Source of the DNA: Methylophaga nitratireducenticrescens
GTDB lineage: Bacteria > Pseudomonadota > Gammaproteobacteria > Nitrosococcales > Methylophagaceae
Length of the DNA stretch: 64,000 nucleotides
Direction: 5' to 3'
NCBI RefSeq assembly: GCF_000260985.4
Contig: NC_017857.3
Span: 1,488,001 to 1,552,000, forward strand
A model generated the notes under the pieces. That model was not told where the DNA came from. It did no database searches and saw only the letters and a list, made by a program, of their open reading frames with translations. Positions within the stretch are counted from its first letter, which is position 1. Each line of letters opens with the position of its first letter. A program made the position numbers and the translations under genes. Shown in pieces: positions 1 through 64,000 of this stretch.

Positions 1-858
<858 letters not shown>

Positions 859-881
859 TCAGAACTAATTAGCCATCTGAA

Positions 882-909
882 TTCGGTGATCGGTGCCCCG
901 GTCACCGAA
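882..909. other. Intercistronic hairpin between ectB and ectC
   Basis: A perfect 8-bp stem (TTCGGTGA / TCACCGAA) encloses a 12-base loop and is followed by AAAAAG, not a T-run. It is therefore unlikely to terminate forward transcription. It may be an mRNA processing or stabilising element that sets the ectB:ectC ratio; that role is inference. Confidence 0.4.
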
Positions 910-938
910 AAAGCCAACTAGCAATTGAGGATTAAATA

Positions 939-1343
939 ATGATCGTTAGACAATTACAGGAAGCTCAAAAAACATCTCGCCGTATTGTTTCTCCTGATGG
1001 CAATTGGGAAAGCACCCGTATGTTATTAAAAGACGACAAGATGGGGTATTCCTTTCATATCACCACGATTTATGCCGGTGCTGATTTCCGGATGCATTAC
1101 CAGAATCACCTGGAATCTGTTTATTGCATAAGTGGAGAAGGAGAGGTCGAAACGCTGGATGATGGGAAGGTATACAAAATCACTCCAGGTACGTTATACA
1201 ACCTGGACCAACACGATCGCCATATCCTGCGTGCATTCAAGGAACTCCATCTCGCCTGTGTCTTTAACCCGCCACTGAATGGTAAAGAAGTTCATAACGC
1301 CGAAGGTGCCTATGAATTAGATGCTGAGGCAGTTACTGAATAA
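939..1343 (+). CDS. ectC: L-ectoine synthase
   Basis: Cupin-fold enzyme that cyclises N-gamma-acetyl-diaminobutyrate to ectoine, the last step of the pathway. The 134-residue length is normal for EctC. The N-terminus ([10 protein letters not shown]) and the cupin core are typical: [19 protein letters not shown] (about residues 48-66), then [19 protein letters not shown], with metal- and substrate-binding residues in the family positions. The start is an ATG preceded by GAGGATTAAATA. It lies between ectB and ask in the same direction. Confidence 0.97.
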
Positions 1344-1400
1344 GAGTCAACATAACATTCCGGTTGGGTCCGGTATACAACGAATTAACAGAGAGTAGAT

Positions 1401-2843
1401 ATGAATTTTCATACGGTAGAAAAAATAGGCGGCACATCGATGAGCGACTATGTCGCCGTGCGCGACAATATTATTCTAAAACCGGTTCATAACGAGTCAA
1501 TTTACAATCGAGTGTTTGTTGTTTCAGCATATGGTGGTATTACCGATTTGTTGCTTGAGCACAAGAAAAATGGTCAGGCCGGGGTTTATGCCGAATTTGC
1601 CAATAGCTTAAACGATGATAGCTGGAAAGAAGCGATGGAAAAACTTAAACAAGAGATTTTTTCCATAAACCAGCAATTATTCAATGATAAAAAAATGTTG
1701 AAATTGGCCAATAATTTCATTGGAGAACGTTTGGAAGACGCTGAACGCGTTTTGGCTGATTTACAACGTCTTTGCCAGCATGGTCATTTTGCATTGGACA
1801 TGCATCTGGCGACAGTACGGGAAATGTTGGCCAGCATTGGTGAGGCGCATAGTGCATGGAACACAGCCGCATTATTGAAAAAAGACAAGATCAATGCTCA
1901 TTATGTTGATTTAACTGGTTGGCAGACTGACAAACACATGAAACTGGATGAGCGAATTGATAAGGCTTTTGCCAAAATTGATTTGAGCAAAGAGTTACCC
2001 ATTGTCACCGGTTATGCCCATAGCGATGATGGTCTGATGTCGACCTTTGATCGTGGCTACAGTGAAATGACTTTTAGCCGTATCGCTGTGTTGACTAATG
2101 CTAATGAAGCGATCATCCATAAAGAATTTCACTTGAGTAGTGCTGATCCACGGCTGGTCGGTGAAGAAAATGCGGTACCGATTGGCCGAACCAATTACGA
2201 TGTTGCTGATCAATTAGCCAATCTGGGTATGGAAGCCATTCACCCTAAAGCGGCAAAAGGCTTACGGCAGAATAATATTCCGTTAAGGGTAAGAAACACC
2301 TTTGAACCTGAACATGCTGGTACCTTAATTACCGGTGACTATATCAGTAGTAAACCATGTGTAGAAATTATCGCCGGTTGCAAGCACGTTTATGCGTTTG
2401 AGCTATTTGATCAAGATATGGCGGGAAATATCGAAACTTATGATCGTGAAATTTTGGCACAGATTCGTAAGAATAAGGCTCATATTATTTCCAAAGATAT
2501 TAATGCCAATACGATTACTCACTATCTTACAGCCAGCCTGAAGAATATACGCCGGATTAGTGAAGCATTACAGGAGCAATTTCCAGAAGCAGAAATTAAT
2601 CAGCAAAAAGTTGCTATTGTGTCGGCGATTGGTAGTGATATGAAAATCCCCGGTATTTTGGCGCGTACCGTCAGTGCTCTGGCTGAAAAAAATATCAGTG
2701 TACTGGCAATGCATCAATCAATGCGTCAGGTAGATATGCAATTTATTATTAATGAAGACGACTATGCTGGTGCCATCAAAAACCTGCACCGTTATCTCGT
2801 TGAAGTTCACGATCATGGAAGAGCCATATGTCTCGCTTCTTAA
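1401..2843 (+). CDS. ask: Ectoine-specific aspartokinase (Ask_Ect)
   Basis: Phosphorylates aspartate to feed aspartate semialdehyde into ectoine synthesis. It has 480 residues with an N-terminal VEKIGGTSM kinase motif, a central amino-acid-kinase domain (STFDRGYSEMTFSRIA, HKEFHLSSADPRLV) and a C-terminal ACT region (VAIVSAIGSDMKIPGILAR). Ectoine-linked aspartokinases form their own subfamily, generally regarded as escaping normal lysine/threonine feedback; this is family knowledge, not visible here. The ATG follows AGAGAGTAGAT. The 3' end overlaps the next gene by 16 bases, which suggests translational coupling. Confidence 0.95.
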   Translation: MNFHTVEKIGGTSMSDYVAVRDNIILKPVHNESIYNRVFVVSAYGGITDLLLEHKKNGQAGVYAEFANSLNDDSWKEAMEKLKQEIFSINQQLFNDKKMLKLANNFIGERLEDAERVLADLQRLCQHGHFALDMHLATVREMLASIGEAHSAWNTAALLKKDKINAHYVDLTGWQTDKHMKLDERIDKAFAKIDLSKELPIVTGYAHSDDGLMSTFDRGYSEMTFSRIAVLTNANEAIIHKEFHLSSADPRLVGEENAVPIGRTNYDVADQLANLGMEAIHPKAAKGLRQNNIPLRVRNTFEPEHAGTLITGDYISSKPCVEIIAGCKHVYAFELFDQDMAGNIETYDREILAQIRKNKAHIISKDINANTITHYLTASLKNIRRISEALQEQFPEAEINQQKVAIVSAIGSDMKIPGILARTVSALAEKNISVLAMHQSMRQVDMQFIINEDDYAGAIKNLHRYLVEVHDHGRAICLAS

Positions 2844-3736
2844 TCACTGTATGCGTGTTTTGCTTGCCAATACTGGCAAATGCTGAAGCTGAAACTGAGA
2901 AAAGCCCTCCGTTATCTGAAGCTCAGATGGAACAGTTTGAAGCTGAAATCGAAGTGTTGAAGGAACCACTATATTCACCATTTATTGAGCGTTATGTGCT
3001 GGATGAATTAAAACAGCTTCGCACTGATATGGCAGCGCAACGGAATGAGATGATTCAACAAATTGTCAATCGCGAAATCAATGCGGTGGATAAAGCAGTG
3101 ACCTATTCAACCAATACGGTCACATACTTTTTCTATCTGATTGCCGGAGCAACATCGATATTAGTTTTAGTAGGCTGGACGTCGATACGAGAAATCAAAG
3201 AGCGGGTTCATTCATTAGCTGATGAAGAGATTAATAAATTGGTTTCACAATATGAACAGCGATTGCATGCGATTGAACAGCAGCTAAATCAGAAGACGTT
3301 ACACATTGAAGAAAACCGAGAAGAAATTGAGCGAACCCAGGAATTGCAATCGTTATGGTTACGTGCCGCACAGGAAAATACCGCTTCACATAAAATTGGT
3401 ATTTACGACCACATTCTGAAAATAAAACGGGATGATTGTGAAGCTTTAACCTATAAAGCTGATGCCGTGTTGGAATTAGGTGAGCCGCAATGGGCTGCCA
3501 ATCTGTGCCATCAGGCTTTATTGATTGATCCACAAAACAGTCATGCGTTTTATCAGCTGGCATGCTCGTATACCGCCATGAATCAATTTGAAGAAGCATT
3601 GTATTACCTTAAGGAAGCCATCTCTCGTAGCGAGAGCTACCGTGAAGAGGTTTCTCAGGATCCTGCTCTGCAACCTTTGCACGATCATCCAGGATTACAA
3701 AAACTGTTATATCCCAGTGAAGAAATTAGTCAATGA
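2828..3736 (+). CDS. Membrane-anchored coiled-coil/TPR protein, unknown function
   Basis: 302 residues. An N-terminal hydrophobic stretch ending in ANAEA looks like a Sec signal peptide. A second hydrophobic segment (about 98-117, FFYLIAGATSILVLVGW) is followed by a charged coiled coil (about 120-165) and TPR-like helices (about 185-270), the clearest being AFYQLACSYTAMNQFEEALYYLKEAI. It overlaps the end of ask by 16 bases and so is probably co-translated with the ectoine operon. I do not recognise a specific function; a scaffold in the envelope is possible. It ends close to a convergent minus-strand gene. Confidence 0.75.
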   Translation: MSRFLITVCVFCLPILANAEAETEKSPPLSEAQMEQFEAEIEVLKEPLYSPFIERYVLDELKQLRTDMAAQRNEMIQQIVNREINAVDKAVTYSTNTVTYFFYLIAGATSILVLVGWTSIREIKERVHSLADEEINKLVSQYEQRLHAIEQQLNQKTLHIEENREEIERTQELQSLWLRAAQENTASHKIGIYDHILKIKRDDCEALTYKADAVLELGEPQWAANLCHQALLIDPQNSHAFYQLACSYTAMNQFEEALYYLKEAISRSESYREEVSQDPALQPLHDHPGLQKLLYPSEEISQ

Positions 3737-3760
3737 ACTTAAGTTCACCAATGGTGAGGC

Positions 3761-4297
3761 TTATTGTTCCAGGCCTGCCAACAGGTTTTTTTTCATTCCT
3801 GTACTGAAGGGATCTTTACCAAACCAGATGTTGAAATATACTTCGCCAAGCTGTGTGTTATTACTTTGACTTAGCTGTTGACCGTTTTTGAATAACACCA
3901 ACCCCGTATCGGCAGCATAACGAATATCATAACGATCACCTTTTTCGGCTGGCTGATAACCAGCATTAAACTCCAATAATGCTGGTTTTATTGACTCAAA
4001 CGTACTTTTATCCAGATTACGCTGAAGCAATTTCACAGACGAGTTTTGAAAATCCTCAGCATCAAAGCTTCGTTTATAGATAAAGGAAAGTTGAATAGTC
4101 TGACTGGTCAGTTTGGTGTCGTTACTACATTGTTCACGGTATAACGCCACATCACCGAGATTAAATAACATCACTTTGATTGGCACAGCAGAACATTGCT
4201 TTAATGTGAGTTTATCAAGTGCTATTTCCGACTCAAAACTGTTGGCGCTCACTAACTGCAGAGGCACTAGCGAAAACAACAGGATAGGTTTGATCAT
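3761..4297 (-). CDS. Chalcone-isomerase-like secreted protein
   Basis: 178 residues with a short signal peptide (MIKPILLFSLVPLQLVSA). The GDVALYREQC stretch and the C-terminal VYFNIWFGKDPFS segment resemble the bacterial chalcone-isomerase-like family (Pfam Chalcone_3), which often accompanies CFA-synthase-like gene clusters. These proteins are not expected to be flavonoid enzymes; fatty-acid binding has been suggested for the fold. Its start overlaps the stop of the upstream NTF2-like gene by 4 bases (ATGA), so its translation probably depended on that gene, which is now split by an IS. It may be reduced or silenced by polarity. Confidence 0.75.
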   Translation of the reverse strand: MIKPILLFSLVPLQLVSANSFESEIALDKLTLKQCSAVPIKVMLFNLGDVALYREQCSNDTKLTSQTIQLSFIYKRSFDAEDFQNSSVKLLQRNLDKSTFESIKPALLEFNAGYQPAEKGDRYDIRYAADTGLVLFKNGQQLSQSNNTQLGEVYFNIWFGKDPFSTGMKKNLLAGLEQ

Positions 4298-4661
4298 AAT
4301 TTTTCCCGTATTTTTCTCAGCGAATAGCCAATGATAGGTAAATGTTGATAAAAACCATCCACACCATCCCAGAAATCTTGGTGAAAAATGATTTGACCCT
4401 GTTTATTAAAACGTAATTGACTTATACCGATGGATTCGCTGTTTACCTGTTTTCCCATCACCGTAAATTGCAATCGCATGATCCATCGAACATAAAAGTC
4501 GTGTTCACCTCGGGCCACATCTTGCACCTGAGCTTCCAGCCAATCCACCTGCTGCCCGGTTTGTTGTAGATAGTCAACCAGTTCATTTCTATCAGTGATG
4601 GTCCTAAAGGTATCGTTGAAATAAAGTTGTTCAGTATAGTTTTCATGAACGATCTTCGCTA

Positions 4662-5497
4662 GATAGTGTCGTCACGAAACATTGAGCCAGAGTACCAAGC
4701 ATCTGATCTGCACGGCAGCCAAAAAGGACGCCAGATTCTTGGCATAGCGCGTCGCAATGCCGCGCCAACGCTTGAGATGCAGAAAGGCATTTTCAACCAG
4801 GTGGCGCTGCCGGTAGAGATGTCTGTCGTATTCACGTTGCGTCTTCCTGTTCTTTCGCGGCGGGATGACCGCTTGCATCCCCCGGTTTTTTGCTTTCTCA
4901 ACAATGGCATCGCTGTCGTAACCCTTGTCGGCAATCAAGTGCTGTGCTTCAAGGCCATCAATCAATGCGTCAGCTTGAGAGCAATCCGCTCGGGTAGCCT
5001 CTGTAGCAATAATTCGGACCGGCATACCATGCGCATCCACGGCCAGGTGTACCTTGGTGTTGAGCCCCCTTTTGTGCGGCTCATCCCCTGATTGCCGCCT
5101 CGTGCGCCCGCCGCATGAGGATGAACCTTGCAGTGACTGGCATCAATCATCAGCCACTCATAGTCGGGCTCATCAATTAGGCATTCCAGCAGCGCCTCCC
5201 ATACCCCCCGATCTCGCCAGCGACAGAAGCGCCGGTGGGTGTTCTTCCAATCTCCGTAACTGGCGGGCAGGTCTCGCCAGGGCGCTCCCGTGCGCAGTAT
5301 CCAGAACACCGCGTCAATGAACTGCCGGTTGTTGTGCGCAATGCCGCCCCATTGGCCGCGCTGTCCCGGGAGGTGCGGCTCCAGCAGTGCCCAGGTTGCA
5401 TCCGAAATGTCATGTCGTCGCGTGCTCTCCATCATCGAAAATACCTCGCCCAGATTGATTTGAGGGCAATTATAACAAATCCCGTGACGACAGTATC
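4662..5497 (-). mobile_element. IS5-family (IS427-type) insertion sequence, 836 bp
   Basis: Imperfect 15-bp terminal inverted repeats (GATAGTGTCGTCACG at 4662, complement of GATACTGTCGTCACG ending at 5497) are flanked by a TA on each side, consistent with a TA target duplication. The size, the two overlapping transposase frames and the short duplication match the IS427 group of IS5. Base composition is clearly more GC-rich than the neighbours, indicating recent arrival. It carries a full-length frameshifted transposase and looks intact, inserted in the NTF2-like gene. Confidence 0.92.
4672..5435 (-). CDS. IS427-type transposase, made by -1 frameshift
   Basis: Two overlapping frames: OrfA 5435-4962 (starts MMESTRRHDISDATW, first catalytic Asp in LMIDASHCKVH) and OrfB ending at 4672 (second Asp in DKGYDSDAI, Glu in RHLVENAFLHLKRW, the Y-R-E-K signature). 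An AAAAGGGGG run on the minus strand (5065-5073) lets the ribosome slip -1 and join RTKGG to LNTKVHLAVDAHG, the usual sequence of this group. The OrfB stop lies inside the left inverted repeat. All DDE residues are present, so activity is plausible. Confidence 0.88.
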
Positions 5498-5967
5498 TAA
5501 TTCGCTATGCTGAATCCGATTAAAAATACGCATAAAACCAGTGATGGTCTGATGGGTACCTAGTGGTTGCGACGCTAGTGAATCCAGGGCTTTTGGGTAG
5601 TTGTTAACATAGCTACTTTGCATAGATTTTCCATTACCAGCCACTATAAAAATGATTAAAGGTAATAACCACGTCAATTTTGTGACAAGAATATTCATTA
5701 ACATGGTGTAATTTTCCGATGAACTAAATTCCTGTCTCATCAGAACGTAAAGATTGTGAAAGTGGGGTGAAGGCTGGGGCTATTTTTTGTGGCTTACTGC
5801 GGTCAATCGGTGATGTTGATGTCTACACTACCAGCTTTTCCTTTCTCGGACGCAAAAATAGTTGCCAGCAGTTGATGGTTATGAAGGATAAACAATCCAC
5901 GGTAACTCTTCACATGCAATTCACACTTTGCTGACTAAGCTAACCACCATTAAAAAAGAGACATTTG

Positions 5968-6900
5968 ATGAAATTTATTCGACATTGGTTTGATAATGGT
6001 GAACCCCGGGTTTCTTCTGCTGAGTATGACAAGTCAGATACTGGTGTTGACTGGCTCAGAGTCATTCCTTTTATCGTGATGCATTTGGCTTGTCTGACCG
6101 TTTTATTTGTGGGCGTTTCCACTGTTGCTGTTGTTACGGCAATAACATTATATTTATTGAGAATGTTTGCCATAACAGCATTTTATCATCGTTATTTTTC
6201 ACATAAAGCCTTTAGAACTTCGCGAAAAATCCAATTTATCTTTGCCTTGATTGGCGCCAGTGCAACACAACGAGGCCCTTTATGGTGGGCGGCACACCAT
6301 CGTCAGCATCATCGCTATGCAGATCAGCCTGCCGATCCCCATTCCCCCAAGCAGGGCTTTTTTTGGAGTCATATGGGCTGGTTTCTTTCAGGAAAACATT
6401 ATCAGGCTGATTATAATCTGGTTCAAGACTGGAAAAGATTTGTCGAGCTACGTTGGCTGGATCGGTTTGATTTAATTGCTCCGGTTCTATTGGCTTTAAC
6501 CTTATTTATCTTTGGTGTATTACTGGAAAAGTTTGCACCCGAATTGAAAACCAGCGGTTGGCAAATGTTAGTGTGGGGCTATTTCATTTCAACGGTAGTG
6601 TTATTACACGTCACGTTGTTGATAAATTCCATGGCGCACCGAATTGGTAAAAAACGATACACAACAAACGATGAAAGTCGTAATAATTTTCTGTTGGCAT
6701 TACTTACTCTAGGAGAAGGTTGGCACAATAATCACCATCATTACCCGGCTTCCGCCAGACAAGGCTTTTATTGGTGGGAAGTCGATGTAAGTTACTACTT
6801 ATTAAAGCTAATGCAAAAATCAGGGCTCATCTGGGACGTTCGCACGGTGCCACTTCATAAACGTGATTCCAAGAAAATCATTCCGGAGGCTGATTTATGA
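5968..6900 (+). CDS. Membrane fatty-acid desaturase (acyl-CoA/acyl-lipid delta-9 type)
   Basis: 310 residues, di-iron integral-membrane desaturase. Three histidine boxes are visible: HRYFSH (74-79), HRQHH (111-115) and HNNHH near residue 250, with hydrophobic segments at about 33-70 and 165-215. It introduces a double bond using O2 and an electron donor. I chose ATG 5968 (preceded by AAGAGA) over the TTG one codon earlier. The 227 bases upstream separate it from the divergent NTF2-like gene and must hold both promoters. Its stop overlaps the next start by 4 bases, so it heads a tightly coupled lipid operon. Confidence 0.92.
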   Translation: MKFIRHWFDNGEPRVSSAEYDKSDTGVDWLRVIPFIVMHLACLTVLFVGVSTVAVVTAITLYLLRMFAITAFYHRYFSHKAFRTSRKIQFIFALIGASATQRGPLWWAAHHRQHHRYADQPADPHSPKQGFFWSHMGWFLSGKHYQADYNLVQDWKRFVELRWLDRFDLIAPVLLALTLFIFGVLLEKFAPELKTSGWQMLVWGYFISTVVLLHVTLLINSMAHRIGKKRYTTNDESRNNFLLALLTLGEGWHNNHHHYPASARQGFYWWEVDVSYYLLKLMQKSGLIWDVRTVPLHKRDSKKIIPEADL

Positions 6901-8159
6901 AGATTGCGATTGTGGGGGCAGGTATTTCGGGTTTGACCTCCGCGTATTATCTGGCAAAGCAACACGACGTGACGGTGTTTGAAGCGAGTAATTATCTTGG
7001 CGGTCATACCGATACCCATTTAGTCGAGGTATCCGGAAGGGCCTTTCATGTGGATACCGGTTTTATTGTTTTTAATGAACAGAATTATCCAAACTTTAGT
7101 AAGTTACTGCAGCAATTGGGCGTAGCGAGTCAGCCTACAGAGATGAGTTTTAGCGTGAGCAACACAAGTTCAGGTCTGGAATATAACGCGACGGATCTGA
7201 ATAAATTATTCTGTCAGCGTCGTAATCTGCTGAATGTCCGTTTTTATCGAATGTTATGGGATTTGGTGCGATTTTATCGTGCGGCTCCTTTACTATTAAA
7301 TGAAGAGGATGATGGTCTTACGCTAGGTCAATATCTGGCTGTTAATAATTACAGTGATATTTTTATTAATGATCATCTCATTCCAATGGCCTGTGCTTTA
7401 TGGTCTGGCCCCAGTCTTTCAGTAGTGGATTTTCCAGCACACTATTTTATTCGTTTTATGCATAACCACCATATGCTGTCGTTAACGGATCGCCCTCAAT
7501 GGCGGGTAGTTAAAGGTGGTTCAAAGACTTATGTTGACGCGCTGGTACAGCAGAGCAATGCAGAATTTATGACGGGTTCTCCAATTCATCGTATAGAACG
7601 CAGTAATCAAGGTGTGACCATAACAGTGCATGGCGAAAATTATCAATTCGATAAAGTGATTATTGCCGCCCATGCAGATCAAGCGCTTCGCATGTTGGAT
7701 CAACCTACTGAAACCGAAGTCGCTGTTTTGGGAGGCATCGGCTTTCAGCATAACGAAATGCACCTGCATACGGATAGCAATATGTTACCGGAAAATCCTT
7801 TGGCATGGGCCAGTTGGAATGTCCGGGTAGGGCCAGAGTTACAGCAGCAATGCACAGTGAGTTATCACATGAATACGCTGCAAAGTCTGGATATTCCAGC
7901 AGAGCTTATCGTGTCGTTAAATTCCGGACATCTTATTGACCCCAAAAAAGTCTTGGTGCAGCGACGTTATGCACATCCGATTTATAATCTTTCAACACTC
8001 AACGCCCAACGTCGCTGGCAGGAAATTATTGATACGCAAAATACGTTTTATTGTGGAGCCTATTGGGGCTGGGGATTTCATGAGGATGGAGTCAGGAGTG
8101 CATTGAGAGTTATCGCTGCTCTTGAAAATACTCAGCAGGGAGGCATTAATGTTACCTGA
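6897..8159 (+). CDS. FAD-dependent oxidoreductase (amine-oxidase-like, COG2907 type)
   Basis: 420 residues with an N-terminal dinucleotide-binding fold (IVGAGISGLTSAYYLAKQ, then the ribose-binding Glu in TVFEASNYLGGHTDT) and a C-terminal FAD-contact region (YCGAYWGWGFHEDG). Members of this family sit beside DUF1365 and CFA-like methylases in many Proteobacteria. An FAD protein of such a cluster is used in furan fatty acid synthesis in Rhodobacter sphaeroides (recalled precedent). The substrate here is presumably a membrane fatty acyl chain; that is inference. It starts on the ATGA overlap with the desaturase and overlaps the next gene by 11 bases. Confidence 0.88.
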   Translation: MKIAIVGAGISGLTSAYYLAKQHDVTVFEASNYLGGHTDTHLVEVSGRAFHVDTGFIVFNEQNYPNFSKLLQQLGVASQPTEMSFSVSNTSSGLEYNATDLNKLFCQRRNLLNVRFYRMLWDLVRFYRAAPLLLNEEDDGLTLGQYLAVNNYSDIFINDHLIPMACALWSGPSLSVVDFPAHYFIRFMHNHHMLSLTDRPQWRVVKGGSKTYVDALVQQSNAEFMTGSPIHRIERSNQGVTITVHGENYQFDKVIIAAHADQALRMLDQPTETEVAVLGGIGFQHNEMHLHTDSNMLPENPLAWASWNVRVGPELQQQCTVSYHMNTLQSLDIPAELIVSLNSGHLIDPKKVLVQRRYAHPIYNLSTLNAQRRWQEIIDTQNTFYCGAYWGWGFHEDGVRSALRVIAALENTQQGGINVT

Positions 8160-8937
8160 TGGAATTTATCGTGGATGGGTGCATCATCAGCGCCATTTGC
8201 CAAAAAATCATGCTTTTCAGTATCCACTGGCAATGCTGATGCTGGATCTGGATGAACTGCAATCCCATTTTAAACGCTCGCGTTTCTGGTCTTTGGAGCG
8301 CTTTAATCTGATCAGTTTTTACCGTAAGGATTATCTGCAATCCGACCTGGCTGATTTGAAACAGGCAGTGGTGGAGTTAATACAGCAACGCAGTGGTGAG
8401 TCATTCTCAGGTACGGTAAAGATCCTTACGCATCCACGTTATCTCGGGTTTATATTTAACCCAGTGACATTTTACTTCTGTTTCGAGCAGCAACAGCTTA
8501 AGTTTATTGTTGCTGAAATCAACAATACGCCGTGGAATGAACGTTATGCCTATGTATTGAAAGTGAATCAGCAACAAAGTCAGCCGTGGCGTTTTGTTTT
8601 TGATAAACAGTTTCATATTTCACCGTTTATGCCGATGGATATTCAATACCACTGGCGTTTTCAACTGGAACAAGATGCCATCAATATCAACATGGTGTTG
8701 ATGCGTGAGGGAGAACGCCAGTTTGATGCGACATTACAGACTGACTTCCAGCCAATGACCGCCAGAAGCATGCGTTGGTTACCGATTCGCTATCCGCTAC
8801 AGACACTCAGAGTGGTAATGCGCATTTATTGGCAGGCATTACGTTTATGGGGAAAACATACTCCTTCTTTCAGTCATCCCGATCAGCAGGCCGATAGTGT
8901 GACCCAACCTGTAATACGTCAAGAGGATGATAAATGA
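8149..8937 (+). CDS. DUF1365 family protein
   Basis: 262 residues. I chose ATG 8149 (MLPDGIYRGWVHHQRHLPKNHAF) because AGGGAGG lies just upstream and the family begins with the short G-x-V-x-HxR motif; an upstream TTG would add nine residues. The core HPRYLGFIFNPVTFYFCF and the ending region with SMRWLPIRYPLQTLRV are typical. The biochemical role is not established; genomically it is tied to the FAD oxidoreductase and the CFA-like methylase that flank it here, with overlaps of 11 and 4 bases. Confidence 0.88.
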   Translation: MLPDGIYRGWVHHQRHLPKNHAFQYPLAMLMLDLDELQSHFKRSRFWSLERFNLISFYRKDYLQSDLADLKQAVVELIQQRSGESFSGTVKILTHPRYLGFIFNPVTFYFCFEQQQLKFIVAEINNTPWNERYAYVLKVNQQQSQPWRFVFDKQFHISPFMPMDIQYHWRFQLEQDAININMVLMREGERQFDATLQTDFQPMTARSMRWLPIRYPLQTLRVVMRIYWQALRLWGKHTPSFSHPDQQADSVTQPVIRQEDDK

Positions 8938-10196
8938 ATAAATCGGCCGTCATTGAAAAACAAAATGGCAAACCCAGCCGACTGTCGAAACTGTATGAAA
9001 AAGCGGTTATCAGTCAGCTGGGCAAGATTCAAAAAGGCTGTATTCATTTACATACAGCAAGTGAAGTTTATGAATTAGGCGATCCACAGGCCGATCTATC
9101 GATTAGTCTGACCGTCAATGAGCGGCGCTTTTTTGAAGCTGTCGTGCAAGGCGGCAGCGTCGGTGCTGCAGAGTCTTATATGCAGGGTGATTGGCATTGC
9201 AGTGAGCTAACCACTTTGATAAGAATTCTGGTTCGTAACCAGTCATTGACGGATGAACTTGAACAGGGCTTTGCCAGAATTACCGGTGCCTTATTAAAAG
9301 GCTTTCACTGGCTTAATCGTAATAGCCGAAGAGGTAGCCGCAAGAATATCGCTGCCCATTACGATTTGGGGAATGAGTTATTTGAGTTATTTCTGGATAA
9401 AGACTGGATGATGTATTCGTCCGGATTGTATTACAGCGGTAATGAATCCCTTGAAACTGCGCAACAGCAAAAGCTGACGAGATTGTGTGACAAGCTGAAT
9501 TTACAGCCGACAGATCATCTGCTGGAGATTGGTACGGGTTGGGGTGGTTGTGCGGTATTTGCTGCTCAGCATTATGGTTGCAGAGTCACAACAACGACCA
9601 TTTCACAGCAACAATATGATTATGCTGTTCAGCGTGTGGCAAAAGCGGGCCTCACTGATCAGATAACAGTATTGCTTGAAGATTATCGTGATCTGCAAGG
9701 GCAATATAACAAGCTGATTTCGATTGAAATGGTCGAGGCGGTGGGGCATCACTATATTGATAATTATTTTCAGCGTTGTGCCGACTTATTAACCCCAGAT
9801 GGTCTGGCCATCATTCAAGCGATTACGCTGGAAGATCACCGTTATGCCCAGGCAGTAAAATCAGTGGATTTTATCAAGCGGTATATTTTCCCAGGCAGCT
9901 TTATCCCCAGTGTCACCGTGCTGAGTAATGCTGCTGCCAAAGCCAAGCTGAAACTCACCAGCCTTGAAGACATTGGCCCAAGCTACGCGATTACTCTGGC
10001 CACTTGGCGGGAACGTTTTAACGCTTCGCTGGACAGAGTTCGCGCCATGGGGTATCCGGATTCATTTATTCGGATGTGGGAGTTTTATCTTTGCTACTGC
10101 GAAGGTGGTTTTGCCGAACGCAGTATCAGTGACGTGCACTTATTATTCAGTAAAGCCGATAACCGGCGTCCCCAGTGGTGTCCAGCATATGCCTGA
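8934..10196 (+). CDS. CFA-synthase-like SAM-dependent fatty-acyl methylase
   Basis: 420 residues of the cyclopropane-fatty-acyl-phospholipid synthase family (COG2230). The N-terminal substrate-binding domain holds GAAESYMQGDW; the SAM site is LEIGTGWGGCAVFA. Compared with E. coli Cfa, the active-site Cys is replaced (MYSSGLYY instead of YSCAYW) and the bicarbonate-ligand His is replaced by Gln (IIQAIT instead of LLHTIG). These are the changes seen in UfaA1/TmsB-like methylases, which add a methyl or methylene group without closing a ring. The methyl acceptor is probably a monounsaturated phospholipid chain; the exact product cannot be read from sequence. Confidence 0.9.
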   Translation: MNKSAVIEKQNGKPSRLSKLYEKAVISQLGKIQKGCIHLHTASEVYELGDPQADLSISLTVNERRFFEAVVQGGSVGAAESYMQGDWHCSELTTLIRILVRNQSLTDELEQGFARITGALLKGFHWLNRNSRRGSRKNIAAHYDLGNELFELFLDKDWMMYSSGLYYSGNESLETAQQQKLTRLCDKLNLQPTDHLLEIGTGWGGCAVFAAQHYGCRVTTTTISQQQYDYAVQRVAKAGLTDQITVLLEDYRDLQGQYNKLISIEMVEAVGHHYIDNYFQRCADLLTPDGLAIIQAITLEDHRYAQAVKSVDFIKRYIFPGSFIPSVTVLSNAAAKAKLKLTSLEDIGPSYAITLATWRERFNASLDRVRAMGYPDSFIRMWEFYLCYCEGGFAERSISDVHLLFSKADNRRPQWCPAYA

Positions 10197-10731
10197 TCGT
10201 CTGACGATAGTTAATTTTTTACTGTTTCAAATCGGTTGGTTTGTCTGTGTATTAAGCGGGGCCGCGGAGTTGAATTCACCGGCCGTTATTTTTACCGTCG
10301 CCCTTTTGATCTTTCATTTTCGTTTTTATCGCTGGAAACAGACTGATTACAAACTGGTGCTGGCGGCAATTGTAATCGGTGTCGTGCTGGATTCCAGTTG
10401 GTCAGCCTGGAATTTAATGGCTTATCAAGCTCAAACTATTGAACCGATTGCACCCTGGTGGATTTGGTGTTTATGGATAAACTTTGCGTTAACCCTTAAC
10501 CACTCGCTGTCATGGTTATTAAAACGTCGGGTGATGGCGGGAATATTTTCGGCGGTTGCCAGTCCTGTTTCATATTATGCAGGCAGTCGTTTAGGTGCAC
10601 TAGACTGGCTGCAACCAGAAATATTAATCGTAGTGCTTGCCATTAGCTGGGGACTGGCAATTCCATTATTACTGACATTGGCTATTTACTGGCGCAATCA
10701 GGAATCAGGAAAACAACATGCTGTGGTTTAG
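10189..10731 (+). CDS. DUF2878 integral membrane protein
   Basis: 180 residues, strongly hydrophobic with about six membrane segments and conserved Trp-rich loops (VLDSSWSAWNL, APWWIWCLWINFALTLNHS). I place the start at ATG 10189 (MPDRLTIVNFLLFQIGW), overlapping the methylase stop by 8 bases; the longer open frame upstream runs through the methylase gene in another frame and is not real coding. DUF2878 proteins recur in CFA-like lipid clusters; function unknown. It overlaps the following gene by 14 bases. Confidence 0.83.
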   Translation: MPDRLTIVNFLLFQIGWFVCVLSGAAELNSPAVIFTVALLIFHFRFYRWKQTDYKLVLAAIVIGVVLDSSWSAWNLMAYQAQTIEPIAPWWIWCLWINFALTLNHSLSWLLKRRVMAGIFSAVASPVSYYAGSRLGALDWLQPEILIVVLAISWGLAIPLLLTLAIYWRNQESGKQHAVV

Positions 10732-12514
10732 TCTTTTCATTGTGTCTTTAATAATGCTTGGCGGTTGGTTTTGGCAAATTCTCAGTAAAAATGCTGGAAT
10801 TGTCGACGTGTTGTGGGCTTTTTCATTAAGTTTTCTGGCTTTGTTTCATTTGCTGACTAGTGAGGGCTATTTGCCTCAGAGCATCATGGCATCGGGCATC
10901 ATGCTGCTTTGGTATTTGCGTTTGGGAACACACCTCGCACAAAGGGTGTTAGGCGAAGATGAAGATGGACGATATAAATACCTAAGACAGTACTGGGGCG
11001 CTAAAACCAATTTTTACCACTTTTTCTTTTTCCAGTTTCAGGCTTTATTGGCTTGGGGATTTGCCATTCCAGTCTGGTTTATTAATCAGGGACAGATTGA
11101 AACTTTAGGACTCGCTCAATATGCCGGTCTTGTTGTCGCCATTATTGCCATTACCGGGGTCACTGTTGCGGATAAGCAATTAGCCAATTTCAAGGCCGAC
11201 CCGAAAAATAAAGGTGAAGTCTGTGAAACAGGCTTGTGGAATTATTCCAGACATCCGAATTACTTTTTTGAGTGGTTGCACTGGTTTAGCTATCCCTTAA
11301 TGGCGATTGGCATCGAACACGCAGCGTGGCTCTGGTTGGCGCCATTAGTGATGTTGTTATTTCTGTATTTCATAACCGGCATACCCTACACCGAACAACA
11401 CGCAATCCGCAGTCGTGGGGATAAATATCGTCGCTATCAACAAACAACCAGTGCATTTATTCCCTGGAGAAAAAAAAATATGAGTCTGATCACTATCGCT
11501 GAAAAAGGACTGATACCTGACATGTTAGTAAGAGTTGGCATTCGCATGCTGCTTAAGCAACGCCTGCAAGATGAAAAGGCCTATGATCTGCAAGCCGCCA
11601 GTGAAATCAAAAATCAATGCATGGAAATGCTACGAAACAGTCCGATTGCGATAGAAACCCAGGCGGCTAATGAACAACATTACGAAGTACCAGCCGAATT
11701 TTATCAGCTGACTTTAGGCAAACATCTCAAATACAGCGGTTGTTGGTGGGATGATTACACCATCTCGCTGGATCAGGCTGAAAAGGCCATGCTCGATATT
11801 TATCTCGAACGGGGTGATTTCAAAAACGGGCAGGATATTCTTGAACTCGGTTGTGGTTGGGGATCGCTTACGTTGCATCTGGCTGAGCGGTTTCCGTATT
11901 CACGGATCACAGCTGTATCTAATTCTGACTCACAGCGGGAGTTCATTGAAAAACAGGCGTTTGCCCGTGGATTAACGAATATTCGTATCATTACCTGTGA
12001 TGTCAATAAACTGGAACTGAACACGCAGTTTGACCGGATTGTCTCGATAGAAATGTTCGAGCATATGCGTAATTATCAGCAGCTGCTCAACAATGTAAGT
12101 TGCTGGTTAAAGTCTGACGGCAAGCTTTTTGTACATATTTTCTGTCATCGAAATGTTGTCTATCCTTTCGAAACTGAAGGGGATGATAATTGGATGGGAC
12201 GTTACTTTTTTACAGGTGGATTGATGCCTTCAGCAGACACGTTATTGCATTTTCAGGATGCTCTGCAGATTGAAAAGCAATGGTTGGTCAATGGTCAGCA
12301 TTACCAGAAAACAGCCGAAGCCTGGCTGAAAAATACGGATAAAAATGCCAGACAGATTAAAGCACTGTTTGATCAAACCTACGGTAAAGGTGAGGGCGCT
12401 ATCTGGCTACAACGATGGCGTTTGTTCTTTATGGCCTGTGCTGAATTATTTGGCTATCACGATGGAACCGAGTGGTTGGTAACACATTATTTATTTGCCA
12501 AGAGAGTAAACTGA
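10718..12514 (+). CDS. DUF1295 membrane domain fused to CNMT/CFA-like methyltransferase
   Basis: 598 residues. Residues 1 to about 250 are a DUF1295 domain (steroid-5-alpha-reductase/ICMT-like fold, several membrane segments, NYSRHPNYFFEWLHW and RGDKYRRYQQTTSAFIPW motifs). Residues 255-598 are a SAM methyltransferase (LELGCGWGSLTLHLAE) resembling plant coclaurine N-methyltransferase and bacterial COG2230 relatives (FVHIFCHR, RYFFTGGLMPSADTLLHFQD). The junction is an A9 run (11470-11478) followed at once by an in-frame ATG (11480) with GGAG ten bases before it. With one A fewer the first domain would stop at TGA overlapping that ATG, so these may be two genes joined by one base, or a slippage site. 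Substrates unknown. Confidence 0.82.
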   Translation: MLWFSLFIVSLIMLGGWFWQILSKNAGIVDVLWAFSLSFLALFHLLTSEGYLPQSIMASGIMLLWYLRLGTHLAQRVLGEDEDGRYKYLRQYWGAKTNFYHFFFFQFQALLAWGFAIPVWFINQGQIETLGLAQYAGLVVAIIAITGVTVADKQLANFKADPKNKGEVCETGLWNYSRHPNYFFEWLHWFSYPLMAIGIEHAAWLWLAPLVMLLFLYFITGIPYTEQHAIRSRGDKYRRYQQTTSAFIPWRKKNMSLITIAEKGLIPDMLVRVGIRMLLKQRLQDEKAYDLQAASEIKNQCMEMLRNSPIAIETQAANEQHYEVPAEFYQLTLGKHLKYSGCWWDDYTISLDQAEKAMLDIYLERGDFKNGQDILELGCGWGSLTLHLAERFPYSRITAVSNSDSQREFIEKQAFARGLTNIRIITCDVNKLELNTQFDRIVSIEMFEHMRNYQQLLNNVSCWLKSDGKLFVHIFCHRNVVYPFETEGDDNWMGRYFFTGGLMPSADTLLHFQDALQIEKQWLVNGQHYQKTAEAWLKNTDKNARQIKALFDQTYGKGEGAIWLQRWRLFFMACAELFGYHDGTEWLVTHYLFAKRVN

Positions 12515-12518
12515 GTCG

Positions 12519-13820
12519 ATGGCCAGGTCCAATACAAATCTTCATGCGAAACTGGTTAAAGTTTTTTTAATACAAATAGCATTAATCAGTGTGGTGGCTA
12601 TCGCCGGAATCTATGCTGCAAAAGCTACCCTTGAAGATGTATTGGTGCGTGCTGCTCTGGAGGGTGAAGCCCAGCATTTCTGGGAGATGCGTGCAGAAGA
12701 TCCCGCATTTCCATTACCCAACACCATGAACCTTAAAGCTTACATGGCAGAAGGGAATAATTATTCTCAGTTACCACAGGCTTTGCAAGACCTTGGGCCA
12801 GGCTTGAAGCGTGCTGAGCTGGCAGGGCAGCAACCCATTGTCTATGTTGAGGATAAGGGGGACCGCCGGTTATATCTAATCTTTGATGAAGTAAAAGTAT
12901 CTCGACTGGCATTGGTCTTTGGCTTATTACCTTTAGGTATGGTTTTGATAGTGCTTTATCTGTTGGCTTGGATTGCCTATCGCCAATCACATAAGGCGGT
13001 TTCACCGATAATGAAATTATCACGGGCAGTTAATGATGTCGATTTTCAGGAAGGTAATTTTCCTCAGCTGGATTTAGATGATCTGCGCAGTATACCGGAT
13101 GATGAAGTTTCAAGTCTGGTCCGGGCCTTGGATGAATTTACCAATCGTCTGGAAAATTTTGTTGAACGCGAACGGAATTTTACGCGTGATGTCAGTCATG
13201 AATTACGTACCCCAATAGCTGTAATCCGTGGGGCATTGGAACTGGTTGAAAGAAAATATGATGCTCAGGCAGTGACAGAAATGAACCGTATGTATCGTAC
13301 GCTGACGGATATGGAATCATTGATTGAAACCCTGCTGTTGTTAGCCAGAGAGCAGGTTGAGGCATTGCCTTTACGTGAAGTGACTGTTAATAATTTGATC
13401 GCCGCGGAACTGGATAATCTGCAAATGATTCATCATGACAAACCTATCACGGTAAATGTTGAAGAATCGGGTATTTTAATCGTGCTGGCTGCTGAACGCG
13501 TGTTACCGATTCTTATTGGAAATCTACTGCGTAATGCCTTTAATTACACCCTGCGGGGCAATATTACAGTGTCTATCCGAGCAGACGGGTTTTCGGTTGC
13601 TGACAGTGGAATCGGGATGGATCGAGATCAAGTGAAAAAAGTTTTTAAACCTTTTTTTCGTGCTGATGAAAAACAACAAACAACAGGCTACGGTATCGGC
13701 ATGACTATAGTGAAACGGTTATGTAATCGCTATGAGTGGAATCTTCGCTTATCCAGTAAAATGGGGGAAGGCACGGAAGTCAGTGTGCATTTCCCAAAAG
13801 CACAGTTTCGTAGCCGTTAA
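12519..13820 (+). CDS. Sensor histidine kinase
   Basis: 433 residues. Membrane segments at about 12-34 and 130-152 bracket a periplasmic sensor of about 95 residues; a HAMP-like linker follows. The HisKA box is FTRDVSHELRTPIAVIRG (phospho-His), and the ATPase has the N box (LIGNLLRNAFNYT), G1 (VADSGIGMD) and G2 (GYGIGMTIVKRL). It begins 4 bases after the fusion gene, so it is probably transcribed with the lipid operon. Its likely partner regulator lies tail-to-tail 12 bases downstream on the other strand. The signal is unknown; a membrane-state or lipid signal is a guess from context. Confidence 0.9.
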   Translation: MARSNTNLHAKLVKVFLIQIALISVVAIAGIYAAKATLEDVLVRAALEGEAQHFWEMRAEDPAFPLPNTMNLKAYMAEGNNYSQLPQALQDLGPGLKRAELAGQQPIVYVEDKGDRRLYLIFDEVKVSRLALVFGLLPLGMVLIVLYLLAWIAYRQSHKAVSPIMKLSRAVNDVDFQEGNFPQLDLDDLRSIPDDEVSSLVRALDEFTNRLENFVERERNFTRDVSHELRTPIAVIRGALELVERKYDAQAVTEMNRMYRTLTDMESLIETLLLLAREQVEALPLREVTVNNLIAAELDNLQMIHHDKPITVNVEESGILIVLAAERVLPILIGNLLRNAFNYTLRGNITVSIRADGFSVADSGIGMDRDQVKKVFKPFFRADEKQQTTGYGIGMTIVKRLCNRYEWNLRLSSKMGEGTEVSVHFPKAQFRSR

Positions 13821-13832
13821 CCTAAATAAGCT

Positions 13833-14531
13833 CTATAGATCTTCTTCTCTGCAAAGCTTATAACCCACACCTGGTAGGGTATGCATTAACTGATTCTTGA
13901 AAGGTTTATCCAGATTTTTCCTCAGATTGTATAAGTGACTCCGAAGCGTATCACTATCGGGTGCATCATCCCCCCAGACTTCAGCTTCCAACCGTTCACG
14001 ACTGACAATTTTTGGCGATTCGCGCATCAGAATCCGCAGGATGTGCAGGGTTATCGGAGACAGCTTGATAAGCTTATCGCCACGCATAACGCGCATGGTA
14101 TCAAGGTCGAAGCTAAGATCGGCCACCGTTAACTTTCCACCTTCGAGCTCCCCCCTTTGACGCCTGATCATTGCAATAAGCCTGGCTTCGAGTTCACGCA
14201 TTTCAAAAGGTTTTATCAAATAATCATCTGCACCTAAATCAAAACCGTTCACCTTGTCATTAATGGTGTCACGAGCCGTCAACATGATGATCGGGGTATG
14301 TCGGTGCATTTCCTGGCGTAATCTGCGGCAGACTTCAAAGCCATCAATACCGGGAAGCATTATATCGAGGACGATGGCATCGTAATGGTGTTCTTCACAC
14401 AATTGCAATGCCGTAATACCATCCGTTGCAAAATCAACGGTAAAACCGCCCACTTCCAGATAATCCCCTACATTAGCAGCTAGATCCCGGTGATCTTCAA
14501 CAATTAATACTGTCGCTGATATTGTTTTCAT
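13833..14531 (-). CDS. OmpR-family response regulator
   Basis: 232 residues. The receiver domain has acidic residues in VEDH, the phospho-acceptor Asp in AIVLDIMLPG and the conserved Lys in DYLIKPF. The C-terminal winged helix shows LSPITLHILRILMRES, SRERLEAEVWG and LRSHLYNLRKNLDKPF. It is convergent with the histidine kinase gene, 12 bases apart and without an obvious terminator, an uncommon arrangement for a cognate pair. Pairing is inferred from adjacency. Its own promoter must lie in the 160 bases shared with bfd. Confidence 0.9.
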   Translation of the reverse strand: MKTISATVLIVEDHRDLAANVGDYLEVGGFTVDFATDGITALQLCEEHHYDAIVLDIMLPGIDGFEVCRRLRQEMHRHTPIIMLTARDTINDKVNGFDLGADDYLIKPFEMRELEARLIAMIRRQRGELEGGKLTVADLSFDLDTMRVMRGDKLIKLSPITLHILRILMRESPKIVSRERLEAEVWGDDAPDSDTLRSHLYNLRKNLDKPFKNQLMHTLPGVGYKLCREEDL

Positions 14532-14631
14532 AAAGTCCTCTTAAGGCGTACCTCTGCTTAAGTTACGATGTAAAGACATACATCGCAAGTAACAATTTTG
14601 GGATTATTTCCCAAAAAACGTTAAAATGGGT

Positions 14632-14661
14632 TTGACTTATGAAATAACAATCATTATCATT
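14632..14661 (+). promoter_or_regulatory. Fur-controlled bfd promoter
   Basis: A -35 TTGACT (14632-14637) and a -10 TATCAT (14655-14660) are spaced by exactly 17 bases. A Fur-like box (AATAACAATCATTATCATT, 14643-14661) covers the spacer and the -10. This predicts iron repression of bfd. Confidence 0.72.
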
Positions 14662-14692
14662 TGCATAAACATTGATAAGTTGAGTTTATTTC

Positions 14693-14911
14693 ATGATAGT
14701 TTGTGTATGCAACAACGTGAATGTAGATAAAATAAAAGCATCCATTGATCAGGGCGCTGTCACACTGGATGCTATCCGTGAAAGCACTGGAGCAGCCGCA
14801 TGCTGTGGGAAATGCCAGTTCAAGGTTAACCGGGTTTTGCAACAACACGCGCCACAGACTCTTGAGCAGGATAGCTATCTGGTTGCCCAAACTGCAAACG
14901 TTTCACGCTAG
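14693..14911 (+). CDS. bfd: Bacterioferritin-associated ferredoxin
   Basis: 72-residue [2Fe-2S] protein that docks on bacterioferritin and reduces its iron for release. The ligand cysteines fit the Bfd pattern: C4 and C6 near the start (MIVCVCNN) and C38 and C41 in GAAACCGKCQ, with one extra Cys at 37. Length is typical. It is preceded by a Fur-box promoter, followed by a weak terminator-like hairpin and then by bfr, its partner. Confidence 0.95.
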   Translation: MIVCVCNNVNVDKIKASIDQGAVTLDAIRESTGAAACCGKCQFKVNRVLQQHAPQTLEQDSYLVAQTANVSR

Positions 14912-14962
14912 GGGACGTTGCGCAGAATTAGCTTTCTTCCTTAACTTTTCTTCAACGATCAT

Positions 14963-15001
14963 CACACGAATTTTTTTCTTCATGGTTTTCGTGTGGTTTT
15001 T
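14963..15001 (+). terminator. Weak terminator-like hairpin after bfd
   Basis: The 8-bp stem CACACGAA/TTCGTGTG, with a loop of 17 bases, is followed by GTTTTTAC. The long loop makes it a modest terminator. Confidence 0.4.
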
Positions 15002-15080
15002 ACTTAAGTAACAAGTCACTAATTTATTTAACATTAATCTCTAATCATTATTGCCTCTCACTGCCACTGAACAGAATGTA

Positions 15081-15107
15081 GATGATAAGCGTTATCATTT
15101 ATCATTA
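15081..15107 (+). promoter_or_regulatory. Fur-like box upstream of bfr
   Basis: GATGATAAGCGTTATCAT runs into TTATCATTAAT, containing several GATAAT/ATTATC-type hexamers in both orientations. It lies about 80 bases before the bfr start. No clean -35/-10 pair was identified, so whether Fur represses or activates bfr here is open. Confidence 0.5.
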
Positions 15108-15186
15108 ATATCAATAGCTTATCTTTGACATTTGTAATTAATCAACCATAATCGGAAGAGTCGAATCATGAAAGAGAGACAATCCG

Positions 15187-15666
15187 ATGAAAGGTGATAA
15201 AAAAGTTATTGAGCTACTGAATAAAATATTGGGTAATGAACTGGTGGCCATTAATCAATATTTTCTTCATGCCAAAATGTACAAGGATTGGGGATTAAAA
15301 AACCTTTATGAGCATGAATATCATGAATCAATTGGTGAAATGAAACATGCTGATGCTCTGACAGAACGAGTATTATTTTTAGAAGGGTTACCAAATCTGC
15401 AGGATCTAGGTGCTTTACGTATAGGTGAAAATACCCGGGAGATGCTGGAGGCCGATCTTTCATTAGAGCTGGATGCAATACCCGACCTGAAAGAAGGTAT
15501 TCAATATTGCGAACAGATTGCAGACTATGTTACCCGTGATTTATTCAAAAATATTCTTGAAGCAGAGGAAGAACATGTCGATTGGTTGGAAACTCAGCTA
15601 GGCCTGATCGATAAAATGGGTATTGAAAACTACCACCAGGCCCAAATTGTTAAAGAAGCCGAATAA
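15187..15666 (+). CDS. bfr: Bacterioferritin
   Basis: 159 residues, haem-containing ferritin that forms a 24-mer iron-storage shell. The haem ligand Met52 is present (IGEMKHAD). The ferroxidase ligands E18, E51 and H54, and the later EEEH motif (Glu and His around 127-130), are in place. The N-terminus [20 protein letters not shown] is almost diagnostic. The start is an ATG; another in-frame region upstream shows no coding signs. It is followed by a strong terminator and is functionally paired with bfd just upstream. Confidence 0.97.
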
Positions 15667-15675
15667 TGTTTATTA

Positions 15676-15710
15676 AAAAGCCCTTTCAGTTTAACTGGAA
15701 GGGCTTTTTT
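15676..15710 (+). terminator. Terminator of bfr
   Basis: AAAAAGCCCTTTCAG and CTGGAAGGGCTTTTTT form a stem with a short AT-rich loop, ending in a T-run just after the bfr stop. Confidence 0.88.
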
Positions 15711-16044
15711 GATTTCTATTAGTCTATCAACGCGTTTGTATACGTTATGATTAAGCCAAGAATTATGACGTTGAAATACATGAAAGCCCCATGACTTTGA
15801 TAAATTGGGACATCTTATCCTCACTCCATATGAGTTTTCCCCTTATTAACCTGATGAGCAGTCTTTTCGCGAAACAAGCTTGCTTGGCAATTGAATCCCA
15901 ATTTAATTTTGTTGTGAAAATACATCTGTCTGAGCAGAGAAAGGAAGCGATTTAAAAACTATGAATGGGGATGTACGTTATCAAATCATTCTGCAGGGTT
16001 AAAACAACAAAGCAGGCGATAATTTACGTTTACTGATTGCAAAT
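15711..16044. other. Gene-free stretch between bfr and tRNA-Leu
   Basis: About 330 AT-rich bases. I see no convincing open frame with a ribosome binding site, no repeat shared with the rest of the window and no RNA gene I can recognise. Confidence 0.5.
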
Positions 16045-16080
16045 AAAAAAAGCCCCATCAGAATGCCCGATGAGGCTTTA
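16045..16080 (-). terminator. Terminator of the tRNA-Leu gene
   Basis: On the minus strand AAAGCCTCATC pairs with GATGGGGCTTT (one G-T pair) and is followed by a run of T. It lies about 40 bases beyond the tRNA 3' end. Confidence 0.82.
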
Positions 16081-16119
16081 ATATTCTGGATAAACCTGTT
16101 GATTGAAAAGGTTTAATGT

Positions 16120-16204
16120 TGGTACCGAGGGCGAGAATCGAACTCGCACTTCCGAAGAAACCGGATTTTGAATCCGGCGCGTCTACCAGTTCCGCCACCC
16201 CGGC
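16120..16204 (-). tRNA. tRNA-Leu (anticodon CAA)
   Basis: 85 bases with encoded CCA. The acceptor stem GCCGGGG pairs with CCTCGGT (two G-T pairs), the anticodon stem is CCGGA/TCCGG with loop TTCAAAA (anticodon CAA), a long class-II variable arm contains CTTCGG, and the T arm contains GTTCGATTC. It reads UUG codons. Divergent from queA. Confidence 0.96.
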
Positions 16205-16331
16205 AACAAGCCGAGTATTATAACGAGGGCTGCCCGATTATGAAAGCCCGTTTTAACGTTTTGATAAGTTTTTACTGGTGGTGAAAGATTTTAGCTAACG
16301 AAAAACACAAGAGCTCTGCTATGATCTCGCC

Positions 16332-17363
16332 ATGCAACGTACCGACTTTCAATTTGAACTTCCGCCTGAATTAATCGCCCAGTATCCGTCCAAACACAGA
16401 ACTGCCAGTCGACTGCTGAATCTTGATGGAAATAGTGGTGCGCTGATGGATCGTCAGTTCAGTGACTTTCTGGATTTACTCAAACCCAATGATCTACTGG
16501 TTTTCAATAATACCAAAGTTATCCCGGCCCGTTTATTGGGTGAGAAGGAAACTGGCGGTAAAATTGAGGTATTGGTAGAGCGGGTTCTGGATGATAAACG
16601 TGTTCTGGCACATATTCGCAGCAGCAAGTCTCCTGGTACGGGTCGAATTTTACTTCTGGAATCTGAGCTTCGTGTCGAGGTTCTGGGCCGTCATAATGCG
16701 TTATTTGAACTTAGGTTTGATATTGAAAGCGATGTCATTGAGGCGCTGGAACAATATGGACGATTACCGTTACCACCCTATATAGAGCGCGAAGTTGATA
16801 AAAGAGATCTGGAACGTTACCAAACCGTTTATGCCAAGCAAGTTGGTGCAGTAGCAGCACCGACAGCCGGATTGCACTTTGATAATGAGCTGATGCAACG
16901 TATCCGCGACAGCGGTGTAGATATGACTGAAGTCACATTGCATGTCGGAGCAGGAACCTTTCAGCCAGTGCGGGTTGAGGATATTCGTACGCATCAAATG
17001 CATTCCGAACGCATTGAAGTCAGTGAAACCGTTTGCGAAAAAGTTCGTCAAACCCGTGAAAAAGGTGGACGAGTTATTGCAATAGGCACTACCAGTGTCA
17101 GAGCATTGGAAAGCGCCTCACGTAGTGGCGAAATTGAGGCCTATTCAGGTGAAACAGATATCTTTATCTATCCGGGCTACCAGTTTCGTTCAGTAGATGC
17201 GATGGTCACTAACTTTCATTTGTCCGAATCGACTTTATTAATGTTGGTGTCGGCCTTTGCTGGACGAGACCATATAATGTCGGCCTATCAACACGCCATA
17301 AAGCAACGTTATCGTTTTTTTAGTTACGGTGACGCCATGTTTATTACCAGGAAAACTGCATGA
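16332..17363 (+). CDS. queA: S-adenosylmethionine:tRNA ribosyltransferase-isomerase
   Basis: 343 residues; transfers and isomerises the ribosyl part of SAM onto 7-aminomethyl-deazaguanine in tRNA to make epoxyqueuosine. The start [19 protein letters not shown] and the motifs [23 protein letters not shown] and [10 protein letters not shown] are characteristic, and length is normal. In many Gammaproteobacteria tgt, yajC and secDF follow; here an interspersed repeat begins 2 bases after the stop and trmJ comes next, so the usual order is broken. Confidence 0.97.
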
Positions 17364-17365
17364 AG

Positions 17366-17698
17366 CAGGGGCTATTTATCTTTCATAGCCATCACTGCTG
17401 GAGGCTATTTTCCCGTCCAACAAGGCAGAAATGATGCGATGCAGTCATCTACATAAGTCATTTCTAACGCAGGAGGGCGGGAAAATAGTCCGAGCCCTCC
17501 GGGTTGTGATTGAAACAACGCCACACGGTGTTGCTCGTCACTCATTTAGAATGGCTACAAAAATGTCAGGAACGTTTTTGAGCGTGAGTCCAGAAGGGGT
17601 GAGATACATGGATGTATCTCACAAACTTTATTCCTCGCGCCTTGCGTGCCATTGTTTCAATTCACAACAGAGATGGCTATGAATGATAAAAAGACCCT
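17366..17698. repeat. Interspersed inverted-repeat element, copy 1
   Basis: About 333 bases sharing long stretches with copies at 39766 and 55774: the left end AGGGGCTATTTATCTTTCAT, CCAACAAGGC, the AAAATAGTC segment, GTTGCTCGTC, GTCAGGAACGTTTTTGAGCG and a perfect hairpin (GTGAGATACAT / ATGTATCTCAC). The right end (CACAACAGAG then ATGAATGATAAAAAGACCCT) is a diverged version of the terminal repeat and overlaps the 5' end of trmJ. A short open frame inside is not considered a gene. Confidence 0.82.
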
Positions 17699-18422
17699 GG
17701 ACAAAATCCGCTTTGTGCTGGTTGGCACTACACATCCAGGCAATATCGGTGCTTCAGCCCGGGCCATGAAAACCATGGGCTTATCAAACCTGCATCTGGT
17801 GGCGCCAAAAATATATCCCAGTGCCGAAGCCACAGCACGGGCTTCTGGAGCTGATGATGTGTTGGCCAAAGCAGTGGTGCATGACACCTTGCAGTCGGCA
17901 TTGACCGGTTGTCAGCATGTGTTTGGTATGAGTGCTCGGCTCAGACACCTTGCAGTTCCGTTAATGAACCCGCGCGAAGCGGTTGCCTCGCTTGAAAAAT
18001 ATGATGATGATACCCATATTGCAATTGTATTCGGGCGGGAGCATTCAGGTTTATCAAATGACGAACTGGATCTATGTCATACCTTGATAAATATTCCGGC
18101 AAATCCAGAATATAGTTCATTAAATCTGGCTGCTGCGGTTCAGGTTATGGCCTATGAATTACGTATGAGTTTCAATCCGACCATTGAACGAGGTCGTGTG
18201 GGTGAAGAACGTGAGGCCATTAACGCCGAAGATCTGGTCCATTTATACGACCATTTCGAACGCAGTCTGACCACCATCGGCTTTTTAGATCCGAGCAATC
18301 CACGTAATTTAATGCGGCGGATTCGTCGTTTATTTAACCGTGCAGACCTTGACCGGAATGAAGTTCAGATTTTGCATGGCATTTTGCGTGCAGCAGAAAC
18401 TAAAGCGAGGAGCTCAAAATGA
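17679..18422 (+). CDS. trmJ: tRNA (cytidine/uridine-2'-O-)-methyltransferase TrmJ
   Basis: SPOUT-family enzyme methylating the ribose of nucleotide 32 in tRNA. Recognisable motifs are [25 protein letters not shown] at the N-terminus, [15 protein letters not shown] and the knotted SAM-binding loop [20 protein letters not shown] prefer ATG 17679 ([12 protein letters not shown], 247 residues) because AGAG sits six bases before it; ATG 17673 is possible. The initiation region lies in the right terminal repeat of the adjacent element, so the first codons may derive from it. The stop overlaps cysE by 4 bases. Confidence 0.92.
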
Positions 18423-19213
18423 ACGATCAATTACATGTGACCCGCTGGCAGCGTTTTAAAGAAGATATCTACTGTGTATTTGACAGAGATCCTGCGGCCC
18501 GCAATGTGTTTGAGATCGTCACCACCTACCCGGGGGTGCATGCATTAACACTGCATCGATTCAGTCATTGGTTATGGAAAAAAGGCTGGATGTGGCTGGC
18601 TCGTTTTATGTCGACGATCGGTCGTTGGTTAACCGGAATTGAAATCCATCCGGGTGCCAAAATCGGTCGACGTTTCTTTATTGATCATGGTATGGGCGTG
18701 GTGATTGGTGAAACTGCCGAAATTGGGGATGATTGCACCCTTTATCATGGTGTCACGTTAGGCGGTACTTCCTGGAAAGGCGGCAAACGTCATCCGACAT
18801 TAACCAATAATGTGGTGGTGGGTGCTGGTGCAAAAGTTTTAGGTCCGATTACTGTTTATGATGGGGCACGTATTGGTTCCAATGCGGTGGTGGTTAAGGA
18901 TGTTGCAGCCAATGAAACCGTTGTTGGTATTCCGGGACGTGTAGTCAGAAGCCAGAAAAACCCTGACAAAAAAGCCCAGGAAAAGTTGGCACAATCCGTT
19001 GGCTTTGATGCTTACGGTACATCAACACAAACACCTGATCCGGTGGCATCTGCTATTCATGGACTGATTGAACATATTCATCTTATGGAAAAACGCATGG
19101 ATGCTATGTGTCAGACAATTCACCGTCTGGGGGGGGAATTGCCAGATGTTTCGATGCCGGAACTGGAGGGTTGCGAGCTGGAGAAAGATACAGATTCAAC
19201 TAAAGTTGACTAA
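18419..19213 (+). CDS. cysE: Serine O-acetyltransferase
   Basis: 264 residues; makes O-acetylserine for cysteine synthesis. The N-terminal helical domain is followed by a left-handed beta-helix of hexapeptide repeats ([41 protein letters not shown]) with the catalytic His/Asp region. The tail after about 185 is longer than the catalytic core needs and has a helical, charged end. It sits between trmJ and iscR, an arrangement frequent in Proteobacteria that links cysteine supply with Fe-S assembly. The 3' end overlaps the IscR site of the next operon. Confidence 0.95.
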
Positions 19214-19226
19214 AATAGTCGGGTAT
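19202..19226 (+). promoter_or_regulatory. IscR type-1 binding site
   Basis: The 25-base site matches 24 positions of the type-1 IscR consensus recalled from E. coli (ATASYYGACTRWWWYAGTCRRSTAT), centred on GACTAAAATAGTC and ending GGGTAT; only the second base differs. It spans the last codons of cysE and lies 37 bases before iscR. TTGACT within it (19206-19211) could be a -35. This predicts repression of iscR-iscS-iscA by [2Fe-2S]-IscR. Confidence 0.82.
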
Positions 19227-19263
19227 GAAAAACTAACTTAATAGTTTGTGATAGGAAATCAAT

Positions 19264-19713
19264 ATGCGCTTAACGACGAAAGGGCGCTATGCTGTGACGG
19301 CGATGCTCGATTTAAGTCTTAATTATAGTATTGGCGCGATTACGCTTGCTGATATTTCCGAGCGTCAGGGGATTTCACTTTCATACCTTGAACAATTGTT
19401 TGCCAAGTTGCGTAAACAAGGGTTAGTAAGTAGTTCTCGTGGCCCGGGAGGGGGATATCGGCTTAGCCGATCAGCTACCGAAATAACCGTATTGGATGTT
19501 ATTTCTGCGGTAGATGAGAAAGTTGACAGCACACAATGTCAGGGCAAGCATAATTGTCATGCAGATGAGAAATGTGTCAGCCATGAATTATGGCAAAGCC
19601 TCAGCGATCAGATCCGTGTTTATCTTGCCGGTATTACCTTGCACCATGTTATTAGTGATTACCAGCGAAACCGCAACAATAATGAAAAAGTCATTAAATT
19701 TGATGCTTTTTAA
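19264..19713 (+). CDS. iscR: Fe-S cluster regulator IscR
   Basis: 149-residue Rrf2 family repressor with a winged helix ([46 protein letters not shown]). The cluster ligands Cys92, Cys98, Cys104 and His107 fall at exactly the E. coli positions. It autoregulates via [2Fe-2S] occupancy, consistent with the near-perfect type-1 site upstream. It is followed by a desulfurase and iscA, but iscU, hscBA and fdx are absent. Confidence 0.96.
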
Positions 19714-19731
19714 GCTTTGCTACTAAGTCTT

Positions 19732-20874
19732 ATGTCTTTTACTTACCTTGATCACAATGCCGGAACTGGGCTGGCCGAAGGTGTATTAGATGCGATGTTA
19801 CCGTATCTTAAACAGCAGCAGGGTAATCCTTCAAGCAGTCATCGCTTTGGTCGTTATACGCATGCGGCGATAGACCATGCACGACAGCAAGTGGCAGATC
19901 TGGTAAACGTGCAAAGTGAACAAATTATTTTCACCAGTGGAGGCACGGAGTCTAATAATCAGGCCATTGCTGGCATTGCCCAATTGCACGATTCTGGACG
20001 AGTTTTAATTAGCAGTACCGAACACCCCGCGGTATTGGAACCTGCCAAACAACTACAAAAACTGGGTTTCGAGGTGTTATTTATCCCAGTGAATGCCGAT
20101 GGTCAGATCACTGTCGAAATATTTGAAACTTTATTGACCGATGATACTCGCCTGGTTTCGGTGATGTGGGCAAATAATGAAACCGGCGTGGTGCAGAATA
20201 TTGCCCAGCTAACCGAGCTGACCAGGCAACGCGATATTGTATTTCACTGCGATGCGGTGCAGGCAGCCGGCAAATTGGAAATTGATTTTCAGGCAGCTGG
20301 GATACAACTGATGAGTTTATCTGCCCATAAATTTGGTGGTCCAAAAGGCGTTGGTGCTCTGATTGTTGATAAAGAAATGGATTGGCCTGCATATGTTTTA
20401 GGTGGTGGTCAGGAACATGAAAAACGCAGTGGTACTGAAAACGTTGCAGCAATCGTCGGATTTGGTGCGGCAGCTGAAAAAGCCAAACAGCAATTAGCAC
20501 AATATCAGCAACATTGTCGTGAATTAAGGGATTTTCTGGAAATACGTTTGTGCAAAATACCGGGTGTTACTGTGTTTGCACAGTCAACAGAACGTTTGCC
20601 AAATACGGTATTTTTTTCATTGCAAGGATTTGATTCCGACACTTTACTGATGTCATTGGATCGCAAGGGCTTTTCAGTTGCCAGTGGTTCGGCCTGTGGC
20701 ACGGGCCGCCAAACACCGAGCCATGTGCTTAAGGCTATGGGAGTAGACGATATGACTGCATTAGGTGCTGTCCGGGTGAGTGTTTCATTGGAAAACACCA
20801 TAGAACAAATTGAACAACTGGCGGTCATAATTGAAACAGAAGCCAGTCGTTTTAATCATTTAATGAACAGGTAA
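19732..20874 (+). CDS. Cysteine desulfurase (NifS/IscS-like)
   Basis: 380 residues, PLP-dependent, provides sulfur from cysteine. I chose ATG 19732 (MSFTYLDHNAGTGLAE) over an upstream TTG. Visible: FTSGGTESNNQAI, the PLP lysine in SLSAHKFGGPKGVG, and the active-site Cys near residue 325 in SVASGSACGTGRQTPSHV. The loop after this Cys differs from classic IscS (SSGSACTSASLEPS), and MSFTYLDHNAGT lacks the usual PATTP sequence, so it is a divergent member; a role dedicated to Fe-S assembly is inferred from the iscR-iscA neighbours. Confidence 0.9.
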   Translation: MSFTYLDHNAGTGLAEGVLDAMLPYLKQQQGNPSSSHRFGRYTHAAIDHARQQVADLVNVQSEQIIFTSGGTESNNQAIAGIAQLHDSGRVLISSTEHPAVLEPAKQLQKLGFEVLFIPVNADGQITVEIFETLLTDDTRLVSVMWANNETGVVQNIAQLTELTRQRDIVFHCDAVQAAGKLEIDFQAAGIQLMSLSAHKFGGPKGVGALIVDKEMDWPAYVLGGGQEHEKRSGTENVAAIVGFGAAAEKAKQQLAQYQQHCRELRDFLEIRLCKIPGVTVFAQSTERLPNTVFFSLQGFDSDTLLMSLDRKGFSVASGSACGTGRQTPSHVLKAMGVDDMTALGAVRVSVSLENTIEQIEQLAVIIETEASRFNHLMNR

Positions 20875-20878
20875 TGAA

Positions 20879-21211
20879 ATGACAACAATTACATTGACAC
20901 AATCAGCAGTAAAGCGTGTTCGCGATATGGTCGCTAAGCATGACAATGGTATTGGTTTGCGTATTGGTGTGGTCAAAAGTGGCTGCTCTGGTTACAGCTA
21001 TGCTCTTGATTATGCTGATACTGTCGCAGCCAATGATATGATTATTGAGCAGGATGATGTCAAAGTCGTGGTAGACAAAGATAACCTGCCATTGCTAGAG
21101 GGTATGATATTGGATTTTGTTAAGGAAGGGCTAAACCAAAGCTTTAAATTTATAAATCCAAATGTCACTTCTGAATGTGGCTGCGGAGAGAGCTTCAGCG
21201 TCACCAAATAA
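20879..21211 (+). CDS. iscA: A-type iron-sulfur carrier IscA
   Basis: 110 residues. The three cluster-binding cysteines of A-type carriers are present: C36 (KSGCSGYSY) and the C-terminal pair C100 and C102 (SECGCGESF). It accepts and delivers Fe-S clusters. It follows the desulfurase by 4 bases and is closed by a terminator, so the isc operon ends here without a scaffold gene. Confidence 0.93.
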   Translation: MTTITLTQSAVKRVRDMVAKHDNGIGLRIGVVKSGCSGYSYALDYADTVAANDMIIEQDDVKVVVDKDNLPLLEGMILDFVKEGLNQSFKFINPNVTSECGCGESFSVTK

Positions 21212-21238
21212 GCTGATCTTTATGTTTATTTTTAAATT

Positions 21239-21271
21239 GCCCGTTAAGGTTTTAACGGGCAGTTTTGTTTT
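21239..21271 (+). terminator. Terminator of the isc operon
   Basis: Perfect 9-bp stem GCCCGTTAA/TTAACGGGC with loop GGTT, followed by AGTTTTGTTTT. Confidence 0.88.
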
Positions 21272-21305
21272 ATCTGGTCTATTAAACTGTGATTGAATCT
21301 TTTCC

Positions 21306-22610
21306 ATGACTGAACTTAGCAATCTGCAATTTGACGCTCAACATTTATGGCATCCCTACAGTAGCGTACAAAGCCCACCTTTATTACACGAGGTGGTTTC
21401 GGCAAAAGGCGTATATTTATCCCTGGCTGATGGCCGAGAGATCATTGATGGTATGTCATCCTGGTGGTCAGCTATTCATGGTTATGGGCACCCACGACTG
21501 AATGCAGCCGCTAAAGATCAACTCGATAAAATGTCGCACGTAATGTTTGGTGGCTTGACCCATGATCCGGCGGTCAGCCTAGCACGACGTTTAATCGATA
21601 TCACCGATGATGCACTGCAATATGTTTTTCTGGCAGATTCTGGCTCAGTGTCAGTTGAAGTCGCTATTAAAATGGCCATTCAATACTGGTTTGCACAAGG
21701 TAAAACCGAGAAACAGAAACTGCTGTCACTAAGAAGCGGCTATCACGGCGATACCTTCGGCGCGATGGCGGTTTGTGATCCGGTGAATGGCATGCATTCC
21801 CAGTTTGCCAAAGTACTTCCACAACATTTATTTGCTCCAGCTCCCACCTGTCGTGACGATGTTGAATGGCAGGACAGTGATATCGCAGAAATGCGTGCAT
21901 TAATTGAGGATAACCATCAACAATTGGCGGCAGTGATTGTCGAGCCTTTGGTGCAGGGCGCTGGTGGAATGCGTTTTTATTGTCCACAATATCTGCGTGA
22001 GCTTCGGTCATTGTGTGACAAACATAACGTGTTGCTTATTTTTGATGAAATCGCCACTGGTTTTGGCCGAACCGGACATCTTTTTGCTTATGAAGCCGCA
22101 GATGTCGTGCCGGATATTTTATGTTTAGGCAAGGCGCTGACAGGGGGGTACATGACGTTGGCGGCCACCCTATGCCAAACCAGGGTGGCGCAAGGGATTT
22201 CAGCTGATGGACAGGGTGTGTTGATGCATGGCCCCACGTTTATGGGGAATCCGTTGGCTTGTCGCGTAGCGTGCGAGAGTATTGATGTATTGCTTGACTC
22301 AGACTGGCAACAAAAGGTTCGGGCAATTGAAGCCCAGCTGACATACGAATTGAATGAATTATCGACGCACTCTTTAGTCAAAAATGTTCGTATTAAAGGC
22401 GCGATAGGAGTAGTGGAGCTGAATCAGTCTTTAGATAGGTTTATGGAATGGTTGCCAGGGTTTATTGTTGACCAGGGTGTTTGGATAAGACCTTTTCGTA
22501 CGATGATTTATATAATGCCGCCATACATCATTACGACTGAACAGTTGACTAAGCTCACGAAAGCGATAAAAGCTATCGTTAATAAGCTGGATCAATCAGT
22601 AAAATCCTGA
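21306..22610 (+). CDS. bioA: Adenosylmethionine--8-amino-7-oxononanoate aminotransferase
   Basis: 434 residues; the biotin-pathway aminotransferase that uses SAM as amino donor. Diagnostic pieces are HLWHPYSSV at the N-terminus, GMSSWWSAIHGYGHP, RSGYHGDTFGAM, IFDEIATGFGRTG and the PLP-lysine motif LCLGKALTGGYMTLA. It stands alone here without bioBFCD, between a terminator and the orphan pqqA. Confidence 0.95.
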   Translation: MTELSNLQFDAQHLWHPYSSVQSPPLLHEVVSAKGVYLSLADGREIIDGMSSWWSAIHGYGHPRLNAAAKDQLDKMSHVMFGGLTHDPAVSLARRLIDITDDALQYVFLADSGSVSVEVAIKMAIQYWFAQGKTEKQKLLSLRSGYHGDTFGAMAVCDPVNGMHSQFAKVLPQHLFAPAPTCRDDVEWQDSDIAEMRALIEDNHQQLAAVIVEPLVQGAGGMRFYCPQYLRELRSLCDKHNVLLIFDEIATGFGRTGHLFAYEAADVVPDILCLGKALTGGYMTLAATLCQTRVAQGISADGQGVLMHGPTFMGNPLACRVACESIDVLLDSDWQQKVRAIEAQLTYELNELSTHSLVKNVRIKGAIGVVELNQSLDRFMEWLPGFIVDQGVWIRPFRTMIYIMPPYIITTEQLTKLTKAIKAIVNKLDQSVKS

Positions 22611-22724
22611 GACCTATCAAGATTATCTCTGATAGTGTTTTGATATTTGCAGCGTAGTATCACTTTCACGTTATCCAGAAAAACGGATAGCGATAACCTT
22701 AAAAATAGGATGGAGGATTTAATC

Positions 22725-22796
22725 ATGTGGACTAAACCAGAATATTCAGATATGCGTTTCGGTTTTGAAGTAACCATGTACATCTGCAACCGTTAA
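22725..22796 (+). CDS. pqqA: PQQ precursor peptide PqqA (orphan copy)
   Basis: A 23-residue gene starting [14 protein letters not shown] and ending EVTMYICNR. It has the invariant Glu15 and Tyr19 (E-V-T-M-Y) that PqqE cross-links and that become PQQ. GGATGGAGG lies 8 bases before the ATG. It is followed by a terminator and then ahpC; no pqqB-E is next to it, so it is a monocistronic, probably strongly expressed copy. PQQ is the cofactor of methanol dehydrogenase, fitting the mxa operon 5 kb away. Confidence 0.93.
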
Positions 22797-22816
22797 TATC
22801 GGTTCAAACGTACTTT

Positions 22817-22851
22817 AAAAGCCTCTGAAGCTTAGCTTCAGGGGCTTTTTT
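22817..22851 (+). terminator. Terminator of pqqA
   Basis: AAAAGCCTCTGAAGC and GCTTCAGGGGCTTTTTT form a stem (one G-T pair) around TTA, followed by T6. It isolates pqqA from ahpC. Confidence 0.9.
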
Positions 22852-22973
22852 CATTAAGACTGTATTGCAATCGCTTATTCCGATTATATTAATAGAATTA
22901 AGTTGTTTGACCGTTGCATCATCGAGCCATAGAATGACTATTGTCGCTTTTGACAATCAACAAGGAGTAGACC

Positions 22974-23540
22974 ATGTCGACTTTGATTAATACAACCGTT
23001 AAACCATTTAAAACCACTGCATTTCACAAAGGCGAATTTATACCTGTTACGGATGCTGATCTGAAAGGCAAATGGTCAGTAATATTCTTTTATCCAGCAG
23101 ATTTCACCTTTGTTTGCCCAACTGAACTGGGCGATCTGGCTGATCATTACGCCAAACTTCAAGAAATGGGTGTTGAAGTTTATTCAGTATCCACGGATAC
23201 CCATTTCACACACAAAGCATGGCACGATGCTTCTGAAACCATCAAGAAAATCAACTTCCCAATGCTTGGTGATGCAACCGGTGCGATCAGTCGTAACTTT
23301 GAAGTCATGATTGAAGAAGAAGGTCTGGCGCTGCGTGGCACATTTGTTATCGACCCTGAAGGTGTGATCAAAGTGTGTGAAGTGCACGATCTGGGTATCG
23401 GCCGTAGTGCAAAAGAACTGGTACGTAAAATCCAGGCTGCTCAGTATGTTGCCTCACATGATGGCGAAGTATGCCCGGCTTCATGGCAGCCAGGTGAAGA
23501 AACCTTGTCACCATCTTTGGATCTGGTTGGCAAAATCTAA
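22974..23540 (+). CDS. ahpC: Alkyl hydroperoxide reductase subunit C (peroxiredoxin)
   Basis: 188-residue typical 2-Cys peroxiredoxin. Peroxidatic Cys48 is in FFYPADFTFVCPTE and resolving Cys167 in GEVCPASW. It reduces H2O2 and organic peroxides using AhpF, encoded 139 bases downstream. The ATG follows AAGGAG. An ATAG/CTAT pair upstream (around 22930) is too closely spaced to be called an OxyR site. Confidence 0.97.
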   Translation: MSTLINTTVKPFKTTAFHKGEFIPVTDADLKGKWSVIFFYPADFTFVCPTELGDLADHYAKLQEMGVEVYSVSTDTHFTHKAWHDASETIKKINFPMLGDATGAISRNFEVMIEEEGLALRGTFVIDPEGVIKVCEVHDLGIGRSAKELVRKIQAAQYVASHDGEVCPASWQPGEETLSPSLDLVGKI

Positions 23541-23613
23541 AGAAAATCTGAGACAAGTTTTCGTTTAATTTAACGACAACTTCTCATGAAATTCTTGATC
23601 CGTTGGATCAGTG

Positions 23614-23637
23614 TGTCCGGGCCGACCGGCCCGGACA
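23614..23637. other. Perfect GC-rich hairpin between ahpC and ahpF
   Basis: A 10-bp perfect stem (TGTCCGGGCC / GGCCCGGACA) with loop GACC and no T-run. Such structures between ahpC and ahpF can lower readthrough or protect the ahpC message so that AhpC exceeds AhpF; that role is inference. Confidence 0.6.
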
Positions 23638-23679
23638 TCACCCAAATATTTTATAGAATTTTAGACAGGCAGGTGCCTT

Positions 23680-25257
23680 ATGTTGGATGCTAATATTGCT
23701 GCACAATTAAAAACTTATCTGCAAAATCTGCAACGTCCGATTGAGATCATTGCGTCACTGGATGATGGCAAAAAATCTCTGGAAATGCGTGAGTTGCTAG
23801 TGGAAATTGCTGATATGTCAGATAAAGTCAGCTTTTCTGATGCCGATAACGATGCACGTAAACCTTCATTCCGTATTAAACAGCCTGAGGGGCAGGAGCA
23901 AATCCGTTTTGCCGGAATCCCAATGGGCCATGAGTTTACCTCCCTGGTTTTGGCATTACTGCACACAGGCGGGCATCCAATGAAGACCGAGCCTGAAGTG
24001 ATTGAACAAATCAAACAGCTTGATGGCGAGTTTGTGTTCGAAACCTATATTTCCCTGTCATGTCAGAACTGCCCTGAAGTGGTACAGGCGCTTAATCTGA
24101 TGGCGGTGTTGAATCCAAATATTCATCACACCATGATCGATGGTGCGTTGTATCCGGAAGAAGTCGAGGCACGTCAGATTATGGCCGTGCCGACTGTTTA
24201 CTTGAATGGTGAGGTGTTCGGTCAGGGACGTATGAGCCTGACAGAAATTATCGGCAAACTGGACACCGGTGCCATTAAACGTGAAGCAGAAAAAATCAGT
24301 CAGCGTGCCCCCTATGATGTATTGATTATTGGTGGCGGACCGGCTGGTGCTTCTGCATCAATTTATGCATCACGCAAAGGTATTCGTACCGGTATTGTGG
24401 CTGAACGTTTTGGTGGGCAGGTGATGGATACCCTGGCGATTGAAAACTTTATTTCAGTCAAAGAGACCGAAGGGCCAAAACTGGTTGCTGCACTTGAAGA
24501 ACACGTCAAAGAATATGAAGTAGACGTGATGAAGTTACAGCGCGCCAACAAATTAAGTCAGAAAGGCAAAATGCTTGAAGTGGAACTGGAAAGCGGTGCC
24601 ACACTGACCAGTAAGTCAATCATCATTGCGACCGGTGCCCGCTGGCGTGAGCTGGGCGTGCAGGGTGAAGCAGAATACCGTGGTCACGGTGTTGCCTATT
24701 GCCCTCATTGTGATGGCCCTTTATTTAAAGGTAAACATGTTGCGGTAATTGGCGGCGGCAATTCCGGTGTCGAAGCCGCAATTGATCTGGCTGGTATTGT
24801 GGGATATGTGACCTTGCTGGAATATGCCGATCAACTGAAAGCCGATGCGGTATTGCAGAAAAAACTGCACAGTCTGAACAATGTAACGGTAATCATTGGT
24901 GCGCAAACCACTGAAATTACTGGCGATGGCAAGAAAGTGAACGGTCTGAATTATAAAGATCGTGCGACTGAGGAATCGCATCATGTTGAGCTGGCTGGTG
25001 TGTTTGTGCAGATTGGTTTGTTACCCAACACCGACTGGTTAAAAGACACGCTCACATTGAGCAAATATGGTGAGATTGAAATTGATTCTCACGGGGCAAC
25101 CTCAATGCCGGGTGTCTTTGCTGCCGGTGATGTGACAACCATTCCATACAAGCAGATCATTATGGCAATGGGCGAAGGTGCCAGAGCGGCCCTGGGCGCT
25201 TTTGATTATCTTATCCGTAATGAATTTGATGATAAGGATAAAGATAAAGCAGCTTAA
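23680..25257 (+). CDS. ahpF: Alkyl hydroperoxide reductase subunit F
   Basis: 525-residue flavoprotein disulfide reductase that passes electrons from NADH to AhpC. The N-terminal tandem thioredoxin-like domain carries the CQNC redox pair (about residues 128-131), followed by the FAD-binding [16 protein letters not shown], the second redox pair in [11 protein letters not shown], the NADH-binding [13 protein letters not shown] and the FAD motif [16 protein letters not shown]. Length is normal. The downstream response regulator gene is convergent. Confidence 0.97.
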
Positions 25258-25281
25258 CCCTGCTTTTCCGTTAATCAGAGT

Positions 25282-25950
25282 TCATTCCGCCTCGTCAATT
25301 AAGTCGCGCAGGTTTAACAGCTTCATGCGAATGGCGAGGCGGGTGAGTTCGATATCTGAATTTACATCCAGTTTGCGTTTAATAATGTAATGCGAATTTG
25401 AGACGGTTTTCGGACTGATATTCAGAATGTCAGCTATCTGTTGGTTATTTTTGGCTTCCAATAATAAACGCAAAATTTCAAACTCTCTGACCGTTAAATC
25501 ATCCAGCCTCGTTTTGTCCTGACCCAGTTTTTCTACGGCCAATGCCTGAGCCACATCGGGACTGAGACTGAGTTTGTTTTCATAGACCTGATAAATTCCG
25601 TGTATCAATAAAGTCGGATCGCTGCTTTTGGTGACATAACCCAGCGCACCAGCTCGAATCGCCTGTAATGCAAAGCTGGGGTTCTGATGCATGCTAAACA
25701 CCAGAATACGTGCTTGTCCATCATACTGTCGGATGCGTGAAATGGCTTCCAGACCACTTTGCCCGGGCATGGAAATATCCATAATGACCACATCAGGTTG
25801 GAAGGTTTTGTAATTCTGGTAGGCTTCGGCAGCATCACGGGCATCCGCTATTACGGTTAAATTGGGTTGTTTTTGTAATAACGAGCGGTACCCTTCACGC
25901 ACAATGGCATGGTCATCGCCCAACAGAATTTGAATCGATTTTTCAGACAT
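25282..25950 (-). CDS. mxaX: NarL/LuxR-family response regulator (MxaX-like)
   Basis: 222 residues. The receiver domain has DDHAIVREGY, phospho-acceptor Asp in DVVIMDISMPG and Lys in YVTKSSDP; the C-terminal LuxR-type HTH is LTVREFEILRLLLEAKNNQQIADILNIS (HTH about 155-210). It overlaps its kinase gene by 8 bases. Because the pair is divergent from mxaRSACKL it is likely the methanol-oxidation two-component system called MxaYX/MoxYX in methylotrophs; the symbol rests on context and domain type. Confidence 0.75.
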   Translation of the reverse strand: MSEKSIQILLGDDHAIVREGYRSLLQKQPNLTVIADARDAAEAYQNYKTFQPDVVIMDISMPGQSGLEAISRIRQYDGQARILVFSMHQNPSFALQAIRAGALGYVTKSSDPTLLIHGIYQVYENKLSLSPDVAQALAVEKLGQDKTRLDDLTVREFEILRLLLEAKNNQQIADILNISPKTVSNSHYIIKRKLDVNSDIELTRLAIRMKLLNLRDLIDEAE

Positions 25951-27325
25951 GGTGTTGCCCCGTTGTAGATACTGGTGGTGGACTAACCGGTAAATTGATT
26001 AGCAGTTTCAATCCGCCTTTGTTCTGGATATCCATGGTAATTTTACCGCCCAAAGCATTAACACGTTCCGATATTCCCAATAACCCCACGCCCATATGCT
26101 GATTGAAGCTGTCACGTTTGGCTTGACCATTATCCTCAACCTGCAGGGTTAATTGATTTTGATGAACATATTTCAATTTGATGTTGGCTTCACTGGCATC
26201 AGCATGTTTAGCAATATTGGTTAATGATTCCTGCACAATCCGATAGAGATTGACCGGTAAGGGTTCTGGTAAAGAATCAACTTCATCGTCTATCTGAAGA
26301 TTAAATCGGGTTTCTCCACCCGTGCGCTGATTCCAGCTTTTTATCAGTTTTTCCAGACTTCTTGTCAATCCCAGCTCGTCGACATCAGCTGGACGTAAAC
26401 GGGTTAATAATCCACGCAAAGCGGACATCATATGGGCTGTTATATGACTGATGCTTTCGGTTTCACTGATAATTGAAGGACAGTCCTTACGTGCTGTCTG
26501 ACTGATAGAGGTCGTTAATGCATTAATACCGGCAAGACATTGGCCAAATTCATCATGTAGTTCTCGGCTGATAAAACGATGTTCTTCTTCCTGTGCATTG
26601 ATCAATTTCAGTGCGAGTTGGCGGTTCTCACCCATAATCTGTTGCTGGGTGGAAGCCAGCGCATTAATCGCGTCACTGGTACGTCGCCATTCGCCTATAT
26701 CGAAACTGGGTATACGGGTTTGCAACTCTCCTTGCCGCATTTTTTCCAGTCCACGAACGATAAGTTGTGCCGGGCGCAGCATCCGGTGAATGGTCATAAA
26801 CACCAATAACGATACAGCCAGAATACTAACCGATAAAATACCGAACACCGCGCGCAGGTTACTCCAGGCACGGGCAATTTCAGTTTCCATATTCAGCGAA
26901 ACGATAATATTGCCATAGGTGATGGCATTAAATGAAAACCAACGACTGGCTTCATAGTTTGGTTGAAAAAGCTGTTGATATAGCTCACCAAACCACTGTG
27001 GCCAACGGGTTTCATCATGCACGACTTCATTACACAAACTGCGGCGGCGGCTTTCCGTACGTGATAAAAACTGTACACACGAGCCAGGCACGCCATTCAG
27101 TTGCTGCAAAATATTGGAATCGGGGAAAGCAACCGAGTAATCATAACGGGAGAGCATTTTCAATAACTGCTGAGTCAGTTGTTTTTCAATACGCAAAGCA
27201 GTCAGATCGGCCTCCAGTTTGGCCTGCTGATCGGTTTGATAAAGCACATAACCCGCACTAACGACCAGACAGACAAAGCCTATCAGCATGATTCTAAAGA
27301 AAAGCTGTAGTCTGAGATTCATCAT
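25943..27325 (-). CDS. mxaY: NarX-type sensor histidine kinase (MxaY-like)
   Basis: 460 residues from ATG 27325; the open frame continues to a TTG 17 codons earlier that I consider unlikely. Two membrane segments (about 10-28 and 160-182) flank a periplasmic sensor. HAMP follows, then the HisKA_3 box HRFISRELHDEFGQCLAG with the phospho-His, and an HATPase with NIAKHADASE and MGVGLLGISERVNALGGK. It is translationally coupled to the LuxR-type regulator. MxaY in gammaproteobacterial methanotrophs takes part in the lanthanide-dependent choice of methanol dehydrogenase; assignment here is by context. Confidence 0.72.
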   Translation of the reverse strand: MMNLRLQLFFRIMLIGFVCLVVSAGYVLYQTDQQAKLEADLTALRIEKQLTQQLLKMLSRYDYSVAFPDSNILQQLNGVPGSCVQFLSRTESRRRSLCNEVVHDETRWPQWFGELYQQLFQPNYEASRWFSFNAITYGNIIVSLNMETEIARAWSNLRAVFGILSVSILAVSLLVFMTIHRMLRPAQLIVRGLEKMRQGELQTRIPSFDIGEWRRTSDAINALASTQQQIMGENRQLALKLINAQEEEHRFISRELHDEFGQCLAGINALTTSISQTARKDCPSIISETESISHITAHMMSALRGLLTRLRPADVDELGLTRSLEKLIKSWNQRTGGETRFNLQIDDEVDSLPEPLPVNLYRIVQESLTNIAKHADASEANIKLKYVHQNQLTLQVEDNGQAKRDSFNQHMGVGLLGISERVNALGGKITMDIQNKGGLKLLINLPVSPPPVSTTGQHHV

Positions 27326-27762
27326 GTATCCATCTAAACAATAACTATAGTCTAGGCGCAGATATAGACTGTGCAAAGCTGAACTGCAGTTAACGGGATA
27401 TTTGCCCGATGTCCATGGGCAAATATCTGATGTGTGAAACGGGCTTTCACTGTTTAATAAGCAGCATTCTGCAAGTAAAGCTGATACAGCTTTAATAGTC
27501 TATGGAGTATTTATTTCGAACTTGATGTTAGTTGGCTGGTTTCACATTTTGGTATTCAGTGATAAATTCCTGTGATAACAAGCCCTAGTCAACCGGTAAA
27601 ATCATATCAAAACAGTAAATAACTGGGATTTTCCAGCATTTGCTGTCAGTCTACGGTTTTGCTCGCTTTGCAAAGATGCGTTAGATAAGCAGCCTTCATT
27701 TGAAAAATGATTTTTGAATAAGGCTTAAAATAAAAAAATTACCTATTTAAAGGGGAGAGAGA
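27326..27762. other. Divergent intergenic region between mxaY and mxaR
   Basis: 437 bases with no credible gene. It holds the inverted repeat at 27397-27427, a small hairpin (GTGAAA/TTTCAC, 27433-27449) and, at 27577-27587, AACAAGCCCTA, which equals the terminal 11 bases of the interspersed repeats and may be a relic. Promoters for both mxaYX and mxaRSACKL must be here; I could not fix -35/-10 boxes. Confidence 0.6.
27397..27427. promoter_or_regulatory. Perfect 11-bp inverted repeat (candidate operator)
   Basis: GATATTTGCCC and GGGCAAATATC are separated by nine bases (GATGTCCAT). The site lies 72 bases before the mxaY start and 336 bases before mxaR. It has no T-run, so it is more likely a protein-binding site than a terminator. 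Which regulator binds is unknown. Confidence 0.6.
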
Positions 27763-28782
27763 ATGTCGGATAAGCAGCAATTAGCTACTGCTCGTGAACA
27801 TGCATTGGCACTGGAAAAGGTTGTCAATAATGTGGTGATTGGTCAGCAGCAGGCGATTCGTTTGATCCTGATCGCACTGCATGCTCGCGGCCACGTATTG
27901 CTTGAAGGTGGCGTCGGGGTTGGGAAAACTACCTTGTTACGCGCTTTTTCCAAAGCATTGGGTGGTGCATTTGGCCGTATCGAAGGTAGTGTGGATTTAA
28001 TGCCTAACGATCTGCTTTACAGTGCCTGGGTAAATGCTGATGGTAAACCGGTCATCGAACCTGGCCCGCTGATTGCCAAAGGTGAAGAAACAGCGGTGTT
28101 TTTCTTTAATGAAATCAACCGGGCACGTCCCCAAGTCCAATCACTGCTGCTTAGAGCGATGGCAGAACGTAGTGCTGAAGCATTTGGTAAAGAGTATCGT
28201 TTTCCACATATGATCGTTTTTGCGGATCGTAATGCGGTGGAAAAAGAGGAAACCTTTGAGCTGAGCGCTGCTGCAAGAGATCGCTTCTTATTTGAGATTA
28301 ATATCAGTCGTCCACTTGAAGATGAACAGCGCCGTAAATTAATTTTTGATCCGGCGTTTCATGATGTGGATGAATTGCTGAGTTCAATTGGAGCTCCGCT
28401 GTTAAATTATCGCGATTTGAATGCTCTGGATCGAGATATTCAAAACAATATTTATGTTTCTCCGGAAATTGAAAATTATGTGGTTCGCCTGTGGGATGCC
28501 AGCTGGGAACCTCATAAACTCGGTATTACGTTGCCTGATGTTTATGTAGAAGATCTGGTGGTTGCCGGCGCCAGTGTTCGTGGTATGTCTGCAATGGTGC
28601 GTGCGGCCAAGGTTTGTGCCTGGCTTGAAGGACGGGATCATGTCCTGCCGGACGATATTCACTTTGTACTACTGCCATCACTGACCCATCGCATATTCCT
28701 GTCACCGGTTTATGATGGCCGTCGTGAACAGTTGATGCCGCAGTTTGTACAGGCGTTACGTGATCATATCGCTACGCCGTAA
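27763..28782 (+). CDS. mxaR: MoxR-type AAA+ ATPase MxaR
   Basis: 339 residues. Walker A is EGGVGVGKTTLL (about 48-57), Walker B and the sensor region are in FFFNEINRARPQVQSLLLRAMAE, and the arginine-finger area is ELSAAARDRF. MoxR ATPases act with vWA proteins as chaperones; MxaR is needed for active PQQ methanol dehydrogenase. It begins the mxaRSACKL operon, with a strong ribosome site (AAAGGGGAGAGAGA). The mxaFJGI structural genes are not adjacent. Confidence 0.92.
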   Translation: MSDKQQLATAREHALALEKVVNNVVIGQQQAIRLILIALHARGHVLLEGGVGVGKTTLLRAFSKALGGAFGRIEGSVDLMPNDLLYSAWVNADGKPVIEPGPLIAKGEETAVFFFNEINRARPQVQSLLLRAMAERSAEAFGKEYRFPHMIVFADRNAVEKEETFELSAAARDRFLFEINISRPLEDEQRRKLIFDPAFHDVDELLSSIGAPLLNYRDLNALDRDIQNNIYVSPEIENYVVRLWDASWEPHKLGITLPDVYVEDLVVAGASVRGMSAMVRAAKVCAWLEGRDHVLPDDIHFVLLPSLTHRIFLSPVYDGRREQLMPQFVQALRDHIATP

Positions 28783-28794
28783 GCGGGCATCATT

Positions 28795-29679
28795 ATGAAG
28801 CCTATTCAACCTCAGGAATTTAGCTACCGCTTTCCAGACAAGGTTTTCGGTCATGTGCCAGGCGCGCATAACGGAACCGCAATGGGAAGTGGCGACCGTT
28901 TTGCCGGTTTTGCCGATTTGTTTGATTATCCCGATCCACGGCGTCTGGATGTGCGTGCCAGTTTACGCACCAATATTGCTGATTCCGCTTTAGGCAATCA
29001 GGAACGCTGGCTAGTAAGACGTTATCAGCAACGCTCGTCTATTACCTTATGGTTACTTGCCGACTTAAGCCGATCAATGTCGGTTTCCAGTGTCAGTAAT
29101 GAACGGGTGGCCAGGCTCGCACATATGATTGCTCACAGCTCTATTGGCTTTGGCGATCGATTTGCCATGGCTGGTTTTGATGCGGTATGGCGAAAAGATG
29201 TTTCCGTAATGCCAACAAGACAACGCAGTATGCCTGCTGTTGCAGCCGGAAAAATTATTCAGGCCACTGCACCTTCAGCACCTGGAGCTGCGGGTTTATT
29301 TGATGTGGCAGATTTAATTACCAGTCCTAAAGCCATGGTGTTTCTTGCGTCAGACTTTTGTTGTGATATTGATCTGGTTGATCGCACTTTACGTAAGTTG
29401 GCGCATTACACGGTGATACCTATTGTCTGGCAGCATGATGAAGTGGATCATCTGCCTTCACATGCCGGTTGGACCGAAACCCGGGATTCTGAGACCGGAA
29501 AACGACACAGCGTATGGATCCGTCCAGGTATCAAAAAACGTTGGCAGCAGCAATTGGATGAACATTTTGAGAAATTGACGGCCTGTTTTATGCGTTATCG
29601 GGTTAAGCCGCTTTTTGTCTCTGGAGAAGTCACCCCACAACAGTTGACCCAGTATTTCTCCGCCATGAAAAAATCATAG
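28795..29679 (+). CDS. mxaS: DUF58 protein MxaS
   Basis: 294 residues with the DUF58 core (LGNQERWLVRRYQQRSSITLWLLADLSRSMS), a vWA-like fold in which DLSRSMS supplies the metal site. It acts downstream of the MoxR ATPase in methanol dehydrogenase maturation. It is 12 bases after mxaR and 11 bases before mxaA. The order R-S-A-C-K-L matches the classic mxa cluster of methylotrophs. Confidence 0.9.
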   Translation: MKPIQPQEFSYRFPDKVFGHVPGAHNGTAMGSGDRFAGFADLFDYPDPRRLDVRASLRTNIADSALGNQERWLVRRYQQRSSITLWLLADLSRSMSVSSVSNERVARLAHMIAHSSIGFGDRFAMAGFDAVWRKDVSVMPTRQRSMPAVAAGKIIQATAPSAPGAAGLFDVADLITSPKAMVFLASDFCCDIDLVDRTLRKLAHYTVIPIVWQHDEVDHLPSHAGWTETRDSETGKRHSVWIRPGIKKRWQQQLDEHFEKLTACFMRYRVKPLFVSGEVTPQQLTQYFSAMKKS

Positions 29680-29690
29680 GAATGCACACA

Positions 29691-30530
29691 ATGCGCCGTT
29701 GGATCTTCATTTTCAGTTTTATTTTCAGCAGTCAGCTCATGGCACAAGATGTGACTATTAAGATGGATCGTAGTTGGGGTCTGTTGATAGGTGACATCGT
29801 AAATGCCAGTATTGTCCTGCCGGTAAGTGTCAGTGATATTGATGCTGACAGTTTGCCGCAATTGAACAAACGTCATGGGCCATGGCTTAATCTGTTGCAG
29901 ATTTCCAGTAACAGTAATGTACTTGAGCTGCAGTATCAGTTGGTGAATGTTCCTGCTGAAACACGTACATTACAGACTCCATCCTATACATTGAGAACCA
30001 ATGCGGGTCAGTTGCTGAATATTCCACCAGCCGAGTTTTCTGCCGGATCATTTTTAAATGCAACAGATAAAAATGCGACAGAAATGACCTTGCGAAGGGA
30101 TCAGCGTTTACTGCCTGCAGACTTTAGTACGTTAGAAAATCAACGGACTTATGCCATTGCCGTCGCTTTGATTACGGCACTTATCTGGCTCGTCTGGCAT
30201 ATCGGCTTGCGTCCTGGAAAACGTTTGCCGTTTGCTAAAGCAGTATTGTCGATGAATAAGTTACGCTGGTTTGGCCATAAAGATGTCGATGGTGCTACAC
30301 GTGTTATGCATCATGCATTTAATGATAGTGCCGGTACCGTGGTGATTTACAGTCAGCTACAGCAATTGTGGGATGCTTGTCCGTGGTTAGCTGATTTACA
30401 GCCAGAAATAACCCGGTTTTACCAGCAGTCAGCATCACATTATTTCAGTCGCGATTCTCAGCAAAATGCAGATTTTGACAGTTTAATTAAACTGGCTCGT
30501 TCCTGCCGGGCGAGGGAGAAAATGGCATGA
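29691..30530 (+). CDS. mxaA: Methanol dehydrogenase maturation protein MxaA
   Basis: 279 residues. ATG 29691 is chosen because AGGA lies nine bases before it; ATG 29682 is too close to that site. A signal peptide (MRRWIFIFSFIFSSQLMAQ) leads into a periplasmic domain, a membrane helix (about 145-167, IAVALITALIWLVWHIGL) and a cytoplasmic tail. MxaA, MxaK and MxaL are required for calcium incorporation into methanol dehydrogenase in Methylobacterium. It overlaps mxaC by 4 bases. Confidence 0.85.
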   Translation: MRRWIFIFSFIFSSQLMAQDVTIKMDRSWGLLIGDIVNASIVLPVSVSDIDADSLPQLNKRHGPWLNLLQISSNSNVLELQYQLVNVPAETRTLQTPSYTLRTNAGQLLNIPPAEFSAGSFLNATDKNATEMTLRRDQRLLPADFSTLENQRTYAIAVALITALIWLVWHIGLRPGKRLPFAKAVLSMNKLRWFGHKDVDGATRVMHHAFNDSAGTVVIYSQLQQLWDACPWLADLQPEITRFYQQSASHYFSRDSQQNADFDSLIKLARSCRAREKMA

Positions 30531-31543
30531 TGCTGTTTGGTCTCGAATGGGCTTTTCCTTTTGTACTGTTGTTATTACCGATGGTGTTATTGCCATGGTT
30601 TAATAATAATCTGGATAAAACAGTGGCTTGGACAGCATTGGTGCCACATGATCCGTTATCCCGAACCATTAGCCTGACACTAAAAGTTTTATCTTCCGTG
30701 GTAATTGCTGCCTTATTATTAGCGGTTGCCAGCCCTGCCATTCCGGAACGTACGGTAGAACGATTTGGTGAGGGTGCCGAAATTGTTTTGCTGCTGGATC
30801 GCAGTCGCAGTATGGATGATGCGTTTGCTGTGACTACTCAGGCTGCCAATTATGCAGTTGGAGGCGATAATTCCAAGCGCCGTGTTGCCCGAACCTATTT
30901 GACTGAATTTGTTAAAAAACGACCGGATGATCGTTTCGGCTTTGTCTTTTTCAGCACCAACTCCATTAACCTCTTGCCATTGACCTATAGCAAGGAAGCA
31001 ATTCTTGCCACCATTGAAGCGAATTCACTAGGCAAAGGTTTGTCTGATACCAATTTGGCTGATGCCCTGATGAATTCGGCATTAATGTTTGAGGACCAGC
31101 CCTACCGCGGTTCACGAATTGTTTTGCTGGTATCGGATGGTGGTCAGTTAATGACTGATGAAGCCATGGAATTAATCACCAAACGTTACAAGGAGATGAA
31201 TCTGAGTATTTACTGGATATATCTCAAAGCCAGACAGGGCATGACACTGGAACCGTCGGAAAATGACAATATTCTTTATACCGATCTGCCCGAGCGGAAA
31301 GTTCATGAGTTTTTCAAAAGTATCGGTATTCCTTACCGGGCCTTTGAAGCGGGTTCGCTAGAAGAGTTTGCAGCGGCGATGGATGAAATTGACGAGCAGC
31401 AATACCAGACATTGATTGTGGAAGAGCTGGTGCCACATGAACCCAAGTCTGACTGGTTTTTATGGTTAGCGTTGCTCGCCATGTTGCCATTGGCAAGTTC
31501 ACATCTATACAGTTACTGGGGAGTTCGAAAAGCGCATGAGTAA
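30527..31543 (+). CDS. mxaC: vWA-domain membrane protein MxaC
   Basis: 338 residues. Membrane helices lie at about 5-24 and 50-72, then a vWA domain with the metal-ion-dependent adhesion site LLLDRSRSMDDAF and LVSDGGQLM, and a final membrane helix at about 310-330. It is the fourth gene of the maturation operon, overlapping mxaA (4 bases) and mxaK (8 bases). Its exact role in methanol dehydrogenase assembly is not established. Confidence 0.88.
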   Translation: MMLFGLEWAFPFVLLLLPMVLLPWFNNNLDKTVAWTALVPHDPLSRTISLTLKVLSSVVIAALLLAVASPAIPERTVERFGEGAEIVLLLDRSRSMDDAFAVTTQAANYAVGGDNSKRRVARTYLTEFVKKRPDDRFGFVFFSTNSINLLPLTYSKEAILATIEANSLGKGLSDTNLADALMNSALMFEDQPYRGSRIVLLVSDGGQLMTDEAMELITKRYKEMNLSIYWIYLKARQGMTLEPSENDNILYTDLPERKVHEFFKSIGIPYRAFEAGSLEEFAAAMDEIDEQQYQTLIVEELVPHEPKSDWFLWLALLAMLPLASSHLYSYWGVRKAHE

Positions 31544-32075
31544 CACATTAAAATTATTACGCTGGGTGTTACTGTCGATTTTTGTTATCAGCATTGTTGT
31601 AATGTTGTTTTCAAATTGGCAGCTATGGCAGCAAAAACGAATTGAAGCCTTTGTTATTGCACCTGAACAATATAAAACAATTCCGGATCATCCTCGGGCA
31701 CATTTTGCTCAAGGTCACTATCTGGTCGAACACGACGAGAATGATGCAGCTTTAGAACAATACACGTTGGTTCTTGGCAGCCAGCAAGCAGAATGGTTAC
31801 CGGCTGCCTATTTCAATCGCGGTAACATCAATTTGCGTGAAGCGATGGCAATGGATGGCGATGATCCGCAGATGATTCCACTGGTTGAATTAGCTAAACA
31901 GGATTATCGCAGTGCATTGAAGCAACAGCCGGAGTTCTGGGATGCTCGTTTCAATCTTGAAGTGGCACTACGCTTAGTTCCCGAAGATCCTGAAGCAGAG
32001 ACTAATTTAAAAAAGCAGGAAATTTATAGCGAACGCAGTATCGAAACCAAGGCATTCAAGGTTGATTTGCCATGA
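31536..32075 (+). CDS. mxaK: MxaK, membrane-anchored TPR-like protein
   Basis: 179 residues. A single N-terminal membrane helix (LLRWVLLSIFVISIVVMLF) is followed by a periplasmic TPR-like region (HFAQGHYLVEHDENDAALEQYTLVL; AAYFNRGNINLREAM; ARFNLEVALRL). MxaK participates in calcium insertion into methanol dehydrogenase with MxaA and MxaL. It overlaps mxaC by 8 and mxaL by 4 bases. Confidence 0.85.
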   Translation: MSNTLKLLRWVLLSIFVISIVVMLFSNWQLWQQKRIEAFVIAPEQYKTIPDHPRAHFAQGHYLVEHDENDAALEQYTLVLGSQQAEWLPAAYFNRGNINLREAMAMDGDDPQMIPLVELAKQDYRSALKQQPEFWDARFNLEVALRLVPEDPEAETNLKKQEIYSERSIETKAFKVDLP

Positions 32076-33010
32076 GCTTGAGTTATCCAAAACGGATATT
32101 TTTGACCGCATTGGTCATGTTAATCAGTTTGTTAATGATAATGGCGGCGCTGTGGTTACCAGAGGTGGATCGTGAAATAGAGGTGATGGACAGTTTGTTT
32201 GTCATTGATATAACGGACAGTATGAATGTGGAAGATGCACGATTTGGTAAGCAAACCATTAATCGATTGGAGTGGGCCAAGGAGTATACCCGACAGTCAA
32301 TTTTGAGTATGCCGTGTGGTTCTCATGCTGGCTTGGCGATTTTTAGTGAAGCGCGCAGTCTGATTCTGATGACGCCGGTCGAAGTTTGTACCAATTATCA
32401 TGATCTGATGCAGATGCTGTCGCAGTTTCATCCAACAATGGCGTGGGCCCGCTCCAGTGAAGTGTCTAAAGCTCTGTATACATCGATTCGTCAGGCCAAA
32501 GAAATTACACCACAGCCAACAGTGGTTTTTTTAACCGATGGTCATGAGGCCCCCCCAGTTCATGAAAAACTTTTCCCCAAGTTCACTGATACACCTGGTG
32601 AAGTACCAGGGGTAATCGTCGGTATTGGTGGAAGCGATTTAGTGCCTATTCCTAAAACGAATGAGTTTGGTGAAATAGAAGGGTATTGGGAAATAAATGA
32701 GGTCATGCATAAAGATGTCTATGCCTCAAGTCGTGGAGATGCGGCTGAATTAAATAATAACCGTCCACGCACAGAACATTTATCGTCGCAGAAGAAATCT
32801 CATATGGAAACAGTTGCCAGACGAATTGGATTTGAATTTATCTCCTCGCCTAAATCTCCACAGCATCTGATCAAAGAAATGCAGAAAATTTCTGATAGTC
32901 GCCAGCAACCAGTGAAATATGATTTATTTGTCTGGCTGGCAACCATTGCTTTGATTTTATTGGTGTTAGTCTTTTTACCCTACAATCTGTTCGCGAACCA
33001 ACATGATTAA
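32072..33010 (+). CDS. mxaL: vWA-domain membrane protein MxaL
   Basis: 312 residues. It has an N-terminal membrane helix (about 8-30), a vWA domain with the metal site VIDITDSMNVED and FLTDGHEAPP, and a C-terminal membrane helix (LFVWLATIALILLVLVFL). It is the last gene of the operon. mxaD, mxaE, mxaH and mxaB, which follow in Methylobacterium, are absent here. No clear terminator was seen after it. Confidence 0.88.
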   Translation: MSLSYPKRIFLTALVMLISLLMIMAALWLPEVDREIEVMDSLFVIDITDSMNVEDARFGKQTINRLEWAKEYTRQSILSMPCGSHAGLAIFSEARSLILMTPVEVCTNYHDLMQMLSQFHPTMAWARSSEVSKALYTSIRQAKEITPQPTVVFLTDGHEAPPVHEKLFPKFTDTPGEVPGVIVGIGGSDLVPIPKTNEFGEIEGYWEINEVMHKDVYASSRGDAAELNNNRPRTEHLSSQKKSHMETVARRIGFEFISSPKSPQHLIKEMQKISDSRQQPVKYDLFVWLATIALILLVLVFLPYNLFANQHD

Positions 33011-33466
33011 GCTGTTTCTTACACCTCATCTGAAGTGGAATAAAACTTCAATTCTGAAATTTATGTAACGCGCAGAACGTTCAATTAAAGCATGAACCGG
33101 ATTAGCTTTATTTATCGATATGGCTGAGTCGAAATGCCAGATGCAAACTTGCTCTGACAAGGGATGACTGAGAAATAGTTACCTGTTTTTTTCAAATGCC
33201 AACAGATTCCATATCAGGCCTTTGCTGCTGGTTCGCTTGATGGATTAGCAGCAAAGAAAAATAGTGTTTAACAGCTATACAGTCGATATTTGCTCGAATG
33301 CAACATGTCTCAGAAATTGCTGGCTGACAATTATCTTTGGACAGCAATGGTGGGTTTGTTGCTGCTGACCGCATCACAGATATACACTTGGTTTGGTGTT
33401 ACGTGTGCTTATCGTTCGACACGCCACTGATGTTTATTGCAAAGCGGGCTGAAATTTAATCTAACC
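33011..33466. other. Intergenic region after mxaL
   Basis: 456 bases without a confident gene. The only coding possibility is a 41-codon frame at 33305-33430 described separately. No repeat or RNA gene recognised. Confidence 0.5.
33305..33430 (+). CDS. Possible small membrane peptide (41 residues)
   Basis: Starts MSQKLLADNYLW and has one hydrophobic segment (TAMVGLLLLTASQIYTWFGV) long enough to cross the membrane. No good ribosome binding site precedes the ATG, and nothing similar is recognised, so it may be fortuitous. It lies between mxaL and the transpeptidase gene. Confidence 0.25.
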   Translation: MSQKLLADNYLWTAMVGLLLLTASQIYTWFGVTCAYRSTRH

Positions 33467-33952
33467 ATGGCAAATCATTTTCTCGATATTTCTCTGTCTC
33501 AACAACGTTGCCAGCTAAAACGGGATGACGAGGTGCTGTTTTCTGCATCTGTTTCAACGGCTTTAAATGGGCCCGGTGAACAGGAAGATTCAGGATGCAC
33601 TCCCAGGGGCTGGCATATCATCAGAGCATGTATAGGCGATGGCCAACCGGTTAATACCGTGTTTCGTGGCAGACGGCCCACCGGTGAAATTTTTTCACCA
33701 CAGCTGGCGAAACAGTTTCCCGATAAAGACTGGATTTTAACGCGCATACTCTGGTTAAGCGGACTGGAACTTGGCAGGAATCGATTGGGAAATGTTGATA
33801 CAATGCGCCGCTATATTTACATACATGGCACACCGGATAGTGAGCCAATGGGCATCGCTGAATCCCACGGTTGTATCCGCATGCATAATCAGGATTTGCT
33901 GACGTTGTTTGAACTGGTCAACCCCGGTTTGAAAGTCTGCATTCACGAATAA
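33467..33952 (+). CDS. L,D-transpeptidase (YkuD) family protein
   Basis: 161 residues from ATG 33467 (MANHFLDISLSQQRCQLKRD); an upstream TTG would add ten residues of poor quality. The catalytic motif is IHGTPDSEPMGIAESHGCIRM, with the Cys nucleophile and preceding His. No signal peptide is seen, so export is unclear. Such proteins form 3-3 peptidoglycan cross-links or attach lipoproteins. It is 9 bases before nagZ, another peptidoglycan gene, suggesting a shared role in cell-wall turnover. Confidence 0.88.
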   Translation: MANHFLDISLSQQRCQLKRDDEVLFSASVSTALNGPGEQEDSGCTPRGWHIIRACIGDGQPVNTVFRGRRPTGEIFSPQLAKQFPDKDWILTRILWLSGLELGRNRLGNVDTMRRYIYIHGTPDSEPMGIAESHGCIRMHNQDLLTLFELVNPGLKVCIHE

Positions 33953-33961
33953 GGTAATTAC

Positions 33962-35011
33962 ATGACATTAGGCCCGTTGATGGTGGATCTGATCGGCGTA
34001 ACGATCAGTGAGAAAGAAAAAGAAATTCTTCAACATCCATTGGTTGGTGGTGTCATCCTGTTTAGCCGTAATTATGATTCTCCAGAACAAATTGCTGCAC
34101 TGACTTCTGAAATCCATGCAATACGTCAACCACATCTCATCATTGCTGTGGATCATGAAGGTGGACGGGTTCAACGTTTTCGTGAAGGTTTCAGCCGTCT
34201 TCCACCTGTTGGCACGCTGGGACAGCATTACATGCAACATCCCCAACAGTCTCTTAAACAAGCTGAAGTAACCGGTTGGTTAATGGCGGCAGAGCTACGT
34301 GCTGTGGGAGTGGATTTCAGTTTTGCACCGGTTCTGGATCTGGATTACGGCATCAGTGAAGTGATTGGTGATCGTGCATTTCATCGGGATCCCCAAGCGG
34401 TCACCAAACTGGCTGCTGCTTATATCAGCGGCATGAAACAGGCTTACATGGCAGCTGTTGGTAAACATTTTCCCGGTCATGGGGCAGTGGAAGTCGACTC
34501 GCATTCAGGTCTGCCGATCGATAAACGCCATCTGGAAGATATGTGGCAGGCCGATATGCTGCCGTTTCGGCAACTTTGCTCACAAACCTTGGCGGGCATC
34601 ATGCCGGCACATATTGTTTATGAAAAATGCGATAGTTTGCCGGCTGGCTTTTCACCCTATTGGATCCAGGAAATTCTGCGTAAGCGTATGGGCTTCCAGG
34701 GTGCAGTCATCAGTGATGATCTGAGTATGGCAGGTGCTGCCATTGTGGGCGATAGTACTGCTCGTGCAGAAGCTGCTTTAGCAGCGGGTTGTGACTTGTT
34801 GCTGCTTTGCAATAACCCCTCAGAAGTTGAAAGTGTATTGGATAACCTCAAATGTGATGCCGATCCGCTAAGACATATGCGTCTGGTGCGACTGCATGGC
34901 CGACACCCGATTGACCGCGAAACGCTAATGGCCAGCGAGCAATGGAAACAGGCCGTTTATACCGTTGCCAACTATGCACCTGATACTGATCGGCAACTGG
35001 ATCTTGCCTGA
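33962..35011 (+). CDS. nagZ: Beta-N-acetylhexosaminidase
   Basis: 349 residues, GH3 family, cytoplasmic. It removes GlcNAc from anhydro-muropeptides during peptidoglycan recycling. Motifs: VDHEGGRVQRFREGFSRLPP, GKHFPGHGAVEVDSH with the catalytic His loop, and the Asp nucleophile in VISDDLSMAGA. It is co-directional with the L,D-transpeptidase; ampD, which acts in the same pathway, lies at 54464. Confidence 0.95.
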   Translation: MTLGPLMVDLIGVTISEKEKEILQHPLVGGVILFSRNYDSPEQIAALTSEIHAIRQPHLIIAVDHEGGRVQRFREGFSRLPPVGTLGQHYMQHPQQSLKQAEVTGWLMAAELRAVGVDFSFAPVLDLDYGISEVIGDRAFHRDPQAVTKLAAAYISGMKQAYMAAVGKHFPGHGAVEVDSHSGLPIDKRHLEDMWQADMLPFRQLCSQTLAGIMPAHIVYEKCDSLPAGFSPYWIQEILRKRMGFQGAVISDDLSMAGAAIVGDSTARAEAALAAGCDLLLLCNNPSEVESVLDNLKCDADPLRHMRLVRLHGRHPIDRETLMASEQWKQAVYTVANYAPDTDRQLDLA

Positions 35012-35086
35012 TATTTTTTCGGTTGATTCTCCATACACCGCCAGTCGGCAGTGTTATCATTTTGCTTTGAATTAAATAACTGTCTA

Positions 35087-38000
35087 ATGACCTCGCAATT
35101 CGTACACCTGCATTTACACACTGATTATTCTCTGGTTGACGGACTGGTCCGTATCAAACCGCTGGTCAAGGCAGCGGCTGCCTCCGGCATGCCTGCAATT
35201 GCCATTACCGATCAACATAACCTGTTTGCTGCCGTCAAACTTTACAGCGCAGCAATGCAAGCCGGGGTTAAACCGATTCTGGGCGCCGATATCCGGTTAC
35301 GAGATAGTAACGACAGTAAAAAAAGCCTGCGGATGGTGTTGCTGTGCAGCACGATGGAGGGCTACCACAACCTGTCACGATTGATTTCCAAAGCCTATAC
35401 CGAAGGGCAGCATCTGGGCGTGCCCATGCTGGAACCCGAATGGCTGGATGGGCAAACCGACGGATTGATTTGTTTAAGTGGCGGGCGTGAGGGTTTATTA
35501 GGCCGTGACCTGTTGGGCAATCGACAAGCAGAAGCAGAGGAACTCGCAAGACATTGGATGCAATTGTTTCCGAATCGTTTTTATCTGGAGCTGGTGCGTA
35601 CTGGCCGTGATGATGAAGAACGTTATATTCAACAGGCATTACAACTGGCCAGTGAACTCGATCTGCCAGTGGTTGCCACCAACGATGTGCGGTTTTTAAC
35701 ACCAGATCAATTTGAAGCCCATGAAGCCAAGGTCTGCATTAATGAAGGCCGGTTGCTCGATGATCCGCGTCGCCCAAGAATGTACTCCGAACAGCAATAT
35801 CTGCGTAGCCCGGAAGAAATGGTGCGTCTGTTTGCCGATATTCCGGAAGCCATCACCAACACGGTCGAAATCGCCAAACGCTGTAATGTTGAATTAACAC
35901 TGGGCGAACATTATTTGCCGGATTTCCCGGTGCCAGCAGGCATGACACTGGCAGAGTTTTTCTCCAAAGAATCGTTTGAGGGCTTGGCTGAACGGCTGCC
36001 AGTATTATTTCCTGATGAGACTGAGCGAGAACAAAAACGTGCTGAATATGAGTCGCGATTGCAGATTGAACTCGACGTTATCAATGAAATGGGCTTTCCC
36101 GGCTACTTTTTAATCGTTGCCGACTTTATCCGCTGGGCCAAAAATAATGGGGTTCCGGTTGGTCCGGGACGGGGCTCCGGTGCCGGGTCATTGGTCGCCT
36201 ATGCGCTGAAAATTACCGATATTGATCCGCTGCAGTACGACTTGCTGTTTGAACGATTCCTGAATCCGGAACGGGTATCTTTACCTGACTTTGATGTCGA
36301 CTTTTGCATGGATGGCCGGGATCGCGTTATCGATTATGTGTCTCGGCATTATGGCCGGGATCACGTTTCGCAGATTATTACCTTCGGTACCATGGCGGCC
36401 AAGGCGGTATTACGCGATGTAGGCCGTGTTTTAGGTCATCCCTATGGCTTTGTTGATCAGCTGGCCAAACTGGTGCCATTTGAACTGAAAATGACGCTGA
36501 GCAAAGCCCTGGAACAGGAGCCGCAGCTTAAAGAGCGTTATGACAGGGAAGAAGAAGTTCGTAACCTAATCGATTTGGCCTTGCAGCTGGAAGGTCTGAC
36601 CCGGAACGTCGGTAAACATGCCGGTGGTGTGGTTATCGCACCAAAAAAACTGACTGATTACACACCATTATATTGTGAACAGAATGGCGCCGGGCTGGTG
36701 TCGCAATATGATAAAGACGACGTTGAAAGTGTCGGTCTGGTCAAATTCGACTTTTTAGGTCTGAAAACCCTGACCGTTATCGATTGGGCGGTTAAAAATG
36801 TTAAAGCGATGTTGCCAGCTGACGAAGCGGACAAGATTAATATCGCCATTCTGCCACTGGATGACAAGCCCAGTTACGACTTATTAAAACGTTGTGAAAC
36901 CACTGCGGTATTCCAGTTGGAATCGCGAGGTATGAAAGAACTTATCAAGCGACTGCAACCGGATAATTTTGAAGATATTATCGCTTTAGTGGCGTTGTTC
37001 CGTCCCGGTCCATTGCAATCGGGCATGGTCGATGACTTTGTTAATCGAAAACATGGCCGTGCCAAAGTCGATTACCCGCATCCTGATCTCGAACCTGTGC
37101 TGAAACCCACCTATGGTGTCATCGTCTATCAGGAACAGGTAATGCAGATTGCCCAGGTTCTGGCGGGCTATAGTCTGGGTGAAGCTGATATGCTGCGCCG
37201 GGCGATGGGTAAGAAAAAGCCCGAGGAAATGGCCAAGCAACGACAGATTTTCCTGGAAGGTGCTAAAAATCGAGGCATTGAGGAAAACACTGCAGGACCC
37301 ATTTTCGATTTAATGGAAAAGTTTGCTGAGTACGGTTTTAACAAATCGCATTCAGCTGCCTATGCGTTAGTTGCCTATCAGACTGCATGGCTGAAAGCCC
37401 ATTATCCAGCAGCCTTTATGGCGGCAGTATTATCAGCGGATATGGACAATACCGATAAAGTTGTCGGCCTGATTGATGAATGTCGGGATATGAATCTGAC
37501 GGTATTACTGCCGGATGTTAATTTCAGCAAAATCCAGTTTACCGTAGAAAATGAAACCACTATCCGTTATGGCATGGGCGCCATCAAAGGCGTAGGTGAA
37601 TCAGCCCTGGCCGGTATCGTTTCAGAACGCGAGCAGGGTGAAGCATTTACCTCATTATTTGATTTTTGCCGGCGAGTAGAGCTGAAAAAAATTAACCGCC
37701 GGGTGATGGAGTCGCTGGTTAAAGCCGGCGCATTTGATTCACTTGGTGGACATCGTGCCAGTCTGGAATCCAGCCTCAGCCGGGCGATGCAGATTGCAGA
37801 GCAGCATCGGCGTGATGCCGCCAGTGGGCAGAATGATTTGTTTGGCCTGGCAGAACCATCCCATGCTGATCAACCGCAAACCGATTTGCTGGAAGATGTG
37901 CCTGAATGGCAGGAAGAACAGTTATTACGTGCTGAAAAGGAAACCCTGGGGTTATATTTAAGCGGGCATCCGATCGATCGCTATGCTGCCGAGCTGGCCC

Positions 38001-38572
38001 AATTTATTCCAAAAAAAATCAGTGAACTGGATGCGCCTGAATCCAAAGGCTATCAACGAAATGAAATTCCATTACTGACTGCGGGTTTGATCGTGGCAAT
38101 TCGTACGATGAAATCCAAAAATGGCAGCCGTATGGCGTTTATTACGCTGGATGATCAAACAGCCCGCCTTGAAGTGCGGGTTTTTGGCGATGTCTATGAG
38201 CAATATCAAAGTGTTATACAGCCGGATAAATTGGTGGTGATTCAAGGCAAGATTGGTCAGGATAATTTCAGCGGTGGTCTCGCTGGCACGGCAGAGTCGG
38301 TTTATGATTTACAGAAAGCCCGTGAATTATTTGGTAAGTCAGTGCAATTGACGGTGAAGCAGCAAGGTGAGGACGCACAATGGATCTCGCAGATGCAAGC
38401 CGTGATGTCCCCCTTTTGTGGTGGTGTTATCCCAGTGGAACTCAAGTACCTTAATCGGGATGCTGAAGTAGTGATCCGACTGGGGCACGACTGGCAAATC
38501 ACCCCATCGGATACCCTGTTGAAAGAGTTGGCGGATTTACCAATTAGTGAAACTGTGACGGTGCGCTATTAA
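35087..38572 (+). CDS. dnaE: DNA polymerase III subunit alpha
   Basis: 1161 residues, the replicative polymerase. I start at ATG 35087 (MTSQFVHLHLHTDYS) because the PHP domain begins at once and the twelve extra upstream codons do not fit the family. It has the N-terminal PHP domain (FVHLHLHTDYSLVDG), palm-domain catalytic Asps in LPDFDVDFCMDGR, the GPGRGSGAGSLVAYAL motif, finger and beta-binding regions, and an OB fold near residues 1000-1080. Length agrees with E. coli (1160). Confidence 0.98.
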   Translation: MTSQFVHLHLHTDYSLVDGLVRIKPLVKAAAASGMPAIAITDQHNLFAAVKLYSAAMQAGVKPILGADIRLRDSNDSKKSLRMVLLCSTMEGYHNLSRLISKAYTEGQHLGVPMLEPEWLDGQTDGLICLSGGREGLLGRDLLGNRQAEAEELARHWMQLFPNRFYLELVRTGRDDEERYIQQALQLASELDLPVVATNDVRFLTPDQFEAHEAKVCINEGRLLDDPRRPRMYSEQQYLRSPEEMVRLFADIPEAITNTVEIAKRCNVELTLGEHYLPDFPVPAGMTLAEFFSKESFEGLAERLPVLFPDETEREQKRAEYESRLQIELDVINEMGFPGYFLIVADFIRWAKNNGVPVGPGRGSGAGSLVAYALKITDIDPLQYDLLFERFLNPERVSLPDFDVDFCMDGRDRVIDYVSRHYGRDHVSQIITFGTMAAKAVLRDVGRVLGHPYGFVDQLAKLVPFELKMTLSKALEQEPQLKERYDREEEVRNLIDLALQLEGLTRNVGKHAGGVVIAPKKLTDYTPLYCEQNGAGLVSQYDKDDVESVGLVKFDFLGLKTLTVIDWAVKNVKAMLPADEADKINIAILPLDDKPSYDLLKRCETTAVFQLESRGMKELIKRLQPDNFEDIIALVALFRPGPLQSGMVDDFVNRKHGRAKVDYPHPDLEPVLKPTYGVIVYQEQVMQIAQVLAGYSLGEADMLRRAMGKKKPEEMAKQRQIFLEGAKNRGIEENTAGPIFDLMEKFAEYGFNKSHSAAYALVAYQTAWLKAHYPAAFMAAVLSADMDNTDKVVGLIDECRDMNLTVLLPDVNFSKIQFTVENETTIRYGMGAIKGVGESALAGIVSEREQGEAFTSLFDFCRRVELKKINRRVMESLVKAGAFDSLGGHRASLESSLSRAMQIAEQHRRDAASGQNDLFGLAEPSHADQPQTDLLEDVPEWQEEQLLRAEKETLGLYLSGHPIDRYAAELAQFIPKKISELDAPESKGYQRNEIPLLTAGLIVAIRTMKSKNGSRMAFITLDDQTARLEVRVFGDVYEQYQSVIQPDKLVVIQGKIGQDNFSGGLAGTAESVYDLQKARELFGKSVQLTVKQQGEDAQWISQMQAVMSPFCGGVIPVELKYLNRDAEVVIRLGHDWQITPSDTLLKELADLPISETVTVRY

Positions 38573-38652
38573 GCAACTTAATCCGCTTTGTTGGCTGATG
38601 TCAATCGTGTACGATTAATGCAACTCAAACGTTTACTCTAAGGATTGCTGAC

Positions 38653-39756
38653 GTGGAAATGATGCCTTACCTGAAACTGATGGCTGATAAGGAAGCCTCA
38701 GATTTGTTTTTTTGTACTGCGACCGAACCGCAAGTCAAAATTCAAGGGGTGATTCGCCCCGTTGGCAGTAAAAAAATGCTGACAGGTGAAGTGAAAGACC
38801 TCGCCTACTCATTAATGGATCAGCAACAGATAGCTGAATTTGAACAAAATCTGGAAATGAATTTTGCGGTTCCAGTCCACGGCGTTGGCCGGTTCCGGGT
38901 CAATATCTTCCGGCAGCGTGGCGAAGTCTCCATGGTCATTCGCTATATCCGTACCCATATTCCTAATTTTGAAGAAATGAGTTTGCCACCTGTACTGGGT
39001 AATGTGGTGATGGAAAAACGTGGTTTGATTCTGGTTGTCGGTGCCACCGGCAGCGGTAAATCCACTACGTTGGCCGCAATGATTGGTCATCGGAATCGTA
39101 ATTCCGGATCACATATTCTGACCATTGAGGATCCGCTGGAATTTGTGCATTCCCATCAACGATCAATTGTGCAGCAACGCGAAGTTGGTATTGACACCCT
39201 GTCTTATGAGAATGCATTGAAAAATGCCCTGCGTGAAGCGCCAGATGTCATTTTGATTGGTGAGATCCGCGATATGGATACCATGAAACATGCCATTAAT
39301 TACTCTGAAACCGGTCACCTGTGTTTAGCCACGTTGCATGCCAATAATGCGAATCAGGCACTGGACCGGATCATTAACTTTTTCCCGGAAATGATGCATC
39401 GTCAGATCCTGATGGATCTGTCACTGAATTTGCGTGCCATCATCTCGCAGCGTTTATTACCTTCAGTGCAGGATGGCAATCTGGTACCGGCGGTTGAAGT
39501 CATGCTCAGCTCGCCATATATCGCAGAATTGATTAATAAAGGTCAGATCGGTGCGATCAAAGATGCGATGAAAGAAAGTAGTGAACCGGGGACGATTACC
39601 TTTGACCAGGCCTTGTTGACATTGTATCGGGAAGGCAAGATTTCTCAGGAAGATGCATTGCGCAATGCCGATTCACGCAATGACCTCAGTCTGGAAATAC
39701 GCATGGGAGCATCTCATGATGACAGCGATGCAGAAGACGAATTAATCCTCAGCTAA
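38653..39756 (+). CDS. pilU: Twitching motility ATPase PilU
   Basis: 367 residues, PilT/PilU family retraction ATPase. Walker A VGATGSGKSTTLAAMIG (about 133-149), Asp box ILTIEDPLEFVH, Walker B PDVILIGEIRD and the His box ATLHANNANQALDRIINFF. It is closest in motif detail to Pseudomonas PilU. The start is GTG (MEMMPYLKLMADKEASDLFF); ATG 38659 is an alternative. pilT, its usual neighbour, is absent; the gene sits alone between dnaE and accA. Confidence 0.92.
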   Translation: MEMMPYLKLMADKEASDLFFCTATEPQVKIQGVIRPVGSKKMLTGEVKDLAYSLMDQQQIAEFEQNLEMNFAVPVHGVGRFRVNIFRQRGEVSMVIRYIRTHIPNFEEMSLPPVLGNVVMEKRGLILVVGATGSGKSTTLAAMIGHRNRNSGSHILTIEDPLEFVHSHQRSIVQQREVGIDTLSYENALKNALREAPDVILIGEIRDMDTMKHAINYSETGHLCLATLHANNANQALDRIINFFPEMMHRQILMDLSLNLRAIISQRLLPSVQDGNLVPAVEVMLSSPYIAELINKGQIGAIKDAMKESSEPGTITFDQALLTLYREGKISQEDALRNADSRNDLSLEIRMGASHDDSDAEDELILS

Positions 39757-39765
39757 GCGTAAATA

Positions 39766-39969
39766 TAGGGCTTGCTGATCTTTCATAGCCGCCTCTGTTG
39801 TGACTGAAAGTCCACCAATCAAGGCGCTAGGACTGCGGTTTGTGAGATACATTCATGTATCTCACCTCTTCGTGGCTTACGCTCAAACATGCTCCCGGCA
39901 TTTTTGTAATCTTTCTAAATAAACGACGAGCAACGCCCAGTGGTGGATATGAAAGATCAACAAGCCCTA
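39766..39969. repeat. Interspersed inverted-repeat element, copy 3 (short form)
   Basis: 204 bases bounded by TAGGGCTTGCTGATCTTTCAT-type and ATGAAAGATCAACAAGCCCTA-type ends, which are inverted repeats of each other with one mismatch. The GTGAGATACAT/ATGTATCTCAC hairpin and the GACGAGCAACG segment are shared with the other copies, in the opposite orientation. About 130-170 internal bases found in copies 1 and 2 are missing. The right end abuts the accA promoter. Confidence 0.88.
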
Positions 39970-40013
39970 GTGCGTGTATAATCGAACTATTTTGATTCGA
40001 AGGTAATTTTGTA

Positions 40014-40970
40014 ATGCAGTTGAATTTCCTTGACTACGAGCAGCCTATTGCCGAGCTGGAAGCCAAAATCGACGAACTTCGCTACATGAGCAATGACAGC
40101 GATCTGAATATAACCGAAGAAATTCAGAAGCTTAAGGAAAAAAGTGAATCGCTGACGCGCTCGATTTTTTCCGGATTAACGCCATGGCAAGTCACCCAAA
40201 TGGCGCGCCATCCACAGCGACCTTATACGTTCGATTACATCAAACATCTGATCACAGACTTCGAAGAATTGCATGGTGATCGCGCCTACGCCGATGACCA
40301 GGCATTAATTACCGGAATGGGCCGTTTCAACGGTCAGCCGGTGATTGTTATTGGTCATCAGAAAGGCCGTGATACTAAAGAGAAAGTTGCACGTAATTTC
40401 GGTATGCCACGCCCTGAAGGCTATCGTAAAGCGTTACGTGTGATGAAATTGGCCGAACGCTTTGGCATGCCAGTATTGACCTTCATTGATACGCCAGGTG
40501 CTTATCCCGGTATCGGTGCTGAAGAGCGCGGTCAGAGTGAAGCCATTGCTCGGAATCTGTTTGAAATGGCTAAATTAAAAACTCCCATTATCAGCACCGT
40601 TATCGGTGAGGGTGGCTCAGGTGGTGCACTGGCAATTGGTGTTGCTGATCATTTGATGATGCTTCAATACAGTATTTATTCAGTTATTTCACCGGAAGGC
40701 TGTGCCTCCATTCTCTGGAAGAGCGCTGAAAAAGCTTCTGATGCTGCCGCAACGCTAGGTGTGACGTCAGATCGTCTGAAATCCCTGGGTTTGATAGATG
40801 AAATTGTCAAAGAACCCCTGGGTGGTGCGCATCGTGATCCTGAAGCACTGATGGCAAACATGAAAACAGCCATCAACACTAAAATTAAGCAGTTACAGGC
40901 GATGCCAGTAGATGAACTGGTTAAACGTCGTCAAAAGCGTTTGCTTGATTATGGTGCCTTTGAAGGATAA
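40014..40970 (+). CDS. accA: Acetyl-CoA carboxylase carboxyltransferase subunit alpha
   Basis: 318 residues. With AccD it transfers carboxyl from biotin to acetyl-CoA to make malonyl-CoA. The N-terminus [22 protein letters not shown] and the motifs [27 protein letters not shown] and [23 protein letters not shown] are diagnostic, and length equals E. coli's (319). A TATAAT at 39977-39982 lies 7 bases after the repeat copy 3, so the accA -35 would fall inside that repeat. Confidence 0.98.
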
Positions 40971-40990
40971 ACAGGCCCTGGTTTATAAAA

Positions 40991-42319
40991 GTGTCTTTTG
41001 ACACAGAATTAGTTATTCAGAAGATCCGCAAATATTGCGGATCTTCTACTTTATGGGTGGCCTACAGCGGTGGCATGGACTCTCATGTGCTGCTGCATTT
41101 TCTCGCGACCCATCGAGAGCAATTTCCACAAAAAATTCAGATTGTGCATGTCGACCATCAGCTGCAATCTCAATCTGCCCATTGGGCAGAACACTGCCGA
41201 CAGGTTGCTGCTTCATTACACATGCCATTTCACTGCCTGAAAGTGATGGTGACGGATATTAATCAGTCAGGTCTTGAATCAGCCGCACGCACCGCGCGTT
41301 ATCAAGCTATTGATCAACTGATTAACGATGATGGTGTTTTGCTAACTGGACAACATTTGCAAGATCAGTCTGAAACCTTGATGCTGCAATTACTGCGAGG
41401 GGCTGGCAATCGTGGATTAGGAGCGATGAAAGCAATTTCTCAATGGCAGAATCTGCAGATTGTCCGGCCATTGCTGACTATTTCCCGAGAAGCTTTATTA
41501 GAATATGCAACAACACATCAGTTGCAGTGGATTGAAGATCCCAGCAATCAAAATACCCAGATAAACCGTAACTTCCTACGTCATCAAATCTGGCCATTGT
41601 TACAACAGCGTTGGCCTGCCTTAAACCGCAATCTGGCACGTTCTGCCAATAACCTGCAGGAAAGCCAGATTCTGTTGGATGAGATAGCGCAAGAAGATTT
41701 AAATTCTGTCGAAGCTGATGTCATTGATGGCAGTTTAAACATTACCAAATTGCATATGTTGAGCGCGCCAAGGCAACGCAATGTGCTGCGATTTTTTATA
41801 AAACAGTTAAATATGGTGCTGCCGTCACGCATAAATTTGCAACGGATTTTAACGGAGGTCTGTCAAGCAGCAGTAGATGGGCAGCCTCAGGTCAGTTGGA
41901 GCCAATACATTGCCAGGCGTTACCAGAACATCCTTTATATCAGTACGTTAACGCAACATCCTTTAACTGTTTTATCCGTTAACCTGATTTACGATCAGCA
42001 GCCCATATTGTTGGATGCTGAGCGTAAGATAGTTTGGAAGGCTTTAAAGGGAAAAGGGATTCGTGCCGAACTGTTTCGCTCTGGTTTAGCACTAACGTTT
42101 CGTCAGGGTGGAGAGAAAATTCAGTTATCCGGCAAGTCCCATCATCAGTCATTAAAAAAGTTGTTCCAGGAATGGCAAATCCCGGTTTGGCAACGCGATT
42201 CAATTCCGTTGTTGTTTGCCAGCCAGCAATTAGTCGCAATTGTCGGCTATGCCTGTGCAGAAACAGCAAAGCCGTTATCCGACGAAACTGGCTGGTTACC
42301 AGTGATTGAGCAGACTTGA
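40991..42319 (+). CDS. tilS: tRNA(Ile)-lysidine synthetase
   Basis: 442 residues; converts C34 of tRNA-Ile(CAU) to lysidine so that it reads AUA. The PP-loop VAYSGGMDSHVLLHFL (about 18-33) binds ATP; GHHLxDQ-like LTGQHLQDQSETLMLQLLRG and RPLLTISREALLEYA follow; the C-terminal domain ends near WLPVIEQT. It begins with GTG 20 bases after accA. The accA-tilS-pyrG-kdsA-eno order is common in Gammaproteobacteria. Confidence 0.95.
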   Translation: MSFDTELVIQKIRKYCGSSTLWVAYSGGMDSHVLLHFLATHREQFPQKIQIVHVDHQLQSQSAHWAEHCRQVAASLHMPFHCLKVMVTDINQSGLESAARTARYQAIDQLINDDGVLLTGQHLQDQSETLMLQLLRGAGNRGLGAMKAISQWQNLQIVRPLLTISREALLEYATTHQLQWIEDPSNQNTQINRNFLRHQIWPLLQQRWPALNRNLARSANNLQESQILLDEIAQEDLNSVEADVIDGSLNITKLHMLSAPRQRNVLRFFIKQLNMVLPSRINLQRILTEVCQAAVDGQPQVSWSQYIARRYQNILYISTLTQHPLTVLSVNLIYDQQPILLDAERKIVWKALKGKGIRAELFRSGLALTFRQGGEKIQLSGKSHHQSLKKLFQEWQIPVWQRDSIPLLFASQQLVAIVGYACAETAKPLSDETGWLPVIEQT

Positions 42320-42337
42320 TGGGGATATTTTGATTGA

Positions 42338-44061
<1,724 letters not shown>

Positions 44062-44062
<1 letters not shown>

Positions 44063-44898
44063 TGCAATTATGTGGTCATGAAGTTGGCGGTAAACAGCCG
44101 TTATTTTTGATTGCCGGCACCTGTGTCATCGAAAGTGAACAAATGACGATGGATGTGGCTGGTCAGTTAAAAGAGATGACAGACAAACTGGGTATCCCAT
44201 TTATCTACAAATCCTCATTCGATAAAGCCAATCGTACTTCAACCAATACCTATCGTGGTCCCGGTCTTGAGGCAGGTATGGCAATTCTGGAAAAGGTTAA
44301 AAAAGAATTCGGCTTGCCTATTCTGACAGACGTTCATGAAGACACCCCGCTGGCAGAAGTTGCCAGTGTGGTCGATGTGCTGCAAACCCCGGCTTTCTTG
44401 TGTCGACAGACCAATTTTATTATTAATGTTGCCAGCCAGGGCTTACCGGTAAACATTAAAAAAGGCCAGTTTCTGGCGCCATGGGATATGCAGCATGTCG
44501 CTGATAAAGCCAAATCAACGGGTAACCAGCAGATCATGTTATGTGAACGTGGTACCTCATTTGGTTATAACACGTTGATTTCAGATATGCGTGGTTTACC
44601 GACCATGCGTCATATGGATTGCCCGGTAGTATTTGATGCCACCCACTCGGTGCAGCAACCCGGTGGGCAGGGTGGCAAAAGCGGTGGCCAGAGACAGTTT
44701 GTACCTGTGCTGGCACGTTCTGCAGTAGCGGCTGGCATTGCTGGCTTGTTCATGGAAACGCATCCGGATCCTGAAAAAGCCCTGAGTGATGGACCGAATT
44801 CCTGGCCACTGCATAAAATGCAGGCTTTACTGGAAACGCTGATTGCTATCGATAAAACAGTTAAACAACAAGACTTTATTGAAGACGCTTACCTGTAA
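44062..44898 (+). CDS. kdsA: 3-deoxy-D-manno-octulosonate 8-phosphate synthase
   Basis: 278 residues; condenses PEP with arabinose-5-phosphate for the LPS inner core. Motifs: [51 protein letters not shown] and [11 protein letters not shown]. Translationally coupled to pyrG. Its presence shows a Gram-negative, LPS-bearing organism. Confidence 0.98.
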
Positions 44899-44946
44899 CA
44901 GGTGGCATGCCAGAACAGGGTGATTATCTGGCGACTTCAATTTTAG

Positions 44947-46239
<1,293 letters not shown>

Positions 46240-46249
46240 AGTTTGACGT

Positions 46250-46537
46250 ATGAAAACAGTACTGATTGTGCTGACGTTAATTTTTGTCATGCTGCAATAC
46301 AGATTGTGGTTGAGTCATGATGGTTTACCCGCTTTGTTAAGACTTCATCACACAGTTGAAAAACAACGTATTGATAATGCAAAACTTGAAGAGCGTAATC
46401 AGGTACTGGCGGCAGAAGTTGCTGATCTTAAAAGCGGTTTGGATGCATTGGAAGAGCGTGCTCGCAGTGAACTGGGTATGGTTAAGCCAGAAGAAACCTT
46501 TTTTCACATAATCGAACTTCCTGAAGATGAACAATAA
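46250..46537 (+). CDS. ftsB: Cell division protein FtsB
   Basis: 95 residues, septum-ring protein of the FtsQLB complex. An N-terminal membrane helix (VLIVLTLIFVMLQYRLWL) is followed by a coiled coil (about 30-72) and the conserved RSELGMVKPEETFFHII. It sits between eno and ispD as in E. coli and overlaps ispD by 11 bases. Confidence 0.95.
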   Translation: MKTVLIVLTLIFVMLQYRLWLSHDGLPALLRLHHTVEKQRIDNAKLEERNQVLAAEVADLKSGLDALEERARSELGMVKPEETFFHIIELPEDEQ

Positions 46538-47237
46538 AGTCTGGGCGGTGGTGCCTGCGGCAGGGATCGGCAGCAGAATGCAGGCCGATCGCCCTAAGCA
46601 GTATCTAATACTGAATAATCAACCGGTTATTGTTCATAGTCTGCAACGGCTTATCAGTCATCCTTTAATCGAAGGGGTCGTTGTCGCGCTTTCAGCCAAT
46701 GATCCCTACTGGCCATCGCTGAATCTGCCATCACACTGGCCAATCCATACAACACTTGGTGGGGAGCATCGGGCGGATTCAGTGAGCAATGCGTTAGAGT
46801 TTCTAAAAAATCTTACTCAGCGGGATCCCTGGGTATTGGTGCATGATGCCGCACGTCCCTGCATTCGTCACAGTGATATTGATTCCATGTTGCAGCAATT
46901 AAGCGATGATCCGGTGGGCGGTATTTTAGGTGTGCCGCTCAGTGAGACGATCAAACGTGTGAACGCAGATAACACCATCGAAGCAACAGTCGATCGAACT
47001 GGATTATGGCGGGCATCCACACCTCAGATGTTTCGCTTGAGAGGCCTGGCTGAGGCATTAACTCAAGCGAAACAATGTAATATCAATGTTACTGATGAGG
47101 CCAGTGCAATGGAGTTTATGGGCTTAGTACCCAAAATGGTTGCCGGGCATGCTGACAATATCAAAATTACTCTGCCACAGGATCTGGCATTAGCAGCGCT
47201 ATTTTTACAACAACAGAATAATGGAGAAGCTGCGTGA
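46527..47237 (+). CDS. ispD: 2-C-methyl-D-erythritol 4-phosphate cytidylyltransferase
   Basis: 236 residues; MEP isoprenoid pathway. The CTP-binding N-terminus [32 protein letters not shown] and [10 protein letters not shown] are typical. It overlaps ftsB and ispF, forming the conserved ftsB-ispD-ispF-truD block. Confidence 0.97.
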
Positions 47238-47716
47238 GAATAGGCCATGGTTATGATGTTCATCGGTTTGCTGAAAACGGTTCGTTAATTATTGGTGGCG
47301 TAAATATTCCTCATACACATGGACTTGAGGCTCACTCCGATGGGGATGTGTTGATTCATGCAATATGTGATGCTTTGCTCGGCGCTGCAGGCTGGTGGGA
47401 TATTGGTCACCATTTTCCTGATGATGATATGGCTTTTGCGGGAATTGATAGTCGGGTACTGTTACGCCGTGTATATGACGATTTAGCGGCGGCTGGCTGG
47501 CATGTAAGCAATGTCGATTCTACAGTGGTAGCACAAGTTCCTAAACTGGCGCCGTATATCCCGCAAATGCGAGAATTGCTGGCCACAGACCTGCATATTG
47601 AGTCCTCGGCAATTAATATCAAAGCGACAACCACTGAAAAACTGGGATTTGTCGGCCGCCAGGAGGGCATAGCGGCTCATGCTGTGGCGCTTATCCAAAA
47701 GGTTGAATCTGTTTGA
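47234..47716 (+). CDS. ispF: 2-C-methyl-D-erythritol 2,4-cyclodiphosphate synthase
   Basis: 160 residues. Metal ligands are in [11 protein letters not shown] and [43 protein letters not shown] closes the active site. It starts with GTG, overlapping the ispD stop by 4 bases (GTGA). Confidence 0.97.
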
Positions 47717-48789
47717 AACATTTCGATTATTTATCCCTGCCACGCCATTCTGACACTGCTTCAGGCTGTAGTGCCAAGCTACGTGAAAAAGCGGTTTATT
47801 TTGAAGTGGAGGAACATCTGCCATTTTCGCCGGAGGGCGAAGGGTCGCATGTCTGGTTATATGTGCAGAAAACCGATACCAACACTGACTGGTTGGCCCA
47901 GGAAATTGCCCGTTTTGCCGGTGTGTCGCCTGTTGCTGTCGGATACGCCGGACTTAAGGATCGTCATGCAGTTACATCCCAATGGTTCAGTGTAAATTTA
48001 CAGGGTTTGCCGGAACCGGATTGGCTGGCATTTGAAAATGAACAAATTAAAATTCTTAAAGCGGTTCGTCACAGCAAAAAATTAAAACGTGGGGCACTTG
48101 CCGGAAACCGTTTCCGTTTGCGATTAACCGACATTGTCGGTGACCCGAGTATCTGGGAGCAGAATCTGCAATTAATTGCGGAGCAGGGAGTACCTAATTA
48201 TTTCGCCGAACAACGTTTCGGTCATCACGGTAATAATCTGAAAAAAGCAGAGCAATGGTTCACAGAAGGAACAGAGCCAAAAAAGCGTAATCAACGCAGT
48301 ATTATTATTTCAGCAGCGCGTTCCTGGCTATTTAATCTGGTGCTGGCCGAAAGAATCCGACAACATAACTGGAATCAAATGTTGGCGGGGGATGTGATGC
48401 TACTGGCCGGTACCCGCGCCAGTTATTTTGTCGCTGAAACCAAAGATCAAGTACTTGAAAAGCGGATTAACGAAATGGACATCCATCCGACCGGGCCACT
48501 CTGGGGTAAGGGGGAGGCTATCAGTAAGAATGATACGCTGGCTCTGGAACAGAGCGTATTAACAGATTGGCTGGATTGGCAGCAGCAGTTGGAGAAAATT
48601 GGTTTATCGCAGGAACGTCGTGCACTGAGATTATTTCCACAGAATCTTAAATGGCAATTTATCAACCAAACCAGTTTACTGTTAGAGTTTGAATTGGGGC
48701 CGGGCAGTTATGCAACGGCTGTTTTGCGAGAACTGGCTGAAATTCAAGATATGTCGCAGAAAATTTCCACAGTGTCACCTAGTGAATAG
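47713..48789 (+). CDS. truD: tRNA pseudouridine(13) synthase
   Basis: 358 residues. Catalytic Asp in [15 protein letters not shown], followed by the TruD insertion and [19 protein letters not shown]. The apparent start is TTG, overlapping the ispF stop as TTGA; no ATG close by fits the family N-terminus ([26 protein letters not shown]). Translation is therefore probably coupled to ispF. Confidence 0.95.
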
Positions 48790-48817
48790 GATTCAGTGAT
48801 CTCTGAAGGAGGCTGAT

Positions 48818-49591
48818 ATGAATCACTCCATGATTAAGATGTTGTTGCTGGTTTTATGCTATATCCCTTTTACTGTTCAGGCAGTAGACCGTTGGCAGAC
48901 GTCAAGTGGCGATAAACATACTGCCGTACTGGAATTATTTACTTCAGAAGGCTGTGGGCTTTGCCCTCCTGCGGAACGCTGGTTATATCAACAGCAGCAG
49001 GCAGAGCTTGATTATATTGTGTTAGGTTTTCATGTTGATTATCTGAATGATAAGAAAGGCTGGGTGGATGCATTTGCCAAGCCGGTATTTTCCGAACGAC
49101 AGAAACAATTGGCCCGGTTGAACCGATATCAGACGATTTACACTCCGGAATTTGTATTAAGTGGTGAGTCGCTGCCAAATTGGCGGGCGAATTTCGCTGA
49201 AGCAGTAAGTTTTCTCAATGAATTTGATGCTCAAGCGCAGATTCGTTTAAGAGTTTATCTGATTAATGATCAGTTGATGATTGATAGCCGAAGCCAGGTA
49301 ACTGGTGAGGAAAATCGTCAACACAGCAAACTGTATCTTGCTATTACTGAGGATGATGTCAGCAGTCTTGTCCTTGGAGGAGACAATGCCGGACAGACCT
49401 TTAATCATCAAAACCTGGTTCGTCGATGGTTGGGTCCGTTTGAGCTTGATGATTCTGGTGAAACCTTTATTGAACATCAAGTGAAATTGTCACCTGAATG
49501 GCAGCAGGACAAACTGAAACTGGTGGCGATTGTTCAAAATTTAACCGATGGTTATATTTTGCAGGCCGTGGAATTACCTTTAACACAATAG
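48818..49591 (+). CDS. DUF1223 secreted thioredoxin-fold protein
   Basis: 257 residues with a signal peptide ending FTVQA. The core LELFTSEGCGLCPPAERWLYQ carries a CxxC-like pair (C-G-L-C) in a thioredoxin fold, then LGFHVDYLNDKKGWVDAF and TPEFVLSGE, the hallmarks of DUF1223. Function is unknown; periplasmic or outer location is predicted. It is close upstream of cysG but nothing links the two functionally. Confidence 0.85.
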   Translation: MNHSMIKMLLLVLCYIPFTVQAVDRWQTSSGDKHTAVLELFTSEGCGLCPPAERWLYQQQQAELDYIVLGFHVDYLNDKKGWVDAFAKPVFSERQKQLARLNRYQTIYTPEFVLSGESLPNWRANFAEAVSFLNEFDAQAQIRLRVYLINDQLMIDSRSQVTGEENRQHSKLYLAITEDDVSSLVLGGDNAGQTFNHQNLVRRWLGPFELDDSGETFIEHQVKLSPEWQQDKLKLVAIVQNLTDGYILQAVELPLTQ

Positions 49592-49598
49592 AAGTTAG

Positions 49599-50993
49599 AT
49601 GGATTATTTACCGATATTTATAGATTTAAAACAACGCCAGTGTCTGGTGGTGGGTGGTGGCGAAATTGCAGCTCGTAAAGCAGCATTACTATTGAAAGCT
49701 CAGGCATCAGTGACCATTGTTGCCCCCGAGATTGCTGAGATGTCGCGCCAATTACTGGAAAATTCTGACTATGAAAGCAGACTGCACTGGATCAATGATA
49801 GATTTGATTCAAGCTATCTTAATCAGCAAACACTAGTGATCGCAGCGACCAATGATGAAAAAGTTAATCTTGAAGTCTATCAGGCAGCCAAAGCCAGAAA
49901 TATTCTCACCAATGTGGCTGATCAACCCGAAATGTGTGACTTTATTCTGCCTTCGGTACTGGATCGTTCGCCCATTGTGGTGGCAATATCCAGTGGAGGT
50001 CAGTCACCTATTCTTGCCAGACAATTACGCGCACGACTGGAAACACTGATTCCACCGGCTTATAGTAAATTGGGTTTACTGGTGGGTGAATATCGTGAAA
50101 GGGTAAAGGCAAAGTTCGGCCATATTAAACAGCGTCGTCGTTTCTGGGAGTCGGTTTTACAAGGCCCGGTATCCGATCATGTGTTGGCCGGTCGGGATGA
50201 ATTGGCGATTAAAACGCTTGAAACCTTAATTGAAGATACTGCTGACAATGCTTTGCAACAAGGTGAGGTTTATCTGGTGGGGGCCGGTCCCGGTGATCCC
50301 GATCTATTAACCTTTAAAGCCTTGCGTTTGATGCAACAGGCCGATGTGGTTTTCTATGATCGTTTGGTCAGTAAGGAAGTGCTGGCATTAGTGCGTAAAG
50401 AAGCAGAAATGATTTATGTCGGAAAACAGCGGGCATGGCACAGCAAGCGTCAGGATGAAATAAATCTGTTATTACTGGAACACGCTCAGGCTGGCAAACG
50501 TGTTTTACGTTTGAAAGGCGGTGATCCGTTTATCTTTGGTCGTGGTGGTGAGGAAATTGCCACGCTGGCTGAACAGAAAATTCCCTTTCAGGTCGTACCG
50601 GGAATTACAGCGGCTTCCGGTGTTGCTTGCTACTCAGGTATTCCATTAACACATCGTGATTATTCACAAAGTTGTGTGTTTGTAACAGGTCAGTTAAAAG
50701 AAGGTGAGCTGGATTTGAATTGGCAGGCGTTAGTGCAGCCCCGGCAGACAGTCGTAGTTTATATGGGCCTCGCAGGCCTTGATATACTTAGCCAGAAGCT
50801 ACAACAACACGGCATGAGAGCAGATATGCCAGCGGCACTGGTTCAGCAAGGAACAACAGAGAATCAAAAGGTGTGGACAAGTACTATTGCCGAGCTTCCT
50901 GAATTGGCAAAAAAACAACAACCTGTCGCACCAACGCTACTAATTATTGGTGAAGTTGTACAATTGCATAATCAACTATCCTGGTTTTCCTAA
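49599..50993 (+). CDS. cysG: Siroheme synthase (multifunctional)
   Basis: 464 residues. The N-terminal half is precorrin-2 dehydrogenase/ferrochelatase (MDYLPIFIDLKQRQCLVVGGGEIAARKA, NAD site). From about residue 220 comes the SAM-dependent uroporphyrinogen-III methyltransferase (VYLVGAGPGDPDLLTFKALRLMQQADVVFYDRLV; LKGGDPFIFGRGGEE; VPGITAASG). The fusion and length match E. coli CysG. It provides siroheme for sulfite or nitrite reductase. Confidence 0.97.
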   Translation: MDYLPIFIDLKQRQCLVVGGGEIAARKAALLLKAQASVTIVAPEIAEMSRQLLENSDYESRLHWINDRFDSSYLNQQTLVIAATNDEKVNLEVYQAAKARNILTNVADQPEMCDFILPSVLDRSPIVVAISSGGQSPILARQLRARLETLIPPAYSKLGLLVGEYRERVKAKFGHIKQRRRFWESVLQGPVSDHVLAGRDELAIKTLETLIEDTADNALQQGEVYLVGAGPGDPDLLTFKALRLMQQADVVFYDRLVSKEVLALVRKEAEMIYVGKQRAWHSKRQDEINLLLLEHAQAGKRVLRLKGGDPFIFGRGGEEIATLAEQKIPFQVVPGITAASGVACYSGIPLTHRDYSQSCVFVTGQLKEGELDLNWQALVQPRQTVVVYMGLAGLDILSQKLQQHGMRADMPAALVQQGTTENQKVWTSTIAELPELAKKQQPVAPTLLIIGEVVQLHNQLSWFS

Positions 50994-51025
50994 TAAAATC
51001 AACAGATTAATCTTCCCGTATTGTT

Positions 51026-51042
51026 TTAGGAATTTTTCCTAA
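51026..51042. promoter_or_regulatory. Palindrome TTAGGAA-N3-TTCCTAA upstream of the TonB receptor gene
   Basis: Perfect 7-bp arms around TTT, 94 bases before the receptor start. A near-copy lies upstream of the gene at 62812. The form is like operators of NarL/LuxR-type regulators; no identity can be given. Confidence 0.45.
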
Positions 51043-51135
51043 TTCTATGTGTGAAACGTCATGCTAGCATCGCCGTAAGCTTCATAGAAAGCGATATAAA
51101 AAAATTAATACAAATATTAAATCTGGGAGATTAAG

Positions 51136-53481
51136 ATGGCGATTCCATTCCGACGCGGCGTCCTGCCTGCGTTATTAGCTAGTGTATTGACCCCGGGACT
51201 CAGTTTTGCTGCTGAACCGGATCTTCAACTTGAAAATATCGAAGTCATCAGTCTTACACCATTACATGGTGTAGGACTGGAGGCGGATAAAATTCCAAGT
51301 CATGTTCAAACTGCAACTGACGAAGATATTGAGCGTAACCAAAGCTTGGATATTTCTGATTTTATGAATCAGACGATGGGTAACGTAAGCCTCAATGCTG
51401 CACAAAATAATCCTTTCCAACCGGATTTGAAATTCCGTGGTTTTACTGCTTCTCCTCTTGTCGGTAATTCTCAAGGAATATCGGTTTATCAGGATGGCGT
51501 TCGAGTTAATGAACCTTTCGGCGATGTGGTTAACTTCGAATTATTGCCTAAGTCGGCTATAGCCAGCATGAATATGATGTCAGGATCAAATCCGCTGTTT
51601 GGTCTCAATACGCTGGGTGGCGCTTTATCGATTCAAACGAAAAATGGTTTTACCCACCCTGGTCATAGTCTGGAAGCTTACACCGGTTCATTTGGTCGTG
51701 ATTCGGGCACAGTTGAAACGGGTGGCAATGACGGCAATTTTGGTTATTTTGTGACTGGTTCCATTACCAAAGAAGATGGCTGGCGTGATTTTTCACCTTC
51801 CAGGGTTGAACAGTTCTTTTCCAACTTGAGCTATCGTAATGAAACCAGCAGCCTGGATTTTGGTATTACAGCTGTTGACAGTGACCTGAACGGAAATGGT
51901 GCATCACCTATTGAGCTGGTTGCTGAAGATCGGGAAGCTGTGTTCACCCATCCGGATAACACACAAAATGAATTGCGTATGTTCACTTTGAACGGTTCAC
52001 ATTGGGTAAATGACAATGTCATGTTGTCTGCTAACACCTATTATCGCCGCAGTGATCGCAGTACCTTTAATGGTGATGGTTCGGAATTATTAGCGTATGA
52101 CGATGGCGGTAATTTAGTTTTAGCTGAAGAAGATGACATTGAAGAATATGAAGATGGAATTATAAATCAAGCTGAATTCTTAGAAGATGTTATAGGTGGA
52201 GCTGCTGGACTTGGTTTTGCGGATGGCGATTTTGTCGCGTTAAACAATACTAGTAAAACCCAACAAGATAGTTATGGTTTTGGTCTGCAATCAACATTTT
52301 TAAATGATTTATTTGACCGTGAAAACCAACTTATTGTAGGTGCTTCCTACGATACTTCTGATGTCAAACATTCATCACAATCCGAAATTGCACAGTTTAC
52401 TGATACTCGTGGAACTGACGGTACAGGCCTTATTATAGATGAAACAGTGGTTGATGGTGATATTGAAACGGATACATTCAGTCTGTTTTTCACCAATACA
52501 CATTCATTAACTGAGCGTTTGGATTTAACATTAGGTGGTCGTTATAACTGGATTCAGATTGATATTTCGGGTACCAGTGAAGGTGGTGTCCAGCCACTGA
52601 ATGATGCTGGTAACAAACATGTATTCAAACGTTTCAACCCAACAGTTGGATTGACCTATGCCTTGCAAGATAATGTGACAGTTTATGGTAATTACAGCGA
52701 ATCTAACCGTGCTCCGACCGCATCTGAACTGACTTGTGCTGAGCCGACATCTCCTTGTGCATATCCTAATGCTTTCCTGGCAGATCCTCCGTTGGATGAT
52801 GTTGTCGCTAAAACATTGGAAGCTGGTCTGCGTGGTCAACAAGAGATGTTTAACTGGTACAGCAATATTTATTACACCCAGTTAAAAGATGATTTATTGT
52901 TCTTTTCAGAAGATGAAGAAGTATCTGAGGACGAAAGCGCTCGTTTAGGTTTGGGTAACTTCAGAAATATTGACAAAACAGCGCGTGCCGGTCTTGAATT
53001 AGGTTTGAATGGTAAATATCAACAACTGACATGGTTTACTAACTACAGTTATGTTCGTGCGACTTTCGAGGATAATTTTGATTATTACCGTAACGGCGAT
53101 ATTTATAGCGTTAGTAAAGGCGACCGTCTGCCAAGTATTCCTGAGCATAATATCAAGATCGGTGTTGATTATGCCTTTACACCGAAATTATCTCTAGGTG
53201 CGACAGCTTCATATCACTCTAGCCAATATTACCGTGGCGATGAAGCGAATGAAGACAAGAAAATCAGTGGCTATGGATTGGTTAATCTTCACGGTCGTTA
53301 CAAGCTGAATAAAAATGTTCAGTTCTTTGCCAAAGTCGACAACCTGTTTGACAGTGAGTACGAAAGCTTTGGTTTATATGGTGAACCGGATGAAGCTCCG
53401 GGTCTGACATTAGAAGATCCACGCTTTGTGGGTGCAGGTGCACCTAGAGCTGGCTGGATTGGTTTTAAAATTACAATGTAA
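51136..53481 (+). CDS. TonB-dependent outer-membrane receptor
   Basis: 781 residues with a signal peptide (to about 26, ending SFAAEP). The plug domain holds DISDFMNQTMGNVSLNAAQNNPFQPDLKFRG and GISVYQDGVRVNEPFGDVVNFELLP; a 22-strand barrel follows and ends in the aromatic C-terminus GWIGFKITM. Two acidic loops (EEDDIEEYEDG near 335; SEDEEVSEDESA near 590) could contact metal or cationic ligands. The substrate cannot be assigned; no TonB or ABC genes are adjacent. The upstream 140 bases contain a palindrome. Confidence 0.93.
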   Translation: MAIPFRRGVLPALLASVLTPGLSFAAEPDLQLENIEVISLTPLHGVGLEADKIPSHVQTATDEDIERNQSLDISDFMNQTMGNVSLNAAQNNPFQPDLKFRGFTASPLVGNSQGISVYQDGVRVNEPFGDVVNFELLPKSAIASMNMMSGSNPLFGLNTLGGALSIQTKNGFTHPGHSLEAYTGSFGRDSGTVETGGNDGNFGYFVTGSITKEDGWRDFSPSRVEQFFSNLSYRNETSSLDFGITAVDSDLNGNGASPIELVAEDREAVFTHPDNTQNELRMFTLNGSHWVNDNVMLSANTYYRRSDRSTFNGDGSELLAYDDGGNLVLAEEDDIEEYEDGIINQAEFLEDVIGGAAGLGFADGDFVALNNTSKTQQDSYGFGLQSTFLNDLFDRENQLIVGASYDTSDVKHSSQSEIAQFTDTRGTDGTGLIIDETVVDGDIETDTFSLFFTNTHSLTERLDLTLGGRYNWIQIDISGTSEGGVQPLNDAGNKHVFKRFNPTVGLTYALQDNVTVYGNYSESNRAPTASELTCAEPTSPCAYPNAFLADPPLDDVVAKTLEAGLRGQQEMFNWYSNIYYTQLKDDLLFFSEDEEVSEDESARLGLGNFRNIDKTARAGLELGLNGKYQQLTWFTNYSYVRATFEDNFDYYRNGDIYSVSKGDRLPSIPEHNIKIGVDYAFTPKLSLGATASYHSSQYYRGDEANEDKKISGYGLVNLHGRYKLNKNVQFFAKVDNLFDSEYESFGLYGEPDEAPGLTLEDPRFVGAGAPRAGWIGFKITM

Positions 53482-53500
53482 TCCAATCGTTTAGCTAATA

Positions 53501-53531
53501 GAAAGGCCGCTACTTGCGGCCTTTCTTTTTT
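53501..53531. terminator. Bidirectional terminator between the TonB receptor gene and nadC
   Basis: GAAAGGCCGC and GCGGCCTTTC form a 10-bp stem around TACTT, followed by T6 on the plus strand. The nadC stop lies at its edge. Confidence 0.88.
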
Positions 53532-54378
53532 ATAAATCAATAAATCGCATCGATAAGTCAACAGCCTGTAAATCTTTGGTCAAATGGCCTACAGAAATTC
53601 GGTTTACCCCCGTCTCAGCAATACTTCGTAATGTATCCATATTCACACCTCCCGAAGCCTCAAGAGCAACTTTGCCCTGAGTAATTGCAACCGCCTTGCG
53701 TAACATCTCCAACGAAAAGTTATCCAGTAGCACGATATCAACGGCTGTTTTAAGGCTTTGCTCAAGTTCATCCATTGACTCTACTTCAACTTCAATTGAG
53801 ACGTTTGGGTGTAAAGCTTTGGCTTGAGCCACCGCTGCTGCAATTGAGCCAGCAGCAAGGATATGATTCTCTTTAATTAATATGGCATCATATAGCCCAA
53901 ATCGGTGATTAACTCCGCCCCCACAACGCACAGCATATTTCTGACCAAGTCTTAATCCTGGCAAGGTTTTACGGGTATCCAGCAGTTTGACCGGCAAGTC
54001 TTTGATAATGTCAGCATAAAGTTTGGTCTGAGTGGCGGTACCGGAAAATGTCTGCAAAAAATTCATAGCCGTGCGTTCACCACTCAATAATGCCCGGGCA
54101 TTGCCAGAAAGTTCACATAGCACCGCATTTTCACGTAGCAGATCGGCATCTTCAAAAAACCAGTTGATTTTAATCCCTGGATCCAGCTGATTGAATACTT
54201 CATTAAACCAGTCACGACCACATAAAACGGCATTCTGACGACTGATCAGTCTGGCTTTGGCTATTGCATCAGTAGGAATAAGATCAGCAGTGAGATCCTG
54301 CTGTCCAATATCTTCCAGCAAGGAGAGCTTGACTTGAGAGCTAATAAAATTAGCCGGGATAAAGTTTTGAATCGTCAT
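53530..54378 (-). CDS. nadC: Nicotinate-nucleotide pyrophosphorylase (carboxylating)
   Basis: 282 residues; converts quinolinate and PRPP to nicotinate mononucleotide for NAD. I start at ATG 54378 (MTIQNFIPANFISS) rather than the TTG three codons earlier. Motifs: LLEDIGQQDLTADL, LLDTRKTLPGLRLGQKYAVRCGGGVNHRFGLYDAILIKENH and EVEVESMDELEQ. Divergent from ampD, as in many Gammaproteobacteria. Confidence 0.97.
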   Translation of the reverse strand: MTIQNFIPANFISSQVKLSLLEDIGQQDLTADLIPTDAIAKARLISRQNAVLCGRDWFNEVFNQLDPGIKINWFFEDADLLRENAVLCELSGNARALLSGERTAMNFLQTFSGTATQTKLYADIIKDLPVKLLDTRKTLPGLRLGQKYAVRCGGGVNHRFGLYDAILIKENHILAAGSIAAAVAQAKALHPNVSIEVEVESMDELEQSLKTAVDIVLLDNFSLEMLRKAVAITQGKVALEASGGVNMDTLRSIAETGVNRISVGHLTKDLQAVDLSMRFIDL

Positions 54379-54463
54379 AGTCTTCAAGGTTAAATTTAAA
54401 CAGCCGATAGGGTAACCGTTAAAGCTCTGATAATCTATTCAGAAACCTATTTTGGAGTAAGCA

Positions 54464-55015
54464 GTGATTATTGATAGACAGAGCGGATGGTTGGATGCGG
54501 CAGAGATGTTACCCTCACCTAATTGTGATGACCGTCCGGACGAGAATGATATCAGCGGCATTGTTATTCATAATATCAGTTTACCTCCCGGCCAGTTTGG
54601 CGGTGATTGGATTGCCGATCTGTTTTTAAATCAGCTCGATCAGAATGCACACCCTTATTTTGCAGAGATCGCGCATCTAAAAGTTTCATCACATTTGTTG
54701 ATAAGACGAGATGGATTAATACAGCAGTTTGTGCCTTTTCATAAACGTGCATGGCATGCAGGGGTATCCTGTTGGGAAGGGCGTGAACGGTGTAATGATT
54801 TTACGATAGGCGTTGAACTGGAAGGGGGTGATGAAACGGCGTTCACTGAAGCGCAATATCAGCGACTTGCAACGGTAAGCAGGGCATTGTTTGCCGCCTA
54901 TCCATTATTATCAAAAGAACGAATTACGGGGCATCAACATATTGCGCCTGGTCGAAAAACCGATCCTGGCCCTCATTTTGACTGGGTTTATTTCAAACAA
55001 TTATTGCAAGCATAA
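54464..55015 (+). CDS. ampD: 1,6-anhydro-N-acetylmuramyl-L-alanine amidase
   Basis: 183 residues, cytoplasmic zinc amidase of peptidoglycan recycling. GTG start. Motifs: IVIHNISLPPGQFGG, HLKVSSHLLIRRDGLIQQFVPF, WHAGVSCWEGRERCNDFTIGVELEG and GHQHIAPGRKTDPGPHFDW, which carry the zinc ligands. It acts after NagZ, encoded at 33962. Confidence 0.97.
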   Translation: MIIDRQSGWLDAAEMLPSPNCDDRPDENDISGIVIHNISLPPGQFGGDWIADLFLNQLDQNAHPYFAEIAHLKVSSHLLIRRDGLIQQFVPFHKRAWHAGVSCWEGRERCNDFTIGVELEGGDETAFTEAQYQRLATVSRALFAAYPLLSKERITGHQHIAPGRKTDPGPHFDWVYFKQLLQA

Positions 55016-55040
55016 AAAAAGCCGCCCGTGGGCGGCTTTA
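55016..55040 (-). terminator. Terminator between ampD and the FKBP gene
   Basis: AAAGCCGCC and GGCGGCTTT form a 9-bp stem around CGT; on the minus strand it is followed by T7, so it terminates the FKBP gene and may also slow ampD readthrough. Confidence 0.85.
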
Positions 55041-55058
55041 GTTGATATTAAATGATTA

Positions 55059-55733
55059 TCACTGCGTGATCGCAATCAGCTCGATATCAAAAATCAATGT
55101 TTCGTTAGGGCCAATCATTTCACCGGCACCTTGTGGACCATAAGCCAGATTGCCAGGGATGACCACGCGCCATTTACCGCCTTCTTTCATCATCTGCAAG
55201 ACCTCCTGCCAGCCCTGAATAACGCCATTCACCGGGAAGGTTGCTGGTTCACCACGTTGGATAGAGCTGTCAAAAACAGTCCCATCAATTAATGTACCTT
55301 CGTAATGAGCGATAACTTTGTCTGTGGATTTAGGTGTTGCGCCATCACCTTCTTTAATGATTTGGTATTGCAGACCACTATCCGTCGTGACAACACCGTC
55401 TTTTTTAGCATTTTTTTCCATATAAGCTTTAGATTCTGCCTGCTTTTTGTTCATTGTAGCAGCCAGTTCCTGTGATTTTTTCTGCTGGTATTTACCAATG
55501 ATTTCCTGTGCAGTTGCCTGATCCATTTGTGGTTGACGGCCAGCCATCATGTCGGCAACACCTGCACTGAATGCATCCATTTCAAGCTCTACACCTTCCA
55601 TCATCATTTGTTGACCGACTTGTATGCCGAAGATATAGCTGAGTTTTTGTTGTTCTGTATCGAGGGTGGCGTTTTCTGCCATTACATTTGCTCCAAATAA
55701 AACGGGAAGGAAAGCGAGGTATTTCAGTTTCAT
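55059..55733 (-). CDS. FKBP-type peptidyl-prolyl cis-trans isomerase (Mip/FkpA-like)
   Basis: 224 residues. The signal peptide is MKLKYLAFLPVLFGANVMA. An N-terminal dimerisation region (LSYIFGIQVGQQMMMEGVELEMDAFSAGV) and a long linking helix precede the FKBP domain (VIAHYEGTLIDGTVFDSSIQRGEPATFPVNGVIQGW), ending PNETLIFDIELIAI. It assists folding of periplasmic or outer-membrane proteins. Just upstream lies repeat copy 2. Confidence 0.94.
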   Translation of the reverse strand: MKLKYLAFLPVLFGANVMAENATLDTEQQKLSYIFGIQVGQQMMMEGVELEMDAFSAGVADMMAGRQPQMDQATAQEIIGKYQQKKSQELAATMNKKQAESKAYMEKNAKKDGVVTTDSGLQYQIIKEGDGATPKSTDKVIAHYEGTLIDGTVFDSSIQRGEPATFPVNGVIQGWQEVLQMMKEGGKWRVVIPGNLAYGPQGAGEMIGPNETLIFDIELIAITQ

Positions 55734-55773
55734 GTCTTATGACTCTCAAATTTAATTAAAATATAGGCTGGCC

Positions 55774-56147
55774 TAGGGCTTGTTAATCTTTCATCTCCAC
55801 CACTGCTGGCGACTATTTTTGTGTCCAACAAGGCGGAAAGCACGCAGTGTAGCCATCCTACATAAGTGATTGACAACGCAGGTGGCCGCAAAAATAGTCC
55901 CAGCCCTTCGGGTTGTGACTGAAAAAGCGCCACTTATGTCCACGGATGGACTGTATGCCGGCGCGCGCCGGTCTGCGTTGCTCGTCGCTTATTTAGAATA
56001 ACCACAAAAACGTCAGGAACGTTTTTGAGCGCAAGCCCCCAATGGGGTGAGATACATGGATGTATCTCACAAAAGACGATCCTCTTGCCTTGATTGACAC
56101 TTTTTCAGCTCACAACAGAGGCGGAGATGAAAGATCAACAAGCCCTA
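55774..56147. repeat. Interspersed inverted-repeat element, copy 2 (long form)
   Basis: 374 bases, the most complete copy. Left end TAGGGCTTGTTAATCTTTCAT-like and right end ATGAAAGATCAACAAGCCCTA-like are inverted repeats with a single mismatch over about 20 bases. Internal inverted pairs include GACTATTTTTG/CAAAAATAGTC and the GTGAGATACAT/ATGTATCTCAC hairpin. It carries a 40-odd base insert (around 55935-55975, GCCGGCGCGCGCCGG palindrome) missing from copy 1. No transposase; non-autonomous, MITE-like. Confidence 0.9.
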
Positions 56148-56236
56148 AACTTAGAGATCTTATCAGCCACGAAGTTCGCCATGCGATTGTCTCATATTTT
56201 TTCACAGCTTTCAGATTGAATAGCCGAGTAATACAC

Positions 56237-56272
56237 TTGGTTATTCGTTCAAATGATACTATAATGGTATCA
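56237..56272 (+). promoter_or_regulatory. SUF operon promoter with overlapping palindromic operator
   Basis: A -35 TTGGTT (56237-56242) and a -10 TATAAT (56260-56265) are 17 bases apart. The -10 lies inside a perfect inverted repeat TGATAC-N7-GTATCA (56254-56259 and 56267-56272). Autorepression by the Rrf2 regulator encoded next is the simplest reading. Confidence 0.72.
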
Positions 56273-56289
56273 ATTAGAAGGGGCGTGAA

Positions 56290-56778
56290 ATGTTACGCAT
56301 GAGTAAATTGACGGATTACGGCATTGTGCTGATGAGCTACATTGCAGAACATCGAAGCAAACAACATAGCGCGCATATGCTGTCAGATGCCGTGCATATG
56401 CCTTTGCCAACAGTCCGAAAAATTTTAAAAGTTCTGTCAACGGGTGGGCTCTTGACCTCTGAACGTGGTGCTCAGGGTGGCTATACATTAACTGGCGATC
56501 CAGCCACTATTTCCGTGGCACAAATTATTACCGCAATTGAGGGGCCGATTGCATTGACGGAATGTGTCAGCACTGCCTCCCAATGTGATCAGGAAACGCA
56601 TTGTACCGTGCAAACTAACTGGAACCAAATCAATAATGCCGTATTTCATGCACTGGATGAGGTCAAACTGGCTGATATGCTGGCGCCGGCACTATCAGCG
56701 CCGCGAATAGTGCAATTTTACCCGCCCAGTTATCGGGCAAAAGCAGTTACAATACAGGATGGTGATCAACATGACTGA
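56290..56778 (+). CDS. Rrf2-family SUF operon regulator
   Basis: 162 residues, the SUF-linked Rrf2 regulator type found in Xanthomonas and relatives. The winged helix is [46 protein letters not shown]. Three cysteines (C92, C99, C105) are spaced as in IscR and could hold a Fe-S cluster, so it probably senses cluster supply and represses its own operon. ATG 56290 follows AAGGGGCG; the stop overlaps sufB. Confidence 0.92.
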
Positions 56779-58219
56779 TCAAACACAACAACTAGAAGCA
56801 ATCACACAGAAAGAATACAAAGCGGGCTTTTATACTGATATTGAGTCAGACAGCTTGCCACCCGGATTGAGTGAAGACGTGGTACGTCAGATCTCATTGA
56901 TTAAGGGCGAACCTGAATTTATGCTGGAATGGCGTTTGAAAGCGTTCCGCTACTGGTTAACCATGGACACACCGGAATGGGCACACGTCCATTATCCGGA
57001 AATTGACTATCAATCGGTCAGTTATTATTCCGCTCCCAAGAAAAAAACCGATGGACCCAAAAGCCTTGATGAAGTCGATCCGGAATTGTTGCGTACCTAT
57101 GAAAAGCTAGGTGTTCCATTAGACGAACGGGCGCGTTTGGCAGGGGTTGCTGTTGATGCGGTGTTTGATAGCGTTTCAGTGTCTAATACCTTTAAAGATA
57201 AACTGGCCGAGCAGGGTATCCTGTTTATGCCAATCTCTGAAGCGATTCATGAGCATCCCGAATTGATCAAAAAATATCTGGGTAGCGTGGTTCCTTATAA
57301 AGATAACTTTTACGCTGCATTAAACTGTGCCGTGTTTACTGATGGTTCTTTTGTCTATATCCCCAAAGGTGTGCGTTGCCCGATGGAACTCTCCACTTAT
57401 TTCCGTATCAATGCGGCAAATACCGGACAGTTTGAACGGACATTAATTATTGCTGATGATGACTCCTATGTGAGTTACCTGGAAGGTTGTACCGCCCCAA
57501 TGCGAGATGAAAATCAATTGCATGCGGCGGTAGTAGAACTGGTGGCAATGGATCGTGCAGAAATTAAATATTCCACTGTACAGAACTGGTATCCCGGTGA
57601 TGAAAATGGCAAGGGCGGTATTTATAACTTTGTAACAAAACGTGCTGCCTGCCGTGGTGAAAGTTCAAAAGTCTCCTGGACTCAGGTCGAAACTGGCTCA
57701 GCCATTACCTGGAAATATCCAAGTGTGATTTTGCAGGGTGATAATTCAGTAGGGGAGTTTTACTCAGTGGCTGTTACCAACAATATGCAACAGGCCGACA
57801 CTGGCACCAAGATGATCCATCTGGGTAAAAACACCAGCTCGACTATTATCTCTAAAGGGATATCAGCCGGTCGTTCATCCAATGCCTACCGAGGTCTGGT
57901 TCGCATCGGACCCAATGCCGAGAATGCCCGTAACTACACTGAGTGTGATTCGTTACTAATGGGCGATAAGTGTGCCGCGCATACCTTCCCATATATTGAA
58001 GTGAAAAACCCGACTGCTCAGGTTGAGCACGAAGCCTCTACCTCGAAAATCAGTGAAGACCAGTTGTTCTATTGCAAACAGCGTGGTCTCGATGTCGAAG
58101 ATTCTGTATCAATGATTGTCAACGGATTCTGTAAACAGGTTATTCGTGAGCTGCCGATGGAATTTGCGGTTGAAGCTCAGAACCTGCTTGGCTTGTCGTT
58201 GGAAGGCTCAGTTGGTTAA
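56771..58219 (+). CDS. sufB: Fe-S cluster assembly scaffold SufB
   Basis: 482 residues from ATG 56771 ([13 protein letters not shown]); an ATG 12 bases earlier overlaps the regulator more. Core motifs: [64 protein letters not shown] with the key Cys, and [21 protein letters not shown]. It forms the SufBC2D scaffold on which [Fe-S] clusters are built. Confidence 0.97.
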
Positions 58220-58294
58220 ACAGCGTTCACTTACATAACTACATGTTGGGCGGGTCAGGCCGCTTAACCTATAAAAAATGAATAGAGAATAATT

Positions 58295-59068
58295 ATGAAA
58301 ATGTTGGAAATAAAAAATTTACACGCATCAATTGAGGGCAAAGAGATTCTGCGTGGTATTAATTTGACGGTTAATGCTGGCGAAGTCCATGCCATCATGG
58401 GTCCCAATGGAGCTGGTAAAAGTACGCTGTCCAATGTTTTAACCGGTCGTGAAGGCTATGAGATCACGAAAGGGGAAGTCATCTATAAAGGTGAAAACCT
58501 GCTGGAATTAGAACCTGAAGAGCGTGCCAGACGCGGCGTGTTTCTGGCTTTTCAGTATCCGGTAGAAATTCCTGGCGTCAGCAATATCTATCTGCTTAAA
58601 GCAGCATTAAATGCCATTCGTAAACATCAGGGGTTGGAAGATCTTGATGCCATCGATTTCCTGACGCTGGTCCGCAGCAAAATGGCGTTGGTTAAAATGG
58701 ATGAACAGTTTTTACACCGCAGTGTGAATGAAGGTTTCTCCGGCGGAGAGAAAAAACGTAATGAAATCCTGCAAATGGCCTTGCTGGAACCGCAACTGGC
58801 CATTATGGATGAAACCGATTCAGGGCTGGATATTGATGCGCTGCGTACCGTTTCTGAAGGCGTTAATGCGCTGCGCAACCCAGAACGTTCATTTGTGATG
58901 ATTACTCATTACCAGCGTTTACTGGATTACATTGTGCCTGATTTTGTACACGTATTGTCTGAAGGGCGCATTGTTAAATCCGGTGATAAGGAACTGGCAA
59001 AAGAACTGGAAAAATCCGGCTACAGTTGGGTGCATGACGCACCAGAGCCGGAAGGGCAGCCAGCATGA
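58295..59068 (+). CDS. sufC: SUF ATPase SufC
   Basis: 257-residue ABC-type ATPase. Walker [16 protein letters not shown], the signature [17 protein letters not shown] and Walker [17 protein letters not shown] are intact. It powers conformational changes of SufBD. The start is ATG 58295 ([13 protein letters not shown]) or ATG two codons on. It overlaps sufD by 4 bases. Confidence 0.97.
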
Positions 59069-60369
59069 AAATGTTAAAAGAAATTTATACTGACTTCTCT
59101 GCTGTAGCAAACAGCCGAGACATTATGGTAGCTGACAATGCTCGCTGGAAAAGCTTGCGTGAACAAGCTCAATATCAGTTTGAGCGAATGGGCTTACCCG
59201 GCAGAAAAGAAGAGGATTGGAAATACACCAGCCTGTGGCAGCTGGGACAGGAAGAGTTCAGACATAGGGTAGTTCAACCCGGCTTTGTTGAAACTCATGA
59301 GTTAAAACTTGTGGTTGATGCTTATCGCATAGTGATCATTGACGGTCGGGTAGATTTAACAGCATCGTCTATCGCTCAGCTGCCAAGTGGCCTAACGTTA
59401 ACGCCTTTATCCAAATCTATTGAGCGTGCTAGTGAATTCCTAAACCGGCAAATTAATATGGAAAAACCTGGCTTTAACGCAATAAATACCATGTTGATGA
59501 ATGAAGGTGTATTTATTGAAGTGGCCGCCAACACCAAAATAGATAAACCGATTGAGTTAATTGTAGCGAACAGCGGCCATACGCCGCATTATGCAATGCA
59601 TTTACGTCATGTCATTGTGCTTGGAAAAGGCAGTCAGGCAACTTTTATTGAAACCTATGCCGGAAATAATGAAGCCAATGGTTTAACCGATGTAGTAACT
59701 GAAATAAGTCTGGCTGAAAACGCCGAACTGTTTCACTACAAATTACAGCGTGAATCACTGGATCATTATCATGTCGCCACCATGGCCGCCACACAAGCTG
59801 CTGACAGTAAATGGCATAACACCAATATTTCACTTGGTGCAAAACTCGCCAGAAATGATGTTCATAGTCAATTAGTGGGAGAACAATCCCATGTGACGAT
59901 GAATGGCCTGTATTTGGTGACAGGTGAACAGCATGTGGATAATCACACCCGCATTGATCATAGTGTGCCTAACACCACCAGTGAAGAAGTTTACAAAGGC
60001 GTATTGGATGAACAAAGCCATGCGGTATTTAACGGCAAAGTGATTGTGCATAAAGATGCCCAGAAAACCGATGCCAATCAAAGCAATCGCAATTTACTGC
60101 TGTCACGTGGTTGTGAAATTGATACCAAGCCGGAAATGGAAATCTATGCTGATGATGTCAAATGCGGACATGGCAGCGCGGTAGGGCAAATCAACGAAGA
60201 TCAACTGTTTTTCCTGCGTAGCCGTGGCCTTGACGAAGTCAGTGCCCGCAGTTTGCTGACTTTTGCTTTTGCCGTGGACGTAATTGAACGCATTGCTAAT
60301 CAGGAACTTAAACAATCAATTACCAAGGTGATTGAAAAGCGGTTACCTAAAGGTGGTACGCATGAGTAA
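59065..60369 (+). CDS. sufD: Fe-S cluster assembly protein SufD
   Basis: 434 residues, SufB paralogue. The N-terminal helical part [18 protein letters not shown] and the beta-helix core with [34 protein letters not shown] and [23 protein letters not shown], including the catalytic-site His region, are typical. Overlaps sufC and sufS. Confidence 0.97.
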
Positions 60370-61585
60370 TTTGAACATTAATACCATTCGTGCGGACTTT
60401 CCGATCCTGCATCAGGAAATTAATGGCTATCCATTGGTGTATCTGGATAATGCGGCCACCAGCCAGAAACCACGTCAGGTCATTGATGCAGTCAGTCATT
60501 ATTATCTGCACGATAATGCCAACATTCACCGTGGTGTGCATAAATTAAGTCAACGTGCTACTGATTTATACGAGGCAGCACGTAGTAAAGTTCGCCAGTT
60601 TGTAAATGCCAATTCGGATAAAGAAATCATCTTTACCCGTGGTGCGACTGAAGCGATTAATCTGGTAGCGCAAAGCTTTGTCAGACCAAAGCTGCAGGCA
60701 AATGATGAAATCCTGATCAGTCATCTGGAACATCACGCCAATATTGTGCCGTGGCAGATATTATGTGAACAGACCGGTGCCAAACTGAAAGTTATTCCGA
60801 TGACCCAGACAGGTGAATTGGATTTAACCCATTTTGATGACATGCTGACTGAACGCACGAAGATTCTGGCTATCGGCCAGGTCTCCAATGCACTGGGCAC
60901 CATCAATCCAGTTAAAACCATGACTGAAAAAGCCCGTGCGAAGAATATTCCGGTATTAATTGATGGCGCACAGGCAGTACCGCATATGACAGTTGATGTG
61001 CAGGATCTGGATTGCGATTTTTATGTGTTTTCCGGTCATAAAATGTTTGCTCCGACCGGTATCGGTGCGTTGTATGGTCGTGAAGCATTATTGAATGCCA
61101 TGCCGCCTTATCAGGGTGGTGGCGATATGATTTTATCGGTGAGTTTCGATAAAACCATTTATAACGAGTTGCCCGCCAAGTTTGAAGCCGGCACACCCCA
61201 TATTGCCGGGGTGATTGGACTGGGTGCCGCGATTGATTACATGTGGCAGGTCGGCATCGACAATATTGCCGCTCAGGAACACCATTTACTGGAGATTGCC
61301 ACACGTAAAATTGAGGCTTTGCCTGGTGTAAACATCATCGGCACGGCAGTTGAAAAAGCGGCCGTGATTTCTTTCATGATCGAAGGGGTGCATCCGCATG
61401 ATGTCGGAACCATTTTTGATCAACAAGGTGTGGCCATTCGCACCGGGCATCACTGCGCCCAGCCGGTAATGGAGTTTTACGATATTCCAGCAACGGCTCG
61501 TGCTTCTTTTGCGTTTTATAACTCGGAAGAAGAAGTGGATGCACTGATCCATGCCATTCAGAAAACACAGGAGCTTTTTGCCTGA
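60362..61585 (+). CDS. sufS: Cysteine desulfurase SufS
   Basis: 407 residues, PLP-dependent group-II desulfurase. I start at ATG 60362 ([16 protein letters not shown]), overlapping sufD by 8 bases. Motifs: YLDNAATSQKPRQV, RGATEAINLVAQS, the PLP lysine in FSGHKMFAPTGIGALYG and the active Cys near residue 360 in RTGHHCAQPVMEFY. It supplies sulfur with SufU, encoded next, rather than SufE. Confidence 0.97.
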   Translation: MSNLNINTIRADFPILHQEINGYPLVYLDNAATSQKPRQVIDAVSHYYLHDNANIHRGVHKLSQRATDLYEAARSKVRQFVNANSDKEIIFTRGATEAINLVAQSFVRPKLQANDEILISHLEHHANIVPWQILCEQTGAKLKVIPMTQTGELDLTHFDDMLTERTKILAIGQVSNALGTINPVKTMTEKARAKNIPVLIDGAQAVPHMTVDVQDLDCDFYVFSGHKMFAPTGIGALYGREALLNAMPPYQGGGDMILSVSFDKTIYNELPAKFEAGTPHIAGVIGLGAAIDYMWQVGIDNIAAQEHHLLEIATRKIEALPGVNIIGTAVEKAAVISFMIEGVHPHDVGTIFDQQGVAIRTGHHCAQPVMEFYDIPATARASFAFYNSEEEVDALIHAIQKTQELFA

Positions 61586-62031
61586 TGAGTGATTTAAGAG
61601 AGCTTTACCAGCAAGTGATCATGGATCACAACAAGCGTCCGCGTAATTTTCGTGAAATCGAACATGCCAACCATCTGGCGCATGGCAATAATCCGTTATG
61701 TGGTGACAAGCTGGTGGTTTACGTCAAACTTGAAGGTGACGTCATTGAAGATGTCAGCTTCAAGGGCAGTGGCTGTGCTATCTCCATGGCCTCTGCATCA
61801 CTGATGACAGAAGCGCTGAAAGGCAAAACGCTGGAGGAAGCCCAGGCCATTTATGATCAGGTTCATAAGTCACTGACCGGTGAAGAGACGGATCGAAACC
61901 TGCTGGGCAAGCTGGAAGTGTTAAGTGGTGTGAAAGAGTTTCCGGCACGGGTAAAATGCGCGACTTTGTCCTGGCATACCGTGCATGCAGCGATAGACAG
62001 CGACCACGATATTTCGATTAGTACTGAGTAA
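61585..62031 (+). CDS. sufU: SufU-type sulfur acceptor (NifU/IscU-like)
   Basis: 148 residues. The three ligand cysteines are C39 (NPLCGDK), C64 (GSGCAIS) and C125 (RVKCATLSWHT), with Asp41 as the fourth ligand. The insertion between C64 and C125 (the YDQVHKSLTGEE region) is the SufU feature that separates it from IscU. It relays sulfur from SufS. Starts on the sufS stop (TGATGAG). Confidence 0.95.
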   Translation: MSDLRELYQQVIMDHNKRPRNFREIEHANHLAHGNNPLCGDKLVVYVKLEGDVIEDVSFKGSGCAISMASASLMTEALKGKTLEEAQAIYDQVHKSLTGEETDRNLLGKLEVLSGVKEFPARVKCATLSWHTVHAAIDSDHDISISTE

Positions 62032-62035
62032 TATT

Positions 62036-62371
62036 ATGAATGACAATCAGGTACATCCTTTTACCGCAGAAGACTTGAAAGAAGACGTGATCGAGATGCT
62101 CAAAACCATCTACGATCCAGAAATCCCGGTCAATATCTATGAACTGGGATTGATTTACCAGATTGACGTCAGCGACTCCGGAAATGTGGTGATTCAAATG
62201 ACGCTTACTGCTCCCGGTTGCCCGGTTGCACAAACTTTTCCAGGCGATGTGGAAAACAAGATCCGCAGTATCGATGGGGTTAATAAGGTGCATGTCGAAC
62301 TGGTCTGGGATCCACCCTGGACACGCGATCAAATGAGTGAAGCTGCGCAATTGCAACTGGGTATGTTCTGA
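62036..62371 (+). CDS. sufT: SufT, DUF59/MIP18-family Fe-S maturation protein
   Basis: 111 residues of the DUF59 family: LKTIYDPEIPVNIYELGLIYQIDV and the conserved Cys in TAPGCPVAQTFP. SufT-type proteins help mature Fe-S targets under high demand. It is the last gene of the sufR-B-C-D-S-U-T operon, 4 bases after sufU. Confidence 0.94.
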   Translation: MNDNQVHPFTAEDLKEDVIEMLKTIYDPEIPVNIYELGLIYQIDVSDSGNVVIQMTLTAPGCPVAQTFPGDVENKIRSIDGVNKVHVELVWDPPWTRDQMSEAAQLQLGMF

Positions 62372-62404
62372 AGCCGCCCGGTTGAAAGCGAATCGAATTC
62401 AGGC

Positions 62405-62439
62405 AAAAAAAAACCGTGGATAATCAATTTATCCACGGT
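62405..62439 (-). terminator. Strong minus-strand terminator without a minus-strand gene
   Basis: A perfect 11-bp stem ACCGTGGATAA/TTATCCACGGT with loop of 5 bases is followed by T8 on the minus strand. On the plus strand no T-run follows, so it is not a good SUF terminator. It would end a transcript entering from 62440-62811. Confidence 0.75.
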
Positions 62440-62811
62440 AACTCAGATCGCATGACCAATCTGAAGAGGTAACTAACTTTACGACTACAGTAAGCAACTA
62501 TTTCAGGGCTTCGCCCCGAGAGAATCTCATTAGCAAGCTGTCGAAGTTAATCATAGTGATCTCAATGCTCGCCGCATATAGGAGGAATTCCTTTTTATTC
62601 TCCAGTAAAGCCATTAATTTTGATTATTTAAAAATCCCTCCTCATCATCAAAATCCAAATTATTTTCTGCCTGTAAGCTGTCATAAATTTCACTCCCAAA
62701 ATAAATAGGGATTTTTTCCTAATGCCTAACAGGAAGTCCTTCTCCTATTATGTGCGCACTTTTCCATCAGTTTTTAGGGCGAGACAGTTGCCGTCATCAG
62801 GAGAATAAGAA
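62440..62811. other. Gene-free region, possible minus-strand small RNA
   Basis: 372 bases without a convincing protein gene. On the minus strand, ending at the terminator at 62405, are a GGGGCGAAGCCC hairpin and a 17-codon-or-shorter frame (MINFDSLLMRF...). On the plus strand is a palindrome at 62706 and the AGGAG before the next gene. Confidence 0.4.
62706..62722. promoter_or_regulatory. Near-palindrome TAGGGATTTTTTCCTAA
   Basis: It resembles the palindrome upstream of the TonB receptor gene (TAGG then a T-run then CCTAAT) with one extra base in the centre. It lies 90 bases before the glycosyltransferase start. Confidence 0.35.
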
Positions 62812-64000
62812 GTGAGTGACACCGCAGAAAACCCCGGCTTTAAAATAAACAAAATCACCATGCTGGCCTGTGGCCTGCTCGCTCTGGTCTGTGTGGTACC
62901 GTTTCTGATTCCCCATCATCGGATCCCGCTGACCACTTTTTACAATCAGTGGGCTGCCATCGCGCTAAGCACATTGGCCATCATTTTTCTGTTACACAAG
63001 CGATCCTGGAAAGCGATGCAGATCCCCTGGCTCGCGCTTGCACCTTTGGGATTATGGGGCATTGTGTTGATTCAGTATCAACTGGGGTTCTTTGGTTACT
63101 GGCAGCAAACATTTTTAATCAGTCTGTTGCTGTTATGGGCTTCGCTGCTGATAGTCGTTGGGGCGCAGTTAAAACAACTCGTCACGATGGAAAAACTGGT
63201 GCCGGTTCTGGGGTGGGCATTCGTTATTGGCGGGCTGTTATCGGCATTTATTGTTGTATTGCAATATATCGGCTGGGACGATTCAGGATTCATCCTACGC
63301 CACAAATCAGGTGGCTTCGCGGCCAACCTCGGTCAGGTCAATCATTTGGCAACCTATTTGGGAATCGCGCTGGGCTCTTTGTTATATCTGTATCTGAGCC
63401 GGCGAATAAACATCTGGGCAGTGGCAATTACCGCCATCGTTTTTCTGATTGCTCTTGCTTTAACCGGCCAACGTATGAGCTGGCTATATGTGGTCTTATT
63501 GTCAGTTGGTGGCTGGCTGGTCGCCAGAAAATCTACCCAGTGGCATATTCACTTTGTCTCCAGTCGACTGTTATGGCTGATTCCGATATTTATTGTGGTG
63601 CAGCTTCTGTTGCCTCTGCTAAGTATGGAGATGCCAGCGATGCCTGCTGAACGGATCGCGGCCTCGATGAAAGGTGAATCGATACGGTTACTCCTGTTGC
63701 AACAGGCGTGGGAAATGTTTATCCAGCATCCTCTCTGGGGCGTCGGTTGGGGGCAGTTTGGCTGGCATAACTTTGAAATGACGCAACAGTATCCAGGACT
63801 ACAAGGCTATGCCGACCATGCGCATAACCTGTTGTTACATCTGCTGGCTGAAACCGGCATTTTTGGCGGTTTGATTTTGTTATCAGCCATTGTGTACTGG
63901 TTCTGGCAGCAGCGCGGGGTCGTGATCTCGGCAGAGCGCTGGTGGCTGTATGCCACTCTGGCGGTGTTTGCCATACACAGCCTGCTTGAATATCCGTTGT
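62812..64000 (+). CDS. PglL/WaaL-like O-oligosaccharyltransferase, 3' partial
   Basis: At least 396 residues, cut by the window end. GTG start with AGGAG ten bases upstream. About ten membrane helices alternate with loops. The Wzy_C region has GVGWGQFGWH and YADHAHNLLLHLLAETGIFGG, the histidine-containing loop characteristic of PglL, followed by HSLLEYPL. PglL enzymes transfer lipid-linked glycans to pilins and other secreted proteins; WaaL ligases are the alternative. No pilin gene is adjacent in the window. Confidence 0.85.
   Translation, partial: MSDTAENPGFKINKITMLACGLLALVCVVPFLIPHHRIPLTTFYNQWAAIALSTLAIIFLLHKRSWKAMQIPWLALAPLGLWGIVLIQYQLGFFGYWQQTFLISLLLLWASLLIVVGAQLKQLVTMEKLVPVLGWAFVIGGLLSAFIVVLQYIGWDDSGFILRHKSGGFAANLGQVNHLATYLGIALGSLLYLYLSRRINIWAVAITAIVFLIALALTGQRMSWLYVVLLSVGGWLVARKSTQWHIHFVSSRLLWLIPIFIVVQLLLPLLSMEMPAMPAERIAASMKGESIRLLLLQQAWEMFIQHPLWGVGWGQFGWHNFEMTQQYPGLQGYADHAHNLLLHLLAETGIFGGLILLSAIVYWFWQQRGVVISAERWWLYATLAVFAIHSLLEYPL

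Follow-up and report, generated by a model that had tools for sequence, protein, structure and literature searches.

Near the start of the window, by which we mean the whole 64,000-nucleotide stretch of the Methylophaga nitratireducenticrescens genome that was analysed, six overlapping open reading frames (ORFs) lie on the forward strand between positions 5968 and 12514. A Pfam scan matched all six above the cut-off, in order PF00487, PF01593, PF07103, PF02353, PF11086 and, for the last ORF (10718-12514 as read in this genome), PF06966 plus PF02353. A preliminary description of this DNA had counted six overlapping genes; the ORFs, their positions and their domains are as it gave them, but the last ORF is two overlapping genes in all 19 same-genus relatives examined and is listed as such here, together with the two genes that follow:

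5968..6900, + strand: SCD-type membrane fatty acid desaturase, first in the operon (PF00487, 76.5 bits; His boxes HRYFSH, HHRQHH and HNNHHH)
6897..8159, + strand: UfaD-like FAD desaturase/dehydrogenase (PF01593; Rhodopseudomonas homologue)
8149..8937, + strand: UfaO-like DUF1365 protein, predicted furan-forming oxygenase (PF07103, 272.8 bits)
8934..10196, + strand: UfaM-like fatty acyl methylase, predicted non-cyclopropane (PF02353; S139/A240/Q266 signature; tree branch)
10189..10731, + strand: DUF2878 protein (PF11086, 131 bits)
10718..11479, + strand: DUF1295 protein, steroid-reductase/isoprenylcysteine-methyltransferase-like, in frame with the next gene here (PF06966, 221.8 bits; PF02544, E 1.8e-7)
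11470..11478, + strand: run of nine A, fusion point of DUF1295 and MT2 (one extra base relative to relatives)
11480..12514, + strand: MT2, a FufM-like, coclaurine-N-methyltransferase-like SAM methyltransferase; predicted second furan-ring methylation (PF02353; 6gkv match; tree)
12519..13820, + strand: sensor histidine kinase (PF00512/PF02518)
13833..14531, - strand: convergent OmpR-type response regulator, presumed to pair with the kinase (PF00072/PF00486)

As the apparent fusion depends on one extra homopolymer base and is found in none of the 19 relatives, DUF1295 and MT2 are probably two genes, and a true fusion forming a new enzyme is disfavoured. A separate MT2 start is kept (ATG at 11480, with GGAG upstream), and the extra A may reflect either a sequencing error or a genuine recent mutation. 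The ORFs run to 12514, where the operon had been taken to end, but the ATG of the kinase lies just 4 bases past the MT2 stop, so the kinase is probably on the same transcript and the unit probably extends to 13820. A scan for promoters and terminators gave a signal no greater than the spread of shuffles. The natural count would appear to be seven genes plus the kinase, DUF1295 and MT2 being separate in relatives.

All 18 same-genus loci compared (15-20 kb each) have the order desaturase-ufaD-ufaO-ufaM-DUF1295-MT2, a conservation that excludes a chance arrangement. The kinase is retained in 17 of these loci, with the response regulator alongside it, and the eighteenth stops at a contig end. Three of 23 same-genus genomes, those 82-89% complete, gave no MT2 match. 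The operon is thus confirmed as an observation, and its genes form a block kept across most of the genus.

What can be said of the pathway that this block encodes? On sequence, the FAD protein and the DUF1365 protein match UfaD and UfaO of the published furan fatty acid (FuFA) pathway, and the first methylase matches UfaM (PMC7380195), bearing out the furan fatty acid reading proposed earlier. Rhodopseudomonas palustris ufaDOM (RPA2571-2569) has the same order of UfaD, UfaO and UfaM. Four Rhodopseudomonas genomes each have one gene matching the UfaD-like protein, at 39-42% identity, and the DUF1365 protein is only 30-32% identical to the gene occupying the place of UfaO there. The DUF1365 ORF, which likely starts at an ATG, sits between UfaD and UfaM and is the sole DUF1365 match in the genome; its single-sequence structure model (mean pLDDT 36) was unusable. 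Among 79 gammaproteobacterial ufaD loci, a DUF1365 gene is near ufaD in 74 and DUF2878 is present in 28, though 12 of the loci are shorter than 12 kb, so gene absences in these are weak. The preliminary description had named neither the DUF1365 protein as UfaO nor the second methyltransferase as FufM-like.

The first methylase belongs to the CMAS family and is 36-38% identical to the Cfa proteins of E. coli and of its own genome, in both of which Cys139, His240 and His266 are intact. None of these residues is present in the window methylase: alignment to E. coli Cfa upholds the reported Ser for the active-site Cys (C139 to S, MYSSGLYY) and Gln for the bicarbonate-binding His (H266 to Q, IIQAIT). 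A third active-site change, H240 to A, was missing from the preliminary description. From relatives we defined an S139/A240/Q266 signature, leaving out matches that cover fewer than 180 residues of the reference. A240 and Q266 occur in 42 of 42 UfaM-type ORFs, many of them close kin, and S139 in 38; of the four lacking Ser139, two retain Cys. All 11 Cfa-type ORFs have Cys139, His240 and His266. In a 45-row tree (44 of the 119 CMAS-type rows from the signature count, plus one plant coclaurine N-methyltransferase, CNMT), the 19 UfaM-type rows, including that of the window and three Rhodopseudomonas orthologues, fall on one side of a branch with support of 100/99.8, and the five rows of Cfa type lie on the other with those of MT2. 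The branch emerges from among Cfa-type rows but contains no row of cyclopropane-synthase type, so that the methylase does not cluster with true cyclopropane synthases, in keeping with the earlier expectation. On the signature and the tree together, we reject a cyclopropane synthase for this gene.

The second methylase is of another kind, its match to the CNMT structure 6gkv (282 bits) against 104 bits for the best CFA marking it as coclaurine-N-methyltransferase-like rather than CFA-like. It is 47-49% identical to a Rhodopseudomonas methyltransferase, with which it shares one branch (100/100). In those genomes, as in the window, a DUF1295 gene precedes the methyltransferase, and the DUF1295 proteins are 38-40% identical (four genomes). 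With MT2 as query, Rhodopseudomonas sp. BR0M22 yielded three CMAS-type genes, of which the MT2 match is the least UfaM-like (29% over 216 residues, close to the 33% over 356 of the Cfa-like gene). This parallels R. palustris, where RPA0924 and RPA3082 are 26% and 38% alike to UfaM (PMC7380195). By elimination, and in sister species of R. palustris, the Rhodopseudomonas relative of MT2 would be FufM, the maker of dimethyl-FuFA. DUF1295 accompanies MT2 at 21 of 32 MT2 loci in the phylum and at 17 of the 22 MT2-bearing ufaD loci in the class. However, in R. sphaeroides fufM sufficed by itself (Lemke et al.), making DUF1295 dispensable for ring methylation in that host.

Since this putative FufM stands beside a ufaDOM core, we consider it likely that the operon specifies, in one unit, a pathway from membrane phospholipid fatty acids to dimethyl furan fatty acids. 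The substrates would be fatty acids already in the phospholipids, probably under O2-linked stress. UfaM would transfer a methyl group from SAM onto a cis double bond (cis-vaccenate) to give 11Me-12t-18:1, losing a chain proton rather than closing a ring, presumably because it lacks the bicarbonate-site residues of Cfa. FAD-dependent UfaD would convert this to the 10t,12t diene, UfaO would insert oxygen from O2 to form the monomethyl furan 9M5-FuFA, and MT2 would methylate 9M5-FuFA to a dimethyl, 9D5-type product. The UfaM product and the UfaD, UfaO and FufM steps have been demonstrated for Rhodobacter and Rhodopseudomonas enzymes (PMC7380195); no enzyme of the present genus has been assayed in the FuFA literature surveyed, and for this organism we infer the same steps. 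The suggestion of a different or longer pathway thus holds for length, given the FufM-like second methylation, but not for difference, the core being ufaDOM. DUF1295 and DUF2878 may be partners in the pathway, and the desaturase may furnish additional cis monoene as precursor within membrane lipid when it is needed, alongside the FabA route.

In the PDB the desaturase matches only two acyl-CoA desaturases, 4ymk and 4zyo, with a top score of 116 bits; we take them to be mouse and human SCD1. Among 20 operon desaturases, the window's included, the first two His boxes are present in all and the third in 19, the exception being an incomplete sequence. Other gammaproteobacteria, and an Acinetobacter plasmid, have this gene set with a desaturase of the same type at its head; a desaturase lies directly before ufaD in 18 loci, 15 of which carry MT2 (Fisher p 2.4e-6 over 79 loci). 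Five of the 79 loci were dropped for a UfaD ORF under 300 aa or a locus under 8 kb; a tree-aware test on the other 74 and the window left only three usable pairs and gave no support for the association. As the desaturase loci fall mostly in one or two clades, we reject repeated independent gain as what ties desaturase to MT2; co-occurrence is mostly shared descent, and we therefore claim only a conserved architecture. The genome carries fabA, so the desaturase is not needed for cis monoenes and cannot be the sole source of unsaturation. A second PF00487 protein in the genome is unrelated to it by BLAST.

The desaturase or DUF1295 might act on the furan or the methyl-diene, giving olefinic-side-chain or reduced furan acids beyond 9D5-FuFA; the leading place of the desaturase in the operon of a FabA-bearing host, the company it keeps with DUF1295-MT2 and the resemblance of DUF1295 to reductases speak for this, but saturated chains are the usual substrates of SCD-type enzymes and the co-occurrence is largely inherited, and we regard such a product as unlikely. 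A broader and tentative proposal, slightly less doubtful, is that desaturase and DUF1295 are true enzymes of a fully O2-dependent FuFA route, setting chain position or extending the product beyond 9D5-FuFA (e.g. olefinic furan acids), and that the gene set spreads between marine gammaproteobacteria and plasmids, with a kinase or sigma-E as interchangeable sensor. If so, marine methylotrophs would feed dimethyl furan acids directly into marine food webs.

The dimethyl product might, conversely, not be reached at all, MT2 methylating some other target (e.g. a lipid head-group amine) with DUF1295 as its partner, and only monomethyl FuFA being made. Among proteins of known structure, MT2 is nearest to N-methyltransferases, which act on amines; 13 of the 32 MT2 loci have no ufaD in the stretch examined; and the link to FufM was made through sister-species genes. 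Distance from ufa genes is no objection, however, since R. palustris also keeps ufa and fufM apart. Moreover, each of the four Rhodopseudomonas genomes has one MT2-type gene, and published FufM is itself 37.9% identical to Arabidopsis At4g33110/LIME1, presumably a CNMT-like protein; we think this alternative improbable. The weak similarity of DUF1295 to steroid reductases would allow it to reduce the UfaM product to a methyl-branched, non-furan fatty acid, but the operon has the furan-forming UfaO, as do nearly all ufaD loci, making this end product very improbable. Ordinary cyclopropane fatty acid synthesis is scarcely credible: both methylases match Pfam CMAS, and from the study of Halomonas sp. 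YLGW01 one could cite E. coli overexpressing Halomonas ufaM, a host with a cfa gene of its own; against it stand the signature, the tree and the separate true Cfa elsewhere in the genome (G000:C1:415480).

Within the literature surveyed, R. palustris is the one bacterium with proven dimethyl-FuFA genes, and its ufaDOM and fufM (RPA0924) are separate loci; the window has predicted counterparts of both in one operon. The 12-15 kb stretches around either Rhodopseudomonas locus gave no match for desaturase, kinase or DUF2878, all of which the window has. Rhodobacter (Cereibacter) sphaeroides shares the core enzymes, but its ufaM (RSP2144) is separate from ufaD-ufaO (RSP1091-1090), in an operon with an SDR and other genes, and it makes 9M5-FuFA, reaching 9D5 only when given fufM (PMC7380195), whereas the window is predicted to reach the dimethyl stage. 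In the accessible part of its report, Halomonas sp. YLGW01 has consecutive ufaM, ufaD and ufaO like the window core, its ufaM gave 11-methyl-octadec-12-enoate in E. coli, and neither a FufM-type methylase nor an operon desaturase, both present here, is mentioned. The SDR-type ufa operons of a Klebsiella plasmid (L065) and Aeromonas salmonicida share the FAD-DUF1365-CFA-DUF2878 core, but where the window has desaturase and DUF1295-MT2 they have NTF2-SDR upstream and, in some cases, DUF3833 downstream. A layout like that of the window lies on a mobilizable plasmid of Acinetobacter sp. WY4 (NZ_CP053948, L060), desaturase-FAD-DUF1365-CFA-DUF1295-MT-kinase with a convergent regulator; its kinase, in the same place, is 29% and its regulator 45% identical to those of the window, and DUF2878 is not listed in its annotation, which is by domain names only.

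Regulation also differs. Sigma-E-type genes lie near ufa loci elsewhere, and in R. sphaeroides the singlet-oxygen genes belong to the rpoE-chrR regulon, as against a two-component system here. ChrR (TIGR02451) had no match in the whole genome, while Caulobacter matched among 14 control genomes; we thus reject sigma-E/ChrR control of the operon. Kinase and response regulator may fill that role. Neither this kinase nor the desaturase has been described for the FuFA pathway in the literature surveyed.

Furan fatty acids are radical scavengers, acting as antioxidants, and are found in fish, plants and microbes. With all steps to the dimethyl product apparently in one operon and a sensor kinase linked to it, the locus would offer a compact cassette for heterologous production, and DUF1295, DUF2878 and the desaturase become testable candidate members of the pathway. 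Of the papers listed as mentioning DUF1295, only the SAK1 paper bears on the FuFA question: in Chlamydomonas, the singlet-oxygen genes that depend on SAK1 include CFA1, CFA2, a DUF1365 gene and a DUF1295 gene, and another table gives CFA2 as coclaurine-NMT-like. Co-induction of this set by singlet oxygen suggests that the algal 'CFA' genes may serve furan rather than cyclopropane acids.

The operon very probably encodes a variant of the known furan fatty acid (FuFA) pathway: complete, desaturase-led and linked to a sensor kinase. Its six open reading frames overlap head to tail at the positions given in the preliminary description, every domain was verified by Pfam, and the operon probably extends into a histidine kinase, which begins 4 bases past the last of their stops and is faced by an OmpR-type regulator.

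5968-6900, plus strand, desaturase
6897-8159, plus strand, UfaD-like protein
8149-8937, plus strand, UfaO-like protein
8934-10196, plus strand, UfaM-like methylase
10189-10731, plus strand, DUF2878 protein
10718-12514, plus strand, DUF1295 protein joined to a second methyltransferase (MT2, 11480-12514)
12519-13820, histidine kinase

As shown by Lemke et al. (2020, PMC7380195), UfaM methylates cis-vaccenate to 11Me-12t-18:1, the FAD desaturase UfaD gives 11Me-10t,12t-18:2, and UfaO, a DUF1365 protein, adds oxygen from O2 to yield the monomethyl 9M5-FuFA; in R. palustris the corresponding genes are RPA2571-2570-2569, and a further enzyme, FufM (RPA0924), produces the dimethyl 9D5-FuFA. We compared four Rhodopseudomonas genomes, reached through a marker gene. 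Each has one UfaD-type match, with 39-42% identity to the window UfaD, and in all three stretches examined UfaO- and UfaM-type genes come next after it (30-32% identity for UfaO; 39% for the one UfaM compared). The window shares the ufaD, ufaO and ufaM types with the proven R. palustris set, and it very probably carries the core ufaDOM pathway. Of the methyl-branched or furan pathway proposed earlier, the furan reading is well supported by this match to published genes. Across 84 aligned UfaO/DUF1365 proteins (the product of 8149-8937 and relatives), H13 is the only invariant histidine, the other invariant residues being R15, N126, Y135, K153, S158, P159, Y167 and A230; no cysteine of the window UfaO is conserved in 90% of them, nor is a classical metal-ligand set for an O2-using enzyme evident in this alignment.

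That the first methylase might be a cyclopropane synthase (Cfa) is contradicted by both its residues and its tree placement. The Ser-for-Cys and Gln-for-His changes pointed out in the preliminary description are real (Cys139 to Ser and His266 to Gln relative to E. coli Cfa, whose reference letters were verified against PDB 6bqc), and there is a third, His240 to Ala, while Glu239, Ile268 and Tyr317 are retained. When 115 further CMAS-type ORFs of the fetched loci, many of them close kin and hence not independent, were sorted by best match (62 MT2, 42 UfaM, 11 Cfa), A240 and Q266 occurred in all 42 UfaM-type ORFs and S139 in 38 (the remaining four have C twice and A twice); all 11 Cfa-type ORFs have Cys/His/His at 139/240/266. 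A tree of 45 methylases sets 19 UfaM-type sequences, window and Rhodopseudomonas among them, on one side of a branch (support 100/99.8), apart from E. coli Cfa, three Cfa of the genus and one Rhodopseudomonas Cfa-like gene. The UfaM branch emerges from among Cfa-type sequences; its nearest neighbour is the Cfa-like gene of Rhodopseudomonas, which itself has a long branch. In Cfa, a bicarbonate held by the active-site residues above takes a proton off the new methyl, leading to ring closure. With His266 and His240 absent from UfaM, a chain proton would be lost instead and no ring closed, giving the known product of UfaM, with its methyl group and its trans double bond in a shifted position. A true Cfa is encoded elsewhere in the window genome, ~1.08 Mb from the furan operon; in nine genus relatives (L043-L046, L049-L053) cfa lies downstream of the furan operon, just past a ferritin-like gene (named from sequence).

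MT2, the second METHYLTRANSFERASE, scores 282 bits to coclaurine N-methyltransferase 6gkv versus 104 to the best CFA; we take Arabidopsis At4g33110 (LIME1) to be CNMT-like. MT2 has one match per Rhodopseudomonas genome (4/4, 47-49% identity), directly preceded in all four by a DUF1295 gene with 38-40% identity to that of the window, and the query also matched two more CMAS-type genes in three of these genomes and one more in the fourth. Among the three CMAS-type genes of Rhodopseudomonas sp. BR0M22, all of which were compared, identity to UfaM is 33% for the Cfa-like gene (356 residues) and 29% for MT2 (216 residues). PMC7380195 puts the identity to R. sphaeroides UfaM at 38% in the case of RPA3082, which had no effect, and at 26% in that of RPA0924 (FufM); its authors deleted RPA0923 and RPA0924 singly and jointly. 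FufM is 37.9% identical to At4g33110, a SAM-dependent methyltransferase, in the comparison given by Omata et al. (2024, PMC10940516). Because of these identities and the likeness of FufM to At4g33110, MT2 appears FufM-like, by elimination among genes of sister-species Rhodopseudomonas genomes rather than by comparison with RPA0924. It is likely that MT2 performs the second methylation, as predicted, and the predicted pathway product is probably dimethyl. A parallel to the bacterial gene set, DUF1295 included, is found in Chlamydomonas, where the induction data of PMC4067076 list CFA1, CFA2, a DUF1365 and a DUF1295 gene as needing SAK1 for singlet-oxygen induction, and another of its tables gives CFA2 as CPLD27, a coclaurine N-methyltransferase.

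The operon desaturase is SCD-type by sequence. Histidine boxes 1 and 2 are present in 20/20 operon desaturases, the window's included, and box 3 in 19, the exception being truncated. FabA is encoded in the window genome, and therefore cis monoenes can form without the operon desaturase. Dedicated precursor supply is our first guess for its role, with about an even chance of being right; action on a later pathway intermediate is possible.

An even draw of 398 Pseudomonadota genomes gave MT2 in 33, the window genome among them; a weak hit in G302 (E 5e-31) was set aside, its locus having a UfaM-like gene instead. Within the stretches fetched around the 32 other MT2 loci lie DUF1295 (21), ufaD (19), ufaO (19), ufaM (14) and a sigma-E-type gene (11); six have the full set including the desaturase, five of these with a sigma-E-type gene nearby. 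UfaD (E <=1e-60) occurs in 79 of 274 gammaproteobacterial genomes. Around 79 ufaD matches from 78 genomes (window's own excluded; 12 loci shorter than 12 kb) we counted ufaO at 74, ufaM at 71, DUF2878 at 28, desaturase at 22 (18 directly before ufaD), MT2 at 22 and DUF1295 at 19, with desaturase, ufaO, ufaM, DUF1295 and MT2 together at 12. Desaturase and MT2 co-occur at 15 loci, each stands alone at 7 and 50 have neither; SDR and MT2 co-occur at 1, with SDR alone at 36, MT2 alone at 21 and neither at 21. These counts suggest that operons at ufaD come in two styles, SDR/NTF2/DUF3833 versus desaturase/DUF1295/MT2. The latter falls mostly in one or two clades of the UfaD tree (75 rows), and a tree-aware test with 3 supported pairs gave no evidence for linked gain of desaturase and MT2. 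Lipocalin goes with DUF1295 (13 of 14 lipocalin-bearing ufaD loci; L265-L341, L046, L054) and is possibly a lipid carrier for the pathway product. PMC3528120 reports furan acid production by bacteria of fish guts and the sea, Shewanella and Marinomonas included. This variant of the pathway is more widespread than the literature on it implies; among the open-access matches listed, judged by title, opening of the abstract and selected passages, there is no description of a desaturase-led or kinase-linked FuFA operon.

A search of the whole window genome (3.135 Mb, single contig) found no ChrR. The same operon on a mobilizable Acinetobacter plasmid (L060) has a kinase (29% identity) and, facing it, a convergent regulator (45%), both at matching positions, whereas five gammaproteobacterial loci have a sigma-E-type gene nearby instead; from this difference we infer that the sensor was exchanged while the enzymes were retained.

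Within the genus, 20 of the 23 genomes carry MT2 at >=67% identity, one of these copies being truncated at a contig end; the three without a match are 82-89% complete. None of 11 genomes from other genera of the family has it. All 18 genus loci (15-20 kb each) keep the order desaturase-ufaD-ufaO-ufaM-DUF1295-MT2, with kinase and regulator next in 17; the 18th stops at a contig end. DUF2878 stands as a separate ORF at 17 of these loci; at the remaining one, L037, it shares a reading frame with ufaM, and the two make up one 627-aa ORF (9212-11095), so that here too neighbouring genes are fused in one genome only. DUF1295 and MT2 are overlapping separate genes in all 19 genus relatives compared and fused in the window only, through one extra base in a poly-A run (A9; GG then A7 in the nearest relative). 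MT2 of the window retains an intact ATG with GGAG ahead of it, and therefore both fused and separate readings are expressible.

An IS5-family element (4660-5499; 17-nt inverted ends, transposase split across two frames), absent from the three aligned relatives (L036-L038), sits 468 bases ahead of the desaturase start and may affect the operon promoter region. On its other side is a chalcone-isomerase-like gene (3761-4297, PF16036), divergent from the operon; genes of its type are also neighbours of ufaD at 26 of 79 gammaproteobacterial loci, and plasmid clusters of Acinetobacter, Cupriavidus and Burkholderia contain them as well. Methylophaga is the probable genus, judging from ectoine-type genes with a linked aspartokinase at 37-2843 (named from sequence) and from five genes of the genome that exceed the PQQ alcohol dehydrogenase cut-off, the MxaF-type gene being closest to PDB 5xm3, from Methylophaga aminisulfidivorans (1149 bits vs 1010 for the next). 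Also named from sequence, 27763-33010 holds a row of MoxR ATPase and von Willebrand-type genes that we take to resemble a methanol dehydrogenase maturation (mxaRSACKL-like) cluster.
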